Source: Thermodesulfobacteriota bacterium
GTDB lineage: Bacteria > Desulfobacterota > WTBG01 > CAIYCZ01 > CAIRTM01
Length of the DNA: 62,730 bases
Direction of reading: 5' to 3'
Assembly (NCBI GenBank): GCA_028282925.1
Contig: JANQGV010000243.1
Coordinates: 1 to 62,730, forward strand
In this document: one piece after another, positions 1-62,730 of the stretch
How positions within the stretch are numbered: the stretch's first letter is position 1
How the letters are laid out: every line of letters begins with the position of its first letter
Position numbers and translations under genes: made by a program
Notes under the pieces: generated by a model
What the model saw: the letters and a program-made list of their open reading frames with translations, nothing else
Databases searched by the model: none
What the model was told of the DNA's origin: nothing

Positions 1-451
1 AGTGTCCGGGGATGTCGGCCGGGAGACTTTTCACTTCAACTTCGCGCAGAATATGCCGCAAAATGCCGCCCAGCTTAACGCCTTCCGGTTTACCGTGCAG
101 ACGAATATGAACCGGGGCAACAATTGCTTCGTCCATACGCACGGCAAAGAAATCGATGTGCAGCACGATATCGGTAATGGGATGGCGCTGAATGTCCTTG
201 ACGATAACCATGGTTTCCTGCATGTCCGGTTTGTCGTCGACGATGAGCTTGCAGAGTTTATAATCTTCAACGACTTCGCTGCCGATTCTGAACATTTTAT
301 TGGTAACAGCGGAGTCAAGGGACAGATGTACCGCTTCAAAGTTGTGACCATAGACAACTGCCGGGAGCTGGCCCTGCTGGTGCATTTTCTTTACGGCGCT
401 TTTCCCTGTCGCTTCTCTATGGTTTGCATGAATTATGATTTCGTCGCTCAT
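1..451 (-). CDS. rplY: 50S ribosomal protein bL25 (Ctc/RplY type), 3' end beyond the window
   Basis: Reverse-strand reading from the ATG at 451 stays open to the window edge (about 150 codons). It begins MSDEIIIHANHREATGKSAV and contains QQGQLPAVVYGHN and a later HIDFFAVRMDE segment, the usual layout of the long Ctc/L25 family: a 5S-rRNA-binding N-terminal domain of about 90 residues followed by a beta-rich TL5 domain. bL25 binds 5S rRNA in the large subunit. A good ribosome binding site (AAAGGAG) sits about 10 bases upstream of the ATG. It lies 58 bases downstream of prs, the common prs-rplY order, often followed by pth, which would lie outside the window. The C-terminus cannot be judged. 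The plus-strand ORF over the same bases is a shadow. Confidence 0.9.
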   Translation of the reverse strand, partial: MSDEIIIHANHREATGKSAVKKMHQQGQLPAVVYGHNFEAVHLSLDSAVTNKMFRIGSEVVEDYKLCKLIVDDKPDMQETMVIVKDIQRHPITDIVLHIDFFAVRMDEAIVAPVHIRLHGKPEGVKLGGILRHILREVEVKSLPADIPGH

Positions 452-509
452 TGTTATCTACTCCTTTAATCAGTAAAGATTATTGATGACTTTTACGGCG
501 CGCCCTATT

Positions 510-1451
510 TTATATGAAGAGCGAACTCACGGAGTCATTCTGATTTATTCTTTTAATTGCTTCAGCAAAAAGTTCAGCTATTGAAAGAACCTTGATTTTA
601 GTACATTTTGAAGAGATTTCGTTTAAGGGAATCGTGTTTGTTACAACCAGTTCTTCGAGACCCGAGTTGTTGATTTTTTCAATTGCGGAACCTGAAAGAA
701 CGGGGTGGGTGCAGCAGGCGGAAACAGACTTGGCTCCCCGGTCGGCCATAGCGTTGGCCGCGCTGGTAAGCGTTCCCGCGGTATCTACCATATCGTCCAG
801 CAGCAGGGCATGCTTCCCTTCAATTTCACCGATGATGTTCATCACTTCGGATTCATTGGGCCGCAGGCGGCGTTTATCGATGATGGCAAGGGACGCGTCC
901 AGCTTTTGGGCATAGGCCCGGGCGCGCTCAACACCACCGGCATCAGGTGATACGATAACCAGATCATCGCCCGGATATTTGTCTTTTATGTATTTGATGT
1001 TGACGGGGGCGGCGAAGAGGTTGTCCACCGGAATGTTGAAGAACCCCTGAATCTGTCCGGCATGCAGATCCATGGTCAATATGCGGTTGGCGCCTGCGGT
1101 TGTCAGAAGATCGGCTATGAGTTTGGCGCTTATGGGAGCCCTGGGCATAACCTTGCGGTCCTGCCGGGCGTATCCGTAATACGGTATGGCGGCTGTTATG
1201 CGTTCGGCCGAAGCTCTTTTGAAGGCATCGATCATGATAAGCAGTTCCATTAAATTATCGTTGCCGGGAGAGCAAATCGATTGAACGACAAAGACATCAA
1301 GCCCGCGTACGTTTTCCTGGATTTCCAACTGAATTTCACCATCGCTGAAACGGCTTACTTTTGCCTTTCCCAGGGGTACGTTGAATTTTGAAGCGATTTC
1401 TTCAGCCAGGTTCAGATTCGAAGTACCTGAAAATACTTTCAGTCCGTTCAC
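510..1451 (-). CDS. prs: ribose-phosphate pyrophosphokinase
   Basis: Makes PRPP from ribose 5-phosphate and ATP in the cytoplasm, feeding purine, pyrimidine, His, Trp and NAD synthesis. The 313-residue product has normal family length and starts [20 protein letters not shown]. It keeps the family signatures: the ATP-site segment [10 protein letters not shown] (about residues 91-100), the cation-binding [11 protein letters not shown] segment (about 128-138), [12 protein letters not shown], and the PRPP-loop motif [13 protein letters not shown] (about 216-228). It lies between ispE, 69 bases upstream, and rplY, 58 bases downstream, on the same strand, so co-transcription is likely. No anomaly seen. 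Confidence 0.97.
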
Positions 1452-1520
1452 GTATTTTGCCTCCCTCTTCCTATATTGATGTGTTTCAAGAGACCGTTTC
1501 CGTACAGTACACCTGAGTGC

Positions 1521-2387
1521 CTATATGCTGCGGGCCATAAACACCTGATGTCCGGTGTCTTTTTGCAGGCTTTGCAATGCTTTTTCACATTCCCCTTCCG
1601 ATTGAAAAAGCCCGAATACCGACGACCCGCTGCCGCTTAACAGTGCTCCGACCGCTCCTTCATCGCAGAGCTCCCTTTTGATCGCCTCGATCTCCGGATA
1701 TGCAGGCAGTATTACTCTCTCAAAATCGTTATAAAGTAAGGATTTTACTTCATTTGAATCCTTAATAGAATTGTAAAGAGTAATATTTTTTTGTTGATTT
1801 GTCAATAAATTATCTTTACTGAAGGTGGTGTAGGCCCATTTTGTTGAGATTGAAATACCGGGGAAAACAACCAGGAACCAGAGGGGTGATTCCATGGGCA
1901 CGGGGCTCAGTTTTTCGCCTATTCCGGTAGCAATTGCGGTACCGGTTTCGAGGATGAAAAGGGGTACGTCGGCACCAAGTCGTACTGCAAGACCAAGCAT
2001 GGTTTTTTCATCCACCTGAAGGTTCAGGAGGCGGTTGAGTCCGGTAAGCGTTGCCGCGGCATCGCTGCTCCCGCCGCCGAGGCCGGCCTCAGACGGTATT
2101 TTTTTTTTAATATGGATGGACAGCCCGCATTGCACATTACAGTGTTTCAACAGTGCATCGGCGGCTTTGTAGGCCAGGTTTGAGCTGTCTGAAGGGATTT
2201 TCAGCGAATCCGTGCTGATTGATATGCCTTTTTGGTCTGTTTTCGAAAGCGTTATACGGTCGAAAAGGCTGATTTTTTGAAAAATTGTATACAGTTCGTG
2301 ATACCCGTCGTCTCTTTTACCGGTAATCTCAAGACGCAGGTTTACCTTGGCCGGTGCCTGTAGGGTAATACTTTCATTTTGATTCAT
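1521..2387 (-). CDS. ispE: 4-diphosphocytidyl-2-C-methyl-D-erythritol kinase
   Basis: GHMP-superfamily kinase that phosphorylates CDP-methylerythritol in the MEP isoprenoid pathway. Visible motifs are PAKVNLRLEI and DGYHEL near the N-terminus and the ATP-binding glycine motif GLGGGSSDAAA, followed by a C-terminal LSGSGSSVFGLF motif. The frame is open from 2417, but I choose the ATG at 2387 (MNQNESITLQAPAKVN, 288 residues) because the kinase fold starts right after it and the length matches the family. This start overlaps the end of the DUF1844 gene by 14 bases, implying translational coupling. Presence of ispE points to the MEP rather than the mevalonate route. Confidence 0.95.
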   Translation of the reverse strand: MNQNESITLQAPAKVNLRLEITGKRDDGYHELYTIFQKISLFDRITLSKTDQKGISISTDSLKIPSDSSNLAYKAADALLKHCNVQCGLSIHIKKKIPSEAGLGGGSSDAAATLTGLNRLLNLQVDEKTMLGLAVRLGADVPLFILETGTAIATGIGEKLSPVPMESPLWFLVVFPGISISTKWAYTTFSKDNLLTNQQKNITLYNSIKDSNEVKSLLYNDFERVILPAYPEIEAIKRELCDEGAVGALLSGSGSSVFGLFQSEGECEKALQSLQKDTGHQVFMARSI

Positions 2388-2733
2388 CAGATTCCCGGTC
2401 TTTTTTGCACTCTTCAATGTAGCGCATTCTCAGGTCGTAGAGCAGGTTTTCAAGCAGTTTTTCCTCTTCGTTGGTAAGATTACCCTTTGTTTTCTCATCA
2501 ATTATACCAAGGATATCAATGGTTTGCTTGGCAAGGGGTATATTACGCTGGGTCTGCTTTGTTACCGGATCGGGTATGGTGCCGAAATGAAACAGCGCCG
2601 AGGAGCTCAGTGAAAGAATAAAAGAAGAAAAATTTACTTCAGGCAGGGGAGGGGTCTCCGATGATTCGGTTGCCTGCGTTTCTGGTTCTTTTTCTTTTGC
2701 AACGAAGCCGGGGCCTTTTATTTCTTCTGACAT
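2374..2733 (-). CDS. DUF1844 domain protein
   Basis: Small cytoplasmic protein of 119 residues. The first 33 or so residues are charged and Pro/Glu-rich. The core, VNFSSFILSLSSSALFHFG followed by an NIPLAKQTIDILGIIDEKT segment and a LRMRYIEE tail, is what I recognise as the DUF1844 family, common in deltaproteobacteria and of unknown function. It is the first gene of the ispE-prs-rplY unit. The ribosome binding site AAAGGAT lies about 10 bases before the ATG. Upstream is a 630-base gene-free region shared with the dnaK terminator. The role is not known; only the family assignment is reasonably sure. Confidence 0.85.
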   Translation of the reverse strand: MSEEIKGPGFVAKEKEPETQATESSETPPLPEVNFSSFILSLSSSALFHFGTIPDPVTKQTQRNIPLAKQTIDILGIIDEKTKGNLTNEEEKLLENLLYDLRMRYIEECKKDRESDESK

Positions 2734-2846
2734 GAATTATAATCCTTTCAATTGAAATGATTACCGAAGCTGCCGGAAAACGCACAACAGCCATAGTACG
2801 TTTGCCGTATTATATCCAGGCTTTTTTTAATATTTATAAGTATTTT

Positions 2847-2870
2847 ACAACACGCCCTTTGGCGTGTTGT
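2847..2870. repeat. perfect 10-bp hairpin
   Basis: ACAACACGCC (2847-2856), a four-base loop CTTT, then GGCGTGTTGT (2861-2870). There is no run of T on either side in the right position for a standard terminator. It could be a leader hairpin for the DUF1844 transcript or a remnant of the neighbouring repeat element. Confidence 0.5.
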
Positions 2871-2941
2871 TTGAATGGTTTTCAGCGTTTCAAGATTGAT
2901 GCATATGGCACACTTTCGGAAAGGGATCGGTCTCTTCATTT

Positions 2942-3150
2942 ACTTTTCTTTGCGTGCTCCAAAGAAAAGTAACAAAAGAAAAGGCACCCTGCAACTTGTC
3001 CCGCTGCAAGCGGGATGCCCTCGCGGCACGATTTCATCCGGCGGGTCAACAAACTCGCCCCTGTAAAACGGGGCTCAAACATGTCGACCCTTATTCCCTC
3101 CTGAAATCGCTGCACTCGGCTGCGTTGCAACGGGATTCCGAAACCCAACC
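2942..3150. repeat. probable dispersed palindromic repeat element
   Basis: Begins with the inverted repeat ACTTTTCTTTG (2942-2952), seven-base loop, CAAAGAAAAGT (2960-2970), then a purine-rich AAAAGAAAAGGCACCC block, a GC-rich part with small hairpins (CCGCTgcaAGCGG near 3001; CCCCtgtaaaACGGGG near 3058) and a tail rich in short palindromes. From memory, elements starting with this 'ACTTTTCTTTG-CAAAGAAAAGTAAC' block recur in many proteobacterial intergenic regions and generate spurious ORFs; their function is unknown to me. Only one copy is visible here, so 'dispersed' rests on recollection. Confidence 0.45.
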
Positions 3151-3293
3151 TTGATAACCTGTATAACAGTAGCAAATAAATATGATATTACTTGCAGTCT
3201 CCCTTTTTGAATATTAGCATTATACAATTCATCCAGTAACAAGAATAACTTAAGCACTTTTTTAAAACAAGATTGCCTGGAGTGTGCAATTGC

Positions 3294-3327
3294 AAAAAAG
3301 GGAAAGACCAAAGTCTTTCCCTTTTTT
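3294..3327 (-). terminator. rho-independent terminator of dnaK
   Basis: Perfect 15-bp stem AAAAAAGGGAAAGAC / GTCTTTCCCTTTTTT with a 4-base loop, 39 bases past the dnaK stop. It has A/T tails on both sides and could work in both directions. Confidence 0.9.
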
Positions 3328-3366
3328 CTATGAATTTCCGCCGTATTTTGCAAGCAAAAAAACGGG

Positions 3367-5289
3367 TTATTTATCGGTTTCTTCAAACTCGGCGTCTACA
3401 ACATTGTCCTGACCGCCGCCGGGTTGTGCTCCCTGGTCGCCCTGTGCCTGGCCCTGCTGTCCGGCGTCGCCTTCGGGTTGGGCGGAATCGCCGGCCTGCT
3501 TATACATCGCTTCGGCCAGCTTGTGCGATGCGTTGTTCAAGGCCTCCATTTTTGCTTTGATCTCTTCAGCATCATCCTTTTCCAGGGCGTCCTTAAGGTC
3601 TTTGATTGCGGCTTCAACGTTTTTCACGTCCTCTTCAGCCAGTTTGTCGCGGTTTTCATTGAGCACCTTTTCGGTTGAATAGACAAGGTTGTCGGCCTGG
3701 TTCCTGAGCTCAATCGTTTCCCGGCGTTTTTTATCTTCGTCGGCATGGGATTCGGCGTCTTTCACCATCTGGTCGATTTCATCCTTGGCAAGTCCGCTTG
3801 AAGCGGTAATGGTGATTTTCTGTTCCTTGCCGGTGCCGAGGTCTTTGGCCGAAACGTTTACGATGCCGTTGGCATCAATGTCGAATGTTACTTCAACCTG
3901 GGGCACGCCACGGGGCGCGGCCGGAATGCCGACGAGCTGGAACCGCCCAAGTGTTCTATTGTCCTTGGCCATGTCGCGCTCACCCTGGAGCACGTGTATC
4001 TCAACACTGGTCTGGTTGTCTGCGGCCGTAGTGAAGATTTCACTTTTACGGGTCGGTATGGTTGTATTGCGCTCGATGAGTTTGGTGGTAATGCCGCCCA
4101 GGGTTTCGATACCCAGTGAAAGCGGCGTTACGTCCAGCAGCAACACGTCTTTTACATCGCCCGCCAGTACGCCGGCCTGTACCGATGCGCCAAGGGCCAC
4201 AACCTCGTCGGGGTTGACGCCCTTATGGGGGTCCTTGCCGAAAAGGTTTTTCACCACGTCCTGTACTTTCGGGATACGCGTGGAGCCGCCGACCAGAATG
4301 GCCTCATGAATCTGGCTTGTCTGCAGTCCGGCGTCTCGGATTGCGTTTTCGCACGGTATGCGGGTACGCTCAACCAAGTCATCGATCATCTGCTCGAATT
4401 TTGACCGTGACAATTTGTAATTCAAGTGTTTGGGGCCGGATGCATCGGCCGTAACAAACGGAAGATTGATTTCGGTTTCAAGGGTCGATGAAAGCTCGAT
4501 TTTGGCTTTTTCTGCGGCCTCCTTCAGGCGCTGCAGGGCCATTTTGTCGGCGCTGAGATCAATTCCCTGGTCTTTCTTGAACTCATCAACAAGCCAGTCG
4601 ATTATCCGCTGGTCGATATTGTCGCCGCCGAGATGGGTGTCGCCGTTGGTGGACTTAACCTCGATAACATTGTCGCCGACTTCCAGCACCGAAATATCAA
4701 ATGTACCGCCGCCGAAGTCATACACGGCTACGGTTTCGTCCCTGTTTTTGTCCAGCCCGTAGGCAAGAGCCGATGCTGTGGGTTCGTTGATGATTCTGAG
4801 CACGTTCAGTCCTGCTATAACGCCGGCGTCTTTGGTAGCCTGGCGCTGGCTGTCGTTAAAATAGGCCGGTACGGTAACAACCGCATCATTGACTTCGGTT
4901 CCAAGATAGGCCTCGGCCGATTTTTTCAGTTTTTGCAGTACTTTGGCGGAAATTTCGGGCGGAGAATACTGTTTGTCCATGATTTCAACCCGGGCGTCGC
5001 CGTTGGGGCCCTTGAGTACCTTGTAGGGTACCATCTTCATCTCTTCGTTTACTTCCTCGAAGCGCCTGCCCATGAACCGTTTAATGGAATAGATGGTATT
5101 TTCGGGGTTTGTAATCGCCTGGCGTTTGGCCACCTGACCTACGAGGATTTCACCCTCTTTTGTAAAGGCCACGCAGGATGGTGTCAGTCTGTTACCTTCT
5201 TCATTTATAATAACAGTAGGTTCGCCACCTTCCATCACAGCAACTACCGAGTTGGTTGTTCCTAAGTCGATTCCTATTGCTTTTCCCAT
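3367..5289 (-). CDS. dnaK: molecular chaperone DnaK (Hsp70)
   Basis: ATP-dependent cytoplasmic Hsp70 chaperone. The 640 residues match the family in length. The N-terminus [20 protein letters not shown] is the phosphate-1 motif; [17 protein letters not shown] and [14 protein letters not shown] follow in the nucleotide-binding domain; [14 protein letters not shown] marks the linker and start of the substrate domain; the C-terminus ends in a Gly/Gln-rich tail and the acidic DAEFEETDK. It stands alone: no grpE, dnaJ or hrcA adjoins it. A strong sigma-70-type promoter (5361-5389) and a perfect terminator (3294-3327) define a monocistronic unit. No CIRCE operator was found in the leader, so heat control by HrcA is not supported here. 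Confidence 0.98.
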
Positions 5290-5360
5290 AATGTGCCTCC
5301 TGGTGTGTATTTTCTGCTCTTCAGTATTGATTTTCCTGTTAAATTCTTTTTGTTGGTGAA

Positions 5361-5389
5361 AATATAAGCACAGGTTCTACGGTAGTCAA
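5361..5389 (-). promoter_or_regulatory. sigma-70-type promoter of dnaK
   Basis: On the minus strand TTGACT (5384-5389), exactly 17 bases, then TATATT (5361-5366), about 72 bases ahead of the dnaK ATG. This is a near-consensus vegetative promoter, which fits a highly expressed housekeeping chaperone. Confidence 0.75.
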
Positions 5390-5539
5390 TGCCCGAAAGT
5401 AAAATATTATTAGAAATTTTAGATATTTTTATAATACCGGGTGGCGCAGGTGAAAAAAAGGACGTTGCAGTTTCAAAGAGGGCGGAATGGTGATGTATCG
5501 ATAGATGTATACTCTTTTATTCTAGTATGTATTCCTTAT

Positions 5540-6883
5540 TTATACTTCCCGATAGGTGTAGTTCTCAAAACGGGTATATTCGTTGATGAAGGTAAGAATG
5601 ACCTCGCCGGTGGGGCCGTTACGCTGTTTGCCGATGATTATTTCCGCCTTTCCCTTTGATTCCTCGGTATCCGGATGATACACCTCGTCGCGGTAAATGA
5701 AAATAATCACATCAGCATCCTGCTCAATGGCACCGGATTCGCGTAAATCGGCCATATGGGGCCGTTTATCCGTCCGGTCTTCCAGCCTGCGGTTGAGCTG
5801 GGAAAGGGCGATAACAGGTACGTTCAGCTCTTTTGCCAGGGCCTTCAGTGAGCGTGAAATCTCGGAAATCTCCTGTTCCCGGCTGTCTGAGCGTCCCTTG
5901 GAACCGCTCATAAGCTGTAAATAGTCGACCATTATGAGTCCCAGGCCGTGTTCAGCCTGAAGTCGACGGGCTTTGGCACGCATCTCAAAAACGGATATGC
6001 CCGGGGTATCGTCAATGTAAATCTTTGAATCGGCCAGCTTGCCGGCTGCCATGGATAATTTGCCCCATTCCGATTCGGCAATAAAACCGCTACGCAGTTT
6101 GTGGTTGTCAACCCGTGCTTCAGAGCACAGCATACGCATCGACAACTGCTCTTTGGACATTTCAAGAGAGAATATAGCCGTGGCAACATTGCCCTCAGTG
6201 GCGGCGTTCTGGGCAATGTTCAGGGCAAAGGCGGTTTTACCCATACTGGGCCTGCCTGCCACGATAATGAGGTCTGAGGGCTGAAACCCCGAGGTCATGG
6301 AATCCAGATCCGTATAACCGGTGGGGACCCCTGTTATGAGCTGCTTTTTTTCATACAGTTTTTCAATGTCTTTAAACGTGGATTTGAGAATGTCCTTTAA
6401 GGCGTAAAAGGACGGCTTAATCTGGAACTCTGAAATCTGAAAGATTGTTTTTTCGGAGTAGTCAAGGATATCCTCAACTTCTTCTTCTGCGCTGGTAGCC
6501 TTGGTGACTATTTCACTTGCGGAGTGGATCAGGTTGCGCAGGATGCTTTTCTGGCGGACGATTTTGGCATAATACTCAATGTTTGCAGCGGTAGGTATCT
6601 TTTCAGAGATCTCTGCCAGATAGGATGCACCCCCGATTTCTTCTATCTTTTTTTTCTTTTTAAGGTTTTCGGTGAGTGTGATGAGGTCTGCGGGCTCGTT
6701 GCGTTCGAAGAGTTCGAGCAGGCACTGGTATATCTGGCGATGAGATTCGCGGTAAAAATCCTCAGGCCGCAAAACCTCGACCGCTTTAAGGAGGGCTTCG
6801 TTTTCCAGTAGTATTGAGCCGATTACCGATTGTTCGGCCTCAATGTTTTGCGGTGGAATGTTCTGCGGGTTGGTATTTCCCAT
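5540..6883 (-). CDS. dnaB: replicative DNA helicase DnaB
   Basis: Hexameric 5'-3' helicase of the replication fork. The 447 residues include the N-terminal collar domain (IPPQNIEAEQSVIGSILLEN, about 7-110), a linker helix, and the RecA-like domain from about 180 with Walker A GRPSMGKT, Walker B IMVDYLQLM and the GSKGRSDSREQEISEISRSL and QLNRRLEDR motifs. Length and order are normal; there is no intein. It is the last gene of the rplU-rpsF-rpsR-rplI-dnaB unit, with 24 bases between the rplI stop and its ATG. The rplI-dnaB adjacency is common in bacteria. Confidence 0.97.
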   Translation of the reverse strand: MGNTNPQNIPPQNIEAEQSVIGSILLENEALLKAVEVLRPEDFYRESHRQIYQCLLELFERNEPADLITLTENLKKKKKIEEIGGASYLAEISEKIPTAANIEYYAKIVRQKSILRNLIHSASEIVTKATSAEEEVEDILDYSEKTIFQISEFQIKPSFYALKDILKSTFKDIEKLYEKKQLITGVPTGYTDLDSMTSGFQPSDLIIVAGRPSMGKTAFALNIAQNAATEGNVATAIFSLEMSKEQLSMRMLCSEARVDNHKLRSGFIAESEWGKLSMAAGKLADSKIYIDDTPGISVFEMRAKARRLQAEHGLGLIMVDYLQLMSGSKGRSDSREQEISEISRSLKALAKELNVPVIALSQLNRRLEDRTDKRPHMADLRESGAIEQDADVIIFIYRDEVYHPDTEESKGKAEIIIGKQRNGPTGEVILTFINEYTRFENYTYREV

Positions 6884-6907
6884 GTATCCCGGAAAGGCTA
6901 ACGGTTT

Positions 6908-7351
6908 TTATTCCTTTACGACCCATACTTTCAGATCAGCGGTAACTTCCGGGTGTATTTTGACCGGCACGGTAAAGATGCCCAGGCTTTTCAGCGGCTC
7001 ATCAAGGATGATTTTCTTTTTGTCGATTTCAATGCCTTCATTCTTGAGGCTGTTATAAATATCGGCAGAGGTAACGGACCCGAACAGTTTGTCTTCTTCG
7101 CCCACCGGTTTTGTAACCGTACAGGAAACGGATTCAACACGGGCAGCCAGCTTTTCGGCTTCTTTTTTCACTTTGTTCAGTTTTTCCTGCACCTGGCGTT
7201 TCTGATGGTCGAGTTTTTTGATATTCTGGGTCGTCGCCATGATGGCTTTGCCGTTGGGAATAAGAAAATTTCTGGCATAGCCGTCTTTTACTTTAATCAG
7301 ATCGCCTGCATTCCCGAGATGGGTGATATCTTCTGTGAGAATAATGTCCAT
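6908..7351 (-). CDS. rplI: 50S ribosomal protein bL9
   Basis: Large-subunit protein that binds 23S rRNA at the base of the L1 stalk. The 147-residue product starts MDIILTEDITHLGNAGDLIKV, with the family signature GYARNFLIPNGKAIMAT (about residues 24-41), then the long connecting helix and a C-terminal domain containing KLFGSVTSADI. Normal length. It sits between rpsR and dnaB on the same strand. Confidence 0.97.
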   Translation of the reverse strand: MDIILTEDITHLGNAGDLIKVKDGYARNFLIPNGKAIMATTQNIKKLDHQKRQVQEKLNKVKKEAEKLAARVESVSCTVTKPVGEEDKLFGSVTSADIYNSLKNEGIEIDKKKIILDEPLKSLGIFTVPVKIHPEVTADLKVWVVKE

Positions 7352-7409
7352 TTTAATTACTTCTCCGTAAAATCTAAAAACAGATTGAATCTTTTAGTGT
7401 ACGTGCACC

Positions 7410-7664
7410 CTAGGAAGCACTGACTGAAAACGGCATAATGGATACCACGCGCGCACGTTTGATGGCACGGGTAAGCTGACGCTGATGTTTAGCGCAATTG
7501 CCGGAAATTCTTCTGGGTATAATTTTACCGCGCTCGGTAACGAAATGCTTCAGCGTGTTGAAATCCTTATACGAAATGTCCAGTGTCGAATCGGAGCAGA
7601 AACGGCAGATTTTACGTTTCTGGTAGAATGTTTTTCTCCTTTTAGGGTGTCTTTTGCCTGTCAA
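7410..7664 (-). CDS. rpsR: 30S ribosomal protein bS18
   Basis: Small-subunit platform protein. The 84 residues contain [19 protein letters not shown] and the signature [21 protein letters not shown], then [13 protein letters not shown]. The two Cys of CRFC and NC are the zinc-type (C+) variant. It follows rpsF by 45 bases; no ssb gene lies between rpsF and rpsR. The gene 58 bases downstream is rplI. Confidence 0.95.
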
Positions 7665-7709
7665 CGTAGCCTCCTGATAGTATGTAAAATAACGATCGAA
7701 TTAGTTGTT

Positions 7710-8141
7710 TTATTCTGTAGCTTCAGCGGACGGGGTGCCTTCTTCAGCCTGCTCGGCCTTGGGAGCTTCTTCCGTTTCTGGTTCAGCAACTGTCTCGGCG
7801 GCCTCTTCAACGACCGGCTCTGCTTGCTCTACGGTAAACCCTTTGGGCAAACGAACTACATTGTAGCGCAGAATGCGCTCATTAAACCGGATAAGCCGGT
7901 CTATGTCGCGCAGTACGTCGCTGGGTGCCGAAAAATAGACAAAACAGTAGTTGCCTTTGGACTGTTTTTTGATGGTGAATTTGAAGTTTTTCTTGCCCCA
8001 CTTTTCAACTTTAAGCACCGTGCCGTTCTGCTTGGCAATGGTTTCGCCTATTGAGTTCGTCAAGGCGTCGATATCCTCGTCCGTGATATCTGAATGGAGT
8101 ATCAAACAGAGTTCGTAACCTCTCAAGGTGTTTCCTCCCAT
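7710..8141 (-). CDS. rpsF: 30S ribosomal protein bS6
   Basis: bS6 pairs with bS18 on the 30S platform. The 143 residues begin MGGNTLRGYELCLILHSDI and contain the KWGKKNFKFTIKKQSKGNYC strand and the FNERILRYNVVRL segment of the ferredoxin-like fold. After about residue 110 there is an acidic Glu/Ala tail (VEEAAETVAEPE and similar), as in many bS6 proteins. It lies 11 bases downstream of rplU and 45 bases upstream of rpsR. The RGYELCLI segment suggests an internal start is possible, but no second ATG gives a better fit. Confidence 0.95.
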   Translation of the reverse strand: MGGNTLRGYELCLILHSDITDEDIDALTNSIGETIAKQNGTVLKVEKWGKKNFKFTIKKQSKGNYCFVYFSAPSDVLRDIDRLIRFNERILRYNVVRLPKGFTVEQAEPVVEEAAETVAEPETEEAPKAEQAEEGTPSAEATE

Positions 8142-8152
8142 GTATAAATGGA

Positions 8153-8467
8153 TTACTTTGTAATATCTTTAATTTTTACTTCAGTCAGTAACTGGCGGTG
8201 GCCCGTTTTCTTGCTGTAGCCTTTTCTGCGTTTTGATTTGAACACTATGATTTTGTCGCCTTTTTTCTGGCTGGTGATTTGTGCGGCGACTTTGGCGCCT
8301 TCAAGAAAAGGCCGTCCGACGGAAACGTTATTGTCATCGTCGACAACCATCAACACCTGGTCAAATACAACGTCGGATCCCTGATCGCCTTCGATTTTTT
8401 CAATAGTAATGGTGTCACCGGGATTTACCGTATATTGTTTGCCACCGGTTTTTACAATCGCGTACAT
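8153..8467 (-). CDS. rplU: 50S ribosomal protein bL21
   Basis: Large-subunit protein of 104 residues, normal length: MYAIVKTGGKQYTVNPGDTI, then VGRPFLEGAKVAAQI, KIIVFKSKRRKGYSKKTGHRQ and TEVKIKDI, all family signatures. It is the first gene of the unit that continues into rpsF. In most bacteria rplU is followed by rpmA and obgE, so its position upstream of rpsF is unusual. A promoter lies about 120 bases upstream (8588-8616), leaving a leader of that length that could carry autoregulatory structure. Confidence 0.96.
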   Translation of the reverse strand: MYAIVKTGGKQYTVNPGDTITIEKIEGDQGSDVVFDQVLMVVDDDNNVSVGRPFLEGAKVAAQITSQKKGDKIIVFKSKRRKGYSKKTGHRQLLTEVKIKDITK

Positions 8468-8587
8468 GTGTTTAGCTCCTCAAATCCTTCAAATGTGATT
8501 CTCGATTCTCAGAATCTTTTTATAAATGTAGTTTAAAATGACTACTAATAGATGTGATTTATCTGCCTTACAAACTTAAAATAACAA

Positions 8588-8616
8588 TTTTTAAATTAAA
8601 ATCAGGTATTTGTCAA
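8588..8616 (-). promoter_or_regulatory. sigma-70-type promoter of the rplU operon
   Basis: Minus-strand TTGACA (8611-8616), a 17-base AT-rich spacer, then TAAAAA (8588-8593). Perfect -35 with a moderate -10. It is the only good promoter in the 403-base gap 8468-8870, which otherwise holds nothing I can name. Confidence 0.6.
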
Positions 8617-8870
8617 GCATTTTTATCATAGGTGAAGGGTGTATATTAATTTGCAAGTAAATACGAATATATACAGAATTGTGCTTTTTGCGGGTTTGTT
8701 AGTGAGGAGGTCTGTACGGTAAGGTGCATGCAGGGCATAGGTGAGCAGTCTCGTCTTGTATAAATATATATACCGTTCTGCCGGAAATTATGGTTGCATT
8801 GCCGGTTGCGATAGCGTTAAGGTAAGAACAGAGAAAATCAAAACATAACCTGCCCGAAAGCGGAAACTCA

Positions 8871-10220
8871 ATGGACAAGAAGACTATTTTTATCATCGAC
8901 GACGATGTAGACCTGCTGAAAATGCTCTCAATGTATTTTGAGGGGGCCGGTTTCCAGATAACGTGTGAGGAGGACGGCACCCGCGCTCTACAGATTGTGC
9001 AGGAGGAGATTTTTGATGTCATTATCACCGACCTGATGATCGAGGACGTCAGCGGGCTTGATGTGCTAAAAAGAGCAAAAGAAATGGCGCCCAAAACCGA
9101 GGTTATTATTGTAACCGGGCACAGCTCGGTGGATACGGCGGTGCAGGCCATGAAGCAGGGCGCTTTTGAATACATCACCAAACCGGTGGATCTGGTTGAG
9201 TTGAATCTCGTTGTGCAGAAAGCCTGCGAACGGCAGCAGTTGCTGGCCGAGGTGCATAACCTGCGATCACAGATTAAAAACTACTATCATCCCGACAACA
9301 TCATCGCCACCAGCCCGGCTATGCAGAACCTTATGAGTATCGTAAAAAGAATATCCAGCAGCGATGCCACGGTGCTTATTGAAGGCGAAAGCGGGTCGGG
9401 CAAGGAGGTTGTGGCCCGGTCGATCCATAACTACGGCCTTCGGAGCGAACAGCCGTTTGTTGCCATCAACTGCGGAGCGCTTCCTGAGAATTTGCTCGAG
9501 AGTGAGCTGTTCGGACATGTGAAGGGGGCCTTTACCGGGGCCAACACCACAAAGAAGGGCCTTTTTGAGGAAGCAAACCGCGGGACCATTTTCCTTGATG
9601 AAATCGCGGAAACAAGCCCGGCTTTTCAGGTCAAGCTGCTACGAGTGCTGCAGGAAAACGAAATACGCAGGGTAGGCGACACCCGCGACAGGGCCGTTGA
9701 CGTGCGTGTGCTTGCTTCGAGCAATATGCCGATTATAAAACTTGTGGAAGAAGGAAAATTCCGGCAGGATCTTTATTACCGGCTCAGGGTCATTCCCGTT
9801 TATATTCCACCGTTGTGCGAGAGAAGGGAGGATATTGTGCCCCTGGCCCGTTTTTTCATAGACCGTTACTGTAAAAGAGCGGGGAGGTCGCTTATACGGC
9901 TGGGCCCCGATGCCATACACAAGCTTGAAACGTATGAATGGCCCGGCAATGTACGCGAACTGGAAAACGCCGTTGAGCGTGCCATGATACTGGTTGAAGG
10001 AGAGGTGCTGACCGCCAGGGACCTGCTGCTTGAACAGTACGAGTCCAATAATTCGCTGTACGATTTTTCCAAGATGACCATGAAAGAAATGGAAAAGGTG
10101 CATATCGAGCATGTTCTTGCCGACTGCGACTGGAACCAGACCGAAGCCGCGAGGCGCCTCGGCATCGGGTATAATACGCTGTGGCGCAAGTTGAAAGATT
10201 ATGATATCCAGCGGGACTGA
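8871..10220 (+). CDS. NtrC-family sigma-54-dependent response regulator
   Basis: Cytoplasmic transcription activator for sigma-54 promoters. Of 449 residues, 1-120 are a receiver domain with acidic pocket DDD (about 10-12), phospho-acceptor D54 in ITDLM and K104 in YITKPV. The AAA+ domain (about 140-380) has Walker A GESGSGKE (172-179), the sigma-54-contacting loop GAFTGA (219-224) and Walker B FLDE (241-244). A Fis-type helix-turn-helix ends the protein (QTEAARRLGIGYNTLWRKL). All key residues are present, so it should be a working activator. No cognate kinase gene adjoins it, and I found no clear -24/-12 promoter nearby, so its targets are unknown. Confidence 0.95.
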   Translation: MDKKTIFIIDDDVDLLKMLSMYFEGAGFQITCEEDGTRALQIVQEEIFDVIITDLMIEDVSGLDVLKRAKEMAPKTEVIIVTGHSSVDTAVQAMKQGAFEYITKPVDLVELNLVVQKACERQQLLAEVHNLRSQIKNYYHPDNIIATSPAMQNLMSIVKRISSSDATVLIEGESGSGKEVVARSIHNYGLRSEQPFVAINCGALPENLLESELFGHVKGAFTGANTTKKGLFEEANRGTIFLDEIAETSPAFQVKLLRVLQENEIRRVGDTRDRAVDVRVLASSNMPIIKLVEEGKFRQDLYYRLRVIPVYIPPLCERREDIVPLARFFIDRYCKRAGRSLIRLGPDAIHKLETYEWPGNVRELENAVERAMILVEGEVLTARDLLLEQYESNNSLYDFSKMTMKEMEKVHIEHVLADCDWNQTEAARRLGIGYNTLWRKLKDYDIQRD

Positions 10221-10278
10221 AAATCGGTTTTAGCGCACAATACACCAAGGTGCCTTTGATCATTCCATCGGTGTACTT

Positions 10279-12387
10279 TCATTGCACATACCCGAGGGCC
10301 TTTAAGTTTTCAAGCACTTCCCCCGAAACTTCTTCGTCGGCTTCTTCAGGTTTGTCCTCCCGAGGTGTGTGACGGTCAATCCAGTATTGCATGCTTGCAT
10401 GCATCTCTTTTGACAGAGTATCTTCACTCTGAAAGAGGTTTTCCTGTTCGCCGGGGTCTTTCTGCAGATTGTACAGTTCTGTGGGTTTTACGTTATCCAT
10501 ATAGCGGATATATTTGTATCCGTTCCGGTACAGTACTTTGTAACTGCTCTCTTTTACCCATAACCCGAATGACTCGGCAAATCCCGACTGTCCGGGGCCA
10601 CCATACGGCCTGCCGGAAATCCCGTCGGGTAGCGGAAAACCGCAAATAGTAAACAGGGTGGGATACACATCTGTGAGGTTTATAATACCATTTTCAAAGC
10701 CGGTGCGAACGTTTCCCGGATATTTAATGATGAGCGGAATCCTCATCAACCCTTCAATCGGTGGAGCGTGATGGTGTTCGTAGTGTCCCCGTTCGCCGAA
10801 AAGTTCGCCATGGTCGGAAGTAATCACAATGAGTGATGAATCGTAAAAATTCTGTTTTTTCAGGTACGTCAAAAGCCTGCCGATTTCATAATCAACAAAA
10901 GTAATTTCAGCATCATACTGAGAAAGAAGAAAACTGTTCCATTGCGGTGTGTTGTGTAACTGCTCCTTATCCTTAAACCTGCTTTTAAACCGGTATGTGC
11001 GCGGGTTTATATCTCCTGAATAGAGATCGGCGTACTGCACCGGGGGTATATACGGTGAGTGAACATCCATATAGTTGAGAAAAAGAAAAAAGGGCTTTTG
11101 TCTTTGGGTGCTTATGAAATCAAGGGCAAGGTTGGTTATGTCGTCGGGCATCGGTAGCTTTTCAGGCTTTTGGTGTACATGTATGAGTAATAAAAAAAGG
11201 TAAAAATAATCGGCCTGAAGGGATTATTGAGGATTTTGCCGAAACTGCTTTTGCAATCATAAAGGTCGAATCCCTGGTCAAGCTTATATCGTGGATTGAG
11301 AAATCCGTAATTAGCAACAATTGCGGCCGTTGTATAGTGATGATTCTTAATGTCTTCGGTCAGTGTTTTAAAAGAGTCCGAAAGTTTGCTGTTTTGATAA
11401 ACACACTCATGTTCGGCAGCATATACGCCGGTAAACAGTGAGGCGTGAGAGGGGAGCGTCCAGGGTGATGGTGCTATGCAGCGGTTAAAGACGACCGAAT
11501 CTTTTGAGAACGCAAGCATATTCGGTGAAGTCTTTACATCATTATACATTGAAAGCCGGTCTGCCCGCAGGGTGTCGATAACAATAAGGATTATATTCGG
11601 CACCGCAGGTGCCGATTCAAATCCTGGAGATTGATAAACGTCGGTGTTTGTTCTCGGGCCGGTTTTGGAGTAAATAGCCCCGATAATCATAGGAGCCATG
11701 AAAAAGAGGCAAACCGCTATGGTTGCCGTCCTGCCGGCATTTTTAAATCGGTTATGCAGGTCATTCGCAATTCTTATGCATACACCATAACCTGCAAAAA
11801 TGATGACTGCCAGCAACGAGTACATAACTGCTTCATGAAAAGCAATCTGAAATCGCGCCCGTACGGTGTTTGTGATAAAAGGTATAATCGTACCAATATA
11901 AAAAACAGACAGCACGCTGCTGTTTCAGGAATGAAACGAAGCGGCGTGAATCGTTCTTTGTTATAAAAAAACAACCGAAAAACCGTAAGGAGTGATACCC
12001 CTACAAAAGGCAGTGCATGGAATGTGCCGGAATGCGTTACACTTGATACCGTTATAAGTGGAAGGTTTGCACCGCCCAAAAGGCCGTAAAGAATACTAAA
12101 CGGTATGAAAAAAAGAGTATCCACAGCCTGTTTTCATTGTCCGTGGGTGAACCGTTTTTGCGTTCGTACACCTTTAGTGCTGAACCGGTAAACAACCCAA
12201 GGAGGCAGTAGAAAACTGAATTGAATAAAAAAAGTATTAAAAAAAAATTCCAGGGTATATACAGTGAAGGCCGCAGGACAAAAATGCAGTCAAAAAAACT
12301 GCATACGACAGCGGTACTAGAACCTAACGACAGTCCCTGTACAGGCCTGTTGTTTTTTAAACAATAAACGGGGTATGAAGTGTCCAT
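10279..12387 (-). pseudogene. sulfatase/alkaline-phosphatase-superfamily membrane protein, three frameshifts
   Basis: One gene of about 700 codons read in four frames. 12387 to about 12110 and on to about 11900 encode a multi-span membrane domain. From there to about 11150 come linker and sulfatase core (IILIVIDTLRADRLSMY, then PWTLPSHASLFTG). From about 11151 to 10279 comes the rest (NYMDVHSPYIPP, VITSDHGELFGERG, and a C-terminal LKALGYVQ). Each switch needs one added base within an A/T run: a T run near 12107-12114, a T run near 11900-11906 and an A run near 11171-11178. The catalytic position reads T-L-P-S-H, so a Thr rather than a formylglycine Cys/Ser sits at the nucleophile, as in phosphoglycerol or phosphoethanolamine transferases of the superfamily. 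Intact it would probably modify or hydrolyse envelope esters. It is either decayed or switchable. Confidence 0.8.
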
Positions 12388-12758
12388 CGTTTATTTTAAG
12401 CAATTGTATGGTTTGAACCGGATGTTATAAAAACGCTGTTTTGAACAGCATGCAGCACAGGCAGAAATTCAAATCGGCTTCTGAAAAGTCTTTGCCCCCG
12501 GCTCTACGAACCTCAAGTGCAGATCAGTAGGTGTTCTGTAAACATGGTTCGTCCTGGTTTATGTCTTCACAAAAAAGAAGTGGTATTCCCCGGATTAAAA
12601 CACGTATAGCTTTTTTCAGCCCTTCGTATTGCCGTTCCGTCAAAGATATAGCAAAAATACTTCAAAAGGTAAATACCGCACTTTAGTTGGTTGATTATTT
12701 TTATTCGGCTCTACAAAAACGGGGTTTGAAGCCGTGTTGGAATGTTGCCCTTTTTTTC
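12388..12758. other. gene-free region upstream of the MarR gene
   Basis: Lies between the divergent 5' ends of the broken sulfatase gene and the MarR regulator. No ORF with a ribosome binding site or recognisable family was found. It presumably carries the promoter of the broken gene, but I see no convincing -35/-10 pair for it. Confidence 0.4.
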
Positions 12759-12787
12759 TTGACAGACTCATTTGAATGCACTAAGAA
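12759..12787 (+). promoter_or_regulatory. candidate promoter of the MarR gene
   Basis: TTGACA (12759-12764), 17-base spacer, weak -10 TAAGAA (12782-12787). Transcription would start near 12794, inside the palindrome at 12789-12815, which is where a repressor would block it. Confidence 0.5.
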
Positions 12788-12788
12788 A

Positions 12789-12815
12789 TTAGGCATACAT
12801 ACTATGTATGCCTAA
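12789..12815. promoter_or_regulatory. 27-bp palindromic operator
   Basis: Perfect inverted repeat TTAGGCATACATA / TATGTATGCCTAA around one central C. It covers the predicted transcription start of the MarR gene. Symmetry, length and place fit a dimeric winged-helix repressor site and thus autoregulation (inference). It contains the ATG triplets at 12804 and 12808, so a start there would lie inside the operator; a better start is at 12850. Confidence 0.65.
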
Positions 12816-12849
12816 TAAATACCGACTTGACCTTGATGAAAGGATTGCA

Positions 12850-13362
12850 ATGGCATCGAACGCACATGAATATTTTATGTTGATCCGCAAAAAACTGAAG
12901 CTTCTTGAGGAGATTAGAGCCGGCCACTCACGTTTTCTTGAAAAAAATTTTGGAATAACCAGCCGACAGTACGCGATACTTAAGTATATTGATTATTTTT
13001 ATTCTGATGTATCCGTTTCGGTGTCTGAAATATCCCGCGGGGTCGGACTGCATATCACGACAGTCGAAGGCATCATCAACAGGCTCAACAAAGCGAAGTT
13101 TGTCGCCAAGCAGCGCGACCGGCATGACCGGCGGGTAGTAAAAGTCAGGGTAACGGAAAAAGCGAAAAAGGTTCTTCAGGACGCACCACTCGGGCCTGTC
13201 GGACTTTTTCGCGAAAGGCTTCACAAAATGCCTGAAAAGAAAATAGTGGAAATGCTGAATATGCTGGATGAGGTTGTCCTGATATGTCAGGGGGGGGGGA
13301 AAGCCAAACGATCGAAGGACAACAATTCTGCAGGCCGGTCGTCAACGGATAAAAAAACATAG
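12850..13362 (+). CDS. MarR-family transcriptional regulator
   Basis: Winged-helix repressor, likely ligand- or redox-responsive as in the MarR family. The core (about residues 25-115 from the chosen start) shows FGITSRQYAILKYIDYF, the recognition helix region VGLHITTVEGIINRLNKA, and the wing QRDRHDRRVVKVRVTEKAKK. I choose the ATG at 12850 (170 residues) because AAAGGA sits six bases before it, while upstream starts at 12804/12808 lie inside the operator with no ribosome binding site. A run of ten G near the 3' end (13290-13299) precedes a Lys/Ser-rich tail and could slip. It heads the co-directional envelope locus and is probably its local regulator (inference from position). Confidence 0.88.
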   Translation: MASNAHEYFMLIRKKLKLLEEIRAGHSRFLEKNFGITSRQYAILKYIDYFYSDVSVSVSEISRGVGLHITTVEGIINRLNKAKFVAKQRDRHDRRVVKVRVTEKAKKVLQDAPLGPVGLFRERLHKMPEKKIVEMLNMLDEVVLICQGGGKAKRSKDNNSAGRSSTDKKT

Positions 13363-13436
13363 CACGTACCTGTTTTGCGGATCAATAACTATACCATACG
13401 CATATCAAGACAGAATTCAGGACAGGAGGAAAGAAG

Positions 13437-14234
13437 GTGGAAAGAAAAGGAATGATAGATACACGAACAGTTTTTACAGTGGTCTTTTGCCTGGTTTTTC
13501 TGCTGGTTGTAAACATGCCGGCTGCGGCTGCGGATACGGCAAAAAAGAAGTATAAGGAGATCGACGTCGGGGCCGGTGAGTTGGGCATATACGCTAAAGT
13601 TATTGAAGGGGGCCCTATTACGTTTGACCAGGTCAAGACGGACAAGCACCCTGAGTACGCCCGCGGCATGGTGTGTGTTGAATGTCACCAGATGAAGTTC
13701 GATGCAGTTACGTCGTCAACCAGGGTGATCCTAAAAAATCACCGCAACCTGTCGAACGAAAATGTCTGGAAAAAAATCACCGCTTTTCTGCCCGGACGTG
13801 AGCGTTTTGTGTTGACCACCGTATACAATAATGCGCCCACCGCTACAACGGTGGATATGGTGCTCAATACTGATGAAAAGGTGTTTTATGTGCTTTGTGA
13901 AAAGGGTACCGAAAAGCTGATTCACATTCAAAAAAACCCCCGCGTTTGCGCTACACGGCACATGGGATGGACCCTGGCGGAAGCCCAGGCCGGTAAAAAA
14001 CCAAAAAAGCAGTGGATGAGCGTACAGGTGCATGGGACTGCTGAGGTCATCAGCCCGGAAGATTCCCGCTTTGAACCTGTTATACAGAAATACAAACCGG
14101 TACGGCTGACGCTGCAGCGGGCAAAACTGCGATTCGATACGCTTCGCATTACCCCGGAGCGCATCATATATTTCGACACAAACCTTTATGAGGAAAAGGC
14201 CGGCGTATATCAGGAATGGAAACGGTCGCCATGA
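13437..14234 (+). CDS. exported c-type-heme / pyridoxamine 5'-phosphate oxidase-like fusion
   Basis: 265 residues. Residues 1-32 form a signal peptide (hydrophobic TVFTVVFCLVFLLVV, cleavage near AAAAD). A CVECH motif at C80/C83/H84 is a single c-type heme attachment site, credible because the protein is exported. From about residue 110 follows a split-beta-barrel resembling the PNPOx/FMN-binding fold (RFVLTTVYNNAP, TTVDMVLNTDEKVFYVLCE, KNPRVCATRHMGW, QVHGTAEVISPEDSRF). This fold binds flavin, heme or F420 in other proteins; the cofactor here is unknown. The start is GTG at 13437, seven bases after AGGAGG. It is the first structural gene after the MarR regulator, suggesting periplasmic redox chemistry as part of the locus (inference). 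Confidence 0.75.
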   Translation: MERKGMIDTRTVFTVVFCLVFLLVVNMPAAAADTAKKKYKEIDVGAGELGIYAKVIEGGPITFDQVKTDKHPEYARGMVCVECHQMKFDAVTSSTRVILKNHRNLSNENVWKKITAFLPGRERFVLTTVYNNAPTATTVDMVLNTDEKVFYVLCEKGTEKLIHIQKNPRVCATRHMGWTLAEAQAGKKPKKQWMSVQVHGTAEVISPEDSRFEPVIQKYKPVRLTLQRAKLRFDTLRITPERIIYFDTNLYEEKAGVYQEWKRSP

Positions 14235-14387
14235 AACGGTATCGCATATATCTCCGGCGGGGGTAACCGGGCAGAACGGGCCGATGCCAAACGGTTACCT
14301 GATGTATAGTACCATTTGAAGTATGCATGTTCACTTACCAGACACAATATCCGCGCACCATAAAAATCGAACACAGGGGGAAAAGCT

Positions 14388-14789
14388 ATGCGAAGAAAAA
14401 ATCTTATCATGGCCGTCGTTGGTGTCTTTATTCTGTTCGGAGTGGGGGGTTACGGAGTGCATGCCCAGGAAGAAACACCGAGCGGTGTCAATGGAAAATA
14501 CGGTACGATCGTTATCGGAGCAACCGATATTTTCTGGATTGACTTTACCTTTACACCGCCGGACGACTTCAAGGTAGGCAAATGGAACGGCAGGGGGTCC
14601 TATTTCGGTGACATTGTTTTCGGAGCCACCTTTACTGCAATAGACGCAAGTATCGGCGGTATCACGGAAAATGTTACGCTGATTATAGCGGGCATCACCC
14701 AGGATGAATCAACAAGCATCCTCGGGGTCGGGTACCTGGTGGAGGAGTTTCCACCGTCGAGCCCGCTTGTGTTTATCGGGTTTAAGTAA
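14388..14789 (+). CDS. small secreted protein, member 1 of a tandem paralog pair
   Basis: 133 residues, no family recognised. Residues 1-26 form a clear signal peptide ending GVHAQ-E. The mature part of about 107 residues is Gly/Thr/Phe-rich with alternating hydrophobic residues, suggesting a small beta-barrel or beta-sandwich: GVNGKYGTIVIGATDIFW, FTFTPPDDF, a GDIVFGATFTAIDASIG segment, and TSILGVGYLVEEFP. The same pattern recurs in the next gene. There is no Cys in the mature part and no lipobox. A ribosome binding site (GGGGGAAAAGCT) precedes the ATG. A periplasmic or surface role linked to the export genes downstream is an inference from position. Confidence 0.75.
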   Translation: MRRKNLIMAVVGVFILFGVGGYGVHAQEETPSGVNGKYGTIVIGATDIFWIDFTFTPPDDFKVGKWNGRGSYFGDIVFGATFTAIDASIGGITENVTLIIAGITQDESTSILGVGYLVEEFPPSSPLVFIGFK

Positions 14790-14891
14790 AAACCGAAAAA
14801 CCGGCCCATGCGGGCATGGTGTAACGCTGTAGCGCAACCTACTCAATAAAAGGATCGTCAGACATTTTTTTAATGCAGGAAGGGGTGCCTA

Positions 14892-15299
14892 ATGAAAGTA
14901 AAAAATAATGTATTCATGGTAATCATACTTCTCTTAGTGAGTGCATGCTGGATGGGGACCGCCGTCGCACAGAGCGACCCCGCCCCCGGCGTGAGCGGTG
15001 CATACGGAACGACGTTTTACGCACCGACGGATCGATTTTTCAAGACAATTACATTTACCCCACCCAATCGCATCGGCGTCAGCGGATTAAACGGCGTGGG
15101 TTTTTATGCCGGCAGCGTTGTATTTGCCGGATTTTTTTATGCCGTCGATGCCAGAATCGGCTCGGCAAACGGCGATGCACTTATTTTTCTGAGCGGCATA
15201 GCCCTGCCGCCGGCCGAGGGGACTTCCATTGCCGGGGTCGGCTATATCATGCAGCAGAAGGTACCTGAGTATCCCTTTTGGTTCTCTGGAGCGAAATAA
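14892..15299 (+). CDS. small secreted protein, member 2 of a tandem paralog pair
   Basis: 135 residues with a signal peptide (hydrophobic FMVIILLLVSACWM, cleavage near AVAQ-S). The mature part aligns along its length with the preceding gene: GVSGAYGTTFYAPTDRFF, TFTPPNR, NGVGFYAGSVVFAGFFYAVD, ARIG, LIFLSGI, TSIAGVGYIM and a final FSGAK. The Cys in the hydrophobic core is followed by WMG, not a standard lipobox, so I read it as secreted rather than lipidated. AGGAAGGGG precedes the ATG. Identity to its neighbour is moderate, so the duplication is old. Function unknown. Confidence 0.75.
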   Translation: MKVKNNVFMVIILLLVSACWMGTAVAQSDPAPGVSGAYGTTFYAPTDRFFKTITFTPPNRIGVSGLNGVGFYAGSVVFAGFFYAVDARIGSANGDALIFLSGIALPPAEGTSIAGVGYIMQQKVPEYPFWFSGAK

Positions 15300-15453
15300 A
15301 CATCGTGTTTGTGATATCAACTGCACAACGGGCGTTTAAAGAAAAGACCAGCGAGTCGTCGAGCCGGGACAGGCAACAGTCTACTGTTGCACCAGGATGC
15401 CTATTGTACAGAAACAACCGGATGATAACCGCATTCAAACAAAAGGGGGCCAT

Positions 15454-17052
15454 ATGAAACGGCTTATACTGTTTTTTATCATACTGTCGGCAGTGTGCAG
15501 TATCATGCCTGCACCCCCCGTCTTTGCCACTACGGCAACCTTCCTGGACGGCAGGTTGCATGATGTCAAGGGGGGGATACAGCAGGATGCGCGCCTGCAT
15601 CCCTGGCGGGAACAGCGGGATGTAACGCTTTCCAGTTTCAGAACAACCTTCCGTGTCGAGGGACTGCTGGACGTTATCCAGAAAGAGACCTTTGATCTAA
15701 AGCTCTACGGGCTTTTGAATTACTGGGTCAACTCGGCCGACCACATGGACGACAACCTGCGGGATGCCATCAGGATGGAGAACCCGGGCAATGCCCTGAA
15801 TGAGTTCCGGCGGGCCAATGATGAGGACGACATAATCAAAGAGCTCTACCTCGACATGACGTGGGGAGATGATTATCAATATAACCTGCGACTGGGAAAA
15901 CAGATGATTTCCTGGGGCGAAGCCGCCGCCACCCAGGTTGCGGACGTGATCAATCCTCTGAACGTCGCCGATCTGGTGGCGTTTCCGGCATGGGAAGACT
16001 ACAAAATCGGGCTCTGGATGGCTCGTTTCCTGTGGATTCCGGTGAATATGTGGCAGAGCATGTCCTTTGAGTTGTTGATTATCCCGGAGTTTCAGACGAC
16101 CGTGGTTCCTCCCTATGGTACAAACACCTACTTCGCGGCCCCGGTCGGGTTGCGGTACCCCCTGCCTTTCGGCAGCAACGGGCCCCGTTCGTACTACTGG
16201 CCGGCCTATTTCGGATGGCTGAACCGTAAGGCAATGAGCGATGCCGATGACGGTTTTTCCTGGAAAAACCTTGAAATCGGTTTGCGTGTCCGCGGGTTCA
16301 CGTACGGGTTCGACTGGACCGTCTTCGGTTTCTGGACCAGGCGGGATTCACCCGTCTATGACGGCGCCTCGGGACGGGCCAACCTGGTGGCGCACCGGGT
16401 GAACCGCGCCATCAGTGATCTTAATATTGAAAACCCCAGCCTGGGCATCATCAAGCGAAAAACCGGCAGGATTTACAAGTATCCCCGGTTCTTCGTCCTG
16501 GGATTTACCTTCAACAAACCCGGCCCGTGGAAAACCCGCTGGAAGGGGGAGGTTACCTTTAACTTCGACAAGGAATTCAACTACCAGGGCCCCCGGGGCA
16601 TCATCGACAAATACAAGACCCGGGATGTCGTGACCACGGCCATCGGCGTGCTCAGGACAAATGAGATACCCTGGCTGTCACGCATCAACCAGGGCAGGGC
16701 GCTGACGACAAATGTGACCTGGTACCATTTTAATCTTTTGGGCCGTAACCGCGATCAGGACAGCGGTTACCGGATTCTGTGGGAAAACTCGGACCGCAAC
16801 TCGTATGATTATATCGCCTTTTCCATTGCCACCTCGTTCTTCTACAGCCGGCTGACCACGGCCTGTGACATGATCTATTATTTTGACGGCCGGACCACGA
16901 TTGTGCCGACTCTTTCCTACCGTCCCGGGAGCTGGATCGGCGACCACTTCAAGGTTACGGTCCAATATTCACGCCTGAACGAAAGGGCGCAGGTCAGGGA
17001 CCATCACCGGGTGCGGGACAGCATACGGATCAGGCTGACCTGGGATTTTTAA
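15454..17052 (+). CDS. DUF1302-family outer-membrane protein
   Basis: Predicted outer-membrane beta-barrel of 532 residues from the ATG at 15454, preceded by AAAAGGGGG; the frame is open further upstream, but the signal peptide (MKRLILFFIILSAVCSIMP ... VFAT) begins here. Family-typical segments include ELYLDMTWGDDYQYNLRLGK, MISWGEAAATQVADVINPLN (about residue 155) and alternating aromatic strands to the end. The last strand ends RIRLTWDF, with the terminal Phe recognised by the BAM machinery in beta-barrels. DUF1302 genes typically sit next to DUF1329, YCF48-like and RND exporter genes, exactly the set here, and are thought to take part in envelope transport. Substrate unknown. Confidence 0.85.
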   Translation: MKRLILFFIILSAVCSIMPAPPVFATTATFLDGRLHDVKGGIQQDARLHPWREQRDVTLSSFRTTFRVEGLLDVIQKETFDLKLYGLLNYWVNSADHMDDNLRDAIRMENPGNALNEFRRANDEDDIIKELYLDMTWGDDYQYNLRLGKQMISWGEAAATQVADVINPLNVADLVAFPAWEDYKIGLWMARFLWIPVNMWQSMSFELLIIPEFQTTVVPPYGTNTYFAAPVGLRYPLPFGSNGPRSYYWPAYFGWLNRKAMSDADDGFSWKNLEIGLRVRGFTYGFDWTVFGFWTRRDSPVYDGASGRANLVAHRVNRAISDLNIENPSLGIIKRKTGRIYKYPRFFVLGFTFNKPGPWKTRWKGEVTFNFDKEFNYQGPRGIIDKYKTRDVVTTAIGVLRTNEIPWLSRINQGRALTTNVTWYHFNLLGRNRDQDSGYRILWENSDRNSYDYIAFSIATSFFYSRLTTACDMIYYFDGRTTIVPTLSYRPGSWIGDHFKVTVQYSRLNERAQVRDHHRVRDSIRIRLTWDF

Positions 17053-17145
17053 GGTGCAACGTTGTCGTACGCAAGACGATCCAGGAACGTATCAGACGCC
17101 ATTGTGGGCGGTGTATCGGTAACTACCAAGCAAGAGGAGAACGCC

Positions 17146-18402
17146 ATGATAAAACATTTTCAAGCAATCACGCGGTATGTTCTGCTGCCGGTTGTGGTGC
17201 TGGCAATTGTGACCGGGGCGTATGCGGCCGAGGTTGTCTTTCCCGTCAACTGCTACAATGGAGAAGAACTGGCCGGGGTGCGTGCATGGGAAAAGCAATG
17301 GGCAGGAAAAAAAATAAGCAGTAAAAATGTCGATTCGGTCAAGGAGTTTATTCCCGACGGTTTGTACAAGCTCATGACCGAAACCGACCGGTGGGGAGAA
17401 AGCTGGTTTGAGATCGCCCCCTATGAATCGTATCCGCAAACACCCGGTACCATCGAGTACACACGAAAGTATTCGCCCCAATGCAAGATTACCGACGACC
17501 GCAACCTGGCGGGGTGGGTAGCCGGTGTTCCCTTTCCCTCCCCAGAATCCGGCCTGCAGATCGGCTGGAACTTCGACTGCTGGAACCGCGGCGATACGTA
17601 TGAGAGCATTTCGCAGGGACACACCGTTGACGGAAGAATCGAGGCGGCCAAGGAATCCGCTCAGCACACCTACCGGATGCAGTTCTCCGGCAGAACCGAC
17701 ATGGACCCGCACCCCGAGATCGACAGGAACAAGCACGATTTGAAATCGTCCCAGTCCTATCACTTTCTGGCGCCTGCCTATGTGGCCGGAACAATGGGGT
17801 TTACCCTCAAATACAAGGATAACGACAAGGAATGGGACAGTTGGACCTGGTCGCCGACAACCCGCAGGATATCGCGCGTGTCCACGGCGCAACGCACAAC
17901 CGTGGCGGGAACGGGTGACATCACCCGCGACGACAACCACAACTGGGACGGTGCCGTACGCCGGAACGTCTACAGGCTGCTGGGCCGGAAAGAAATTCTG
18001 GTAGGCCGTAATATCGACCCGCAAAAGCTTATTTACAATGAGGGTGATTGCCTGTTCGACGGCATACAGCGCCAGCGGATCAACTGTTATGTCGTTGAAG
18101 TGGAGTGTAAGGACCCGGGCTATATTTATAAAAAATCGATCTGGTACGTCGACCCTGAGATATACAACGTCATCTATGCGGAAAAATTCGACCGCTATGG
18201 ACGCCTCTGGAAAATACAGGAACAGATGGAATATGTAGGCACATCCAAACTGGGGTTTGAGCTTGTCGAATTCGGGGGTGTGTACTGTATCGATTATCAG
18301 CGTGTGCATTCGACCCTGTCACAGCGTAAAGAATACAATTCAGGCATCCCGATCAAGCGTAACTATTTCAGCGTCAACGCTTTGCTGCGCCGCGGCAGAT
18401 AA
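17146..18402 (+). CDS. DUF1329-family exported protein
   Basis: 418 residues from the ATG at 17146, preceded by GAGGAG. The N-terminus has a signal peptide (RYVLLPVVVLAIVTGAYAAE). The mature part contains AGWVAGVPFPSPESGLQIGW (about 115-135), YRMQFSGRTDMDPHP and a C-terminal half with DWE-like aromatic strands (SWTWSPTTRRISRVS, IWYVDPEIYNVIYAEKFDRYGRLWK), as in DUF1329 proteins, which resemble the LolA/LolB-type half-barrel and are thought to handle hydrophobic molecules in the periplasm. It follows DUF1302 by 93 bases on the same strand. No obvious lipobox. Role in the locus: carrier or adaptor between barrel and inner-membrane exporter (inference). Confidence 0.85.
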   Translation: MIKHFQAITRYVLLPVVVLAIVTGAYAAEVVFPVNCYNGEELAGVRAWEKQWAGKKISSKNVDSVKEFIPDGLYKLMTETDRWGESWFEIAPYESYPQTPGTIEYTRKYSPQCKITDDRNLAGWVAGVPFPSPESGLQIGWNFDCWNRGDTYESISQGHTVDGRIEAAKESAQHTYRMQFSGRTDMDPHPEIDRNKHDLKSSQSYHFLAPAYVAGTMGFTLKYKDNDKEWDSWTWSPTTRRISRVSTAQRTTVAGTGDITRDDNHNWDGAVRRNVYRLLGRKEILVGRNIDPQKLIYNEGDCLFDGIQRQRINCYVVEVECKDPGYIYKKSIWYVDPEIYNVIYAEKFDRYGRLWKIQEQMEYVGTSKLGFELVEFGGVYCIDYQRVHSTLSQRKEYNSGIPIKRNYFSVNALLRRGR

Positions 18403-18410
18403 TGAGGAAC

Positions 18411-18481
18411 ATCTCCCGCCGGTGTCTGCTGCCACACTCGGCGAGGCGAGTGAAACTGTCACGGCCGGTCTGACGGGAGAT
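18411..18481 (+). repeat. nested hairpin between the DUF1329 and YCF48-like genes
   Basis: Outer arms ATCTCCCG (18411-18418) and CGGGAGAT (18474-18481), with an inner hairpin CACTCG (18435-18440) / CGAGTG (18447-18452). No U-run follows, so it is not a simple terminator. It could protect or partly separate the two halves of the transcript. Confidence 0.5.
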
Positions 18482-18528
18482 TGCACACCGTCAGCCGCCG
18501 GACACTACACAGACAGGATTAACGCACT

Positions 18529-19578
18529 ATGAATGTATTCGTACACATTGATCGTCTTTGTATGCTGGGCATTTTTGCCGTAGCGGTCCTTCTGCCTGCC
18601 TGTGCCGAGCAGCAGGTATCCGAACCGTCCCCAAAAAAGAAAATCATTACCCGGGCCGGTTTGTGCGGTGTATCCGCCCCGGACCCCCGGCATGTGTGGA
18701 TTGTCGGTTTCGGCGGTGAGATTCTGCATTCAGCCGATGGGGGCGACACCTGGGCCAAGCAGGAAAATCCCGCCGATCCGGTCGAAGACGCCTATTATGA
18801 TGTGCATTTTGTAGGCGTACGCCATGGCTGGGCAGTGGGGAAATTCGGTAAGATAGTCTCTACTATCGACGGCGGCACCACATGGACATCCGGCACCCGG
18901 AAAACCGATCACAGGCTGTTTGCGGTTCATTTCAGCGACCGCCGCAACGGCTGGGCGGTGGGCTATTACGGCACAATCCTGCACACCGCCGACGGGGGCG
19001 CAACATGGGAATCCCAGGGATGGGGGGAGGATGCCGTATATAATGATGTTTTCTTTTTAGACAACGGGACGGGCTGGATTGTGGGCGAGTACGGCACTAT
19101 GCTGCACACCACCGACGGTGGACGGAAATGGACAAAACAGGAGTGCGCCGATATTATCCCGCCCGGCATTGAGGACATCTGGCAACCGCCGCCGTCTTCC
19201 CTCTACGGTGTTTATTTCAGGGATGCCTCCACGGGCTGGGCCATTGGTAATGAAGGCCACATTATTTTCACGGAGGACGGGGGTGCGCACTGGCGCAAGC
19301 TCGCTACCGGAACGGATGTGCAGATGTTTCAAATGGCGGTCATGGGCGGCAACGGCTGGGCGGTGGGGCAGCGGGGCACATATCTATGTTCCACCGACAG
19401 CGGCAGAACATGGGCCGTACCAGAACGTCAACTGCCGGCGAAATTCTGGCTGCGGGACATTGCCTTTGCCGACCAGCAGGTCGGGTGGGCGGTCGGTTCG
19501 CGAGGAACCATCATCAAGACCGAAGACGGTGGGCAAACGTGGATTATGATTTCCGGCATCACGCCCCCCGACATATAA
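18529..19578 (+). CDS. YCF48-like beta-propeller lipoprotein
   Basis: 349 residues. The N-terminus has a lipoprotein signal with LLPAC and Cys at 25, so it is probably membrane-anchored on the periplasmic side. The mature part is built of repeated Asp-box/BNR units (ADGGDTWAKQE, IDGGTTWTSGT, ADGGATWESQG, TDGGRKWTKQE, EDGGAHWRKL, TDSGRTWAVPE, EDGGQTWIMIS), each near a GWAVG or GWIVG strand. That pattern defines the YCF48/Hcf136-like propeller, named from a photosystem II assembly factor but widespread in non-phototrophs next to DUF1302/DUF1329/MMPL genes. Its role in such loci is unproven; scaffold or assembly factor for the export complex is an inference. Confidence 0.85.
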   Translation: MNVFVHIDRLCMLGIFAVAVLLPACAEQQVSEPSPKKKIITRAGLCGVSAPDPRHVWIVGFGGEILHSADGGDTWAKQENPADPVEDAYYDVHFVGVRHGWAVGKFGKIVSTIDGGTTWTSGTRKTDHRLFAVHFSDRRNGWAVGYYGTILHTADGGATWESQGWGEDAVYNDVFFLDNGTGWIVGEYGTMLHTTDGGRKWTKQECADIIPPGIEDIWQPPPSSLYGVYFRDASTGWAIGNEGHIIFTEDGGAHWRKLATGTDVQMFQMAVMGGNGWAVGQRGTYLCSTDSGRTWAVPERQLPAKFWLRDIAFADQQVGWAVGSRGTIIKTEDGGQTWIMISGITPPDI

Positions 19579-19684
19579 AACAGAACGGCAATGCGGGACC
19601 CGTCCGTATGCCGCTACTGCCCACACAAGGGCTGTTGTAGCGGGAAAACAGGTGAAACCAGATCATACTTTCGGATAGAACATT

Positions 19685-22039
19685 ATGAAACGATTCGCAC
19701 AATACATATTGAAGCTCCGGCTGCTGATTGTAACACTGTTTACGGCCGTTACTGTTTTTCTGGCATACCAGATGTTCAGCGGTCTTACCGTGGGCACGAA
19801 CTTCGCCGAGCTGCTGCCCCAAAGTCATGACTATGTAAAGCTGCACAAGGAGTTTCGTGATAAGTTCGGAGGCGCCAATTTCCTCGTTATTATGGTCAAA
19901 GTGAAGGACGGAACCATTTTCAATAAAGAAACCCTGAAAAAAATAAAGTTTATCACCCTTGACCTGGAGCGGGTGCCCGGCATCGACCGCTATAAAATTG
20001 TTTCAATCGCCTCGCTAAAGCTGAAGGTCACCGAAGTCAGCACATTCGGTTTTAAATCGGAACCGCTGATGTACCCGGATGTGCCGCAAACCGAAGCGGA
20101 AATGCAGGCGTTGAAGAACAACATATACTCCAGCGAGGCTTTATACGGCAAATATGTATCCCATGACTGTAAAAAGGCCATGATCTATGCCGACTTTTTC
20201 GAAGAGAGAATGGACTATAACGTTGTTTACAAATACCTGGTCGACCTGCGGGCACAGATCGAAGACGAGAACACCAGCCTGCACATTATCGGGCATCCCA
20301 TGCACCTGGGCACCGTTGCCAGCATGACGAACACAATGAACTACGTCATGGCCGGTACGCTTTTGCTGATCGGTCTGCTTATTTACCTCAGCTATCGTTC
20401 GCTGTTCGGCATGGTCATTATTGTCGGCTCTGGTGCCGTTTCACTGGTCTGGGGGTTGGGCTTCATGGCAATCATGGGCTATAACCTCGATCCGCTCATT
20501 TTCGTGATGCCCTTTTTAATAGCCCTCATGGCCTTTCGGCACTCCCACCAGTTGTACAATCGCTTCTATGAGGAATACCTGCAGCACCAGGACCGCAGGA
20601 AAGCCGCTGAAACCATTATCGAACGGATGTTCCTCCCCGGGTTTACCAGTGTGATTACCGATGCGTTCGGTATTGCCATTATTGCCATTACACCGATACC
20701 GTTATTGAAAAACATAGCAATGGCGTGCGCCTTCAGCAGCATCGTAACGGTGCTGGTCGGGCTTATTCTCACGCCGGTTTTGCTGACCTATGTGCCTGCA
20801 TCGAGCCGCTTTCTCGCTCATATAACAAAAGAAAAGAAAAAAGACGAGTTGCGCCGGGGACTTGCCAACCGCTTTGCCGACTGGCTCGGGCCATGGCTGA
20901 TCGGAAGAGGACAAAAACGTATCGGTATTGTTGTTATTCTTGTGCTGATTTTCTCGTTTTACTGGTCCGAACAGATGATTATCGGTGATGCCGAGGTCGG
21001 CTCAAATCTGCTCTGGCCGGATTCCCGGTACAATAAGGACGCCCAGGTGATCAATCGGCATCTGCCCCTTATCAGCCCGCTGTACATAACGGTCATCGGT
21101 GAAGAACGCAAGGATATCCAGGATTATGATGTGTTGATCGACATCGAACGATTTACCCGCTATATGAACCTGAATTCCGGTGCGGTCGGTGCTTCCAGCA
21201 TTGCCAGCATTGTGAAGGTCATGGGTCAGAAGATGCACCAAAATGATCCAAAATGGCTCGGATTTCCCGACACCAAGCGTGAGGCGTGGGTCTATTTCGG
21301 CAAGGCGACCGGTGCAGGCGACCCGGGGGACATGGACAAATACATCGACTATTATAACCAGTTTTCCAGCATCTGGTTTTACTACAAAGACAAAACAGGG
21401 CCGACCATCGTGCGGGCCATCGAAGCCGCAAAGGAATACGTGGCAAAACACGCCAGGCTCCCTGATGGTGTACGGTACAAGCTGGCAGCGGGTGTTATCG
21501 GCGTTGAAGCCGCCATAAACGAGGTTGTGGCCGCAAAGCAGCTCCAAACCCTGCTGGTTGCCCTGGCCGGTGTCTTTGTCTTCTGCAGCTTGAATTTCCG
21601 TTCTCTTAAGGCCGGTCTCATACTGATGCTTCCCCTTGTGCTGTCGAATTTCCTGGCCTTTGCCTACATGGCCGTCAACCAGATCGGCCTGTCGATCTCC
21701 ACCCTGCCGGTTTCCGCGGCGGGAATCGGCATGGGGGTCGACTACGGCATTTACCTTGTCGCCCGTCTGGCTGAAGAACGCAGGAAAAACCCGGACGGCA
21801 CACTTGAAGAAGCATTGATACGGACAATTCAAACCTACGGTAAGTCGATTATCTATATAGCCGGGACCCTGGTAGTGGGCCTGCTTGTATGGACTATTTC
21901 ACCACTGAAGTTCCAGGCCCAGATGGGAATGATGCTGGCAGTTATCCTTTTCCTCAACTGTCTGGGAGCCATTTTTCTGGTGCCGGTACTGGTATTGTGG
22001 CTCAAACCCCGTTTTGTTGCGGGAAACGCTAAACGGTAG
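19685..22039 (+). CDS. MMPL/RND-family exporter
   Basis: 784-residue inner-membrane transporter. TM1 lies at about 12-32 (LLIVTLFTAVTVFLAYQMF), then a large periplasmic loop to about 215, a block of TM helices at about 219-390 (including YVMAGTLLLIGLLIYLSYRS and LVWGLGFMAIMGYNLDPLIF), TM7 near 415-435, a second periplasmic domain, and a final block near 620-780 with GIGMGVDYGIYLVARLAEE, the family's conserved charged TM motif. This two-half layout is the sterol-sensing/MMPL type that moves lipids or hydrophobic compounds. It is the energised component of the locus; proton drive is assumed from the family. Substrate unknown. Confidence 0.9.
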   Translation: MKRFAQYILKLRLLIVTLFTAVTVFLAYQMFSGLTVGTNFAELLPQSHDYVKLHKEFRDKFGGANFLVIMVKVKDGTIFNKETLKKIKFITLDLERVPGIDRYKIVSIASLKLKVTEVSTFGFKSEPLMYPDVPQTEAEMQALKNNIYSSEALYGKYVSHDCKKAMIYADFFEERMDYNVVYKYLVDLRAQIEDENTSLHIIGHPMHLGTVASMTNTMNYVMAGTLLLIGLLIYLSYRSLFGMVIIVGSGAVSLVWGLGFMAIMGYNLDPLIFVMPFLIALMAFRHSHQLYNRFYEEYLQHQDRRKAAETIIERMFLPGFTSVITDAFGIAIIAITPIPLLKNIAMACAFSSIVTVLVGLILTPVLLTYVPASSRFLAHITKEKKKDELRRGLANRFADWLGPWLIGRGQKRIGIVVILVLIFSFYWSEQMIIGDAEVGSNLLWPDSRYNKDAQVINRHLPLISPLYITVIGEERKDIQDYDVLIDIERFTRYMNLNSGAVGASSIASIVKVMGQKMHQNDPKWLGFPDTKREAWVYFGKATGAGDPGDMDKYIDYYNQFSSIWFYYKDKTGPTIVRAIEAAKEYVAKHARLPDGVRYKLAAGVIGVEAAINEVVAAKQLQTLLVALAGVFVFCSLNFRSLKAGLILMLPLVLSNFLAFAYMAVNQIGLSISTLPVSAAGIGMGVDYGIYLVARLAEERRKNPDGTLEEALIRTIQTYGKSIIYIAGTLVVGLLVWTISPLKFQAQMGMMLAVILFLNCLGAIFLVPVLVLWLKPRFVAGNAKR

Positions 22040-22103
22040 CACTGGAGTAAGTATGCCCTGTATATCACCCGATTATTACCAACCGATAAACAGGAGGTGG
22101 ATC

Positions 22104-22583
22104 ATGAAACACAGCACATTGATTTTACTCGTCACCTTTTTAACCCTCTGTATTACCGTCCCGGCCTTTTCCCGGGAACAAGAGGAGGAAATTCCGCCGG
22201 ACACAAAGATCACCCGGCATGTTGTCGTGCGGATACACTATGTGGGTAAGGTCATGCCTGAAACAGTCACGGTTGCACCCGGAACAACGGTTATCTGGCT
22301 CAACGACGGCAAAGGAGCGATGGAAATACTGTTTAAAGGCAAGCAGGTAATGGTGGCCTGTAAGAACCCGGTACATTTTGTGCTGGATGAAAGCGGTTCA
22401 TTTAGATCCGATCTCATTCCCCAGGGGGCAGTGGCGAGCCTGTGCTTTATCGAGCCGGGCGAATACACCTATGTGGCGCGGAGGGTGTATCGGAGCAGCG
22501 CTGATCTCAAGGAGTTCCAGCGGTCCCCTTTGCAGAAAACATTTCAGGGCAAAGTAATTGTGCGTGTCCCGAAAAAGAAATAA
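22104..22583 (+). CDS. exported cupredoxin-like protein lacking usual copper ligands
   Basis: 159 residues from the ATG at 22104, six bases after CAGGAGGTGG. A signal peptide (STLILLVTFLTLCITVPAFS) is followed by a plastocyanin-like pattern: HYVGKVMPETVTVAPGTTVI, WLNDGKGAMEILF, SGSFRSDLIPQGAVASLCF and IEPGEYTYVARRV. In blue-copper proteins a His follows the WxN strand and Cys-His-Met follow the YTY strand; here these positions read KGAME and VARRVYRSS, so a type-1 copper site is unlikely. Two other Cys in the mature part could form a disulfide. It closes the co-directional run with the MMPL exporter; an accessory substrate-binding or structural role is a guess. Confidence 0.65.
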   Translation: MKHSTLILLVTFLTLCITVPAFSREQEEEIPPDTKITRHVVVRIHYVGKVMPETVTVAPGTTVIWLNDGKGAMEILFKGKQVMVACKNPVHFVLDESGSFRSDLIPQGAVASLCFIEPGEYTYVARRVYRSSADLKEFQRSPLQKTFQGKVIVRVPKKK

Positions 22584-22608
22584 TGTAACGGTGCGTTTCA
22601 GGTAGAGC

Positions 22609-22678
22609 GGGTTGTCTGCGGATACAAGGGCTGGTGTAAACCCAACCGTATATCTCCCCCCCCTCCCGCAGACAACCC
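22609..22678. repeat. inverted repeat flanking a 44-base spacer
   Basis: GGGTTGTCTGCGG (22609-22621) and its exact complement CCGCAGACAACCC (22666-22678). The spacer includes a run of C (about 22655-22663). It may end the exporter transcript (without a U-run) or be a small mobile or regulatory sequence. Confidence 0.5.
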
Positions 22679-22739
22679 ATGATGAATTTCAGCTACCGCT
22701 GTTGCGGTGGGCTGTGTTATAATAAAAATACCAAACGGC

Positions 22740-23768
22740 ATGGTTGTTGACATGTTCATGAAAAGAAGACATACACTAATGGTGTACACGGTTTTTACAT
22801 GTGCAATACTGTTTGAGTACGTCGCCGGGATGTCAGTACCCCGCGTGGCCGCCGTGGAGAAAAGATCTCCTTACCCGGCAGCACGTAAAACACTCATCGC
22901 CAAAAAAGATCTGCCCTTATACGGCAGGCGAATTTTATACACCACCCCGCGGAACTATGCAGGCAAACTGGGGCAGCTCCTCATCGAGCATGGAGCACTG
23001 CCGGTGTGGATGCCCACGATCGTTGTTGAGCCGTTGCATGATTATCGGGAGCTGGATCAGGCAATTAAGAGCATATCAGACTATGATTGGATAGCCTTTA
23101 CAAGTAGAAACGGTATTGAAGCATTTTTAAACAGGTGCGCGGCAGTCGGCGCCGGCCTTGAAGTGCTTCGCGGCTGTAAAACAGCCGCCATCGGCAGTGA
23201 TGCCCGCGCATTGGAAAAAAAAGGTATTGCCGTAGATCTGATCCCGTTTGATTCCAGCCCACTGGGGATTGTCGATGAGTTGGTGAAACGCGGGGCCGCA
23301 AAAGGAAGTGTACTGCTGCCCGTTCCCGAGGTGGTCGGCATGAAGGAGCCCCGGGTTGTCCCTGATTTTATAGACGGGCTTTTACAAATCGGCATGCGGC
23401 CGGTGCGGGTGCCGGCCTATCGGACCGCGCGTGAAACCCAAAAATACACTACCGAACTTCAAATGATTCGTGACGGAACAATCGATAGTATCGCCTTTAC
23501 CAGTCGCGGCGAAATTGAGTCGTTACTGCTTGTGCCCGGCGTACAACAGGATATGCTGAACGAAAAAACGATCATAGCCTGTTTCGGGCCGGTTACCGCC
23601 GAAGGAGCTCGGCAGCGGGGTTTGGATGTGAAAATTGTTTCCAAGAACTATGCGGCATTCGAGGGTTTTATTGAGGCCATGGAACAGTACTATACTTTCC
23701 GGAACGACGGTTCGGCAAAAGGCGCTGCCCAGGGAACGGTAACGGGTACGAAGCGGCGGCGGGAATGA
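22740..23768 (+). CDS. HemD-like (uroporphyrinogen-III synthase fold) protein with N-terminal signal or anchor
   Basis: About 342 residues from the ATG at 22740; starts at 22752 and 22758 are also possible, none with a good ribosome binding site. The first 35 residues are basic then hydrophobic (KRRHTLMVYTVFTCAILF), a signal peptide or anchor. From about 55 it matches the HemD two-lobe fold: GRRILYTTPRNYAGKLGQLL, MPTIVVEP, YDWIAFTSRNGIEAFL, IGSDARALEKKG, VLLPVPEV, IDSIAFTSRGEIESLL and IACFGPVTAEGARQRG. The two SR-N/GIE-type motifs are the family hallmarks. HemD normally acts in the cytoplasm on hydroxymethylbilane; an exported form is unusual and its ligand unknown. The C-terminal tail is Gly/Lys/Arg-rich. 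Confidence 0.7.
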   Translation: MVVDMFMKRRHTLMVYTVFTCAILFEYVAGMSVPRVAAVEKRSPYPAARKTLIAKKDLPLYGRRILYTTPRNYAGKLGQLLIEHGALPVWMPTIVVEPLHDYRELDQAIKSISDYDWIAFTSRNGIEAFLNRCAAVGAGLEVLRGCKTAAIGSDARALEKKGIAVDLIPFDSSPLGIVDELVKRGAAKGSVLLPVPEVVGMKEPRVVPDFIDGLLQIGMRPVRVPAYRTARETQKYTTELQMIRDGTIDSIAFTSRGEIESLLLVPGVQQDMLNEKTIIACFGPVTAEGARQRGLDVKIVSKNYAAFEGFIEAMEQYYTFRNDGSAKGAAQGTVTGTKRRRE

Positions 23769-23776
23769 ATTCGCCT

Positions 23777-26047
23777 TTATGAACTCTCCTGGTCCGTGCG
23801 GGCGACACAGGTTGTGCCGTCGCCCAGGACTTCGCGCAACTTTATCCATAAATCACGGGACTGGTAGGGCTTCTGTATAAAACCTGCAAGCCCCTTGCCC
23901 GGAAGGCGCTGGAAGATGTCCTGCTCATTGTATCCGCTGGACATGATCACGCGCACCCCTCGTTTAATTCTGCGCATTTCCCGAAAGGTTTCCTCACCGT
24001 CCAGGTGAGGCATGGTAAGATCCAATATAACACAGACAATTTCCTCGGCATGTTTTCTGAAAAGCTCCAAACCAACGCGTCCGTCCTGTGCGATCAGAAC
24101 ATTAAACCCTTTTTTTTCAAGATATCGTTTGCCGACGGCAAGAATTGATTCTTCGTCGTCAACAAGCAATATTGTGCCGCTTCCGCGCCAGGTATCCTCC
24201 TCACATTGATCACTGGGTTTGATTTTTTGGGTAGGTTCGTCGACAGCCGGAAACAGTACTTTAATGGCCGTACCTTTGTTAAGCTCACTGTAAATCTTAA
24301 TAGCCCCGTTGTGTCCACGTACAATCCCCAGGACGGCGGAAAGTCCCAGACCCCGGCCCGTAAACTTAGTCGTGTAGAAAGGATCAAACAACTTCTCTTT
24401 CGTTTCATCGGTCATACCGCAACCGGTGTCGGCAACCTCAAAAAATGAATAAAGCCCTTCGGGGAGATTTTCGTCAAGGTAGCTTTCGCTGAGATAGTTT
24501 CGATCGCAGTCCATGGCACCTGTGTTTATTGAAATCACGCCGCTTCTGTCGCCGATTGCTTCGGAAGCGTTGGTGATAAGGTTCAAAATGATCTGTCGTA
24601 TCTGTGTTGCATCGGCTCTAACAGCCGGAATGTTAGCGGCAAAGTTATACTTCAGGACGGCCTTTTTTGATATAGACACCTCCAGCATATGGAACATTTC
24701 TTCAACAATTTCGGTCAGGCTGAGTGCTTCAATGACAAACTTACCCCTTCCTGAGTAGGCAAGCATCTGTTTGCACAGGTCGGCTGCCCGGCGTGCAGAC
24801 GTAATGATATCTTCTATTCGGTCATGGGCCGGAGACAACGGTGAAAGCTCCATTTGAGCAAGGTCGGCATTTCCCAGGATAGCCATGAGCAGGTTATTGA
24901 AATCATGGGCGATTCCTCCCGCCAAAACGCCCAGGCTCTCCAGTTTCTGAGTCTTACGAATAGCCGCTTCCAGATTCTGTCTTTCTTCGTCGGCTCTTTT
25001 GAGAGCCGTAATGTCGGATGCTATTTCCATTCTGACGGTGCGGCCGTCAAGCCATCGGATTGCCTTGTCGCAGCAGTGATACCACCGATCATTAACAGGA
25101 CTTTTCAGTTCCCAGATCACACCTTCTGTCGGGTTTCCGTCGGCATCAACAAGTTTGCGGTTGGTGCAAAATTCGCATGGACCATCTGTTTTTTTCTGAA
25201 TAACCTTCCAGCAGATTTCCCCTTCAATGGCCCCCCAGTGACTTTTGCCGTATTTATTGATGAAAAGAATTTCGCCGGTTTGCATGTCGGAAACATAAAT
25301 TAACGCATCCGCGCCGTCCAGAACTTCAGAAACCCTTTTCTGTGTCAGGGTGAGCTTGTGTATAGCGCCCTCAGCTTTATCTTTTGCATCTGTAATCGAC
25401 TGTAAGTCATTCATGCTCTTGTGTTCGTAACGAAGGAAAACGAAAAGCAGCGTGAGGCTCAGGCCGATAATGGTCGCAAACAGAAAATACTGTGTTTTTT
25501 TAAATATACCCAGTTCGCGAGTGATGAGTTGGTGCAGGCCGGCCTCAACTCTGTCGGCCTGTTTGATAAAACGTGCAAAAGTGGCATCAAATTGCTGGTC
25601 GATATCCGAGCCGACACCTGCTTTCCCGTTCAGTTTACGGCTCCAGCGCTGTTCTGCTGTCTTGCGAAAAGTTGTCAGCTCTGCCTGTACCTGCCTTATA
25701 TCATTGCGCAGTTTCTCATTGCTGAGAGGGACAAAGGTGCCTTCCGGTTTGTTACCGCCTTCGAGCATTGCATTTGCGTACCAATTTGCTTCGTCAAGGT
25801 GGTGCCAGATTATGTCGATGTCAAGATATCTGTCACCGGTTATAAGTTCTTCAAACCATAAGTGCGCTGTGGTTGCTTCAAGTTTAATTTCCATGCAGGC
25901 ACCTACCAGTGGAGCATGCTTGGCGGCGATGGTGCTTCCGGTCACAAAAGAATAAAATACAAGAACCAGCATAATGAGCACTGTACAGGCTATGGGAACG
26001 TAGATTTTCAACAGGCTTTTATTACTGTTTTTATTGCTGTTTATCAT
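23777..26047 (-). CDS. membrane hybrid sensor histidine kinase (PAS-HisKA-HATPase-REC)
   Basis: 756 residues from the ATG at 26047 (TGGAGA eight to nine bases before it). TM1 is about 15-35 (IYVPIACTVLIMLVLVFY), a periplasmic helical sensor region runs to about 190, and TM2 is YFLFATIIGLSLTLLFVFL. Then comes a PAS domain with a Cys cluster (EICWKVIQKKTDGPCEFC, about 270-300), a HisKA H-box GGIAHDFNNLLMAI, HATPase motifs (NLITNASEAIG, DTGCGMT, GRGLGLSAVLGIV) and a C-terminal receiver (LLVDDEESI, phospho-acceptor in VILDLTMP, K in IQKPY). All catalytic parts are present. It is divergent from the 26583 kinase and converges with the HemD-like gene, with only eight bases between stops. The signal is unknown. 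Confidence 0.92.
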   Translation of the reverse strand: MINSNKNSNKSLLKIYVPIACTVLIMLVLVFYSFVTGSTIAAKHAPLVGACMEIKLEATTAHLWFEELITGDRYLDIDIIWHHLDEANWYANAMLEGGNKPEGTFVPLSNEKLRNDIRQVQAELTTFRKTAEQRWSRKLNGKAGVGSDIDQQFDATFARFIKQADRVEAGLHQLITRELGIFKKTQYFLFATIIGLSLTLLFVFLRYEHKSMNDLQSITDAKDKAEGAIHKLTLTQKRVSEVLDGADALIYVSDMQTGEILFINKYGKSHWGAIEGEICWKVIQKKTDGPCEFCTNRKLVDADGNPTEGVIWELKSPVNDRWYHCCDKAIRWLDGRTVRMEIASDITALKRADEERQNLEAAIRKTQKLESLGVLAGGIAHDFNNLLMAILGNADLAQMELSPLSPAHDRIEDIITSARRAADLCKQMLAYSGRGKFVIEALSLTEIVEEMFHMLEVSISKKAVLKYNFAANIPAVRADATQIRQIILNLITNASEAIGDRSGVISINTGAMDCDRNYLSESYLDENLPEGLYSFFEVADTGCGMTDETKEKLFDPFYTTKFTGRGLGLSAVLGIVRGHNGAIKIYSELNKGTAIKVLFPAVDEPTQKIKPSDQCEEDTWRGSGTILLVDDEESILAVGKRYLEKKGFNVLIAQDGRVGLELFRKHAEEIVCVILDLTMPHLDGEETFREMRRIKRGVRVIMSSGYNEQDIFQRLPGKGLAGFIQKPYQSRDLWIKLREVLGDGTTCVARTDQESS

Positions 26048-26582
26048 GTGGATTTCTCCAGAAATATTATTGCATCTCATGAATAAACGAGACGGTTTTA
26101 AACCTTACACGAACATGTTGCCGCGATATATCAATCTATTTACGCAGCTTTATGAAAACCGGTAGATAGTTAAAAACATTCGATTAACGTTCGACGTGTA
26201 TGGAAAGGTTTGTTTCTCTAGCCGTTCAAGGGGGTGCCGTCGGAATGTGAATCGTCCGTATAGCATCATCGATACAATGTATCGTAATCCCAAAGCCCCT
26301 CGCAAAGTTGTTACTTTAAATGTTTACTGGAACTGTTTTTGTCCGGAATTGTTATAACACATCATATGTCTTGTTGAAATGAGCAGAAATACCTATATAT
26401 TTAAAATTTAGTGTCTTTTTTTAGGACAATACGGGATGAAATACAGGTTGCATATATAATTAAATACAGGCTAAACCTTGAAATAGAACAAACGATATGT
26501 TTTATAAAAAGGAAGTGGATTTACATAGAACATCTGAAAATTGTACTCCAGGATTTCAGTATCTCTTGCATGGAGAAAAGAT
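26048..26582. other. divergent promoter region between two sensor kinases
   Basis: AT-rich, no gene. It must hold the start signals for both kinase genes. On the plus strand TTGTTG (near 26373) and TATATA 17 bases on (near 26396) form a weak candidate promoter. No palindrome stood out. Confidence 0.4.
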
Positions 26583-29500
26583 ATGCAGCTCGGGCAGACA
26601 CAGTTCGACACGTCTATTGCAGCTTTATCCAAAGCCATTATCAGTGCCACCGGCATTGAAGATATTTCTAATCTGGTCTGTTCATTCGCCAGGGATATTA
26701 CCCAGAGCAAATACAGCTATGCAGGTTACATCGAACAGGATACCGGTCATCTGGTGTGTCCGAACCTGACGCGTGATATCTGGGAAAGCTGCCGGGTTCC
26801 TGAAAAAGATTTTATTTTTGAAGAATACTGCGGTCTTTGGGGCTGGGTATTGCACAACAAAGAGGCTGTGCTGGTAAATGCGGTAGAGAGCGACGACCGC
26901 AGCACAGGCGTACCTGAAGGGCACATCCCTATAAAAAGTTTTTTGTCCGTACCTGTACTGCTGGGTGACAAGATTGTCGGTCAGATTGCCGTAGCCAATA
27001 AACATGAGCCATATTGTGAGCAGGAACAGCAAGCCCTTGAACGCTTTGCCGAATTGTATGCCCTTGCCATTGAACGTAAACAGTCGGAGCAGGATCTGAA
27101 ACTATCCGATGAACGCTACAAGGCCATCGCCGAAACCTCCTCAGACGGCATTATTACTATCGATGACAAAGGCACCGTACTCTACTGGAACAGTGCCGCC
27201 GAGGAGTTGTTCGGGTACAGCGCCGCAGAGGTGCTTGGAAAATCCATAACCCTGGTTCTTCCCAGGAAAGTACGTGACGATCATCTGCAGAGGTTTTCGA
27301 AACTTGCTATTAATTTTGATTCCGGCTTCCGAATGAAGGCGATTGAGGCGACGGCCCAAAAAAAAGACGGGACGGAATTTGCGATTGAAATTTCAACGGC
27401 GGGCTGGATTTCCAACAGTAAACGGTATTTCAGTTCTGTTGTCCGTGATATATCCAGGCGTAAGGAAATGGAGGAGGCGCTTCGCACATCGAAAGCCCAG
27501 CTTGAAAAGCGCGTGCAGGAACGCACGGAGCAGATCCAGGAGACCAACAGGAAGCTTCGTAAGGAAATCAGGGAGCGGAAGAATGTTGAACAGGCGCTTC
27601 GGAAAAGCGAGGAGCGGTTCAGAACCGTGGCCGATTTCACATATGACTGGGAATATTGGATCGATCCGGAGGGAACATACGTCTACGTTTCGCCTTCATT
27701 TGAACGTATTACCGGATATAAACCCGAGGATCTCATGCATGATGCCGGCTTGCTGGTGAATATTATTTACCCGGAAGACCGCAAACTGTTTACCGACCAC
27801 CTGCATAACCGACTTCAAGCCGATGAAGTCGACGAATTACAGTTTCGTATTATGCATTGGAACGGAGATGTACACTGGATAGGCCATGTCTGTCAGCCGG
27901 TATTCGACGAAAACGGACGACTTATAGGGCGGCGGGCCAGTAATCGCGACATAACGGAACAGAAGCGTGCTGAGGAAAAACTGAAAAAAAGCACTGAACG
28001 GCTGGGTCTTGCTCTTGAAGCCACCAATGACGGAATGTGGGACTGGAACATCAAGACCGGAAAGGTGTTCTTCAGCCCAAGATACTATACGATGCTGGGG
28101 TATGAGCCGAACGAACTGGTAGCATCATATAAAACCTGGCGAAAACTCATACATTCCGACGACCGCAAAAACGTCAGCAGTAAGGTACTGGAACATTTGC
28201 GAAACCAAACAGAGCAGTTTTCGGTAGAGTTCCGTATGCAAACACAATCGCACGAATGGAAGTGGCTGCTTGGAAGAGGCAAGGTGGTTGAACGGGATGC
28301 CCGGGGCAGGGCTGTGCGTATGGTCGGAACCAATACCGACATCTCTCTGCGCAAGGAGGCTGAAGAGGCGTTGCGCCTCAGTGAAACACGCTACCGTGAG
28401 TTGTTCGACAGCAGCCGCGATGCCATCGGCATTATCGACCTGGGCGGCAGGTTTGTCGGTTGTAACCCTGCATACGCACATATGCTGGGCTATGCTGAAG
28501 ACGAGTTGCTGAACCTTACCTATAGGGATGTAACCCCTGCAAAGTGGCATTCCTGGGAGCAAAAACAAATCGTTGAAAGCCAGATTTTTAAAAAAGGATA
28601 CTCCGAGGTGTATGAGAAGGAGTACATCAGCAAAGACGGCACAGTGTTTCCCGTGGAATTGCGGGCGTCACTTTTGAAGGATGAGAACGACAAACCCTTT
28701 GCCATATGGGTTTTTGTGCGCGACATAACCGACCGCAAACGGGCCGAAGAAAACCTCAGGAGAGACCAGGCATCCTTCAGTTCCCTGTATTCTCTTTCCG
28801 GTATGATCGAGAAGGACGAAAAGCAGATTATGGACTATGCTCTTGAAGCCGGCATTAACATAACAGGAAGCCAGTTCGGCTATTTGTATCTTGTAAACGA
28901 GGACGAAACCGCTCTTACCCTGCACGCCTGGTCCCGGGATGTGATGGATGCCTGCCGTGTGCCTCATAAACAAACCAGGTACAATGTTGAAGATACCGGG
29001 CTGTGGGGAGATGCAATCAGGAATCGCAAGCCTGTTATAACAAATGACTACGACGATTTTAACCCGTCCAAGAAAGGGTATCCGGATGGGCATGTTCCCA
29101 TTAAACGGCACATGAACATCCCCCTTGAGGACAACGGCAAAATTGTGCTTGTAGCGGGTGTTGCCAACAAAGAAGCGCAGTACGACGCCAAAGACGTCCA
29201 GCAACTGATCCTCCTGATGGACGGTATGTGGCGTATCATCCAGAACAGAAAAGCTGAACGTTTTCTGATTGAAAGTGAGGAAAAGTTAAGCGGTGTGGTC
29301 AACTCCCTGCCCGATATGGTTTTCCTTATTGACGAACAGTATGTCATCAAATGGATGAACGATGTAGCTAAAGATGTCTATGGAAGCGCTGCCGGCGGTA
29401 AAAAATGTTATTCTGTTTTGTATAATTCACCCAAAGTTCCCGAAACCTGTACGGTCAAAAAAACCCTGCAGGACGGCAAGCGCCATGACGAAGACCTGCA

Positions 29501-30353
29501 TATGGAACTGCCCGACAAGTCACTCCGTGACTTCTGGGTAACGGCCAATATTGCCGGGCGGCATACAGACGGCCGCCCCAGGCTTATCGTCTATATTCTG
29601 CGCGATATAACCGAGATGAAAACAATCCAGTCCGAGGCCGTCAAGTCGGCGCATCTTGCTTCTATCGGTGAACTGGCGGCAGGTGTTGCTCATGAGATCA
29701 ACAATCCTATAAACGGCATTATTAATTATGCCGAAATAGTCAAGGAGGAGTATTCCCTCATCGGCCATGATCCGGAGATCCCGATGCGAATTGCAAAAGA
29801 AGGTGAACGTGTTGCTGCAATTGTAAAAAACCTTTTGTCCTTTTCCCGCCAGCAGAAAAAGGAAGTGCGTCCGGTTGAAATTGCTCAAGTCCTTGACGAT
29901 GCACTGGCCTTGACTGCGAAGCAGCTTCAAAAGGATGATATTATTCTTTCCCTTGGGATATCCGATGATATCTCGATGGTAATGGGTTCATCCTTAGAGC
30001 TTCAGCAGGTATTCATCAACATCATCACAAATGCCCGCTATGCTCTTAGTAAACGGCTGACTGATAGAACCGATGAAAAACGCCTTACCATACAGGCGGG
30101 CAACAGCAAGCACAACGGTGGGACGAGTGTCCGAATAGTATTTCACGACAACGGTACCGGCATTTCCAATGATATTTTAGAAAGAGTATGTGATCCTTTT
30201 TTTTCAACAAAACCCACCGGGGAAGGTACCGGCCTTGGACTGAGTATCAGTCACGGTATTGTAAAAGACCACGGCGGAACGATCTCAATTGAAAGTCGTG
30301 AGGATGAGTATACCCGTGTTATCGTGAAGTTGCCCGTGTTCGAAGGCGACTGA
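26583..30353 (+). CDS. multi-PAS/GAF sensor histidine kinase
   Basis: 1256 residues from the ATG at 26583, preceded by GGAGAAAAGAT; the frame is open 42 bases further. No membrane segment, so it is cytoplasmic. Approximate order: GAF (1-170), PAS (180-300), coiled coil (300-345), PAS (345-465), PAS (470-595), PAS (600-725), GAF (730-905, with LHAWSRDVMDACRV), PAS (915-1025), HisKA with GELAAGVAHEINNPINGII (about 1030-1100) and HATPase (DNGTGIS, GEGTGLGLSISHGIV; about 1135-1255). There is no receiver, so it needs a separate response regulator; none adjoins it. The two GAF domains resemble each other, suggesting internal duplication. Confidence 0.92.
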   Translation: MQLGQTQFDTSIAALSKAIISATGIEDISNLVCSFARDITQSKYSYAGYIEQDTGHLVCPNLTRDIWESCRVPEKDFIFEEYCGLWGWVLHNKEAVLVNAVESDDRSTGVPEGHIPIKSFLSVPVLLGDKIVGQIAVANKHEPYCEQEQQALERFAELYALAIERKQSEQDLKLSDERYKAIAETSSDGIITIDDKGTVLYWNSAAEELFGYSAAEVLGKSITLVLPRKVRDDHLQRFSKLAINFDSGFRMKAIEATAQKKDGTEFAIEISTAGWISNSKRYFSSVVRDISRRKEMEEALRTSKAQLEKRVQERTEQIQETNRKLRKEIRERKNVEQALRKSEERFRTVADFTYDWEYWIDPEGTYVYVSPSFERITGYKPEDLMHDAGLLVNIIYPEDRKLFTDHLHNRLQADEVDELQFRIMHWNGDVHWIGHVCQPVFDENGRLIGRRASNRDITEQKRAEEKLKKSTERLGLALEATNDGMWDWNIKTGKVFFSPRYYTMLGYEPNELVASYKTWRKLIHSDDRKNVSSKVLEHLRNQTEQFSVEFRMQTQSHEWKWLLGRGKVVERDARGRAVRMVGTNTDISLRKEAEEALRLSETRYRELFDSSRDAIGIIDLGGRFVGCNPAYAHMLGYAEDELLNLTYRDVTPAKWHSWEQKQIVESQIFKKGYSEVYEKEYISKDGTVFPVELRASLLKDENDKPFAIWVFVRDITDRKRAEENLRRDQASFSSLYSLSGMIEKDEKQIMDYALEAGINITGSQFGYLYLVNEDETALTLHAWSRDVMDACRVPHKQTRYNVEDTGLWGDAIRNRKPVITNDYDDFNPSKKGYPDGHVPIKRHMNIPLEDNGKIVLVAGVANKEAQYDAKDVQQLILLMDGMWRIIQNRKAERFLIESEEKLSGVVNSLPDMVFLIDEQYVIKWMNDVAKDVYGSAAGGKKCYSVLYNSPKVPETCTVKKTLQDGKRHDEDLHMELPDKSLRDFWVTANIAGRHTDGRPRLIVYILRDITEMKTIQSEAVKSAHLASIGELAAGVAHEINNPINGIINYAEIVKEEYSLIGHDPEIPMRIAKEGERVAAIVKNLLSFSRQQKKEVRPVEIAQVLDDALALTAKQLQKDDIILSLGISDDISMVMGSSLELQQVFINIITNARYALSKRLTDRTDEKRLTIQAGNSKHNGGTSVRIVFHDNGTGISNDILERVCDPFFSTKPTGEGTGLGLSISHGIVKDHGGTISIESREDEYTRVIVKLPVFEGD

Positions 30354-30396
30354 CGCCGCTTTTGAAAATGATCGTGTAGCTGGTGCCCACGAAGAA

Positions 30397-30428
30397 AAAA
30401 AGCCCTGCTTTTGCCGGCAGGGCTTTTT
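30397..30428. terminator. bidirectional rho-independent terminator
   Basis: Stem AAAAAGCCCTGC (30397-30408) / GCAGGGCTTTTT (30417-30428), eight-base loop. It lies between the convergent kinase gene and sigma-factor gene and suits both. Confidence 0.88.
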
Positions 30429-30453
30429 CCTTTCGTGATTGTCGGTCGCAGTG

Positions 30454-31827
30454 TCAGGAAATCTCCTTGTAGAGAAACGGCTGCAGCACTTCGGAATTAT
30501 GCGACGCCCTGATTTTACGCAGCGCCGCGGTTTCAATCTGCCGAACGCGTTCACGCGATATGCCGAACTTTTCACCGATTTCTTCCAGTGTGTGCTCTGC
30601 ATCAACACCCAGTCCGAACCTGAGGCGCAGTATTCTCTCGTCACGTGGCGGCAGGTCCTTCAGGGCATCCTCGGTTACATTAAAGAGCTGATATTGAAGA
30701 ACCTTGTCCATGGGGGAGGGCGGTATTGTGTCGGCTATACACTCATGCAGGTTGCTGCCGTCCTCACCGAAAGGCGTCTCAAGAGAAATCGGATCCCGTA
30801 CGAGCTGCATGGCAAAGTACAGGTTTTCGGATTCACCTTCGGCCGGTACCGGAACCGCTTCATCTGCGTCATGATCAGGGTCGGCTGATTGACGCGAAAT
30901 CCTTTTAATCTTGTCGTTAATGTAGATCGGCACCCGGATCGTTGACGATTTTTCTTCGATGGCCCTGATAATGGTCTGCCGTATCCACCAACTGGCATAT
31001 GTGCTCAGGCGATTGCCGAGCCGGTAATCGAACTTATCGATGGCCCGCATCAGACCGATGTTGCCTTCCTGAATCAGATCGGAAAACGGCAGGCCGCGAT
31101 TAGTATACTTCTTTGCAATGCCCACAACAAGCCGCAGGTTGGAGCGTACCAGCATCTCCTTTGACTTCTTCGCCTGCCGGTCATGTATCGTGTATGCACG
31201 CAGGATGTGAATGATTTCTTTTTTATGCTTCCTGGTGACCTGTTTCATGATATAGGGGTACAATGTGCGAATGAGTCCCGACCGGTACATTTTCAGGACG
31301 TTGCACTGCCCGGCAACTTCGTGCAGCGACAGTAACTGGTTCGCCTTTTCACGGCTGAGTTTTTTGCGTTTGTAATAGGACTGGTTTTTCTGTGAAATAC
31401 GGGCTTCAAGGTCCCTGATTATATCGGTGAGGCTCGCTATCTCCTTAATGGTTCGCAGCAGGCTCTTTGTTTCCTTGTTGCTGAGCGTTGCATCAAGGTC
31501 CTGATGTTTTGCAAGACGGTTCCATAGCAGGATTTTTTCAAACAGTTGTGCCCATTCAACCGCCAGGATGCGTTTGTTGTACTCTGCTTCACTGAGGGTT
31601 CGGGCGATGAGTTGTTCCTGCTCCTTTTTAAGGATCGGCCATTGCCTGATTTCCTTCAAATAAGCTGATACGATATTTACATCTTTTGCTTGGCGTACGG
31701 TCCGCGATCCTGTATTTTGCCTGGCATCTATCTGTGTATCGGTAAGCTCTTTTTCAACCTCAAGCACACAGGTATCCACGTCATCGGAAACGGTAGTAGA
31801 AATTTTTTTTTGCTGTATGCTGCCCAT
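30454..31827 (-). CDS. sigma-70 family RNA polymerase sigma factor (group 1/2 type)
   Basis: 457 residues. Region 1.2 is VSAYLKEIRQWPILKKEQEQ (about 51-70). A basic, Lys/Arg-rich non-conserved region of about 120 residues follows. Region 2 runs SNLRLVVGIAKKYTNRGLPF, DLIQEGNIGLMRAIDKF, NRLSTYASWWIRQTIIRAI. Region 3 is IEEKSSTIRVPIYI and region 4 LPPRDERILRLRFGL to TLEEIGEKFGISRERVRQIE. It is too short for the main RpoD of this group and lacks region 1.1, so a secondary (RpoS/RpoH-like or lineage-specific) sigma is more likely. The start at 31827 follows AAGGGGG. Two inverted repeats lie upstream (31865-31891 and 31993-32025), one near the expected promoter. It ends at a shared terminator. Confidence 0.93.
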   Translation of the reverse strand: MGSIQQKKISTTVSDDVDTCVLEVEKELTDTQIDARQNTGSRTVRQAKDVNIVSAYLKEIRQWPILKKEQEQLIARTLSEAEYNKRILAVEWAQLFEKILLWNRLAKHQDLDATLSNKETKSLLRTIKEIASLTDIIRDLEARISQKNQSYYKRKKLSREKANQLLSLHEVAGQCNVLKMYRSGLIRTLYPYIMKQVTRKHKKEIIHILRAYTIHDRQAKKSKEMLVRSNLRLVVGIAKKYTNRGLPFSDLIQEGNIGLMRAIDKFDYRLGNRLSTYASWWIRQTIIRAIEEKSSTIRVPIYINDKIKRISRQSADPDHDADEAVPVPAEGESENLYFAMQLVRDPISLETPFGEDGSNLHECIADTIPPSPMDKVLQYQLFNVTEDALKDLPPRDERILRLRFGLGVDAEHTLEEIGEKFGISRERVRQIETAALRKIRASHNSEVLQPFLYKEIS

Positions 31828-31864
31828 AGGTTAGCCCCCTTGTTTTTATATTTATATAGTATTC

Positions 31865-31891
31865 TATTTTGGCAATTAACATGCCAAAATA
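31865..31891. promoter_or_regulatory. inverted repeat upstream of the sigma-factor gene
   Basis: TATTTTGGCA (31865-31874), seven-base spacer, TGCCAAAATA (31882-31891), 38-64 bases before the sigma-factor ATG. On the minus strand it overlaps possible -35 elements (TTGGCA and TTGCCA). It looks like an operator for a dimeric regulator. Confidence 0.55.
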
Positions 31892-31992
31892 TCGTCCCTT
31901 CCATGTATTGTCTAAGCTTATGATAAAGCATGCTTTTTAGTGTGCATGTGACATTTTTGTTTTAAATGTAGGTATTATTGATTTTCTTTTAT

Positions 31993-32025
31993 TCCAAAAT
32001 GGAATTAGTTGTATTCCATTTTGGA
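31993..32025. promoter_or_regulatory. second inverted repeat upstream of the sigma-factor gene
   Basis: TCCAAAATGGAAT (31993-32005), seven-base spacer, ATTCCATTTTGGA (32013-32025), perfect. It shares the CCAAAAT/ATTTTGG core with the repeat at 31865-31891 and the same seven-base spacer, though the arms face the other way. Confidence 0.55.
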
Positions 32026-32123
32026 TGTGTAATCTGAGAGTAAATACCTATATAGCCTCTCTTGTTTAAATAATAATTACTATTATCAAAAAATCAAATG
32101 CGCAATAAAAGAAAAATACAATT

Positions 32124-32137
32124 TCCTTCCCGGGAAG
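32124..32137. repeat. 14-bp perfect palindrome
   Basis: CCTTCCCGGGAAGG with no spacer, in AT-rich surroundings, about 55 bases upstream of the 13-codon ORF. Function unknown; possibly a protein-binding site. Confidence 0.35.
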
Positions 32138-32192
32138 GGTATATATCTCTACGCTGGAACTCCTTTATGAACAGGAGAATAGGGGGCTCATA

Positions 32193-32234
32193 ATGAATGT
32201 TTTTGATCGGGGAATACTGTCCGGGGAGGCATAA
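32193..32234 (+). CDS. possible 13-residue peptide
   Basis: ATG at 32193 with AGGGGG six bases before it encodes MNVFDRGILSGEA and stops at the base of the terminator at 32233-32268. The strong ribosome binding site and position make it more than random, but there is no coding-statistics support. It could be a leader peptide or tiny protein on a short RNA, or chance. Confidence 0.25.
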   Translation: MNVFDRGILSGEA

Positions 32235-32268
32235 AAAAGCCCTTCTGAGTCAACAGAAGGGCTTTTTT
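32233..32268. terminator. bidirectional rho-independent terminator
   Basis: Perfect 15-bp stem AAAAAAGCCCTTCTG / CAGAAGGGCTTTTTT, loop AGTCAA. It ends the NuoF-type operon on the minus strand, 32 bases past its stop, and could end a short plus-strand transcript carrying the 13-codon ORF. Confidence 0.92.
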
Positions 32269-32300
32269 CACAGTCGTTTTTTATTAACTACACCCGATGG

Positions 32301-33992
32301 CTATTTAAAATAACCGGCGTAATCATCGGCGAAATGTTTCATTGTGGAAAGGATAGGAGCCGGTGCGGTTTTACCAAGCGCACACGCACAGGCCTTGCTG
32401 ATCGGGTCGGACATTTCCTCGAGAACCTTCAGGTCGTCGCTGGAACCCAGCCCGGCCAGAATTCTGTCCAGAATATCACGCATCCTGCACACGCCTTCGC
32501 GGCAGGGAACACATTTGCCGCATGATTCCTCTACAAAGAAATCGGTAAAATAGCGGGCAAGCTTCACCATGTCGGTCTCGTCGTTCATGATAACCATGCC
32601 GCCGGAACCGAGCATCGATCCGGCCTGGTTCAACTCATCATAGTCGACGGTAAGTGAATCCATGCTGGCCGGAAGCACGCCGCCTGAAGGGCCGCCGGGC
32701 TGAATGCCTTTAAGGGACTTGCCGTCTGCCACCCCGCCACCTATAACGGAAACAACATCTTTAAGCGGTGTGCCCATATCCACTTCAACCATTCCGGCCT
32801 GGTTGACGTTACCGGCAAGGGAGATCACCTTGGTGCCTTTGCTGCCCTTGGTGCCGATACCGCTGTACCAGTCGCCGCCTTTGGCAATGATAACCGGGAT
32901 GTTGGACCAGGTTTCAACGTTGTTGATACAGGTCGGTTTGCCGAAAAGGCCGCTGTTGGTAGGGAAGGGTGGTCTCTGGCAGGGCTCGCCGATGCGGCCT
33001 TCGATGCAGGCGATAAGGGCTGTTTCTTCACCGCATACATATCGTCCGCCACCCTCTTTGACCTTAACATCAAAATTCAGTTTGCTGCCCAGAATTTTTT
33101 TGCCGAGAAGACCCATGGCTTCGGCTTCTTCAACGGCTTTTTTGAAGCGTTTCAATGCAATGCGGTAATTGTCGCGGATGTACACATAGGCAGTCTGTGC
33201 GCCGAGAGCAAACGCGCCGATAATCAGGCCCTCGAGAACCGAGTGGGGGTCGGACTCCAGGAAACTGCGGTGCATGCCGATGCCGGGCTCGCCTTCACTG
33301 ACGTTGCAGATCAGGTATTTTTCCTTGCCGGCGGCATCCATACACATTTTCCATTTCTGTCCGGCCGGAAAGCCGCCACCGCCACGGCCGCGCAGACCGG
33401 ACTTGATAACTTCATCCACGATTGCCTTGGGCTTCATGCCCAGGGCTTTAACAAGCGCTTCGTATCCACCGCGTGCGATGTACTCGCTCATGTTTTCAGG
33501 ATCAATGGTTCCGGCATTGCGCAGGATAACTTTATGCTGGAGCTTTAAAAAATCGATTTCATCAGGTGTTTTAACGCCGCTGAATGCGGAATCAGCAGAA
33601 TCGGCGTAGGTAATGGCTCCCGCCAGTACGTGATCTTCCTTGTCGATACGGACGATGGCAAGGTCGTTTGCTACCGCTCCGCCGCTTACGGCTTTGATGA
33701 TTTTAGGAACTTCTTTTTCGGTTACTTTGCCGTAAATAACCCGGGGTTTGCCCGGCAACTGTACTTCAACAGTGGGTTCCATGCCGCACATGCCGGTGCA
33801 GCCCACGGAAACAACATCAGCATCAATGCCTTTTTCCTTGAGACCGTATTCAATTGCGTTCAGCGTTAAATCAGCACCCTTTGCAATACAGCAGGTTGAT
33901 GTACCAACATTAATGCGGGGTTTCCCGGGGAACAACTGTTTTTGTCCTTGTTCTTTAACTTTTGCAAGATCTGCTGAGCTGGTAATTTTCAT
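32301..33992 (-). CDS. NuoF-like NAD(P)H-oxidising flavoprotein subunit
   Basis: 563 residues. The N-terminal domain (about 1-110) is a thioredoxin-like [2Fe-2S] domain with TSTCCIAKG and VGCTGMCG. The FMN/NADH domain follows (about 150-400) with GLRGRGGGGFPAGQKW, ICNVSEGEPG, GGGRYVCGEETAL and NNVETWSNIPVI; then an SLBB segment and a C-terminal iron-sulfur domain CGKCVPCREG with a distal Cys (KACACALG) for one [4Fe-4S]. This is the HymB/HndC/NuoF layout used by NAD(P)-linked hydrogenases, formate dehydrogenases and oxidoreductases. It is the last gene of the ferredoxin-PorB-NuoE-NuoF operon, so it probably passes electrons between NAD(P)(H) and the iron-sulfur partners. ICNVSEGEPG differs from the usual CNADE form. 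Confidence 0.9.
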   Translation of the reverse strand: MKITSSADLAKVKEQGQKQLFPGKPRINVGTSTCCIAKGADLTLNAIEYGLKEKGIDADVVSVGCTGMCGMEPTVEVQLPGKPRVIYGKVTEKEVPKIIKAVSGGAVANDLAIVRIDKEDHVLAGAITYADSADSAFSGVKTPDEIDFLKLQHKVILRNAGTIDPENMSEYIARGGYEALVKALGMKPKAIVDEVIKSGLRGRGGGGFPAGQKWKMCMDAAGKEKYLICNVSEGEPGIGMHRSFLESDPHSVLEGLIIGAFALGAQTAYVYIRDNYRIALKRFKKAVEEAEAMGLLGKKILGSKLNFDVKVKEGGGRYVCGEETALIACIEGRIGEPCQRPPFPTNSGLFGKPTCINNVETWSNIPVIIAKGGDWYSGIGTKGSKGTKVISLAGNVNQAGMVEVDMGTPLKDVVSVIGGGVADGKSLKGIQPGGPSGGVLPASMDSLTVDYDELNQAGSMLGSGGMVIMNDETDMVKLARYFTDFFVEESCGKCVPCREGVCRMRDILDRILAGLGSSDDLKVLEEMSDPISKACACALGKTAPAPILSTMKHFADDYAGYFK

Positions 33993-34034
33993 ATTTCCCT
34001 CGTATATAAAACGTTATATATGCGTATCTATCAT

Positions 34035-34943
34035 TTATGCTATTGAATCTATCTTGGCTTTTGCATCCCGGCCCTTGAACACCTTGCCGTCCACTTCAAC
34101 AACGGGGGCGCAGTCGCAGCATCCCAGACACAGGGTTTTTTCCATAGTCATATCATCGCTCTGTACAATGGTCTGCTCGATTTCGGCTGCAATGCCGTCT
34201 TTGTCGTGCAGGTGGCATGCAGTGCCGCAGCAGAGTTTGACATGGTGTTTGCCGGGGGCCGTCATTTTGAAAGCCTTGTAGAATGTGGCAATATTATAAA
34301 TGATGCTGAGGTTGATCCCGCTTTTATTGCTGATGGCCTGTAGTGCTTCAACCGGCAGGTAGCCGATTTCATCCTGGGCGTCGTGCAGAATGTACATCAG
34401 TTTGTCCTGGGAGGTGCCGTGGCGCGCGATGATATCGTCGATGATTTTGGGATCGTAATCGCCGAGTTCCTTGAACTTTTTCAAAATAGTGCTCTTGAAC
34501 GGTTCAGGAACGATTTCGTTCACCACTGCCAGCACGTGGTCTTCAACCACATCGCCGCCCTGGCATTTCTGGCTGATAACGCCCATGAGTTTTCCTCTGA
34601 ATACGCCGCGCATTGCTTCGGGAACTTCGCCAAGCATGATCTCAAACATGATCTCGCTTTTGCCCGTCCAGCTCACCGAAGGCGTGTCGTCGGCTGCTTC
34701 CTCTGCACCGTTGTCGCCGGAGGAGATGCCCAGGGCCGCCATGAGGGCGCTGCGCTGGGGCTCAGGCATATCTTCTTCAACCATTTTTTTAACAATGTCT
34801 TCTGTAACCGGGTTGCCGGCAGCTTTGGCTGCAAGCATTTCAAGCAGTTTGGGCTTGATGCCGTCGCGCATCGGTTCCGGAACAGCCTGGATAAGCTTAT
34901 CGAATATTTGTTCACCTTCCGGCGTCCACTGTATGTCTGCCAT
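34035..34943 (-). CDS. NuoE-like [2Fe-2S] subunit with two N-terminal PCP_red-like repeats
   Basis: 302 residues, nearly twice the usual NuoE length. Residues 1-65 (WTPEGEQIFDKLIQAVPEPM, later VTEDIVKKMVEED) and about 88-155 (WTGKSEIMFEIMLGEVPEAM, later VVEDHVLAVVNEI) resemble each other and the helical PCP_red domain found in dark protochlorophyllide reductase and some redox proteins. From about 160 it is NuoE: KLMYILHDAQDEIGYLP, IYNIATFYKAF and cluster ligands C238-x4-C243 (CCGTAC) and C272-x3-C276 (CLGCC). It forms an electron-entry pair with the NuoF-like protein 42 bases downstream. The doubled helical domain may dock the complex on a partner (inference). SD and ATG are normal. Confidence 0.88.
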   Translation of the reverse strand: MADIQWTPEGEQIFDKLIQAVPEPMRDGIKPKLLEMLAAKAAGNPVTEDIVKKMVEEDMPEPQRSALMAALGISSGDNGAEEAADDTPSVSWTGKSEIMFEIMLGEVPEAMRGVFRGKLMGVISQKCQGGDVVEDHVLAVVNEIVPEPFKSTILKKFKELGDYDPKIIDDIIARHGTSQDKLMYILHDAQDEIGYLPVEALQAISNKSGINLSIIYNIATFYKAFKMTAPGKHHVKLCCGTACHLHDKDGIAAEIEQTIVQSDDMTMEKTLCLGCCDCAPVVEVDGKVFKGRDAKAKIDSIA

Positions 34944-35013
34944 TCCTTACTCCTTTATCGAGATAATTTATAAGTCGGTCTTGTTCTATTCTTCAATAAC
35001 ACTGCTTGCACAG

Positions 35014-35733
35014 TTAGGCGTTGATTTTGCTTTTGTCTTTCAGTGCAGCAAAGGCATTGTTGATCTCGGCCTGCAGGGCTTCCGCCTTTTTGCCCTTAAC
35101 AGCCGCAAAACGGTCCTGCCTGGCCAGGTAGTCCCTGACCGGTCTGGCGTTCTGTTCGTCTATGGTGATGCTGTAGTAACCGCTGGCGATTTCGTACAGC
35201 GGAAACGTGCGGGTTTCAACAGCCAGGCGTCCGATTTGGACCGTGTTTTCAGGTTCGAATCCCCAGGCCACCGGGCAGGGGCACAGAACCAGGATAAAAG
35301 CCGATCCTTCGGCTTCCCAGGCTTTGCGTACCTTGTCGATCAGGTCGAAGGGATGGCTGGGACAGGCGGTTGCAGCATACTGGTAGCCGCTGGCCGCTGC
35401 AACGGCCGGCAGCTTCTTGGCAATTACGCTTGTGTCGTTCTTTTTGCCCATGGCTTCGTTATCGAAACAGATCTGAAGCATTTCGCCGTTGTCACCCTTG
35501 GAAATGGTAAGCAGGGCGGGCTGGGCGCCCGTATCGGAACCGACGATAAGGTTTTGTTCCCAGGGAATCTGCCACGATGCTTTTTCAATATCATCGACTT
35601 TCCCATCGAGGGCTTTATAAACATGTCTTACAGCCAGGGCTACGCCGCAGCCTGCACAGGCATTGTGACCTTTGGGTGCGAAATGTTCCCTGAATGATAA
35701 AAACTGTCCTGCGTAAAGACTGAATTTGTCCAT
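35014..35733 (-). CDS. 2-oxoacid:ferredoxin oxidoreductase beta-like (ThDP-binding) subunit
   Basis: 239 residues, shorter than a typical PorB of about 300. It keeps GHNACAGCGVALAVRHV (CxxC at 26/29), a CFDNEA segment ending at residue 94, and FILVLCPCPVAWGF. The ThDP motif, normally GDG then 24-27 residues and Asn, reads GSD at 65-67 with Asn at 92, so one motif residue is changed. The NTGxQxS stretch after DNEAY is missing (GKKNDTS instead). No alpha or gamma subunit gene is in the window. Its ATG overlaps the ferredoxin stop by one base (TAATG), so they are translationally coupled. Whether it still binds ThDP or acts only in electron transfer cannot be told. Confidence 0.8.
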   Translation of the reverse strand: MDKFSLYAGQFLSFREHFAPKGHNACAGCGVALAVRHVYKALDGKVDDIEKASWQIPWEQNLIVGSDTGAQPALLTISKGDNGEMLQICFDNEAMGKKNDTSVIAKKLPAVAAASGYQYAATACPSHPFDLIDKVRKAWEAEGSAFILVLCPCPVAWGFEPENTVQIGRLAVETRTFPLYEIASGYYSITIDEQNARPVRDYLARQDRFAAVKGKKAEALQAEINNAFAALKDKSKINA

Positions 35734-36011
35734 TAATCCACCTCCTGCATGCTAATAGCACCAAACCAGCATTCCCTGTGGCAAATACCACATCCAGTGC
35801 ATAATTTATCATCAACATCGAAATACTCATCTTCCTGCCGGCTGATGGCTGCATCGGGGCAGTAAAGGTAGCATAGAGCACACCGTACGCACAGGTCCTT
35901 ATCCCACACAGGTTGCAACTCCGGTTTTGTTCCCGGTACAAAAGGCTGCGCTTTGCCTGCTTCAAGAAGGTTGCAGCCGACTTTTTCCTGCTTAAATGTT
36001 TTCACTGACAA
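35733..36011 (-). CDS. PorD-like 2x[4Fe-4S] ferredoxin
   Basis: 92 residues. Two cluster motifs: CVRCALCYLYCP (about 41-52) and CTGCGICHRECWFG (about 70-83), each CxxCxxCxxxC, as in the delta subunit of pyruvate- and related 2-oxoacid:ferredoxin oxidoreductases; the preceding LQPVWDKDL is also delta-like. First gene of the operon; GGAGAGCAACG precedes the ATG, and a promoter lies about 90 bases upstream. It probably carries electrons between the PorB-like subunit and the NuoE/NuoF pair (inference). Confidence 0.9.
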   Translation of the reverse strand: MSVKTFKQEKVGCNLLEAGKAQPFVPGTKPELQPVWDKDLCVRCALCYLYCPDAAISRQEDEYFDVDDKLCTGCGICHRECWFGAISMQEVD

Positions 36012-36100
36012 CGTTGCTCTCCTTTAGTTTGATTTATTAGTTATTCAATACTTGTTTTCGACAATAAACTTCTCTTCCATCATAATAGTATAAAGCCAAA

Positions 36101-36129
36101 ATCTTATATGTAAGCATTTGAAATGTCAA
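36101..36129 (-). promoter_or_regulatory. sigma-70-type promoter of the ferredoxin-PorB-NuoEF operon
   Basis: Minus-strand TTGACA (36124-36129), 17-base spacer, TAAGAT (36101-36106), about 90 bases before the ferredoxin ATG. It shows that the operon starts with the ferredoxin and has no porA or porC upstream. Confidence 0.65.
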
Positions 36130-36288
36130 GAGCTTTTTGGATTTGACGACGGCCCGTTCCGGTTTTTTACGGCAGCGCCGGTTCTGATGCCGAAAAAGGA
36201 TGATTGTATTGAAAAGAGTAATTTGCTAAGTACATATATATGATTTTGATGTTACAGTACTAAATTTGAACAGTTACCGGTAATTCCT

Positions 36289-37215
36289 ATGAAAATACTT
36301 ATAGTTGGCGCAGGAGCGATGGGCTGCCTGTTTGCTGGATATTTACTGCGGCAGGGGCATGATGTTTCTATTCTGGAAATTAACGAAGAACGAGCTGCAA
36401 CGATTCGTTCCGGCGGACTGACCATTGACGACGGGACCACATCATCTGTAACCGCCTGTCCGCACGTCTATACCAGCGCCGCAGAAGCAGGGAGTGCCGA
36501 CTGCATACTTATCATGGTGAAAGCCTATGATACCGGAAGTGCCGTACAGTCCGTGCGGCCGCTTGTTACCGGGAAGACCGTTGTTATGACCCTGCAAAAC
36601 GGCGTGGGCAATGTTGAAACTATCCAGCAGGCAGTACCACACGGACGTGTTCTGGCCGGAACAACCGCCCAGGGTGCAACGCTGCTGGGACCCGGCCACG
36701 TGCGACATGCCGGGGCCGGTGAAACAATCCTGGGGGCAACTTCGGAATCAGGGAAAAAACACGTGGAAACTCTGGCGGCCATGTTGCGTGATGCAGGCAT
36801 TGCAACATCGGTATCAGACAATATCACCAGCCTGATCTGGGGAAAGCTCCTGGTGAATTGCGGTATTAACCCGATTTGCGCGTTAATGGACATTAAAAAC
36901 GGACAACTGCTTGAAAGTCCCCATCTGGTTGATGTCATGGTAAAGGTGGTGAGGGAAGTTGAGTCCGTTGCCCAGGCCTGCGGTGTTGAGCTGCCCTTTG
37001 CCGACGGACGAGGAAAAGTTGGAGATGTGTGCCGGGCCACATCCGGTAATATCTGTTCCATGCTGCAGGATGTTCGGGCGGGTCGCAAAACCGAAATAGC
37101 CCAGATGAACGGTGCTGTTGCGCGGTTCGGGGCCGAACGGGAGGTGCCGACCCCCGTCAACCAGACCCTTGCCGATCTTGTTCTCGCCGTGGGACACATG
37201 CGAAGACCCGGATGA
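36289..37215 (+). CDS. panE: 2-dehydropantoate 2-reductase
   Basis: 308 residues; NADPH-dependent reduction of ketopantoate to pantoate in pantothenate/CoA synthesis. The N-terminal Rossmann motif GAGAMGCLFAG (7-17), the segment TLQNGVGN (about 101-108), and the C-terminal domain with IWGKLLVNCGINPICAL (about 183-199; the Lys is the family's catalytic residue) are intact. Closely related ketopantoate-reductase-family paralogs act on other substrates, so the exact substrate is less certain than the family. It is divergent from the redox operon; no other pan gene is near. Confidence 0.88.
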   Translation: MKILIVGAGAMGCLFAGYLLRQGHDVSILEINEERAATIRSGGLTIDDGTTSSVTACPHVYTSAAEAGSADCILIMVKAYDTGSAVQSVRPLVTGKTVVMTLQNGVGNVETIQQAVPHGRVLAGTTAQGATLLGPGHVRHAGAGETILGATSESGKKHVETLAAMLRDAGIATSVSDNITSLIWGKLLVNCGINPICALMDIKNGQLLESPHLVDVMVKVVREVESVAQACGVELPFADGRGKVGDVCRATSGNICSMLQDVRAGRKTEIAQMNGAVARFGAEREVPTPVNQTLADLVLAVGHMRRPG

Positions 37216-37261
37216 CCCTCTTCCGGTACGTTTGTTGCGACAGTGTTTCCGGGTGTATCTC

Positions 37262-37290
37262 TTGACATATTATTTCCGTGGTCATATAGT
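37262..37290 (+). promoter_or_regulatory. sigma-70-type promoter of the exported unknown protein
   Basis: TTGACA (37262-37267), 17-base spacer, TATAGT (37285-37290), about 57 bases of leader before the ATG at 37354. Close to consensus. Confidence 0.75.
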
Positions 37291-37353
37291 GTGCGCAACG
37301 TACAGAAACGTGCTTTTACGTATATGACTTAATATCAAGTAAAGGATACGACA

Positions 37354-38316
37354 ATGAATTCTTTTAAAAAAATGATTACTGTAAGCGTTGTGGCTGCGTG
37401 TGCGGTCGGTTTTTCGTTGCTGCCGGCAAACTTCCGGCAGGCGGAAGCCTGTGTCATCGCTATTTCTCAATTGGAAAAATGTTCATATATTACCATCGGC
37501 AGCGGGGGACTTGAGTGCGGCATAAACACCGTCAGGCTCGGGGTGAGCGACGAAGGGCGGGATGACTGTAATGCAATAGAGGTGCGGGTGGAAGTGGAAG
37601 ACCCGAGCATCCTGTCGTTTGATACCACTGAGTTTTCCTTTCCCGACGATACCGATCTTCCTGAAGGGATATCCCGCGGCTGCAATGCGCGCCTGACCGA
37701 AGTCGACGTTACCGGATTGAAGGAGGGCAAGACGAAAATTCACTTTTCAAGCAGGCCCCTGGGCTACACCGACAGGGAGTTTGAACTGGTAACATCCCAG
37801 ACCGTGGGAGTGAGTTGCGACGAAGAGCCGGCAACGACCACTACGACTACCACGGTGCCGTCGACCGATCTTACTGTTGAAGATTTAAAGCTTCTCATCC
37901 AGAGTGCAATGCTGAAGGAAGAGTTTGCCTATAACGATCTCCTTGAAGTACTTGAGGAGATCAACAGTCCGGATTTTGCAGACAACGGAAGATTGCAAGG
38001 TGTCATTACCCAGCTTGAAGAGGCGGATGCGCTGCTGACTACGGCAACTGATCTGGCACGCCAGTTGCTGGATGCATCGCAGATAACTATTGCTACGGCT
38101 TTTATGGTACGGGGGACCCTCTCGCGGGCGCTTTTTATCGACAGATTTAGTACGGGGGGGATCCGGACCAATATGAATCACCTCAACAACGGCACCAGAC
38201 CGGTCTCCCGTATTGCACTTAATTTACGCATAGCAGCAGGAATTCTGCAGCAATCGCACCGCATGAATCAAACGGCCCTTGATACGCTGGAGGCGGACAC
38301 GGCTTCGGCGGATTAA
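37354..38316 (+). CDS. exported protein of unknown function with Thr-rich linker
   Basis: 320 residues, not recognised. Residues 1-32 form a signal peptide (VSVVAACAVGFSLLPA; cleavage near QAEA-C). The first domain (about 32-155) is beta-rich with five or six Cys (CSYITIGSGGLECG, DDCNAIEVRVEVEDP, SRGCNARL, GVSCDEE), resembling an immunoglobulin-like fold held by disulfides. A linker of mostly Thr (ATTTTTTTVPSTD, about 160-172) leads to a helical C-terminal domain of about 145 residues without Cys. The layout suggests a secreted or surface protein. It has its own promoter; the gene downstream is convergent. Confidence 0.75.
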   Translation: MNSFKKMITVSVVAACAVGFSLLPANFRQAEACVIAISQLEKCSYITIGSGGLECGINTVRLGVSDEGRDDCNAIEVRVEVEDPSILSFDTTEFSFPDDTDLPEGISRGCNARLTEVDVTGLKEGKTKIHFSSRPLGYTDREFELVTSQTVGVSCDEEPATTTTTTTVPSTDLTVEDLKLLIQSAMLKEEFAYNDLLEVLEEINSPDFADNGRLQGVITQLEEADALLTTATDLARQLLDASQITIATAFMVRGTLSRALFIDRFSTGGIRTNMNHLNNGTRPVSRIALNLRIAAGILQQSHRMNQTALDTLEADTASAD

Positions 38317-38328
38317 AAGGGAAACGAT

Positions 38329-39897
38329 TTACTCAGTTTTTTTCCCATACCCCCCGCCGCCGGGTGTTTCGATGCGAAGCCGGTCGCCCTGCCGCAGAAC
38401 GGTTTGGAACTTGGACGGCATCAGGGTTGAGGCCCGGTTCATGATTACCGTGTTGGCCCCTTTTTTTCCGGCTGAACCGCCGGAAAGTCCGTAAGGCCCC
38501 CTGGTGCGCCGTTCCGAGATAACCGTTACCTCGGCATCTGAAAGAAACTCTATCTCCCTTATAATTCCATTACCGCCTTTGAAGGAACCGTCGCCTCCGG
38601 ATTCGCCACGTAGAGAGTATTGGGTGACCCGAAGCGGGCAACTGTATTCAAGGGCTTCGGCCGGGGTGTTGAGGGTGTTGGTCATATGAGAGTGAACGGC
38701 ATGTTCACCGGGGCCTTCGGCGGATGCACCCATGCCGCCGGCAATGGTCTCATAATAGGCAAAGGGTTTTGCGTTTCGATGATCGATGCCGCCGATTGCA
38801 ACATTGTTCATGGTTCCCTGGCTTGCTGCCGGAATACGGCCCGGAAGGGCCTGGGCCAAAGCTCCCAGCAGCACATCAACGATTCGCTGAGAAGTTTCTA
38901 CGTTGCCCCCGGCAACAGCAGCCGGAAAAGCGGCGTCGACAATGGTTCCCGGTCTTGTTGTAATGGTAACGGGTTTAAGGCAACCTGCGTTAGTGGGTAC
39001 GTCCTCACCGGTCAAACACCTGAAAACATACAGCACGGCCGAAATGGTAATGGCCCGGACCGCGTTGACGCATCCGGTGGTCTGCGGAGAGGATTTGGAT
39101 AAATCGATGTACGCCGCGTCTCCCTGAATGGTAACGGCAACGTCAATCGTAATGTTGCTTTCCCCTTTTCCGTCGTCTTCCAGTACATCGCCGAACTCAT
39201 AGCAGCCGTCGGGAATGGCGGCAATGCTGTTGCGGGTCAAACGCTCGGCATATGAAATAAGATGCTCGCCATACTCCCGGACGGTGTCTATTCCGAATGT
39301 TTCACACAAGCGCTTCAATTGCTTTATGCCGGTCAGGTTGGCCATGATCTGGGCTGCGAAATCGCCCTCGCGTTCAGCCGGGGTGCGTACATTGCCCAGG
39401 ATGAGATTCATGATATCGCGGTTCAGGATACCGCCCTGGACAAGCTTTACAGGCGGTATGATAAGACCTTCCTGAAAAAGCGATGTTGAAAGAGGCATCG
39501 ATCCCGAGCACATGCCGCCCACATCGGCATGATGGGCCCGGTTGGCGACATAAAATGCCGGTTCATCTGTTCCGGTGAAAACCGGGGCTACAACGGTGAT
39601 GTCGGGCAGGTGGGTCCCGCCCCGGTAGGGATCGTTCAGCGCAATCATGTCACCTTCCTGCAGGTCGGCTTCCGCAATGGCGGCCTGAACCGACAACGGC
39701 ATTGAGCCCAGGTGTACGGGAATATGAGCGGCCTGGGCTATCATATCGCCCCTGCTGTCGAACAGGGCGCAGGAGCAGTCGCGGCGTTCCTTGATGTTGG
39801 GGGAGTAAGCGGTACGGGTGAGAGTTACACCCATTTCTTCGGCAATTGAGATGAAGCGGTTTTTGAAGATCTCCAACTGGATTGGATTTGTTTTCAT
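38329..39897 (-). CDS. hyuB: hydantoinase B / oxoprolinase-family subunit
   Basis: 522 residues. Starts NPIQLEIFKNRFISIAEEMG and contains NIKERRDCSCALFD, GDMIALNDPYRGGTHLPDI, a VANRAHHADVGGMCSGSMP motif, NVETSQRIVDVLLGAL and, near the end, GGDGSFKGGNGI and TPGGGGYG, all typical of the HyuB subunit. With HyuA it forms an ATP-dependent amidohydrolase of the N-methylhydantoinase/5-oxoprolinase family; carboxylases for acetone or acetophenone are relatives. It starts five bases after hyuA. The substrate cannot be read from sequence. Confidence 0.93.
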   Translation of the reverse strand: MKTNPIQLEIFKNRFISIAEEMGVTLTRTAYSPNIKERRDCSCALFDSRGDMIAQAAHIPVHLGSMPLSVQAAIAEADLQEGDMIALNDPYRGGTHLPDITVVAPVFTGTDEPAFYVANRAHHADVGGMCSGSMPLSTSLFQEGLIIPPVKLVQGGILNRDIMNLILGNVRTPAEREGDFAAQIMANLTGIKQLKRLCETFGIDTVREYGEHLISYAERLTRNSIAAIPDGCYEFGDVLEDDGKGESNITIDVAVTIQGDAAYIDLSKSSPQTTGCVNAVRAITISAVLYVFRCLTGEDVPTNAGCLKPVTITTRPGTIVDAAFPAAVAGGNVETSQRIVDVLLGALAQALPGRIPAASQGTMNNVAIGGIDHRNAKPFAYYETIAGGMGASAEGPGEHAVHSHMTNTLNTPAEALEYSCPLRVTQYSLRGESGGDGSFKGGNGIIREIEFLSDAEVTVISERRTRGPYGLSGGSAGKKGANTVIMNRASTLMPSKFQTVLRQGDRLRIETPGGGGYGKKTE

Positions 39898-39902
39898 GTT
39901 TT

Positions 39903-41879
39903 TTATGAATGTATGCTTATGATTATATTGCCAAACTCATCAACTGTTCCACTGGCAAAGGGCGGGATGACAATTGTTGATGAATATTCGGTTATAATAG
40001 CCGGTCCCTGGATTTTGTTGCCGCAAAGCAACAGGTCTCGGTTTGCTACCCTTGTGCTGTGCAGGGAGCCCTCAAAGTAGACGTCCTGCAGGCCTGAATG
40101 TGCCGCATCCGGCGGAGCGGCCGATCCGCTTTGAATTTTCCGCAGGGCCGGTTTTTCCGGGACGGCCCTGGCACGCAGTCTGGTGTTGACTATTTCTACA
40201 GCAGCCCCGGCAGTGGAGTAGCCATACGTTTTTTCATGTAGGGCATGAAAGCTTTCAATATACTCGTTGCCGAAAGGTACCAGCAGTTCATATGATTGTC
40301 CTTTATAGCGCATGTCGAGCAGTCGCTCGAAGGTGATCTGCCCGGGCTGAATGCTTTCGGCGGCAAAATCCCTGCGGGCATGGTCTTCCAGGTCCTTAAA
40401 ATACGGCTCAAGAGTGGCAGACGGAGCACCTGTTTCTTCACGCATGATTGTCCGTGAATAGTCCTTGATACTGTCGGCCAGGAGCATACCGGTTGCGGAA
40501 AGAATGCCGGGATCGCGGGGAACCAGGACCCGGGGTATGCCCAGCAGACGTGCCAGGAATACCGCGTGCATGCCTCCGGCACCGCCGAATGAAAAGAGGG
40601 TAAAGTCGGCCGGGTCGTAGCCGCGTTCTACGGAAATGACACGAATAGCCTTTTCCATGGCGGTATCGGCAATGTCGATAATTCCTTGCGCCAGTTCCCG
40701 TGGTGCAAGCCCCAGTTTTTGTGAAAAGGGTTGAAAAAAAATATCCAGCCGTTCCGGTTGAAGGTGCATGGCGCCGCCGAGGAAGCGGCCGGGCAGAAGC
40801 CGCCCCAGGTAAAGGTTTGCATCGGTAACCGTAATGCCGGTACCACTGCCGTAGCAGATGGGGCCGGGATCGGCCCCGGCGCTTTGGGGGCCGACTTTCA
40901 AAGCACCGCCTGAATCCACCCATGCAAGCGAGCCTCCGCCGGCCCCGACAGTGTGGATGTCGATCATGGGAAGCTTTACAGGGTGGCCGGCAATGGTAGA
41001 CTGAAGCGAAAGGGTGGGGCCGCCGTCTACCAGGGACACATCGGTGGACGTGCCGCCCATGTCAAATGTTATCAGCCGGCTGTAACCGGCCGCCCTGCCG
41101 ATTGCATGGGCTCCCACAACGCCTCCGGCCGGACCCGAAAGAATGGTTCTGACCGGTTCTTGCATTGCCGTTTCAGCGGTAATACATCCGCCGTTGGACT
41201 GCTTGATGCTTATGCCGTCATCGGCACCGAGGTGGTCCTTCAACCGGGAAATGTAGGATTGCATGACAGGTGCAACATAGGCATTGATAACGGTTGTGGA
41301 AGTGCGTTCGAATTCCCTGAACTCGGAAAGTATTTCATGCGAGAGGGAAACCGGTATCGAGAGACTTTCAAGCATCTCACCCGCCTGTTTTTCATGAATC
41401 GGGTTTGCAAAAGAAAAGAGGAAGCAGACCGCAACGGACTCCACCCCGCTCTGTCGGATATCGGTAATTATGCTTGCCAGTTTTTCCGTATCGAAGGGTT
41501 CAAGGATGTTTCCGTTTGAATCAATGCGGCCCGGAATGCCGAAACGCGCATTTTCAGGTACAAGACACGGCGTTTTTTTATAGGTGAGGTCATACAAATG
41601 CCGTCTGTTCTGGCGGCCGATTTCGATACTATCTTCAAAACCGCTATTGGTTATCAGGGCGGTTTTACTTCCCGTGCTCTCAAGGAGCGCGTTGGTGGCA
41701 ACGGTTGATCCATGCACGATTTGAAGCGGGTTCTGGAGTGCAAGCTGTTTGAGGGCACTCAATATGGCACGGGAGGGGTCTGAAGGAGTCGACAGGGTCT
41801 TATAAACCCCCCATGTGTCGTCGGCAGTATATATAATATCGGTGAAGGTGCCGCCGGTGTCGATGCCGATCTGTATCAT
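39903..41879 (-). CDS. hyuA: hydantoinase A / oxoprolinase-family subunit
   Basis: 658 residues of the ASKHA (actin-like ATPase) type. Motifs: IGIDTGGTFTDIIY at the N-terminus (phosphate 1), HGSTVATNALLE, LLSGPAGGVVGAH-like ILSGPAGGVVGAHAIG, FDMGGTSTDVSL (phosphate 2) and FSFGGAGGMHAVFLAR (adenosine). These are the hallmarks of HyuA. It uses ATP to activate a cyclic amide or related substrate for HyuB. First gene of a two-gene unit. No transporter or regulator for it is adjacent. Confidence 0.94.
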   Translation of the reverse strand: MIQIGIDTGGTFTDIIYTADDTWGVYKTLSTPSDPSRAILSALKQLALQNPLQIVHGSTVATNALLESTGSKTALITNSGFEDSIEIGRQNRRHLYDLTYKKTPCLVPENARFGIPGRIDSNGNILEPFDTEKLASIITDIRQSGVESVAVCFLFSFANPIHEKQAGEMLESLSIPVSLSHEILSEFREFERTSTTVINAYVAPVMQSYISRLKDHLGADDGISIKQSNGGCITAETAMQEPVRTILSGPAGGVVGAHAIGRAAGYSRLITFDMGGTSTDVSLVDGGPTLSLQSTIAGHPVKLPMIDIHTVGAGGGSLAWVDSGGALKVGPQSAGADPGPICYGSGTGITVTDANLYLGRLLPGRFLGGAMHLQPERLDIFFQPFSQKLGLAPRELAQGIIDIADTAMEKAIRVISVERGYDPADFTLFSFGGAGGMHAVFLARLLGIPRVLVPRDPGILSATGMLLADSIKDYSRTIMREETGAPSATLEPYFKDLEDHARRDFAAESIQPGQITFERLLDMRYKGQSYELLVPFGNEYIESFHALHEKTYGYSTAGAAVEIVNTRLRARAVPEKPALRKIQSGSAAPPDAAHSGLQDVYFEGSLHSTRVANRDLLLCGNKIQGPAIITEYSSTIVIPPFASGTVDEFGNIIISIHS

Positions 41880-42003
41880 GGATACAATGCAAAAATAAGG
41901 TTATCTTTTCGTGTATATGTCTGTTTGGAGGCACCATTATTCATTACCGAAGGCAATTTCTCAACTAAATAATAGTTTATGCTTAAAAAACACTGATTTT
42001 TAC

Positions 42004-42032
42004 TTGACAGGTACTGTTTAATTCATTAAAAA
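42004..42032 (+). promoter_or_regulatory. candidate promoter of the receiver-only gene
   Basis: TTGACA (42004-42009), 17-base spacer, TAAAAA (42027-42032), within an AT-rich stretch, about 40 bases of leader before the ATG at 42079. Good -35, moderate -10. Confidence 0.55.
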
Positions 42033-42078
42033 ATAATTAATTCTTCTAAAAAATGTAACCCGCTGGGGAGAGCCGGAA

Positions 42079-42444
42079 ATGTCCAAAAGCATTCTTGTGA
42101 TTGAAGACGACGATCAGGTAAGAATTTTGCTTAAAAAAATGCTGGAAAATGCAGGATATTCGGTTATGGAAGCCCCTAACGGTGATATCGGACTGAAACT
42201 CTACAGCAAGCAACCGGTCGATCTGATCATTACGGATCTCATCATGCCCGAGAAAGAGGGTATTGAAACCATCCGTGAGCTTCGAAAAGAAAATCCCAAC
42301 ATCAAAATCATCGCAATATCGGGCGGCGGATCGGTCGACCCGGCCCAGTATCTGCATATGGCTGAACGCCTTGGCGTCAAGCGGACGTTTGCCAAGCCGT
42401 TCAGGCGGGAAGATATCCTGCAGGCCGTTGAAGAACTGTTATAG
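42079..42444 (+). CDS. single-domain response regulator (CheY-like)
   Basis: 121 residues, receiver only. Acidic pocket EDDD (9-12), phospho-acceptor D53 in IITDLIMPEKEG, and a Lys in RTFAKPF complete the active site. No output domain, so it acts by protein contact or phosphorelay. It precedes the hybrid kinase at 42713 by 268 bases; a functional pair is possible, but that gap looks like a separate promoter region. Confidence 0.93.
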   Translation: MSKSILVIEDDDQVRILLKKMLENAGYSVMEAPNGDIGLKLYSKQPVDLIITDLIMPEKEGIETIRELRKENPNIKIIAISGGGSVDPAQYLHMAERLGVKRTFAKPFRREDILQAVEELL

Positions 42445-42712
42445 CCCCTGACTGTGTAGTACCAGCGCTCATGTAATTCCCCGTTAACCTTGCCTCGATA
42501 GTTTTCGCAGTAGTATTCCACACCCTGCCCCTTATGTAATAGTGCTATTTTTAGCTAATTTTAATAATATAAATTCAAAAAAGTTAAATATTTTAACAAT
42601 AGCATAATAATTGTTTATCGTTGTAGTTTATATTCCGATAAAAAAAAATATAAGCATACACATCGAAAATGTAGGTATTGACGGGGTACACTCAACGAAA
42701 AAACATTGTAAG

Positions 42713-45700
42713 ATGAGAGTTCAGACCAAAATCAGCCTGCTGTTGTTTTTCATGATAACCGTTTTTGTCGGCGGTTTTTTTGTGCTGGAGTATGTTGAAA
42801 CCGCACGCGGGAACGCTCTGTTTTCGGATAATGTTGAGAATAAAATTGAACAGTTCGACCGGTTCATGGAGTTTGAAAGCGCATCGCTTGGTGTTTTCGC
42901 CTTTGATTACAGTGCCCGCGACGAAGTGAACCGGTTTATGGAAATCGAAGCACATTCCGCCCTGAGGTTCATTATTGATGTGGCTTTGAAAAGTTTCAAT
43001 GTCAGCGCGGTATGGATATATGATCTTGAATACAATCTGCTCTATGGCACACACGTCCCTGATATGTCGGCCTTAAAAACTATGCCGCTTGAAAAGCGGA
43101 TCATGAAAGAGCTGTTTGTGAGCCGGGGGTATTTCAGACACTTTTTTATTGATACATCGGCAGGGCTGCTTGAAGTCTGGACCGCGCCGATTCAGACGGT
43201 TGCCGGCCGGGAACAGAGCGGCCCCCCGAAAGGATACCTGTTTGCAGGGCGGCTATGGACGTATTCCTACATGCAGGAGCTTGCCATGCTGACCGGCAGC
43301 TCAATTGAATTGCATCCTCTTGCAGGTGGTGAAGCTTCGGAATCGGCTTTTAATCAATGGGAAGGAACAATAACGTTTTCGAAAATCCTTGAGGGCTGGG
43401 ACCGGAATCCGCTCAAACGTATTGTTGTCAGATATGATGCGCCGATTTTAAAGGAGTTTTACCGTTCATCGACTATTCAGTACGGATTAATTATCATTTT
43501 CATTTCCTCCATACTGTTTTTCCTGACTATAACCCTTATTCAATGGGTACGAATGCCGTTGCGGCAGCTTTCCAAGACGATTTCGACGGAAGATACCACC
43601 CACATAGAACGGCTTCGATATCACAAAACAGAGTTCGGTAAATGTGCCGAACTGCTGTGTACCTTCTTCCAGCAAAAAAAGGATATTCAAGTCGCAAATG
43701 AAGAATTACGTGCCCGTGAGCAGGAGTTGCAGGCGGTGAACCAGCAGCTTATGGCCCATGAGCAGCAACTGCGGGCGGCCAATATTCAGTTGAGTGAAAG
43801 CAATGAAGTCCTTCGCTCCCGTGAGCAGGAGCTTGAGGCGGTGAACCATCAGCTTTTGGCCCACGAGCAGCAGTTGAAGGCCGCAAATCTACTGCTCAAT
43901 GAGAACAATGAGGTGTTGCGGGCGCGTGAGCAGGAAATGGAGGCGGTAAACCAGCAATTGCTGGCACAGGAACAGCAGTTGCGTGCTACAAACGAAGAAC
44001 TCCAGGCACGGAACCGTCAACTGCGTCTCAGTGAAGAAGACCTGAAACAGAGTCATAAACGGTATCGCGAACTCGTTGACACCATGAACGACGGCTTTGC
44101 AATTGTCGACTCAAGCGGCTGCTTCACGTATGCAAACCAGCGGATGTGCAGCATGATCGGATATGATGAAAAGGAACTCATGGGGCGTTCTATTAATGAA
44201 TTCCTGTGTGAGGAAAGCAGGGACATCCTGGACGCCAAGGCGGCAAATGCTCTTGTTGATGTGAGTAGTCCCGGCGATGACTTTCAGGCGTTTGAATTGC
44301 AGTGGGTCCGCAAAAATGGAAACAAACTGGTTACCATCGTGTCTCCCAAACCCATTATCGCCGAGCATGGCGAACCGGCCGGGAGTTTTTCGGTCATAAC
44401 CGATATAACCGACAGGATTAATGCCGAGCAGGCGGTGCTTGCATACAAGGAGTTCCTTGAAAATCTTATCGAGAGCAGCCAGGACGGTATTCTCATCCTC
44501 GATGATAGAGGCAGGATTTTTTCCATGAACAGCGCCCTGGAACACATTACCGGCCTTGAATCCGGTAATGTTATCGGGCAGAGGCCTGGTGAAGTATTTC
44601 ATCAGAACAAAGCGCAATCCATGCACGAACATATGGTTGATTTGCAGGAACATGGATCGGCATCCTTTGAAATGAGTATGGATCGAGACGACGGAAGCGC
44701 ACTGGTGCTTGAAATTAATGCATCGTTGATCCGTAAGGATTCATATGAGGCTATAGCAATAATTCGCGATGTGACAAGGCGTAAGGAGATGGAGAGGCAT
44801 CTGGTGCAGGCTGAAAAACTGCGTTCACTGGGACAGCTCTCAGGAGGTGTTGCCCATGACTTTAACAATATTCTAACGGCGATCATAGGCCGGATTCAAA
44901 TATTGAAAAAGCTGATGTCGACCGTGCCCCTGGATAAAACAGACAAGAAAAATGCTGAAACCATTACCAGGAGCATGGAGGTAATAGAAAAGGCCGCTAT
45001 GGACGGCGCCGAAACAGTACGGCGTATCCAGCAGTTTTCACGCAGCCGTGACGACGACCGGTTCTTCGCACCTGTTGATATAAATACAGTCGTGCATGAT
45101 GCCCTGGAATATACCAGTGTGCGCTGGAAGGACGAAGCAGAGTCGCGCAGCGTTTACTTTACTATCGAGAAGGACTTTCAGGATGTATTGCAGGTGTCGG
45201 GGAGCGCTTCCGAACTGCGGGAGGTTGTAACAAATCTTATAAACAATGCTATTGACGCCATGCCCTCCGGCGGCTGTCTTCAATTCAAGACATATATGCG
45301 TGATGATGATGTTGTGCTTGAAATGAAGGACAGTGGTATCGGTATTCCTAAAAACATTGCCGAAAAAATATTCGATCCGTTTTTTACCACCAAGGGGCCG
45401 CAATCAACCGGTTTGGGTATGAGCATAACCTACGGTATCATCAACCGTCACAGGGGCACCATCTCGCTGCAAAGTGCCGAAGGCAGCGGGACGCAGTTCA
45501 CCATTACCATACCGGCAACCGACAGGGACGTAGAAGAAGAAAACACTGTTGCACATACCCGTGTTTCTCAAAAGGCGCGTATTCTTGTTATCGAGGATGA
45601 AGATTCCGTGCGGGACCTGCTGAGCGATGTGCTGCGGGAGGCCGGGCATACAGTGGATGAAGCCGAAGACGGATCCCAGGGACTGAACATATTCGAGAAA

Positions 45701-45943
45701 AACACCTACGATATCGTGTTTACCGATCTGGGTATGCCGGAAATTTCAGGTTTTGAAGTTGCACAGCACATCAGAAAAGCCGATAAGGAGGTGCCCATCA
45801 TTTTGACTACCGGCTGGGGAGTAAACCTTCAACGGCCCGAAGCCCGGGAAAGCGGAATCGATTATATTATTAACAAGCCGTTTCAAATGGACCAGGTGCA
45901 ACATATGGTGCAGGAGATCCTGGCCAAGAAAATTCTCCATTAA
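42713..45943 (+). CDS. membrane hybrid histidine kinase with CHASE4-like sensor and coiled-coil repeat
   Basis: 1076 residues from the ATG at 42713 (MRVQTKISLLLFFMITVF), chosen because the first TM starts there; the frame is open 102 bases further. TM1 about 7-27; a periplasmic sensor (about 30-255) resembling CHASE4 (SALRFIIDVALKSFNVSAVWIYDLEYNLLYGT); TM2 about 262-280. Then a long coiled coil (about 325-445) with 35-residue repeats, PAS (about 450-570), PAS (about 580-690), HisKA (GGVAHDFNNILTAI), HATPase (NLINNAIDAM, DSGIGIP, STGLGMSITYGII) and a receiver (LVIEDEDSV, FTDLGMPE, INKPF). Complete. The 35-residue period (five heptads) is unusually regular. Confidence 0.92.
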   Translation: MRVQTKISLLLFFMITVFVGGFFVLEYVETARGNALFSDNVENKIEQFDRFMEFESASLGVFAFDYSARDEVNRFMEIEAHSALRFIIDVALKSFNVSAVWIYDLEYNLLYGTHVPDMSALKTMPLEKRIMKELFVSRGYFRHFFIDTSAGLLEVWTAPIQTVAGREQSGPPKGYLFAGRLWTYSYMQELAMLTGSSIELHPLAGGEASESAFNQWEGTITFSKILEGWDRNPLKRIVVRYDAPILKEFYRSSTIQYGLIIIFISSILFFLTITLIQWVRMPLRQLSKTISTEDTTHIERLRYHKTEFGKCAELLCTFFQQKKDIQVANEELRAREQELQAVNQQLMAHEQQLRAANIQLSESNEVLRSREQELEAVNHQLLAHEQQLKAANLLLNENNEVLRAREQEMEAVNQQLLAQEQQLRATNEELQARNRQLRLSEEDLKQSHKRYRELVDTMNDGFAIVDSSGCFTYANQRMCSMIGYDEKELMGRSINEFLCEESRDILDAKAANALVDVSSPGDDFQAFELQWVRKNGNKLVTIVSPKPIIAEHGEPAGSFSVITDITDRINAEQAVLAYKEFLENLIESSQDGILILDDRGRIFSMNSALEHITGLESGNVIGQRPGEVFHQNKAQSMHEHMVDLQEHGSASFEMSMDRDDGSALVLEINASLIRKDSYEAIAIIRDVTRRKEMERHLVQAEKLRSLGQLSGGVAHDFNNILTAIIGRIQILKKLMSTVPLDKTDKKNAETITRSMEVIEKAAMDGAETVRRIQQFSRSRDDDRFFAPVDINTVVHDALEYTSVRWKDEAESRSVYFTIEKDFQDVLQVSGSASELREVVTNLINNAIDAMPSGGCLQFKTYMRDDDVVLEMKDSGIGIPKNIAEKIFDPFFTTKGPQSTGLGMSITYGIINRHRGTISLQSAEGSGTQFTITIPATDRDVEEENTVAHTRVSQKARILVIEDEDSVRDLLSDVLREAGHTVDEAEDGSQGLNIFEKNTYDIVFTDLGMPEISGFEVAQHIRKADKEVPIILTTGWGVNLQRPEARESGIDYIINKPFQMDQVQHMVQEILAKKILH
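43715..44029 (+). repeat. three in-frame 105-bp repeats coding for coiled coil
   Basis: The motif CGTGAGCAGGA starts at 43715, 43820 and 43925, exactly 105 bases apart. Each unit encodes 35 residues, five heptads, of the form REQELxAVNxQLxAxEQQL followed by an AAN-type segment and SxEVLR-like spacer. Copy-number changes would lengthen or shorten the linker between membrane and PAS domains without changing frame. Confidence 0.8.
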
Positions 45944-46274
45944 AAAAGGGTACGAAATGACCGGTTTGCCGCGCTCCGCACCTTATCCCGCTCCGTGATG
46001 TATTCTCATATCGGAATATTTTTTACACGTCCTGCCGATACGTTTAAATGTTTACATAATTCGTTGATGATGGATAAAGGCAGTTTGCGATTATTGTTTT
46101 GTTAATAATAATTATTGTTGATAATTTGATGGTTTTAATTCTTTTTCCTAAAAATATATAATTAATCCGTCTATATTTTTAGCCTTGACATACGTATATT
46201 AAAATCCTATGTAAACATACTATTATTATTTTTAAAAATATATATAAATACTATTACTCAACAAGGGGGAGATT
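45944..46274. other. AT-rich gene-free region with promoter
   Basis: Very AT-rich between the kinase and the repeat protein. Contains the promoter at 46185-46213; nothing else recognised. Confidence 0.5.
46185..46213 (+). promoter_or_regulatory. sigma-70-type promoter of the Cys/Asp repeat protein
   Basis: TTGACA (46185-46190), 17-base spacer, TATGTA (46208-46213), leader of about 55 bases, then AAGGGGGAG before the ATG at 46275. Confidence 0.65.
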
Positions 46275-49200
46275 ATGAGACGTAAAGGAGATGTAAAAAG
46301 GCGGTTATTCATTGTATCTATTTTATTTTCCTTTATTATTTTTGCGTTACCCCAGAGTGCTTTCAGTGGTGAACCGGTTAAACGTTCTCCAATTTTTGAA
46401 AAAGCACTGCAACGCACCATCAAGGCCTGGAAAAAGCAGAGTACCATTATTAAAATGACCCAGACCGAAGATGAAGTATTACAGCAGTTGAACAAACAGG
46501 CAACCCGGATGATAACCAGCATGATTGAGGCCGCCCAGGAGGACAATGGGACTGCCAATACCCAGGATCCCGGCAGCAGGTTATGTCAGTTGCTTCAGGG
46601 TGAAACCATCGACCCCGACGACCCCCGTTGTAAAGAAACCTTTGACGCCTACGACCGCGACTGTCGCAAGACGTTTGATCCCCAGGACGAGGGCTGTGAG
46701 CCGACCCTTGATGCAGCGGACCCCGATTGTACGCCGTTGCTGACCATCATAACCTTCGATGCCGAGGACGACCGCTGTATTACCCTGAATCCGGTCAACG
46801 CCGATTGCGGTATTTTTGCAACCTTTGATCAGCAGGATCCCCAGTGCCGCATAACGGTTGATCCGGACAAACCCGAATGCCGGGCTACCATCGACCCTGA
46901 CAACGACAACTGTTCCGACACCTCGGATCCCGAGGATGACCGCTGTATCACTCTCGACCCCGACAAGGAAGAATGCCAGGTGACGCTGGATGTGCTGGAA
47001 CAGCGCTGCAAGCTGACCATCGACCCCGACGATCTGTATTGCAGGGAAACCCTGGACCCCGACAACGATAACTGCTCCAAGACTCTCGATCCGGCCCAGG
47101 GCTGTAACCCTACGCAAGAGCCGGATGATAACCGCTGTGTGACCCTGGATCCGGATAAGGACGAGTGCCGGGAAACATTCGACGCCCAGCAGCAGAACTG
47201 TAAGCCGACTATTGATTCAGATAAATTTGAATGTCTGGAGACCTTTGATCCCGACGAAGAAGAGTGTAAAGAAACCCTTGATCCTGAGAATGTCGATTGT
47301 ACCGTGGATCCGGCCGACAATCGTTGCGTGACCATCGACCCGGAAAAGCCGGAGTGTAAAATCACCTTTAACGCCAATGACGTTCGTTGCGAATTCACCA
47401 TCGATCCCGATAAATGGGAGTGTAAAGAGACCTTTGATCCGCAGTTGCCTGAATGTGAAACCATCGACCCTATGAAGCCCGAGTGTGAGGACGCTACCCA
47501 GAATCCGGAAGACGGCCGCTGTGTGACCACCGACCCTGAGGACGAAGAATGCAAGATCACATTCAATGCCCTTGAGCTGCGCTGTGAAATGACCAAAGAC
47601 CCCGACATGTGGGAGTGTAAGGAAACCTTTGACCCGGCGCTGCCCGAATGTGAAACTATCGACCCCAGGAAGGAGGAGTGTAAAGACGCCACTCAGAATC
47701 CCGAAGACGGCCGCTGTGTGACCTTCGACGTACAGACCGATGAATGTAATGTGACCTTTGACGGCAACGATTTCCGGTGCACGTTTACCATCGATCAGGA
47801 GGCCCCGGAATGTAAGGACACCTTTGATCCCATGAACGAAGAATGTAAAACCATCGATCCCATGAAACCCGAATGTGAGGACGCCACCCGGGATGTTGAA
47901 GACCCGCGCTGTACCACATTCGACCCGGAAAAAGAGGAGTGCCGGATAACCTTTGATGCCCAGGACGCGATCTGTGAGTTTACGAAAGACCCCGAAGCAT
48001 GGGAATGTAAAGACACCTATGATCCCATGCAGGATGAGTGCCGGACCATTGATCCTATGGATGCCGATTGTCCCAATGCCACCCAGGACGTTGAAGATCC
48101 GCGCTGCTACACCCTCGATCCGGAAAAGGAAGAATGCCGGGTAACCTTTGATGCCCAGGACGAGATCTGCGAGAGTACCAATGACCCGCGCAAATGGGAG
48201 TGTAAGGAGACCTTTGATCCGGCGCTGCCCGAATGTGAAACCATCGACCCCATGAAGCCCGAGTGTGAGGATGCCACCAGGGACCCGAATCAGGAAATTT
48301 GTGTAACGCTCGACTTTGAAAGTCCGGATTGTCAGGTGACCTTTGACGGCCTTGATGAGCGCTGCAAGTACACCGAGGACCCGGCCAAACCCGAGTGTAT
48401 GGAAACCGTAGACGCTGCCGGAAACATCTGCGAAGGCGAGCCGACCCTGAATCCGTATAAACCCGAATGTGAAGACAATATCGAGCCGACAAAGAACCCC
48501 AAAGACCAGGCCTGCCTGGATACGCTGACCTTTGATCCGGAAAACGAACTGTGCCAGCCCACCAAGGATGTCAACGATGACTGGTGCCGTGAAACAACCG
48601 ATCCGGCCAATCCTGAGTGCGAGGACATTATTTTTACCAAAGACCCCCAGGATCAGAAATGCGTGACCTGGGATGCATCGGTGCCGGAGTGCCGGCCCAC
48701 GGAAACGGTTGACCCGACCTGCATCTTCCCCACGGAAGAGCCCGAGGATCCAGAATGTATTACCATGAACCCTCTTAAACCTGAGTGTCAGGACTATACC
48801 AAGGACCCGCAGGATTGTGAGCCTGAGCCGACCATCGACGCGGCCGGCAATGTATGTGTTACCGAAGATCCTGAACTGTGCGAACCTGAACCGACCCTTG
48901 ATCCAACGGGGACTGATTGTGTTACTAAGGATCCTGAGCTGGATGAATGCAAGGAAGTAACCCTTGATCCCAACGAACCGAATTGCGTTACCAATGATCC
49001 TGAAATGGATGCATGCAAACCCACACAGGACGCTACAAACCCTGACTGTTTAACCAGAGACCCTGAACTGTGCGAACCTGAGCCGACCATTGACCCGGCC
49101 GGCAATGTATGTGTTACCGAAGATCCTGAAATGGATGCATGCAAAGAGCCGCAACCCACACAAGATGCAACCAACTCGGAATGCCAGCCGACACAGGATG

Positions 49201-49376
49201 TAAGCACAGCGTGTCAACCCGAACCGACCAAAGACCCTGAAAATCCGGAATGCCAGGACCCCCCTACCCAGGATCCTGATGATCCGGATTGTGAGGCTCG
49301 GCCCAATCTTTGCCCGCAACCATTGATAGAGTGCCCGAATGGAGAATGTGTGGCCACCGAGTCTGACTGTCTGTAA
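46275..49376 (+). CDS. secreted Cys/Asp-Pro repeat protein, unknown family
   Basis: 1033 residues. A signal peptide (about 1-31; RRLFIVSILFSFIIFALPQ, cleavage near AFS-G) is followed by a helical head of about 75 residues and then, from about 110 to the end, an almost unbroken chain of short units of 10-12 residues of the form C-x2-T-x-D-P-x(3-5)-C, for example CKETFDPQLPEC and CRATIDPDNDNC. I count about 86 Cys, one per unit, with very many Asp/Glu and few hydrophobic residues. Residues about 351-675 form five 65-residue higher-order units. The tail changes to EPEPTxDP units and ends CPNGECVATESDCL. It suggests an extended, acidic, possibly metal-binding or disulfide-laddered surface filament (inference). 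It has its own promoter and terminator. Confidence 0.8.
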   Translation: MRRKGDVKRRLFIVSILFSFIIFALPQSAFSGEPVKRSPIFEKALQRTIKAWKKQSTIIKMTQTEDEVLQQLNKQATRMITSMIEAAQEDNGTANTQDPGSRLCQLLQGETIDPDDPRCKETFDAYDRDCRKTFDPQDEGCEPTLDAADPDCTPLLTIITFDAEDDRCITLNPVNADCGIFATFDQQDPQCRITVDPDKPECRATIDPDNDNCSDTSDPEDDRCITLDPDKEECQVTLDVLEQRCKLTIDPDDLYCRETLDPDNDNCSKTLDPAQGCNPTQEPDDNRCVTLDPDKDECRETFDAQQQNCKPTIDSDKFECLETFDPDEEECKETLDPENVDCTVDPADNRCVTIDPEKPECKITFNANDVRCEFTIDPDKWECKETFDPQLPECETIDPMKPECEDATQNPEDGRCVTTDPEDEECKITFNALELRCEMTKDPDMWECKETFDPALPECETIDPRKEECKDATQNPEDGRCVTFDVQTDECNVTFDGNDFRCTFTIDQEAPECKDTFDPMNEECKTIDPMKPECEDATRDVEDPRCTTFDPEKEECRITFDAQDAICEFTKDPEAWECKDTYDPMQDECRTIDPMDADCPNATQDVEDPRCYTLDPEKEECRVTFDAQDEICESTNDPRKWECKETFDPALPECETIDPMKPECEDATRDPNQEICVTLDFESPDCQVTFDGLDERCKYTEDPAKPECMETVDAAGNICEGEPTLNPYKPECEDNIEPTKNPKDQACLDTLTFDPENELCQPTKDVNDDWCRETTDPANPECEDIIFTKDPQDQKCVTWDASVPECRPTETVDPTCIFPTEEPEDPECITMNPLKPECQDYTKDPQDCEPEPTIDAAGNVCVTEDPELCEPEPTLDPTGTDCVTKDPELDECKEVTLDPNEPNCVTNDPEMDACKPTQDATNPDCLTRDPELCEPEPTIDPAGNVCVTEDPEMDACKEPQPTQDATNSECQPTQDVSTACQPEPTKDPENPECQDPPTQDPDDPDCEARPNLCPQPLIECPNGECVATESDCL
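47325..48299 (+). repeat. five tandem 195-bp coding units
   Basis: Units begin with the Cys codon at 47325, 47520, 47715, 47910 and 48105; each is exactly 65 codons with six Cys at positions 1, 11, 22, 33, 44 and 54 and ends in a NPEDGR- or VEDPR-like segment (the fifth in DPNQEI). A sixth diverged unit starts at 48300. Exact spacing with diverged sequence shows selection on length as well as on the Cys pattern. Confidence 0.88.
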
Positions 49377-49409
49377 TATACGTGCATTAAACAATAACGT
49401 TTTAAATTT

Positions 49410-49450
49410 AAGCCTTCTTTTATAAAAAAATATAAAAGAAGGCTTTTTTT
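49410..49450 (+). terminator. rho-independent terminator of the repeat-protein gene
   Basis: Perfect 15-bp stem AAGCCTTCTTTTATA (49410-49424) / TATAAAAGAAGGCTT (49431-49445), loop of six A, then a T run. 33 bases past the stop codon. Confidence 0.9.
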
Positions 49451-49593
49451 TATGTAGTGTTTTGTGGTAAAAGAAAGTGTCTGAACGAATGATGCATTGC
49501 GTTGCAGTACCCGGAGATACACTGTTTTGTTGGCTCGTCCTTGTGTATGAACTGTGAAAGGACGACTGAAAACCACCAGCCCGGAATGGTTAC

Positions 49594-51960
49594 GTGACTA
49601 TGCAATCACTGTTGGTTCTTGCAGCAATTGGAAGTATCTGTCGAGATTTCGGACCCCTGTCCGATGCATTGACCTCAAGTGTAACCATCATCTTACTTGT
49701 GCTCTACCAGTGCAGTACCCTTGCCGAAAAGCAGGAACGCTATACCAGCCTGCCCCTTGGGCTTATCTTTATTTTCTGCATAGCCCTCAACAGCCATGCT
49801 GTTTTGCAACTTGGTATGCTGTGTGCCTACCTGTTCATTCTGCAGATATATTCCAGGAACAGGGGCAATGATGCATCGCACCATGGACTGTCTCTTTCGA
49901 CCACGGCGTTGTATACCCTTGTGTACTTCTGCTACCGGTATTTCCCCGAGGGGTGGTATGCAGCCGATTACTGTGCAGGACTTTTTTCCACCCTCTGCTC
50001 CTATGTATTTACCCGCGAACTGCACTTCGGGCCCACCGGCTGCGGACTTTTCATTGTGTGTGCATTTTTCCTGTATCATACCGCACGGCTGCTCCTGGGA
50101 AGTAAAAGCAGACAGAGCATCTTGCGGTATGTATGTGCACTGGGGTATATGGGCCTGGCCTGGCTTGTGTGGGTGGAACTGCTGCTGGTTACGGAATATA
50201 CCCTGAAAAACGCCTCCGTGCATGTCTATCGAAACCAGTTACATGTACAGGCCGTGCTGTTTGTGCTTCTTGCCGGGTCACATTTCATAACCGGAAAGAT
50301 TCCTGTTCATGCAACCAAAGCATTTCCGGGAAAAATCAGGGCTGTGGCTGCGGCAGTGTGCCTGTTGATTACAGCCTGCTGCGCTGTCGGGCATGTTGTG
50401 TACGGCACCGGATCCAATAAGAATGCCGTTAAGACCGTTTTGTTCTATAAGCAGGGCGCCCTGGACTGGGACACGGCCCGGTTCGGCAAATACGGGCAGC
50501 GTAGTGGCGGCATGTTCGGACTGATGCCCAAGTACCTTAAGGCCGCCGGCTCTTCAACGCGTATGATCGATTCGCTGAAACCATCTGTTCTGGCCGGTGG
50601 TGATGTGCTGGTGATGATAAACCTGAATAAAGCTCTGACAAAGAAAGAGCTTTTCACCGTATGGCAGTTTGTGCGTCACGGTGGAGGTTTGCTGCTGCTG
50701 GGCGACCATACCGACCTTGCAGGTCATATGAAGAATTTCAATAAGATTCTGATGCATGTGCCTTTGAAGCTGAAATTTGATTCGGCCATGCCTTCGCGCT
50801 ACACCTGGGACAACCTGATGGAAATCAGGCCCCATGTTCTCTCAAGCGGTTTCGGGTACGAGGCACGGCGTTCGTGGTGGGTAGGGGCGTCTCTTGCGTG
50901 TGAATATCCGACGGTTCCCCTGGTGATCGGCAAATACTGCTATTCGGACAAAGGATATAAAGACAACCCTAAAAAGGCATTTCTGGGAAACCGACGGTTC
51001 GACTCCTACGAGCGGCTCAACGATAACGTGCTGGCGGCGGTCGTGCCTTACGGCAAGGGCAAAATCATGGTCTGCGGCGATACCTCGGCCTACCATAATA
51101 CCGTTTTTATGACAACGCACCGGTTTGTACGCCATACCATGGAGGTTTTGGGCCACCGCACCATGGATGATTCACCTGTTGTCAAAAGAGTGTTTAAAAC
51201 CGGATTATTTGCGGGAATTCTTTTGCTGATATGTTTCGGATTTATTGTAAAACCCGATGCCTTGATTGCAGCAATTGTGGTCGTGGTGCTGGCAGCGAGT
51301 GTCTGGTGCGCCGAAGCTGTGCAAAAGAACCGGTACCGGTATGACATACCCTATGATGTGCTGAAGGTCGCTCTGCTGGACTTTTCTCACGGTGGGAGGT
51401 TCGACCTGATGAGCTGGGAAGACGATTCCATCGGCGGGCTGCGTAACAACCTCTTCAGAAACGGTTACTGGCCGTTCCTGTTCAAGCGTTTCAACCGGGA
51501 TGAACTTTTAAAGGCCAGGGTGCTGACCGTTATCGCCCCGACAAAACCGTTTTCTTCGGTTGAAATCGATGCCGTGCAGGAGTTTGTAGAACAGGGAGGG
51601 AAACTCCTTGTTACCGTCGGGCATGAGGAGGTTGAAGCCTCGGTAGGCCTTTTGAAACGTTTCGGCATCGCCATTGACAACACCCCGCTGGGGAGGTGTT
51701 CCGATACGATAAAAATGAGCCGGAAAAAATACCAGGTGACCTTTCATGAGGCCTGGCCCGTTACATTTGAGCCGAGTGATACTACAACCGTACTGGGCCG
51801 GGCAATGGACTTTCCGGTTGTTGTGCGAAAAAAGATCGGCACGGGTTCGGTAACGGTTGTCGGAGATTCCTATTTTCTACTGAATGAAAACCTGGAAGGC
51901 GATAAAAAATACAATTTGGCGAATATTCTGTTTCTTCGAAAACTGTTGAGTGCGAAGTAA
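49594..51960 (+). CDS. large membrane protein with GldG/DUF4350-like domains, paralog 1
   Basis: 788 residues from GTG at 49594 (an ATG lies six bases on; GGAA about eight bases before the GTG favours the GTG). Residues 1-275 hold about eight TM helices. Residues about 285-525 form a soluble domain with VLVMINLNKALTKKELFTVW and VRHGGGLLLLGDHTDLAG, then YGKGKIMVCGDTSAYHN, the pattern of GldG/DUF4350 domains of the class-I glutamine-amidotransferase fold. Two TM helices (about 535-575) and a second such domain (LKARVLTVIAPTKPFSSVEI, EQGGKLLVTVGHEEV, GTGSVTVVGDSYFLLNEN) complete it. No amidotransferase Cys-His-Glu triad is apparent, so it is probably a binding or structural fold. It is followed after 18 bases by its paralog. 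Function unknown. Confidence 0.7.
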   Translation: MTMQSLLVLAAIGSICRDFGPLSDALTSSVTIILLVLYQCSTLAEKQERYTSLPLGLIFIFCIALNSHAVLQLGMLCAYLFILQIYSRNRGNDASHHGLSLSTTALYTLVYFCYRYFPEGWYAADYCAGLFSTLCSYVFTRELHFGPTGCGLFIVCAFFLYHTARLLLGSKSRQSILRYVCALGYMGLAWLVWVELLLVTEYTLKNASVHVYRNQLHVQAVLFVLLAGSHFITGKIPVHATKAFPGKIRAVAAAVCLLITACCAVGHVVYGTGSNKNAVKTVLFYKQGALDWDTARFGKYGQRSGGMFGLMPKYLKAAGSSTRMIDSLKPSVLAGGDVLVMINLNKALTKKELFTVWQFVRHGGGLLLLGDHTDLAGHMKNFNKILMHVPLKLKFDSAMPSRYTWDNLMEIRPHVLSSGFGYEARRSWWVGASLACEYPTVPLVIGKYCYSDKGYKDNPKKAFLGNRRFDSYERLNDNVLAAVVPYGKGKIMVCGDTSAYHNTVFMTTHRFVRHTMEVLGHRTMDDSPVVKRVFKTGLFAGILLLICFGFIVKPDALIAAIVVVVLAASVWCAEAVQKNRYRYDIPYDVLKVALLDFSHGGRFDLMSWEDDSIGGLRNNLFRNGYWPFLFKRFNRDELLKARVLTVIAPTKPFSSVEIDAVQEFVEQGGKLLVTVGHEEVEASVGLLKRFGIAIDNTPLGRCSDTIKMSRKKYQVTFHEAWPVTFEPSDTTTVLGRAMDFPVVVRKKIGTGSVTVVGDSYFLLNENLEGDKKYNLANILFLRKLLSAK

Positions 51961-51978
51961 ACAACTACAGGCGGACTC

Positions 51979-54507
51979 ATGATCTATAACTGGCTGGCGG
52001 TCTATTTTTTCAGTATGCTCGGTATGTTCTTGTTTCCGGTGTACGGCGAGGAACAGTGGGCAGTTGTGCCGGTGCTTTTTGCCCTGTTCGGCAGTGTTTG
52101 CTTCATTGCCGGGGCAGCTAAAACCGCAACGGAAATCGTTATTGAGTCGCGTAAAACCGCACTTCTTTTCCTGATTCCCTGTGCCGTTGCCGTCGGAGTG
52201 TTTCCCGTTCCTTACAGCCTGTTTCTGTTTCCTTTGCTGGCTGCCACAGTCCTGGCGTTGATGCTGCCCCATACAAAAACCGTTAAAACGCTTTTTACCG
52301 CGCTTGTTATTACCGGTATCGTCATGGCCCTGCAGACGGCCTGCCTGTACCCATATGTGAAAACAGCAGCCCGTGTTCATGAATGGTCCCTGCTCGATGG
52401 TATCCTGTATCCCTTGATAAAACTTATGGGATTTTCTGCTACCTACAGCCAGGAGACCGTTTTTATTCAAACGCCCCGCGAGATCATCCTCCTTGTCACC
52501 TCATTTGAAAAACTGGGCATCTATCCCCTGACAACCTTTTTTGCAGGTTCTCTGGTGCTTGCGGGTGTGTATACAGCGCAGCAGGGTGCTCGGGCCGTCA
52601 TAAAGCAGCTTTTGGGGGTGATTGTGCTTCTGCTACTGTATGTGCCCGCGCGCTATGTGCTTATGAATATCATATTCATTGATTTTGGTGATGAAACAAT
52701 TTTCTGGAAACCTCTTATTGTTGCGACTTCTTTTTTGCCGTTACCCTTTATGACGGCCTGGGGTTTGTCCGAGGGTGGATCATCCGGGTACAGGTTTCTA
52801 ATACCGCAACTCAAACGGTCGGGGTATCTGCTGATGTGCAGTGCCGCCATCGGTTGTTTTGCCCTTGCGTCACTTTTGTGGATGTATGATCCCGGAATAA
52901 AGAAACAGGGACGGATACTGATTGACGAGTATTACAGCAACTGGGAGTGGACCGACAGGAAAATTGATACAGACTGGTACGGCATCCAGTCGGTTTACAA
53001 CTACTACTGTTTCGGCGATTTTTTGCGGCATTACTACACCGTTGATACCCTGAAGGAAAAACTGACTCAGGAAAAACTGGCCGCCCATGATGTGTTTATG
53101 GTAAAGACGCCCACCACCCCCTTTACCGAGCAGGAGATTCAACTGCTGGTCGACTATGTTGCCGCAGGCGGCGGGTTGTTCCTGGTGGGCGATCATACCA
53201 ATGTTTTCGGCACAACCATCAATATCAACCCCCTGGCGCAGCGCTTCGGTATCCGGTTCAACTATGATGGCACCTATAATCTTGCCGATAATGACCTGCA
53301 TCCCCACAAGCACAATACCCTGTTTCGGCACCCGGCCATTCAGGAGATGCCCTATTTTCTTTTTGCAACATCGTGCTCAATGCAGGCGTCGCTGTTTGCC
53401 CAGGACATTCTGACCGCCTCGAACCTGAAGGCCATCTATCTGGACTATTCGCGGGGAGGCTATTTCCCCGACAAGAAGACGGAAAAGAACTATACGTTCG
53501 GGCGGTTTTTACAAACCGTGGGGTTGACCTATGGAAAGGGAAGGGTGGTTGCATTTCCCGACAGTACCTGTTTTTCGAATTTCTACATGTATATTCCCGG
53601 CAAGCCTGAATACGCGCTGGGTGTCATGAACTGGCTCAACCGTGAAAATGCCTGGTCGAAACTCCTGACCCTTGGGGCTCTGGTTGTGCTTCTGGCGAGC
53701 ATCGGATATCTTGTCACCCGTATTCGTAAAATACATGTTATGGATGCCGTGGCATATGTGTTTTTCGGCGGTATTGCCGGACTTGCCCTGGGAGCTCTGG
53801 TATTCGGGGCTGTTACCAAAAGCTTCTATACACTTCCTGAAGAGCATACGGCGTTTCAAACCGTAGGGTTTGAGAACGGACATTGCGCATTCAGAATACC
53901 CGATACCAAACTGCTGCACTCCCCATCCATTGACTATCATACATTTTATGTATGGACCCAGCGCCTTGGCTATCGCCCCGACCTGTTTTCAATGCCGGAA
54001 ACAGGTGCGCCTGAGTATGATGTGCTGGTGTTTATGAACCCAAACAGGAAGCTGCAGGAACGGCAGCTTGTTGCGTTGGAAGCGTATGTGTCTTCCGGCG
54101 GGCGTTTGCTGATAGTCGACACCCCGTTCGGCCGTACTTCCACAGCCAATGCTATAGTGCAGCGCTTCGGAATGAAAATTGTGCATGGCGAGTATGTACG
54201 TGATGCCGATATCTTCGCGGGCGACAGGAAAGTCGGCACAATCGGTTTGTGCGCCCCGGTAGAAGGCGGCACTCCGCTTTTGCATCTGAAAGATTCCAAA
54301 GTGTTTGCTGCTACCCGGCAACATGGTAAAGGACGCATTGCCGTTGCGGCCTGTTCGCCGTCGTTTGCCAACAAATCCATGGGTGAAACCGAAACCATAC
54401 CGGATGAAAAACAGCAGTTTTTATATAAGCTTGAGTTTTGGCTTCTGTCGGGCCTGATGAATGATTCTTTTGCATCTTTTTCAACATATATAAATAATAA
54501 AAAATAA
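51979..54507 (+). CDS. large membrane protein with GldG/DUF4350-like domains, paralog 2
   Basis: 842 residues. Residues 1-310 hold 8-10 TM helices. A first soluble domain (about 312-560) has RILIDEYYSNWEWTDRKIDT, VFMVKTPTTPFTEQEIQLLV, YVAAGGGLFLVGDHTNVFG and YGKGRVVAFPDSTCFSN. Two TM helices (about 565-620) lead to a second domain with YDVLVFMNPNRKLQERQLVA, YVSSGGRLLIVDTPFG and HGKGRIAVAACSPSFANKS. Order and motifs parallel the preceding gene throughout, so the two are paralogs and probably form a heteromer. GldG itself pairs with an ABC transporter GldF/GldA, but no ATPase gene is nearby. Role unknown; possible links to the repeat protein upstream are positional only. Confidence 0.7.
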   Translation: MIYNWLAVYFFSMLGMFLFPVYGEEQWAVVPVLFALFGSVCFIAGAAKTATEIVIESRKTALLFLIPCAVAVGVFPVPYSLFLFPLLAATVLALMLPHTKTVKTLFTALVITGIVMALQTACLYPYVKTAARVHEWSLLDGILYPLIKLMGFSATYSQETVFIQTPREIILLVTSFEKLGIYPLTTFFAGSLVLAGVYTAQQGARAVIKQLLGVIVLLLLYVPARYVLMNIIFIDFGDETIFWKPLIVATSFLPLPFMTAWGLSEGGSSGYRFLIPQLKRSGYLLMCSAAIGCFALASLLWMYDPGIKKQGRILIDEYYSNWEWTDRKIDTDWYGIQSVYNYYCFGDFLRHYYTVDTLKEKLTQEKLAAHDVFMVKTPTTPFTEQEIQLLVDYVAAGGGLFLVGDHTNVFGTTININPLAQRFGIRFNYDGTYNLADNDLHPHKHNTLFRHPAIQEMPYFLFATSCSMQASLFAQDILTASNLKAIYLDYSRGGYFPDKKTEKNYTFGRFLQTVGLTYGKGRVVAFPDSTCFSNFYMYIPGKPEYALGVMNWLNRENAWSKLLTLGALVVLLASIGYLVTRIRKIHVMDAVAYVFFGGIAGLALGALVFGAVTKSFYTLPEEHTAFQTVGFENGHCAFRIPDTKLLHSPSIDYHTFYVWTQRLGYRPDLFSMPETGAPEYDVLVFMNPNRKLQERQLVALEAYVSSGGRLLIVDTPFGRTSTANAIVQRFGMKIVHGEYVRDADIFAGDRKVGTIGLCAPVEGGTPLLHLKDSKVFAATRQHGKGRIAVAACSPSFANKSMGETETIPDEKQQFLYKLEFWLLSGLMNDSFASFSTYINNKK

Positions 54508-54689
54508 ATAAAATATGTATATGTATTTCATTGCCATAAGTTAATTATATTTGCTGCTTTTATGTATATATGATATTAGTAAAGTATAATTACTTATTGA
54601 CTGGGACAAGCTCACGAAACCCCCGTTGATACAATGTGTTATATACACACCTCTTTCTAACCCGGCTCCAAACACAAAAGAAACCGGCT

Positions 54690-56660
54690 ATGAACACTGA
54701 AAACAGGTTCCACTCCTCTGAATGTCATAACAGGATAATTGTTGTAGAAGACGACGAAGGCTTGAACCGGTTGATTCAAAAGCGGCTTAAAGCCGACGGT
54801 TACCAGGTATTCGGGGCGTTGAACGGCACCGAGGCGGTTGACATGATGCGTGAAAGCTGTAACGCCGTCATGCTGCTTGATTATAATCTGCCCGATATGT
54901 CGGTGGAGCAGATTCTGGAGGAGCTGAAAAATGCATATTGTACAGCACCTTTTATCATCATGACCGGCCACGGTGATGAAACCATAGCCGTTGAAATGAT
55001 GAAGCTCGGTGCGCTGGATTACCTGGTTAAGGACCTGCATTTCATCGATCTGCTCCCGGCGGTTGTCAGCAGGGTATTCGAAGAAATTCAGACCCGGCAG
55101 CGGCTTGTCGATGCGGAAAAAGCCCTGCTGGATACAAGCCGTATTTTGAAGCTGGTGATTGAGGCGTCGCTTATGGGCATTATTTCCATTGATTGCGATG
55201 CGAAGGTTGTGCTGTGGAGCCCTGCGGCCCAGAAAATGTTCGGGTGGGAAGAAGATGAGGTCAAGAACCGGGATGTCCCGTTTGTGTCCGGGCAGTTGTT
55301 TGATGATTTCAGGTCTGAGCTGCACACCGTTTTGCAGGGCAGGAGCACCCGGATAGAGATGTTGAACTGCAGGAAAAAAGACGGCTCACACATTGACGTG
55401 GATCTGTCCATCGCCCCGATGATGAAAGATACCCATGAAATTGTAGGTGCTACTGCAATTATTGAAGATATTACGGCGAAGCGAAAGTCTGAAATTGAAA
55501 AAAAACAACTGGAAATTCAGCTCCAGCAAACCCAGAAAATGGATGCCATCGGCACACTGGCGGGGGGCATCGCCCACGATTTCAACAACATCCTCACAAC
55601 GGTTCAGGGTTACAGCGATCTGATGATGATGAAAATGGATGAGACCGACCCGTTTTACCGTGACGTGAAGCATATTCGGGTCGCGGCCAGCCGCGGGGCT
55701 ACGCTGGTGAAACAGCTACTCATCTTCAGCCGTAAACAGCCGATGGCATTTCAGGTGCTCGATTTGAACCTGGTTATTGAAGATATGCTGAAAATGCTCA
55801 ACCGTTTGATCGGAGAAGACATAAACATTGCAACCGATCTTGAATATGCTTTGACCTCAATTAAAGGTGATGAAGGCAACATCGAACAGGTTATCATGAA
55901 CCTGGCTCTCAATGCCCGCGATGCCATGCCCAACGGGGGAACCATCGAGATAAAAACAAACAGCGTCTATATAAGCGCAGATGACTGTATGGGTATACCC
56001 GATGCCTACGACGGCCACTTTGTTCGCCTTTCCGTATCCGACTGCGGCGAAGGCATGGAACCGGCGGTCAAGGACCGAATGTTCGAACCGTTTTTCAGTA
56101 CCAAAAAGGCCGAGGGCGGCACCGGCCTTGGCCTTTCTACCGTGTACGGCATCGTGAAGTATCACAAGGGCTGGATACACGCTGAAACGGAACCGGGTAA
56201 AGGCACCACTTTTCGTGTGTATTTTCCCGTAACACACCAGAAGGCCGAAGAAAAGCAGGAAGAGCACATCGCTATTGAACAGTTTGCCGGAAACGGCGAG
56301 CGAGTGCTGATTGTCGAGGATGATCCTGCTATTCGTGATATTTCCTACAGTACTTTGAGTGAAAACGGATATGTTGTTTTTGACGCCGAAAGTGCCGAAG
56401 ACGCTCTGGATCTGTTCAACAGGGAAAACGGTAATTTTGACATTGTTGTCAGCGATGTGGTGCTGCCCGGCAAAAACGGCCTGCAACTCGTCGACGAACT
56501 GCTTGCCAAAAAGGATTCATTAAAATGCATTCTCTGCAGCGGCTATACCGATGAGAAAGCACAACTGAGTGTTATCAGAAGCCGCGGCTATCCCTATATT
56601 GAAAAACCGTTCACTATTGCACACTTTCTGAAAACAATTCAGGAAACACTACAGAGATAA
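54690..56660 (+). CDS. hybrid histidine kinase (REC-PAS-HisKA-HATPase-REC)
   Basis: 656 residues from the ATG at 54690; the frame is open 54 bases further but the receiver starts near RIIVVEDDEGLNRL. Receiver 1 has MLLDYNLPD and LVKDL, PAS about 155-280 (ILKLVIEASLMGIISIDCDA), HisKA GGIAHDFNNILTTV, HATPase (NLALNARDAM, DCGEGMEP, GGTGLGLSTVYGIV) and receiver 2 (LIVEDDPAI, VSDVVLPGKNG, EKPF). No TM helices, so cytoplasmic. With receivers at both ends it suits a phosphorelay fed by another kinase. The small response regulator 57 bases downstream is a likely partner. Confidence 0.93.
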   Translation: MNTENRFHSSECHNRIIVVEDDEGLNRLIQKRLKADGYQVFGALNGTEAVDMMRESCNAVMLLDYNLPDMSVEQILEELKNAYCTAPFIIMTGHGDETIAVEMMKLGALDYLVKDLHFIDLLPAVVSRVFEEIQTRQRLVDAEKALLDTSRILKLVIEASLMGIISIDCDAKVVLWSPAAQKMFGWEEDEVKNRDVPFVSGQLFDDFRSELHTVLQGRSTRIEMLNCRKKDGSHIDVDLSIAPMMKDTHEIVGATAIIEDITAKRKSEIEKKQLEIQLQQTQKMDAIGTLAGGIAHDFNNILTTVQGYSDLMMMKMDETDPFYRDVKHIRVAASRGATLVKQLLIFSRKQPMAFQVLDLNLVIEDMLKMLNRLIGEDINIATDLEYALTSIKGDEGNIEQVIMNLALNARDAMPNGGTIEIKTNSVYISADDCMGIPDAYDGHFVRLSVSDCGEGMEPAVKDRMFEPFFSTKKAEGGTGLGLSTVYGIVKYHKGWIHAETEPGKGTTFRVYFPVTHQKAEEKQEEHIAIEQFAGNGERVLIVEDDPAIRDISYSTLSENGYVVFDAESAEDALDLFNRENGNFDIVVSDVVLPGKNGLQLVDELLAKKDSLKCILCSGYTDEKAQLSVIRSRGYPYIEKPFTIAHFLKTIQETLQR

Positions 56661-56716
56661 TACCGGTATTCATACTATATGATCTATATAAACCATAGAA
56701 GAGGTAACAGGTACCA

Positions 56717-57160
56717 ATGAAAAAAGAAGTGGTAATACTCATTGCCGAGGACGACGACGGGCACGCCGCATTGATGGAAAAAAACCTGAAACGCGCCGGG
56801 ATGTCAAACGAAATTCACCATTTTAAGGATGGTCAGGAGACCCTCGATTTCCTGTTCAAAAAAGGCCCCGGTCCTGTACGGGAAAGCGGTAAGGCCTATT
56901 TGCTGTTGCTTGACATCCGTATGCCGAAAGTCGACGGTGTTGAAGTGCTTCGAAGGCTGAAGGAGGATGTCGAGCTGAAAAAGATTCCGGTCATTATCAT
57001 CACCACAACCGACGACCCGGTTGAAGTTTCGAATTGTCATAAGCTCGGCTGCAGTCATTATATAACAAAGCCCATTGACTATGAAAAGTTTGTAGATGCC
57101 ATCCGGAAACTGGGTTTGTTTCTGATGGTAGTCGAAATACCGAAAATTAACGGAGTGTAG
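56717..57160 (+). CDS. Rcp1-type single-domain response regulator
   Basis: 147 residues, receiver only. Acidic EDDDG (11-15), phospho-acceptor D66 in LLLDIRMPKVDG, ITTTDDP and YITKP. The FLFKKGP insertion with the RPRL-like gap before D66 is typical of the Rcp1/CheY-like subfamily that partners phytochrome-type kinases. It follows the hybrid kinase closely on the same strand and probably takes phosphate from it (inference). AGAGGTAACAGG precedes the ATG. Confidence 0.93.
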   Translation: MKKEVVILIAEDDDGHAALMEKNLKRAGMSNEIHHFKDGQETLDFLFKKGPGPVRESGKAYLLLLDIRMPKVDGVEVLRRLKEDVELKKIPVIIITTTDDPVEVSNCHKLGCSHYITKPIDYEKFVDAIRKLGLFLMVVEIPKINGV

Positions 57161-57245
57161 TAAAAAAGCCGCCCATCGGGTACCTTGATTCCCGGATGAA
57201 CGGCGGCAGGTTACGCAACGACGGCACTACGTGGACGGTGGTTGC

Positions 57246-57554
57246 TTATGCGCCGATAATTTTCACCAGAACCCGTTTTTTCCTGCGGCCGTCAAATTCA
57301 CCATAAAAAATTTGTTCCCAGGGTCCGAAGTCCAGTTGTCCATCGGTAACGGCGACAACCACTTCACGGCCCATGATTTGGCGTTTCAGATGGGCGTCAC
57401 CGTTATCTTCTCCGGTGCGGTTGTGCAGATATTGAGAAACAGGATCATGCGGAGCCAGTGATTCGAGCCATTTTTCGTAGTCCTGGTGCAGACCGGACTC
57501 GTCGTCGTTAATGAAAACAGACGCGGTTATATGCATGGCATTCACCAAGTACAT
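57246..57554 (-). pseudogene. yjbQ: yjbQ-family gene lacking its 5' end
   Basis: 102 residues that match the YjbQ family from its core onward ([20 protein letters not shown], then [20 protein letters not shown] and [15 protein letters not shown]), but about 36 N-terminal residues present in the intact copy next door are missing. An in-frame TAG directly precedes the first ATG. The break falls near 57555, where resident-like sequence meets the suspected island. About 70% nucleotide identity to the neighbour means it is not a recent duplication. Probably inactive, though a fold core remains. Confidence 0.75.
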
Positions 57555-57613
57555 CTAGTTACCCACTCCCCTTTTTACTCACCGGCACAACGAAGAGGGG
57601 GAGATAAATGCAA

Positions 57614-58030
57614 CTACTCACCAATAATCTTCACAAGCAACCGCTTCTTGCGATTGCCGTCGAACTCGTAATAAAAGATGTGCTCCCAAGGGCCGAGATG
57701 GAGTTGGCCGTCAGTGATCGCTACAACGACCTCCCGACCCATGATCTGTCGTTTCAGGTGGGCATCGGCGTTATCTTCAAAGCCATTGTGCTGATACTGG
57801 CTGTGCGGTTTCTCCGGGGCCAGCTTTTCCAGCCAGACCTCATAGTCGTGGTGCAGGCCAGATTCGTTGTCGTTAATGAACACGCTGGCGGTAATGTGCA
57901 TAGCCGAACAGAGCACAAAGCCGTGCTGTACGCCGCTATCCTTCACCAGCCGCTCGACTTCTTGATGTATGGACACGATAGCCCGCCGCTTGGGTATATT
58001 CATCCATATTTCTTTGGTCAAGTGCTTCAT
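57614..58030 (-). CDS. yjbQ: YjbQ/UPF0047-family protein (secondary thiamine-phosphate synthase enzyme)
   Basis: 138 residues, normal length: [72 protein letters not shown] and an [14 protein letters not shown] end. The family has a His-rich site (MHITAS; DAHLK) and weak thiamine-phosphate synthase activity in vitro; its true role is uncertain. It stands just inside the suspected acquired region and is diverged from the truncated copy 59 bases downstream. Confidence 0.9.
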
Positions 58031-58486
58031 AACTTGCCAATGGTAAATCTAACACGCTTCACTGTCAAGCGTTATCCCAACCCTACTATGGCCGACGACA
58101 GTGATTCTACGTGTTTTGGGCATATTGGGACATCATACAGAGGATCGCCACGCAACACTTAGCCTTAAAAAATAGGTAGTCCCGGTCTTGGTTCCTTGTG
58201 GACAGAACCTCGGGGAAAAGGCGGTGATCAAAGGGTTGGCGACGATAATAGGTTGAATCGGGCGATGCATGCTAATCTGATTGAGGAAATGGAAAAGTGC
58301 ATCGCCAAAGACTGAAAAGCGGTAGTTCCCTACCGATTTGCATGTTCGCAAATAGAAGGGGAACGCCATAACGACTATTAAGGACGGGTTTGCGGGCAGC
58401 TCCCGCTGTAGCATTACCGCACTTGATGGCCTTCTTCGTCCTCAACCATTCGTGCGGGGTGCGGCCCCAATTAGGAGGACGAAACC
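58031..58486. other. gene-free or degraded region
   Basis: No ORF with start signal and family match. Short frames on both strands read like shadows or remains. It ends with TTAGGAGGACG, the ribosome binding site of the recombinase. Confidence 0.4.
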
Positions 58487-59203
58487 ATGAATCGTAAAAG
58501 AGGCAAACGACCCGCAGACCGGCATGCTCGTAGGCTTGCTGCACTTCGACCAAGTACTTATATTCGACCAATCGACACAATTATGCCGGGCAATAAGGTG
58601 AGGCTATGGTGCCGGGTATCAAGCGGCGCGCAGGACGCGAGCGGCAACAATACTGACCAAGAAGCCGATATGCGTGCAGCGGTCGAGGCAAGAGGCGGAA
58701 GTGTGGTAGACGTGGATGCCTATGCTGGTAGGATAAGTGATGCCGACGCTTCACTCTACGAAGTGGCCAACCGTGCGGATCGAGAAGGTTCTGTGTTGCT
58801 AGCTGAATGTACAAGCCGCTTTGCTCGTCACGCTGATTACCACCCCAAACATCGGCCCCACCTTGTAGCTGGAGCCAGCGCATTGCGCAACCTGCGTTGG
58901 ATATGCGGTGAGGTGCCATTGGTAACACTGCTTGATCCTGACGCCACTTGGAAAGAGGAGCGATCACACCAATCCAAGCGAGGGCAGCGACGAAAAAAAA
59001 GGCGAGGTGGCCGTCCACACAGACCCAAGCCCGGTTAAAATAAGCAACGGCGGCTCAAAGCCCTGCCCAAGGTCCTGTGGATGAAGTGGGTGGGAATGAG
59101 CAACCGTGCCATCGCGAGGGCGCTCGGAACCGACGAGAAGAACGTGCGGCGATTTTTGGACACAACCAAGAGGACGAACGTGGCTAATGCCTATTTTGTC
59201 TAG
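58487..59203 (+). pseudogene. serine recombinase (resolvase family) interrupted by an in-frame TAA
   Basis: ATG at 58487 follows AGGAGGACG. The catalytic domain begins near residue 38: VRLWCRVSSGAQD has the serine-recombinase motif with S45 and Q49 spaced as in resolvases, and AECTSRFARH carries the paired Arg (RxxR). After GRPHRPKPG an in-frame TAA (59036-59038) stops translation at 183 residues. The same frame then stays open for 55 codons to a TAG at 59201 and encodes a helix-turn-helix, GMSNRAIARALGTDEKNVRRF, the expected C-terminal DNA-binding domain. So one nonsense change splits a normal resolvase of about 238 residues. The truncated form would lack DNA binding. Confidence 0.75.
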
Positions 59204-59473
59204 GGTTACGCCACGTACGCATGGTTGTGACCGCAGCCCAAAACCGTTATAGGCCCCAAGGGCAGCAGACGTACACCAGTCCCGGGCAGCCAAGCTGGGA
59301 AATGTCACCTACTGAGAAATCCAAGCCAGTTGCGTTTACGTGCACACTCTTGACGCTGATGCGAACATGAATTATAACATGTTACTAAGAAAGGAGTTGC
59401 TCTTGTTTTAATACCTCCGTACAGTTTGGCTGTAACATTCGTAACTTTCACATACCCGAAAGGAGAACGAGCA

Positions 59474-60196
59474 ATGGCCGCAACGAAGAAAGCTACGAGC
59501 AGCACCACCGGCACCGTGCGGGTGGAGTACGACTATGGCACCAAGGGAGAGCGTCGCAGCAAGGAGTTCGAGGACGACGGTAAAGCAAAGAAGTTCATTG
59601 CCGCCAAGGAACGGGCCGGTAAGAACCCAAAGGTAAGGAAGGTAAGGAGCAAGAGCAAAATGAAGCCCAAATTCAAGGTCACGGCCGTTACCGAAATTGA
59701 TCTAGGCCCCGGCGCAGCTCATATCACTGAGACAAAAGCGAAGGAACCGAAAAGACCCACCGCACTGCAAACACTGAAAAACCTGTGGGCCGTTGGGGAA
59801 TATCGGAAGGCACTCAAACTCGCCGCCTCGTGGTCCCGCCTTGGCAAGCATAAGGACGCGATCAAGAGCGGGTGGGACGCTACCGTCAACGACCGTATTT
59901 ATGAGCAGATGGGCAAGAACCCAGACGCTATGTATGCGGCCGGTCTGGCGGCAGTGGCGACCCGCTATGAATTGCCACCGGCTACGGTAACCACCAAAAA
60001 GCCGACCACCGGCAAGACAAAGGAGCAAATCAAGAAGGCTACACCGAAAACACCCACCGTGCCCGGCGTGCGGCCGACAAGGACGAGGCCATACCTCGCA
60101 GGTACCATCATTACCAAATATGGGCTGGCCGCCGGTGTGACCGATGCAATGGTGGCTGAGTTAGATGAGGAGTACGGCAAGCCAAACCCCACCTAA
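59474..60196 (+). CDS. basic protein of unknown function in the acquired region
   Basis: 240 residues from the ATG at 59474, preceded by AAAGGAGAACGAG; the frame is open 48 bases further without a ribosome binding site. The first 60 residues are very basic and read GTVRVEYDYGTKGERRSKEF, then KKFIAAKERAGKNPKVRKV, a short alpha/beta unit; about residues 90-175 are helical (TLKNLWAVGEYRKALKLAAS, LGKHKDAIKSGWDATVNDRIY); the rest is Thr/Pro/Lys-rich. I do not recognise a family with confidence; proteins of this look occur on mobile elements. Nucleic-acid binding is plausible from charge. Confidence 0.6.
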   Translation: MAATKKATSSTTGTVRVEYDYGTKGERRSKEFEDDGKAKKFIAAKERAGKNPKVRKVRSKSKMKPKFKVTAVTEIDLGPGAAHITETKAKEPKRPTALQTLKNLWAVGEYRKALKLAASWSRLGKHKDAIKSGWDATVNDRIYEQMGKNPDAMYAAGLAAVATRYELPPATVTTKKPTTGKTKEQIKKATPKTPTVPGVRPTRTRPYLAGTIITKYGLAAGVTDAMVAELDEEYGKPNPT

Positions 60197-60768
60197 AGCC
60201 AGTTTTGCCTGAAGAACGCATGGCATTCATGTCGGGCATTTGCCGGGGTGGCCGAGGACGACATCGATTAACATAATGTGTAAAAATCAGCACTTGACCT
60301 TACAGTGCTCATGAAGTAGTTTTGACTTGGCTTTACAAATGGCCTATAGGGCAAATTGCTATAAGTCACAATAGCATTGAAATTCCTGACCGTTAATGAT
60401 ACGACAGATAATAATATAATCTTCCAACACAGCGTCTGTTCAGATTTTTATCGCTAACATGAAATCCTGGGTAGTGCTAATTTTTTATGATTATCAAACG
60501 TTAATTAGCAACAGCGGTATGAACAATCGGAATATGCTGTAACATTTTAAGCTGATCAACTTTGCTTAGGCCCGGAGCTGAGGTTTTTATCTTAACGTAC
60601 AAAATGCTTGCATGTGAAGGAATATGGCGGTATAGAAATGTTCAGACTAGTTCATTTCAGCTCATTCTTGTTCGCCTTTCAAATTTATTTACAAAATCAT
60701 CACACCACGCCAGTCGATGTGGGTTCGATGGCCGGTTATCAAACCTTTGCCCAAAAGGAGCACTGGCC
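60197..60768. other. AT-rich gene-free region
   Basis: No convincing gene. The frame of the downstream gene is open from 60562 but the good start is at 60769. Nothing else recognised. Confidence 0.4.
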
Positions 60769-61605
60769 ATGGAGTCTGGAAAAACAAACAAAGATAATGA
60801 GCGGGCCAGCGGGGCAGACGTGGTTAAGCTCCTGCGCCTCGGCTACAAACGGGAAGACCTTCCCGGCAACCTGACGAAAGCCGAAGCGGAGCGCATGGCT
60901 GCGGCCCGACCGCACGGTCGAGGGAAGTCTCTGTCGCCCGTCTGGACTGTGGGACTGATCTCCGCTGTCCTCATTGGGACAATCCTTCTCGTTTGGTCAC
61001 AAGATAGTAGCGACACATCAAGTGAGCAACAAACCAAATTTGAAAAACAAACCCAGGAAGAATTAGAGCGGATGGAAGCAGTACTTAATCTTTCGGAACT
61101 GGAGAAGGCGAACCTGGAGAAAGCATTTATAACCAGTAATGACGCCTTTATACAGTGGAGGGACACCAAGGGAAAAGAGCTGAATAAATTAAAAGGGAAG
61201 GTTGAAAAATTTTCTAAAACCCGTAATGTATCCGGTGCCCTGAAATCCATTGACCAAGCTGCCCCAGCTTTCAAAAGTATGAACCAAATTATGAAACAGC
61301 ACAGAATATTGGTCCGTGATGCACTATCACCCTCGAATCAGATAGCCTGGAATGCCCACCAAGTGTCCGAGGAATTGCTCAAATACATGGACCAGCTGGC
61401 ACTTACAGAGAAACAGTTGGAACAAATCCACGAAGTATCAATGGTACAAGCCTCTGAATCGAATAATAAAAAACGTCCTCTCTTAACTGCCTTCAACGGT
61501 TTGGAAAAACAAGTGGAGAAAACTGTGCTGACAAGTGAGCAACGTCAGGCGTATAAGGATATAAAAGAAGCAAACCCCTTGCGTAACATTTTTCTCTTTC
61601 TCTGA
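60769..61605 (+). CDS. single-pass membrane protein with coiled coil, unknown family
   Basis: 278 residues from the ATG at 60769 with AAAAGGAG eight bases before it. Residues 1-50 are charged and cytoplasmic-like (VVKLLRLGYKREDLPGNLTK, AEAERMAAARPHGRG), a TM helix lies at about 59-78 (TVGLISAVLIGTILLVW), and the remaining 200 residues are mostly helical, Lys/Glu/Gln-rich with a likely coiled coil (FEKQTQEELERMEAVLNLSE and following, and later QKxLxxIHEVS-type stretches). No enzyme motif. It may be a structural or sensor protein of the element. Not recognised. Confidence 0.6.
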   Translation: MESGKTNKDNERASGADVVKLLRLGYKREDLPGNLTKAEAERMAAARPHGRGKSLSPVWTVGLISAVLIGTILLVWSQDSSDTSSEQQTKFEKQTQEELERMEAVLNLSELEKANLEKAFITSNDAFIQWRDTKGKELNKLKGKVEKFSKTRNVSGALKSIDQAAPAFKSMNQIMKQHRILVRDALSPSNQIAWNAHQVSEELLKYMDQLALTEKQLEQIHEVSMVQASESNNKKRPLLTAFNGLEKQVEKTVLTSEQRQAYKDIKEANPLRNIFLFL

Positions 61606-62380
61606 ACCCTGGAATATGGTCGTGTGATCGCGGAGCAGACAGGATCAATAGGCTGAAATAAAAGCAAAAACTCTGTAAAAAAGCCCTCAGAATAGGCTTA
61701 GGTTAATGATTTTGTGGGCAAAATAGAACTATTAAGATAATTTGTAACAAAAACATGCTGCGGACAAGCCGCAGATGTTCGCGTTAAAATGGTCCATTTT
61801 TAGAAATTTTAAAGGAATCGAAAACCCCACATTATGTCTATCTTTGAACTATATGACCATTTCCCGAGAGGGTGTTGCTTTCTTTTGTTATTGTTGACCA
61901 GAATCCTAAAATTCGACACTTAGGGATGATTATCCTATCTCTGAGGTGGATTGAGATCATAATTTTAACGAATACCAAATGTAGTCTTAAATTTCCTGAA
62001 CTAAATGAAAAATTCACTTATTGAATCATAAATCTACAAAATTGTATCTGACTAAAAGTTGATTTTTCATGTTTTTATAAAAAATAAAGTTTTATTAAAC
62101 TCTCGAATTAGACCAAAAGTTTGCATGCGCATGGCATCCGTTATCCCGTCCAGCCAATCTCGTCACCCTCATATATGAAAGCAATGAGCCGCCAAAAGGG
62201 ACTCGCGTAAAAAAAAATTAAAATTTTTTTAGGCCCATAAACCCTTTGTTTCCAGTATGTTGCGTAATTTTGGGACAAAATGGCCCAGTTTGAATTAGGA
62301 ACTCATTACGTATTATAGGTACGGGGCATTTCCCGTTCACGGCATAAACGTACCGTAAAAACCAAATTAAAGGAGACCAG
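61606..62380. other. AT-rich gene-free stretch
   Basis: About 775 bases, strongly AT-rich, with stops in all frames. No repeat, RNA gene or promoter I can defend. Confidence 0.5.
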
Positions 62381-62497
62381 ATGATGATAAACAAAGGATT
62401 CGGATTTGAGCAGCGTCAGTTACCACCAGAAATCAAAGCACGGTTTACCGCTAGGGAGGCCGAACGGAAGCGCTTGGCCAGAAGGAAGCGAGAATAG
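62381..62497 (+). CDS. 38-residue basic peptide
   Basis: Starts MMINKGFGFEQRQLPPEI at 62381 with AAAGGAGACCAG directly before the ATG, a strong ribosome binding site, and ends in a run of Arg/Lys-rich helix (TAREAERKRLARRKRE). It overlaps nothing else credible. A second 9-residue frame starts two bases after its stop. Small basic peptides of this kind often precede mobile-element genes; function unknown. Confidence 0.4.
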   Translation: MMINKGFGFEQRQLPPEIKARFTAREAERKRLARRKRE

Positions 62498-62525
62498 ATG
62501 CAAAAATGGAGAAAGGTGTCGGAAT

Positions 62526-62616
62526 AGTAACGCTTTTGCTTGCAGCTTCGGTGCTGGATGTTATACAGTAACGCTTATTAACAATAGCGTTACTAATACT
62601 GCAATTTAGCACCGAA
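62526..62616. repeat. nested inverted repeats plus direct repeat
   Basis: AGTAACGCT occurs at 62526-62534 and 62567-62575 (direct, 41 bases apart) and inverted as AGCGTTACT at 62586-62594. The last two form a 9-bp stem. Outside them TTCGGTGCT (62547-62555) pairs with AGCACCGAA (62608-62616). It could be a recombination, replication or regulatory site, or an RNA structure before the next gene. Confidence 0.6.
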
Positions 62617-62630
62617 AGGAAAATGAAACG

Positions 62631-62730
62631 ATGACAACCGCAGTTCATACCGGTAACACCAAGTGAACAAAGCTGCCACCCGAGCCGCTTGACCGTGATG
62701 AAATCAATCGTTGCTGGCGGCATGCAGCAA
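62631..62730 (+). pseudogene. possible tyrosine recombinase start with in-frame stop, cut by window edge
   Basis: ATG at 62631 runs ten codons (MTTAVHTGN...) to TGA at 62664. The same frame continues TKLPPEPLDRDEINRCWRHA to the window end, which resembles the opening of integrase domains (P-L-T-x-x-E-I-x-x-L). About 20 residues are too few for certainty, and the true start could lie after the TGA. Confidence 0.25.

Follow-up and report, generated by a model that had tools for sequence, protein, structure and literature searches.

Which compound is handled by an envelope locus that combines a four-part RND transporter with a heme-motif protein, a cupredoxin-like protein and a HemD-like protein? 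The question is raised by ten consecutive plus-strand genes (12808-23768) in a window of 62,730 nt, which is the whole stretch analysed (contig JANQGV010000243.1, assembly GCA_028282925.1, Thermodesulfobacteriota bacterium). The intergenic gaps measure about 64-154 bp, and a convergent gene follows at the 3' end (Table 1). A sequence-only reading had described this MarR-headed set, and all its members were located on one strand; Pfam searches assigned families to all except sec1, sec2 and cupr, none of which gave a match. With a probability of about 0.5, the locus is considered to encode a MarR-controlled Ame-type envelope transporter for a hydrophobic tetrapyrrole-like substrate, such as a porphyrin, a bilin or a chlorophyll derivative.

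Table 1. Features of the locus, with positions in the window.
Feature	Position	Strand	Remarks
Perfect palindrome ATTAGGCATACATA-C-TATGTATGCCTAAT, candidate MarR operator	12788..12816		overlaps marR ATG at 12808
marR, MarR-family regulator, 184 aa	12808..13362	+	PF12802/PF01047/PF22381 above cut-off
PNPOx-c, exported CxxCH (c-type heme motif) plus split-barrel PNPOx/FMN/F420/heme-binding fold	13452..14234	+	PF01243
sec1, secreted protein	14388..14789	+	no Pfam/NCBIfam match
sec2, secreted paralog of sec1	14892..15299	+	no Pfam match
AmeA-type DUF1302 outer-membrane protein	15454..17052	+	PF06980 1e-16
AmeB-type DUF1329/LolA-like periplasmic protein	17146..18402	+	PF07044 3.1e-38; PF17131 LolA_like 3e-13
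AmeC-type YCF48 repeat protein, lipobox-like N-terminus (LLPAC)	18529..19578	+	PF14870 3e-43
AmeD-type MMPL/HAE3 RND transporter	19685..22039	+	PF03176 7.8e-23
cupr, secreted cupredoxin-like protein, two conserved Cys, without the usual Cu-site Cys	22104..22583	+	28-member alignment
HemD-like protein (uroporphyrinogen-III-synthase fold)	22758..23768	+	HEM4 PF02602 1.4e-39

The palindrome at the head of the locus spans 29 bp, with 14-nt inverted-repeat arms that are 100% complementary, and no comparable inverted repeat was matched in 100 shuffles. From its sequence, it is a candidate MarR operator. This palindrome over the marR start codon had not been recorded in the sequence-only reading. The ten genes probably form a MarR-controlled operon. 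That they are neighbours without a shared function is highly improbable: gaps of about 100-150 bp would fit several transcription units, but the genes share one strand, with one palindrome at the head and a convergent gene at the end, and members of the set co-occur in another genus in a different order.

The core of the locus (15454-22039) is contiguous and matches AmeABCD in composition and in A-B-C-D order at the level of gene families (PMC6394551). The DUF1302-DUF1329-YCF48-MMPL combination had been regarded as unexplained, which is not so, since it corresponds to AmeABCD, already known from terpene degraders as a tetrapartite RND system. AmeD matches the HAE3 model TIGR00921 (3.9e-44) at 150.8 bits, under the subfamily cut-off of 351.9, and is 32.7% identical to the MMPL protein of Aromatoleum aromaticum EbN1, the EbN1 pump being the reference for this comparison. 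The EbN1 protein belongs to a YCF48-MMPL-DUF1302-DUF1329 cassette that lies in a beta-oxidation/CoA-ligase cluster. Such surroundings speak for an alternative in which the locus would encode a standard transporter of the Ame type that carries a terpenoid, a hydrocarbon or a lipid, with PNPOx-c, the cupredoxin-like and the HemD-like proteins being incidental or having non-tetrapyrrole ligands. In line with this, the functional data on the core all concern monoterpenes, Tween20 and phenanthrene, and benzene has been proposed from proteomics (PMC6394551, PMC10866462, PMC13101534). The host genome carries eight more full-length Ame-type pumps besides that of the window.

The nine genes downstream of the regulator had all been read as encoding exported or envelope proteins. 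Signal-like N-termini, judged from hydropathy only, are present in PNPOx-c, sec1, sec2, AmeA, AmeB, AmeC and cupr; the claim falters at the HemD-like protein. Its N-terminal hydrophobicity is weak (max KD 1.7), and its nearest relative (G004:C138, 48% identity) is devoid of an export signal. Export is thus not a conserved trait of this protein, and its description as clearly exported is not upheld, whereas its HEM4 domain is confirmed. The best NCBIfam score of 84.7 bits does not reach the curated HemD equivalog cut-off of 275. Elsewhere, at C59 and C285, the host genome has two HemD homologs with the size of a CobA-HemD fusion, the gene of the window being additional to these. The remaining relatives are 36% identical or less, and no more than 2 of the 17 class genomes carry the gene.

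The CxxCH-PNPOx fusion proved to be as described, the motif being present and retained among orthologs. These are 43-61% identical, with H71-P72 and C80-x-E-C-H84 invariant in the alignment. PNPOx-c matches PNPOx_N (PF01243) at 3.7e-11, and its AF2 model shows a barrel with a pLDDT of mostly 70-92. PNPOx proteins bind cofactors of many kinds. The nearest solved structures in a fold search include heme-bound At3g03890, the F420-dependent biliverdin reductase Rv2074 and heme-bound PaiB, among others. Heme, F420 and bilin binders rank high within a broad list of 154 matches at E<=0.001, mostly split barrels, so the fold search does not settle the cofactor of PNPOx-c. Assignment as a split-barrel heme oxygenase of the HugZ/HutZ type was rejected, as PNPOx-c does not match TIGR04109/TIGR04110; the soluble PNPOx of locus L011 alone matches these models, weakly, at about 1e-4.

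The two secreted paralogs, sec1 and sec2, are 37% identical to each other, consistent with the earlier description. The AF2 prediction of sec1 has a pLDDT of 39, a confidence too low for a fold to be claimed for the pair. Downstream of AmeD, a sec1 homolog lies in locus L069 and a sec homolog in G001:C278. The resemblance of cupr to cupredoxins is weak (plastocyanin, E=0.003-0.01). Two cysteines are kept across 28 homologs. The notion of a cupredoxin without copper ligands is borne out insofar as the Cys of the C-terminal YxYxC loop, a type-1 copper ligand, is replaced by Ala in the protein of the window (YVARR).

The sequence-only reading had staked its proposal on the extra genes accompanying the core in related genomes, and they do so. 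In another genus (G004:C138), the PNPOx-CxxCH (62%), HemD-like (48%) and cupr genes adjoin an Ame pump. The set there comprises AmeD, AmeC, cupr, PNPOx-c, the HemD-like protein, a ferrochelatase-like protein, an FrhB/BciB-type reductase and three geranylgeranyl-reductase-like (GGR-like) flavoproteins, in an order different from that of the window. The AmeD proteins of the two loci belong to separate subclades, which indicates that the accessory genes go with more than one type of pump. In G010:C70, PNPOx-c adjoins AmeABC. Within the host genome, paralogous cassettes lie next to bilin-reductase-like (FDBR) genes (L011 and L012), as does the lone pump of L009, and the cassette of L015 adjoins BchL/BchN/BchB-like genes. 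GGR-like genes also occur among the neighbours of paralogous cassettes. A 610-aa protein of G004 had been considered as a new family and was rejected as such, as it falls in a divergent ferrochelatase-like family; for the 597-aa protein U597, a relationship to ferrochelatases is not claimed because the resemblance is weak (hhalign prob 16-89).

HEM4 is the sole tetrapyrrole-specific family in the window, where no FDBR, Bch or chelatase gene was found. Across the class, 6-17 FDBR homologs per genome occur in 13 of the 17 genomes, compared with 0/41 in other genomes of the phylum; none was found in G004. A strong FDBR homolog of the class matches the solved structures of PEBB/PebA/PcyA at E 1.5e-17 to 1e-9. 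Heme oxygenase PF01126 gave no match in the 17 genomes. Phototrophy via a PF00124-type reaction centre was rejected, none being found in the class.

Co-localisation was assessed with expected counts under uniform placement on fragmented contigs and with p values uncorrected for several pairs: FDBR genes lie near 14 of 60 AmeD genes (at most 4.2 expected, p 1e-4, about 4-fold), GGR-like genes near 12/60 (4.6 expected, p 0.003), and cupr homologs within 10 kb of 9/60 (at most 1.5 expected, p 2e-5, 6-fold). GGR-like and SDR families are promiscuous. Neither PNPOx-c near AmeD, taken singly (4/60, p 0.06), nor the FDBR-chelatase pairing (p 0.18) is significant, and mutual clustering of all accessory families was rejected, several pairs being at chance level. 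The ordinary transporter for terpenoids, hydrocarbons or lipids is favoured further by isoprenoid chemistry, which fits the GGR-like flavoproteins, and by AmeD-type pumps outside the main clade, which mostly have no marker genes nearby. It is nonetheless rather unlikely, given that FDBR genes are enriched near pumps, that paralog or sister loci have BchNBL-like and ferrochelatase-like genes as neighbours, and that in two genera the HemD-like gene accompanies PNPOx-c and cupr.

The envelope system for a tetrapyrrole-like or other hydrophobic compound put forward in the sequence-only reading is partly supported by the co-occurrence and by the FDBR, BchNBL-like and GGR-like neighbours. The monoterpenes of the characterised AmeABCD, the FDBR-free G004 and the 2/17 distribution of the HemD-like gene count against a tetrapyrrole-like substrate. 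In the proposed mechanism, the substrate would free MarR from the palindrome. The DUF1302 barrel and the DUF1329 LolA-like carrier may pass it through the outer membrane and periplasm, with the YCF48 repeat protein as the putative scaffold of the tetrapartite transporter. PNPOx-c, as a flavin/heme protein, and the Cys-pair cupredoxin could bind the substrate or exchange electrons with it, while the proton-driven HAE3/MMPL pump would deliver it to the inner membrane or take it from there. A tetrapyrrole, or its linear form, may be the ligand of the HemD-like protein. Substrate class, direction and each accessory role are inferred, uptake being slightly favoured.

An operon for heme or porphyrin export or detoxification, or for secretion of a self-made tetrapyrrole pigment instead of catabolic uptake, is improbable. 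AmeABCD was called an exporter because a deletion mutant accumulated Nile Red, the HemD and ferrochelatase folds are of biosynthetic origin, and the CxxCH protein suggests periplasmic heme. Against this, the chlorophyllase-like, other hydrolase and MFS genes that adjoin FDBR or Ame loci look more like substrate processing, and no PF00124 photosynthetic reaction centre, which would need a pigment, was found in the class.

The tetrapyrrole reading suggests that the transporter sits within an oxygen-independent tetrapyrrole metabolism. Anoxic sediment receives large amounts of chlorophyll and other tetrapyrrole pigments, and to our knowledge the enzymes for their anaerobic bacterial breakdown are largely unknown. 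It is tentatively proposed, at somewhat less than even odds, that this class of uncultured anaerobes (Deltaproteobacteria-like MAGs) degrades or remodels tetrapyrroles in an oxygen-independent manner, for instance the chlorophyll derivatives of anoxic sediment and water, through expanded FDBR-, ferrochelatase-, BchNBL-, FrhB- and GGR-like enzymes, with pigments brought in across the envelope by paralogous Ame-type transporters including that of the window. If true, this would provide candidate enzymes and a transporter for oxygen-free tetrapyrrole breakdown, each expressible and testable, and a new substrate class for the poorly understood Ame-type transporters.

Literature searches found no published account of this gene set and no bilin reductase from Desulfobacterota. 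The closest known system is AmeABCD of Castellaniella defragrans, which acts on monoterpenes (Puentes-Cala & Harder 2018, PMC6394551). It shares DUF1302, DUF1329, YCF48/COG4447 and HAE3-type RND proteins in the same order, together with a link to hydrophobic-compound metabolism. The window differs by its MarR regulator, exported PNPOx-CxxCH, two secreted paralogs, cupredoxin-like and HemD-like proteins; its host, of an uncultured and probably anaerobic class, has many paralogous pumps, some beside bilin-reductase- or BchNBL-like genes. In Pseudomonas putida, PP_0765/PP_0766 and PP_2018/PP_2019 are required for Tween20 metabolism and were proposed to form a substrate transport complex (PMC10866462). 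Besides DUF1302 and DUF1329, this system likewise has an RND transporter and a periplasmic protein, but it is split over two loci, serves a fatty ester and has no reported tetrapyrrole-like accessory genes. ORM2a, an anaerobic benzene degrader of the Desulfobacterota, has a "nanopod" cluster with highly expressed DUF1329, YCF48 and MMPL genes that was proposed to move benzene (PMC13101534), but a universal stress protein is also part of it, as is a porin-like protein. Rockwell et al. (2023, PMC10151467) described FDBR homologs of non-phototrophs, in the pre-PcyA clusters of heterotrophic bacteria. As a rule, a heme oxygenase and bilin-binding globins are part of such a cluster or occur alongside it, whereas the 17 genomes here have no PF01126 match and the window has no FDBR. 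The FDBR substrate has been argued to depend ultimately on oxygen (PMC10151467); despite this, FDBRs are strongly expanded in the class without a detectable PF01126 heme oxygenase, reaching their 6-17 copies per genome with neighbours that include Ame cassettes and GGR-like proteins.

In line with the sequence-only reading of a regulator and nine co-directional genes, the locus consists of ten consecutive plus-strand genes, separated by intergenic gaps of about 64-154 bp. Pfam confirmed the named domains, while sec1, sec2 (secreted paralogs) and the cupredoxin-like protein gave zero Pfam matches. HEM4, the domain of the HemD-like protein, is the sole tetrapyrrole-specific family inside the window. 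The perfect palindrome at the marR start is not expected by chance and is likely an operator.

Coordinates of the locus and of selected features in the window and related stretches
Feature	Location	Coordinates	Strand	Description
Sulfatase-like gene	window	10279-11915	-	two overlapping frames (10279-11151, 11136-11915), apparent frameshift
Palindrome	window	12788-12816		14-nt arms, spans marR start codon
Locus	window	12808-23768	+	marR, PNPOx-c, sec1, sec2, DUF1302, DUF1329, YCF48, MMPL, cupredoxin-like, HemD-like
Histidine kinase gene	window	follows the locus at 23777		convergent
Hydrolase-like gene	G000:C220 (L129)	11340-13982		880 aa, matches to PETase/Chlorophyllase-type hydrolases (PF07224 4.9e-7); same gene run as NmrA-type gene, FDBR, AmeA, AmeB
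Four flavodoxin-like genes	G000:C271 (L123)	2992-6982		signal-like N termini; next to FrhB/BciB-type and ferrochelatase-like genes; FDBR close to contig end
Fer4-FDBR fusion	G000:C76 (L125)	2694-3674		two-cluster ferredoxin domain; the FDBR domain has an additional RCC_reductase match (PF06405 1.7e-6)
BchB-like group	G013:C205	31729-40220		BchB-like gene, two ferrochelatase-like matches, one FDBR within about 9 kb
BchB and FDBR	G002:C122	76725-80037		about 1 kb apart

The extra genes belong with the core. Their co-occurrence in relatives, which the sequence-only reading had named as its own test, was found at G004:C138, G010:C70 and G001:C278 and in an enrichment of cupredoxin-like genes near pumps. 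G004:C138, from another genus of the same family, holds PNPOx-c (an exported CxxCH-split-barrel fusion, 62% identical to that of the window), cupredoxin-like, HemD-like (48%), AmeD (MMPL) and AmeC (YCF48) proteins within one 11-kb stretch. The stretch also encodes geranylgeranyl-reductase-like (GGR) flavoproteins as well as a ferrochelatase-like protein, and an FrhB/BciB-type gene comes after it. Other HemD homologs reach at most 36% identity, and only 2 of the 17 class genomes (G000, the window's own, and G004) have a match at 1e-40. Since the G004:C138 pump falls into a different AmeD subclade, the accessory genes are not tied to one kind of pump; the AmeD proteins of the two HemD-bearing loci are only 41-42% identical. 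In G010:C70, PNPOx-c adjoins AmeC-AmeB-AmeA, and the region downstream of AmeD in G001:C278 contains a sec homolog.

PNPOx-c homologs, up to ten per genome (window, L122, L124 and L140 in G000; class relatives), in many cases combine a signal-like N terminus with a conserved HPxxxxGxxCxxCH motif. They make up an expanded family, predicted to be monoheme split-barrel proteins, which in a search of 58 genomes appeared in the class only. The three named relatives of PNPOx-c are all MAGs: two come from Lake Pavin, and the third is a 'Dive96' Deltaproteobacteria.

Besides the pump of the locus, the 5.6-Mb genome G000, assembled in 324 contigs, encodes eight full-length AmeD-type pumps, along with fragments at contig edges. 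Bilin-reductase-like (FDBR, PF05996), PNPOx and cupredoxin-like homologs occur on C261 and C90, GGR-like proteins on C90 and C243, and BchL/BchN/BchB-like genes with a PCP_red domain on C65. Within 10 kb of 60 AmeD genes, assuming uniform placement and with p values uncorrected for the number of pairs, FDBR was observed at 14 (at most 4.2 expected, p 1e-4), GGR at 12 (4.6 expected, p 0.003) and cupredoxin-like genes at 9 (at most 1.5 expected, p 2e-5), counts that are lowered by broken contigs; all class genomes are drafts of 150-630 contigs. AmeD-PNPOx-c (p 0.06, within 10 kb), FDBR-ferrochelatase-like (p 0.18) and other pairs were not significant. In G000, an Ame homolog was present in 7 of 12 FDBR loci, two of which share one contig; among 14 control contigs, one had such a homolog (p 0.007).

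Of the 17 class genomes, 13 have 6-17 FDBR homologs each, against none in the 41 other genomes searched in the phylum; one strong member has matches to the solved PEBB, PebA and PcyA. A BchB-like protein is encoded by 11 of the 17 and 0 of the 41. Neither reaction centre (PF00124) nor heme oxygenase (PF01126) was found in the class. Ferrochelatase-like proteins of FDBR-bearing genomes are all divergent (best E 1e-19 or weaker), and canonical ones (1e-81 to 1e-84) occur in G011 and G015, both without FDBR. The absence of a canonical ferrochelatase is not informative by itself, because anaerobes may make heme without ferrochelatase. Judging from habitat and gene content, the class members appear to be anaerobes.

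The view of the core as an unexplained gene set did not hold, as DUF1302-DUF1329-YCF48-MMPL, in this order, is AmeABCD, a tetrapartite RND system tied to monoterpenes in Castellaniella defragrans (PMC6394551). Related sets serve Tween20 use in Pseudomonas putida (PMC10866462) and, with benzene as proposed substrate, occur in ORM2a (PMC13101534). On an EbN1 plasmid, YCF48-MMPL-DUF1302-DUF1329 lies inside a beta-oxidation cluster, the pump being 32.7% identical to that of the window. With such substrates in view, the locus could encode an ordinary terpene, hydrocarbon or lipid transporter, which is considered rather unlikely; the accessory set and the neighbours of the paralogous cassettes point to a tetrapyrrole-like substrate. 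That the Ame-type transporter handles such a substrate is given a probability of about 0.5, and the Ame core would be the mover of hydrophobic compounds. Transport could run in either direction: the published evidence for export by AmeABCD of C. defragrans is a small difference in Nile Red (PMC6394551), while the loss of growth of mutants on hydrophobic substrates is compatible with uptake as well. The window core shares both composition and gene order with the C. defragrans system.

Follow-up and report, generated by a model that had tools for sequence, protein, structure and literature searches.

We found that a gene for a Cys/Thr repeat protein heads a three-gene module in the window, the whole 62,730-nucleotide stretch of Thermodesulfobacteriota DNA analysed here. 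The gene is followed by a terminator and then by the genes of two polytopic membrane proteins, A and B, which are homologous to each other and contain GIFT domains (Table 1). By sequence comparison, this is a conserved and duplicated module in which Cys-Thr repeat proteins are linked with a pair of GIFT-domain membrane proteins. Our best explanation, to which we give about an even chance, is that the repeat protein is a secreted, probably abundant structural surface polymer served by this dedicated pair. Beyond a preliminary description of the same DNA, we add the invariance of Thr, the super-repeat of 65 aa and the conservation of the three-gene module.

Table 1. Features of the repeat gene and its module in the window (G003 and G004 are the two other carrier genomes)
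Feature	Position	Strand	Details
Shine-Dalgarno AAGGGGGAG	46263..46271	+	Strong; read directly in the sequence
Cys/Thr repeat protein gene	46275..49376	+	ATG start, 1,033 aa, 86 Cys; orthologs 66% (G003) and 52% (G004)
Putative Sec signal peptide, residues 1-31	46275..46367	+	Basic start, hydrophobic stretch, AFS/GE junction; own reading
N-terminal non-repeat domain, residues 32-100	46368..46574	+	Conserved SPIFxxALxR motif; alignment
First, irregular repeat units, residues 101-224	46575..46946	+	
Seven regular super-repeats, residues 225-676	46947..48302	+	65 aa (63-65), six Cys/Thr units each
Irregular Thr/Asp-Pro/Cys units, residues 677-1013	48303..49313	+	
C-terminal cap ...C.NG.CVATESDC, residues 1014-1033	49314..49373	+	Conserved in G003 (alignment)
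Intrinsic terminator after the repeat gene	49410..49445	+	Stem AGCCTTCT/AGAAGGCT; stem also in G003 and G004
Membrane protein A, 788 aa	49594..51960	+	About 8 TM + GIFT + TM + GIFT; Pfam, hydropathy, model, Foldseek
Membrane protein B, 842 aa	51979..54507	+	Homologous to A, two GIFT-type domains; Pfam, hydropathy

Judging from its orthologs, the frame at 46275-49376 is a real gene under purifying selection. The G003 ortholog (JANQFE010000017.1, a Thermodesulfobacteriota MAG of another genus) is full-length and 66% identical with its repeats in the same register, and the G004 ortholog (JAJRXD010000134.1, a Deltaproteobacteria MAG) is 52% identical. The dN/dS between the window protein and the G003 ortholog is about 0.26, an approximate value that rests on YN00 because the NG86 dS is saturated. 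The super-repeats of the window and G003 proteins are 0.68 identical at the same position and 0.50 between non-orthologous copies; therefore the array is an old one whose register has been maintained. Those of G004 are homogenised, with 0.70 identity within the protein.

Long antisense ORFs over the same DNA might suggest no gene at all but a low-complexity DNA repeat left open by chance. Such ORFs are expected for codon-periodic repeats. The protein-level conservation across the genera, the purifying selection, the ribosome site and the terminator all speak against this idea, whose chance is next to nil and which is already refuted because the orthologs exist.

All the Cys lie beyond residue 103. 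The protein is strongly acidic, having 272 D+E against 93 K+R, a pI of 4.05 and a net charge of about -180. Its N-terminus reads as a Sec signal peptide, and a similar putative one is aligned in both orthologs. These agree with the preliminary description of a secreted, acidic protein of 1,033 residues with about 86 Cys, the count being exactly 86. A profile of the N-terminal domain, searched among 58 relatives, matches only the window's own genome (two proteins), G003 and G004. No anchor domain was found in the window repeat protein.

The repeat unit had been described as CxxTxDPx(3-5)C at every 10-12 residues. The Cys periodicity stands, since the Cys-to-Cys spacings of 9-13 residues amount to 87%, with a maximum of 35% in 1,000 shuffles, and 65 of the 85 spacings are 10-12 residues. 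What had been missed is the 65-aa super-repeat and the invariance of Thr. The autocorrelation peaks at lag 65, and the true period is 65 aa, made of six units of 9-12 residues. The window protein holds about 80 short units with one Cys each, the usual one being x-x-T-x-[D/N]-P-x4-C.

We aligned 24 super-repeat copies taken from the three genera. Each of the six Cys and six Thr positions is unchanged in 24/24, and those of Asp and Pro are nearly so. Compared with the window protein, the G003 ortholog conserves 98% of Cys, 89% of Thr, 76% of Pro and 68% of Asp. Hence, the 'Cys/Asp-Pro' repeat is better named the Cys/Thr repeat, as Cys and Thr are invariant and Asp-Pro is secondary. The motif T-x-[D/N/C]-P is common to and enriched in every repeat type examined, for example with 56 observed versus 11.5 expected in the window protein and 34 versus 9.6 in the G004 protein P0007. 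A longer register-shifted alignment fell out of register and was left aside.

Pfam has no family for the window repeat protein at E ≤ 1, and NCBIfam and PDB gave no significant match to it, nor did PDB to a profile of the repeats. The earlier statement that the unit matches no known repeat family thus held in the profile search. The PDB profile matches to the Nab2 zinc fingers (E 0.09-0.11) were rejected as a coincidence of Cys spacing. Searches with the repeat protein in plasmid, phage and viral-contig sequences found nothing, no catalogue searched describes the Cys/Thr repeat, and in literature searches neither the repeat nor the module turned up. Structure prediction had also been proposed, and AlphaFold2 on two super-repeats gave no confident or interpretable fold (pLDDT 44), so the model was discarded.

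The order of repeat gene, A and B is conserved in the window's genome, in G003 and, spanning a contig break, in G004, while the outer flanks differ among the three genera. The G003 genes upstream of the module resemble topoisomerase VI by our own reading. The G004 assembly breaks inside near-identical repeats, with its repeat gene upstream of the same pair; its contiguity is inferred because the G004 contigs C104 and C174 overlap over 52 residues at 100% identity.

As to the taxonomic spread, a check foreseen in the preliminary description, the repeat profile and the membrane protein B have one and the same distribution: of 395 phylum genomes, 3 have both and the others neither, six genomes of the same family among them. 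The sample for A was smaller with 148 genomes, and A was found in both carrier genomes included there. The three carriers are related, so their occurrences are not independent events, and the co-occurrence is based on three related genera plus one paralogous locus. Weak phylum matches in G037, G175, G209, G263 and G317 were discarded as YD-repeat-like or low-complexity sequence rather than relatives.

A strong hairpin with a T-run lies 3′ of the repeat gene at all 4 of 4 loci, including the second G004 module. The window terminator folds with a z of -5.4, a stability that none of 200 shuffles reaches. The G003 and G004 hairpins escaped the terminator scanner, which limits the loop length, and were revealed by folding. 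Rfam finds no RNA in the locus. Since the terminator is combined with a strong ribosome site, the repeat protein would be made in excess of its partners.

The hydropathy scan suggests that the membrane proteins A and B each start with about eight TM segments and continue with a first GIFT-type domain, some two further TM segments and another GIFT-type domain. In A, the two soluble GIFT domains cover residues about 280-505 and 590-760. In A, the Pfam GIFT, DUF4350 and ABC_transp_aux models score above cut-off, and PF23355 reaches 39-51 bits in A and B versus a cut-off of 27. AlphaFold2 modelling of A with eight sequences gave a mean pLDDT of 68, rising to near 90 over blocks of the soluble domains. 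In Foldseek against PDB, this model matches the IFT52 GIFT domain with target TM-scores of 0.59-0.67 and E down to 3.5e-7, and sugar-acting enzymes are also among the best matches. Pfam, PDB sequence and Foldseek thus support A and B as GIFT-domain proteins of the GldG/IFT52/OST48 type. They score 14.0 and 20.7 bits with the GldG equivalog TIGR03521, far from its cut-off of 389.85, and an exosortase EpsH assignment of the TM region gained no support, as PF09721 matches nothing genome-wide at E ≤ 10.

G004 contig C98 carries a second, diverged pair, whose B copy is 32% identical to the window's B and whose A copy is 30% identical to the window's A. Just upstream of this pair is the gene of another secreted Cys-rich protein, which has 465 aa, PTxCP repeats and a dockerin end. 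The gene order is that of the first module, and a terminator is again placed between the repeat gene and the pair. The SPIF N-terminal motif is absent from the second module, so the element common to both modules is the Thr-Cys repeat itself. Another TxCP-repeat protein of over 900 aa with a GEVED domain (C98, L082 7872-10571, +) is transcribed divergently from the nearby second module and runs off the contig end.

Outside G004, P0007 is matched mainly in its C-terminal dockerin part. Three G004 genes on contigs C173, C102 and C78 match only this dockerin-type part at 54-60% identity, and from such matches several secreted proteins of G004 may carry dockerin-type tails. Two plasmid matches to the TxCP protein P0008, in Streptomyces and Borrelia at 25-30% identity, look compositional.

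The window's genome encodes a paralogue of 1,138 aa on another contig (C104, L017:8260-11676, -). It shares the SPIFxxALxR N-terminus but has other Cys repeats, T-x-N-P-M-D-x-x-C and CDPC, and a CFI-box-CTERM domain at its C-terminus. No membrane pair adjoins it, so the pair is not needed beside every such protein. A Pfam 'Ectatomin' match on this paralogue (E 1.9e-8) was taken as compositional, as no stretch passes alone. A few genes away, the same contig encodes a 785-aa multiheme cytochrome with carboxypeptidase-regulatory domains (L017 3349-5706, +).

If the repeat protein is the structural surface polymer, its about 80 units, usually xxTx[D/N]Pxxxx-C, would line up in a long acidic chain. 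Covalent or metal linkage through the invariant Cys could stiffen the chain, and the invariant Thr could either form a turn in the structure or be a site of modification. Outside the cytoplasm, the GIFT pair would recognise the Thr/Cys repeats and act in exporting, assembling or decorating the repeat protein. Here, we infer from the sequences the Sec export, the surface location and the action of the pair on the repeats. The source organisms probably live in anoxic sediment, judging from their phylum.

The Thr invariance equals that of Cys, T-x-x-P occurs in all repeat types, and the G003 protein B has a weak, sub-cut-off OST48_N match. These would fit the pair belonging to an O-glycosylation system, decorating one Thr per unit to make a mucin-like, sugar-coated polymer. 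A sugar-binding role has been proposed for the GIFT domain of Wbp1, an oligosaccharyltransferase subunit (PMC7226087), which also favours this decoration. However, Pfam finds no glycosyltransferase domain in the pair, and the invariant Thr fits a purely structural turn as well. The sugar-acting enzymes among the Foldseek matches of A point to sugar too, but their matched part is the non-catalytic trimerisation domain. We consider the Thr glycosylation an unlikely alternative.

Alternatively, the Cys thiolates and Asp/Glu could be ligands of soft or divalent metals from the sulfidic sediment, the protein being a metal store or a mineral nucleator whose chain would fold upon metal binding. The acidic, Cys-rich and disorder-like composition suits this, as does the odd number of 85 Cys in the mature G003 ortholog, not all of which can therefore pair within one chain. 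VKOR, searched for in the three carrier genomes, was not found, which favours metals as well and counts against disulfides. On the other hand, the window protein's repeats are free of CxC, CxxC and His, single Cys about 11 residues apart are unlike known metallothioneins, no metal-transport genes adjoin the repeat gene and the Thr invariance is left unexplained, so the metal role is very unlikely. Neither CxC nor CxxC occurs in the window, G003 and G004 proteins, and CxxC is present only in the own-genome paralogue. Quite unlikely is also a plain disulfide-stiffened stalk or adhesin with the membrane pair as a general neighbour. It has a precedent in TraA of Myxococcus xanthus, whose stalk of more than 70 Cys is thought to be stiffened by disulfides (PMC12045341), but the window protein has neither a recognition head nor a MYXO-CTERM, and the pair is linked in two paralogous modules. 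The disulfide-laddered or metal-binding filament of the preliminary description stays a hypothesis in view of the pLDDT of 44, the odd G003 Cys, the VKOR result and the missing CxC, CxxC and His.

The proposed structural polymer with its dedicated pair matters in several ways. Membrane pairs of one type accompany two different Cys-Thr repeat proteins, which gives a handle on the function of DUF4350/GIFT membrane proteins. If confirmed, the polymer would add a covalently stiffened or mucin-like surface material to the uncultured Thermodesulfobacteriota and provide a very regular 11-residue unit for protein design. A bolder and improbable proposal is an undescribed system, in which a Cys/Thr surface polymer with a mucin-like composition (per unit one invariant Thr, mostly within T-x-x-P, and one invariant Cys) is exported and glycosylated or assembled by the dedicated two-GIFT pair. 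By analogy with oligosaccharyltransferase, the GIFT domains would have the repeats as their substrate, and the system would come in two or more paralogous versions, TxDP and TxCP among them.

Elsewhere in the window, an apparent cluster of DUF1302, DUF1329, YCF48/BNR-repeat proteins and an MMPL transporter lies in a row at 15397-22039, and at 38329-41879 (-) a Pfam-assigned hydantoinase B adjoins a hydantoinase A-like ORF by our own reading. The gene density falls at about 57600-62700, possibly an integrated element, where the tested ORFs at 58487, 59426 and 60562 have no Pfam match.

Among the known systems, the pair shares GIFT/DUF4350-type domains with GldG, IFT52, OST48/Wbp1 and DUF4350 (arCOG01314). 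It differs in being a pair, each with two GIFT-type domains and about eight N-terminal TM segments, and in that no ABC ATPase, vWA or AAA gene was seen adjoining it. A prediction of 2015 places some DUF4350/GldG-like proteins in a secretion complex (PMC5898192), a context that points to export as a possible role of the pair.

For the repeat protein, metallothionein (0 CxC, 0 CxxC), multiheme cytochrome (0 CxxCH) and the RHS/YD repeat (no Pfam match) were rejected. The CFI-box-CTERM domain (NF041770) that ends the own-genome paralogue is absent from the window protein. Thrombospondin type 3 repeats are likewise tandem, acidic and Cys-containing, but the window protein has 0 DxDxDG in its repeat region and no Pfam match, bearing out the earlier view that the likeness goes no further than Asp and Cys.

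TraA is a secreted bacterial surface protein with a tandem Cys-rich region, as the window protein is predicted to be. The TraA repeats are reported as confident AlphaFold β-hairpins, accompanied by a recognition domain and MYXO-CTERM (PMC12045341), whereas the window protein has one Cys per about 11 residues, an invariant Thr, no sorting tag and no confident fold. The NCBIfam and Pfam models of TraA-type repeats and MYXO-CTERM do not match it. By analogy, the window protein would work most like the Cys-rich stalk of TraA, yet it is no member.
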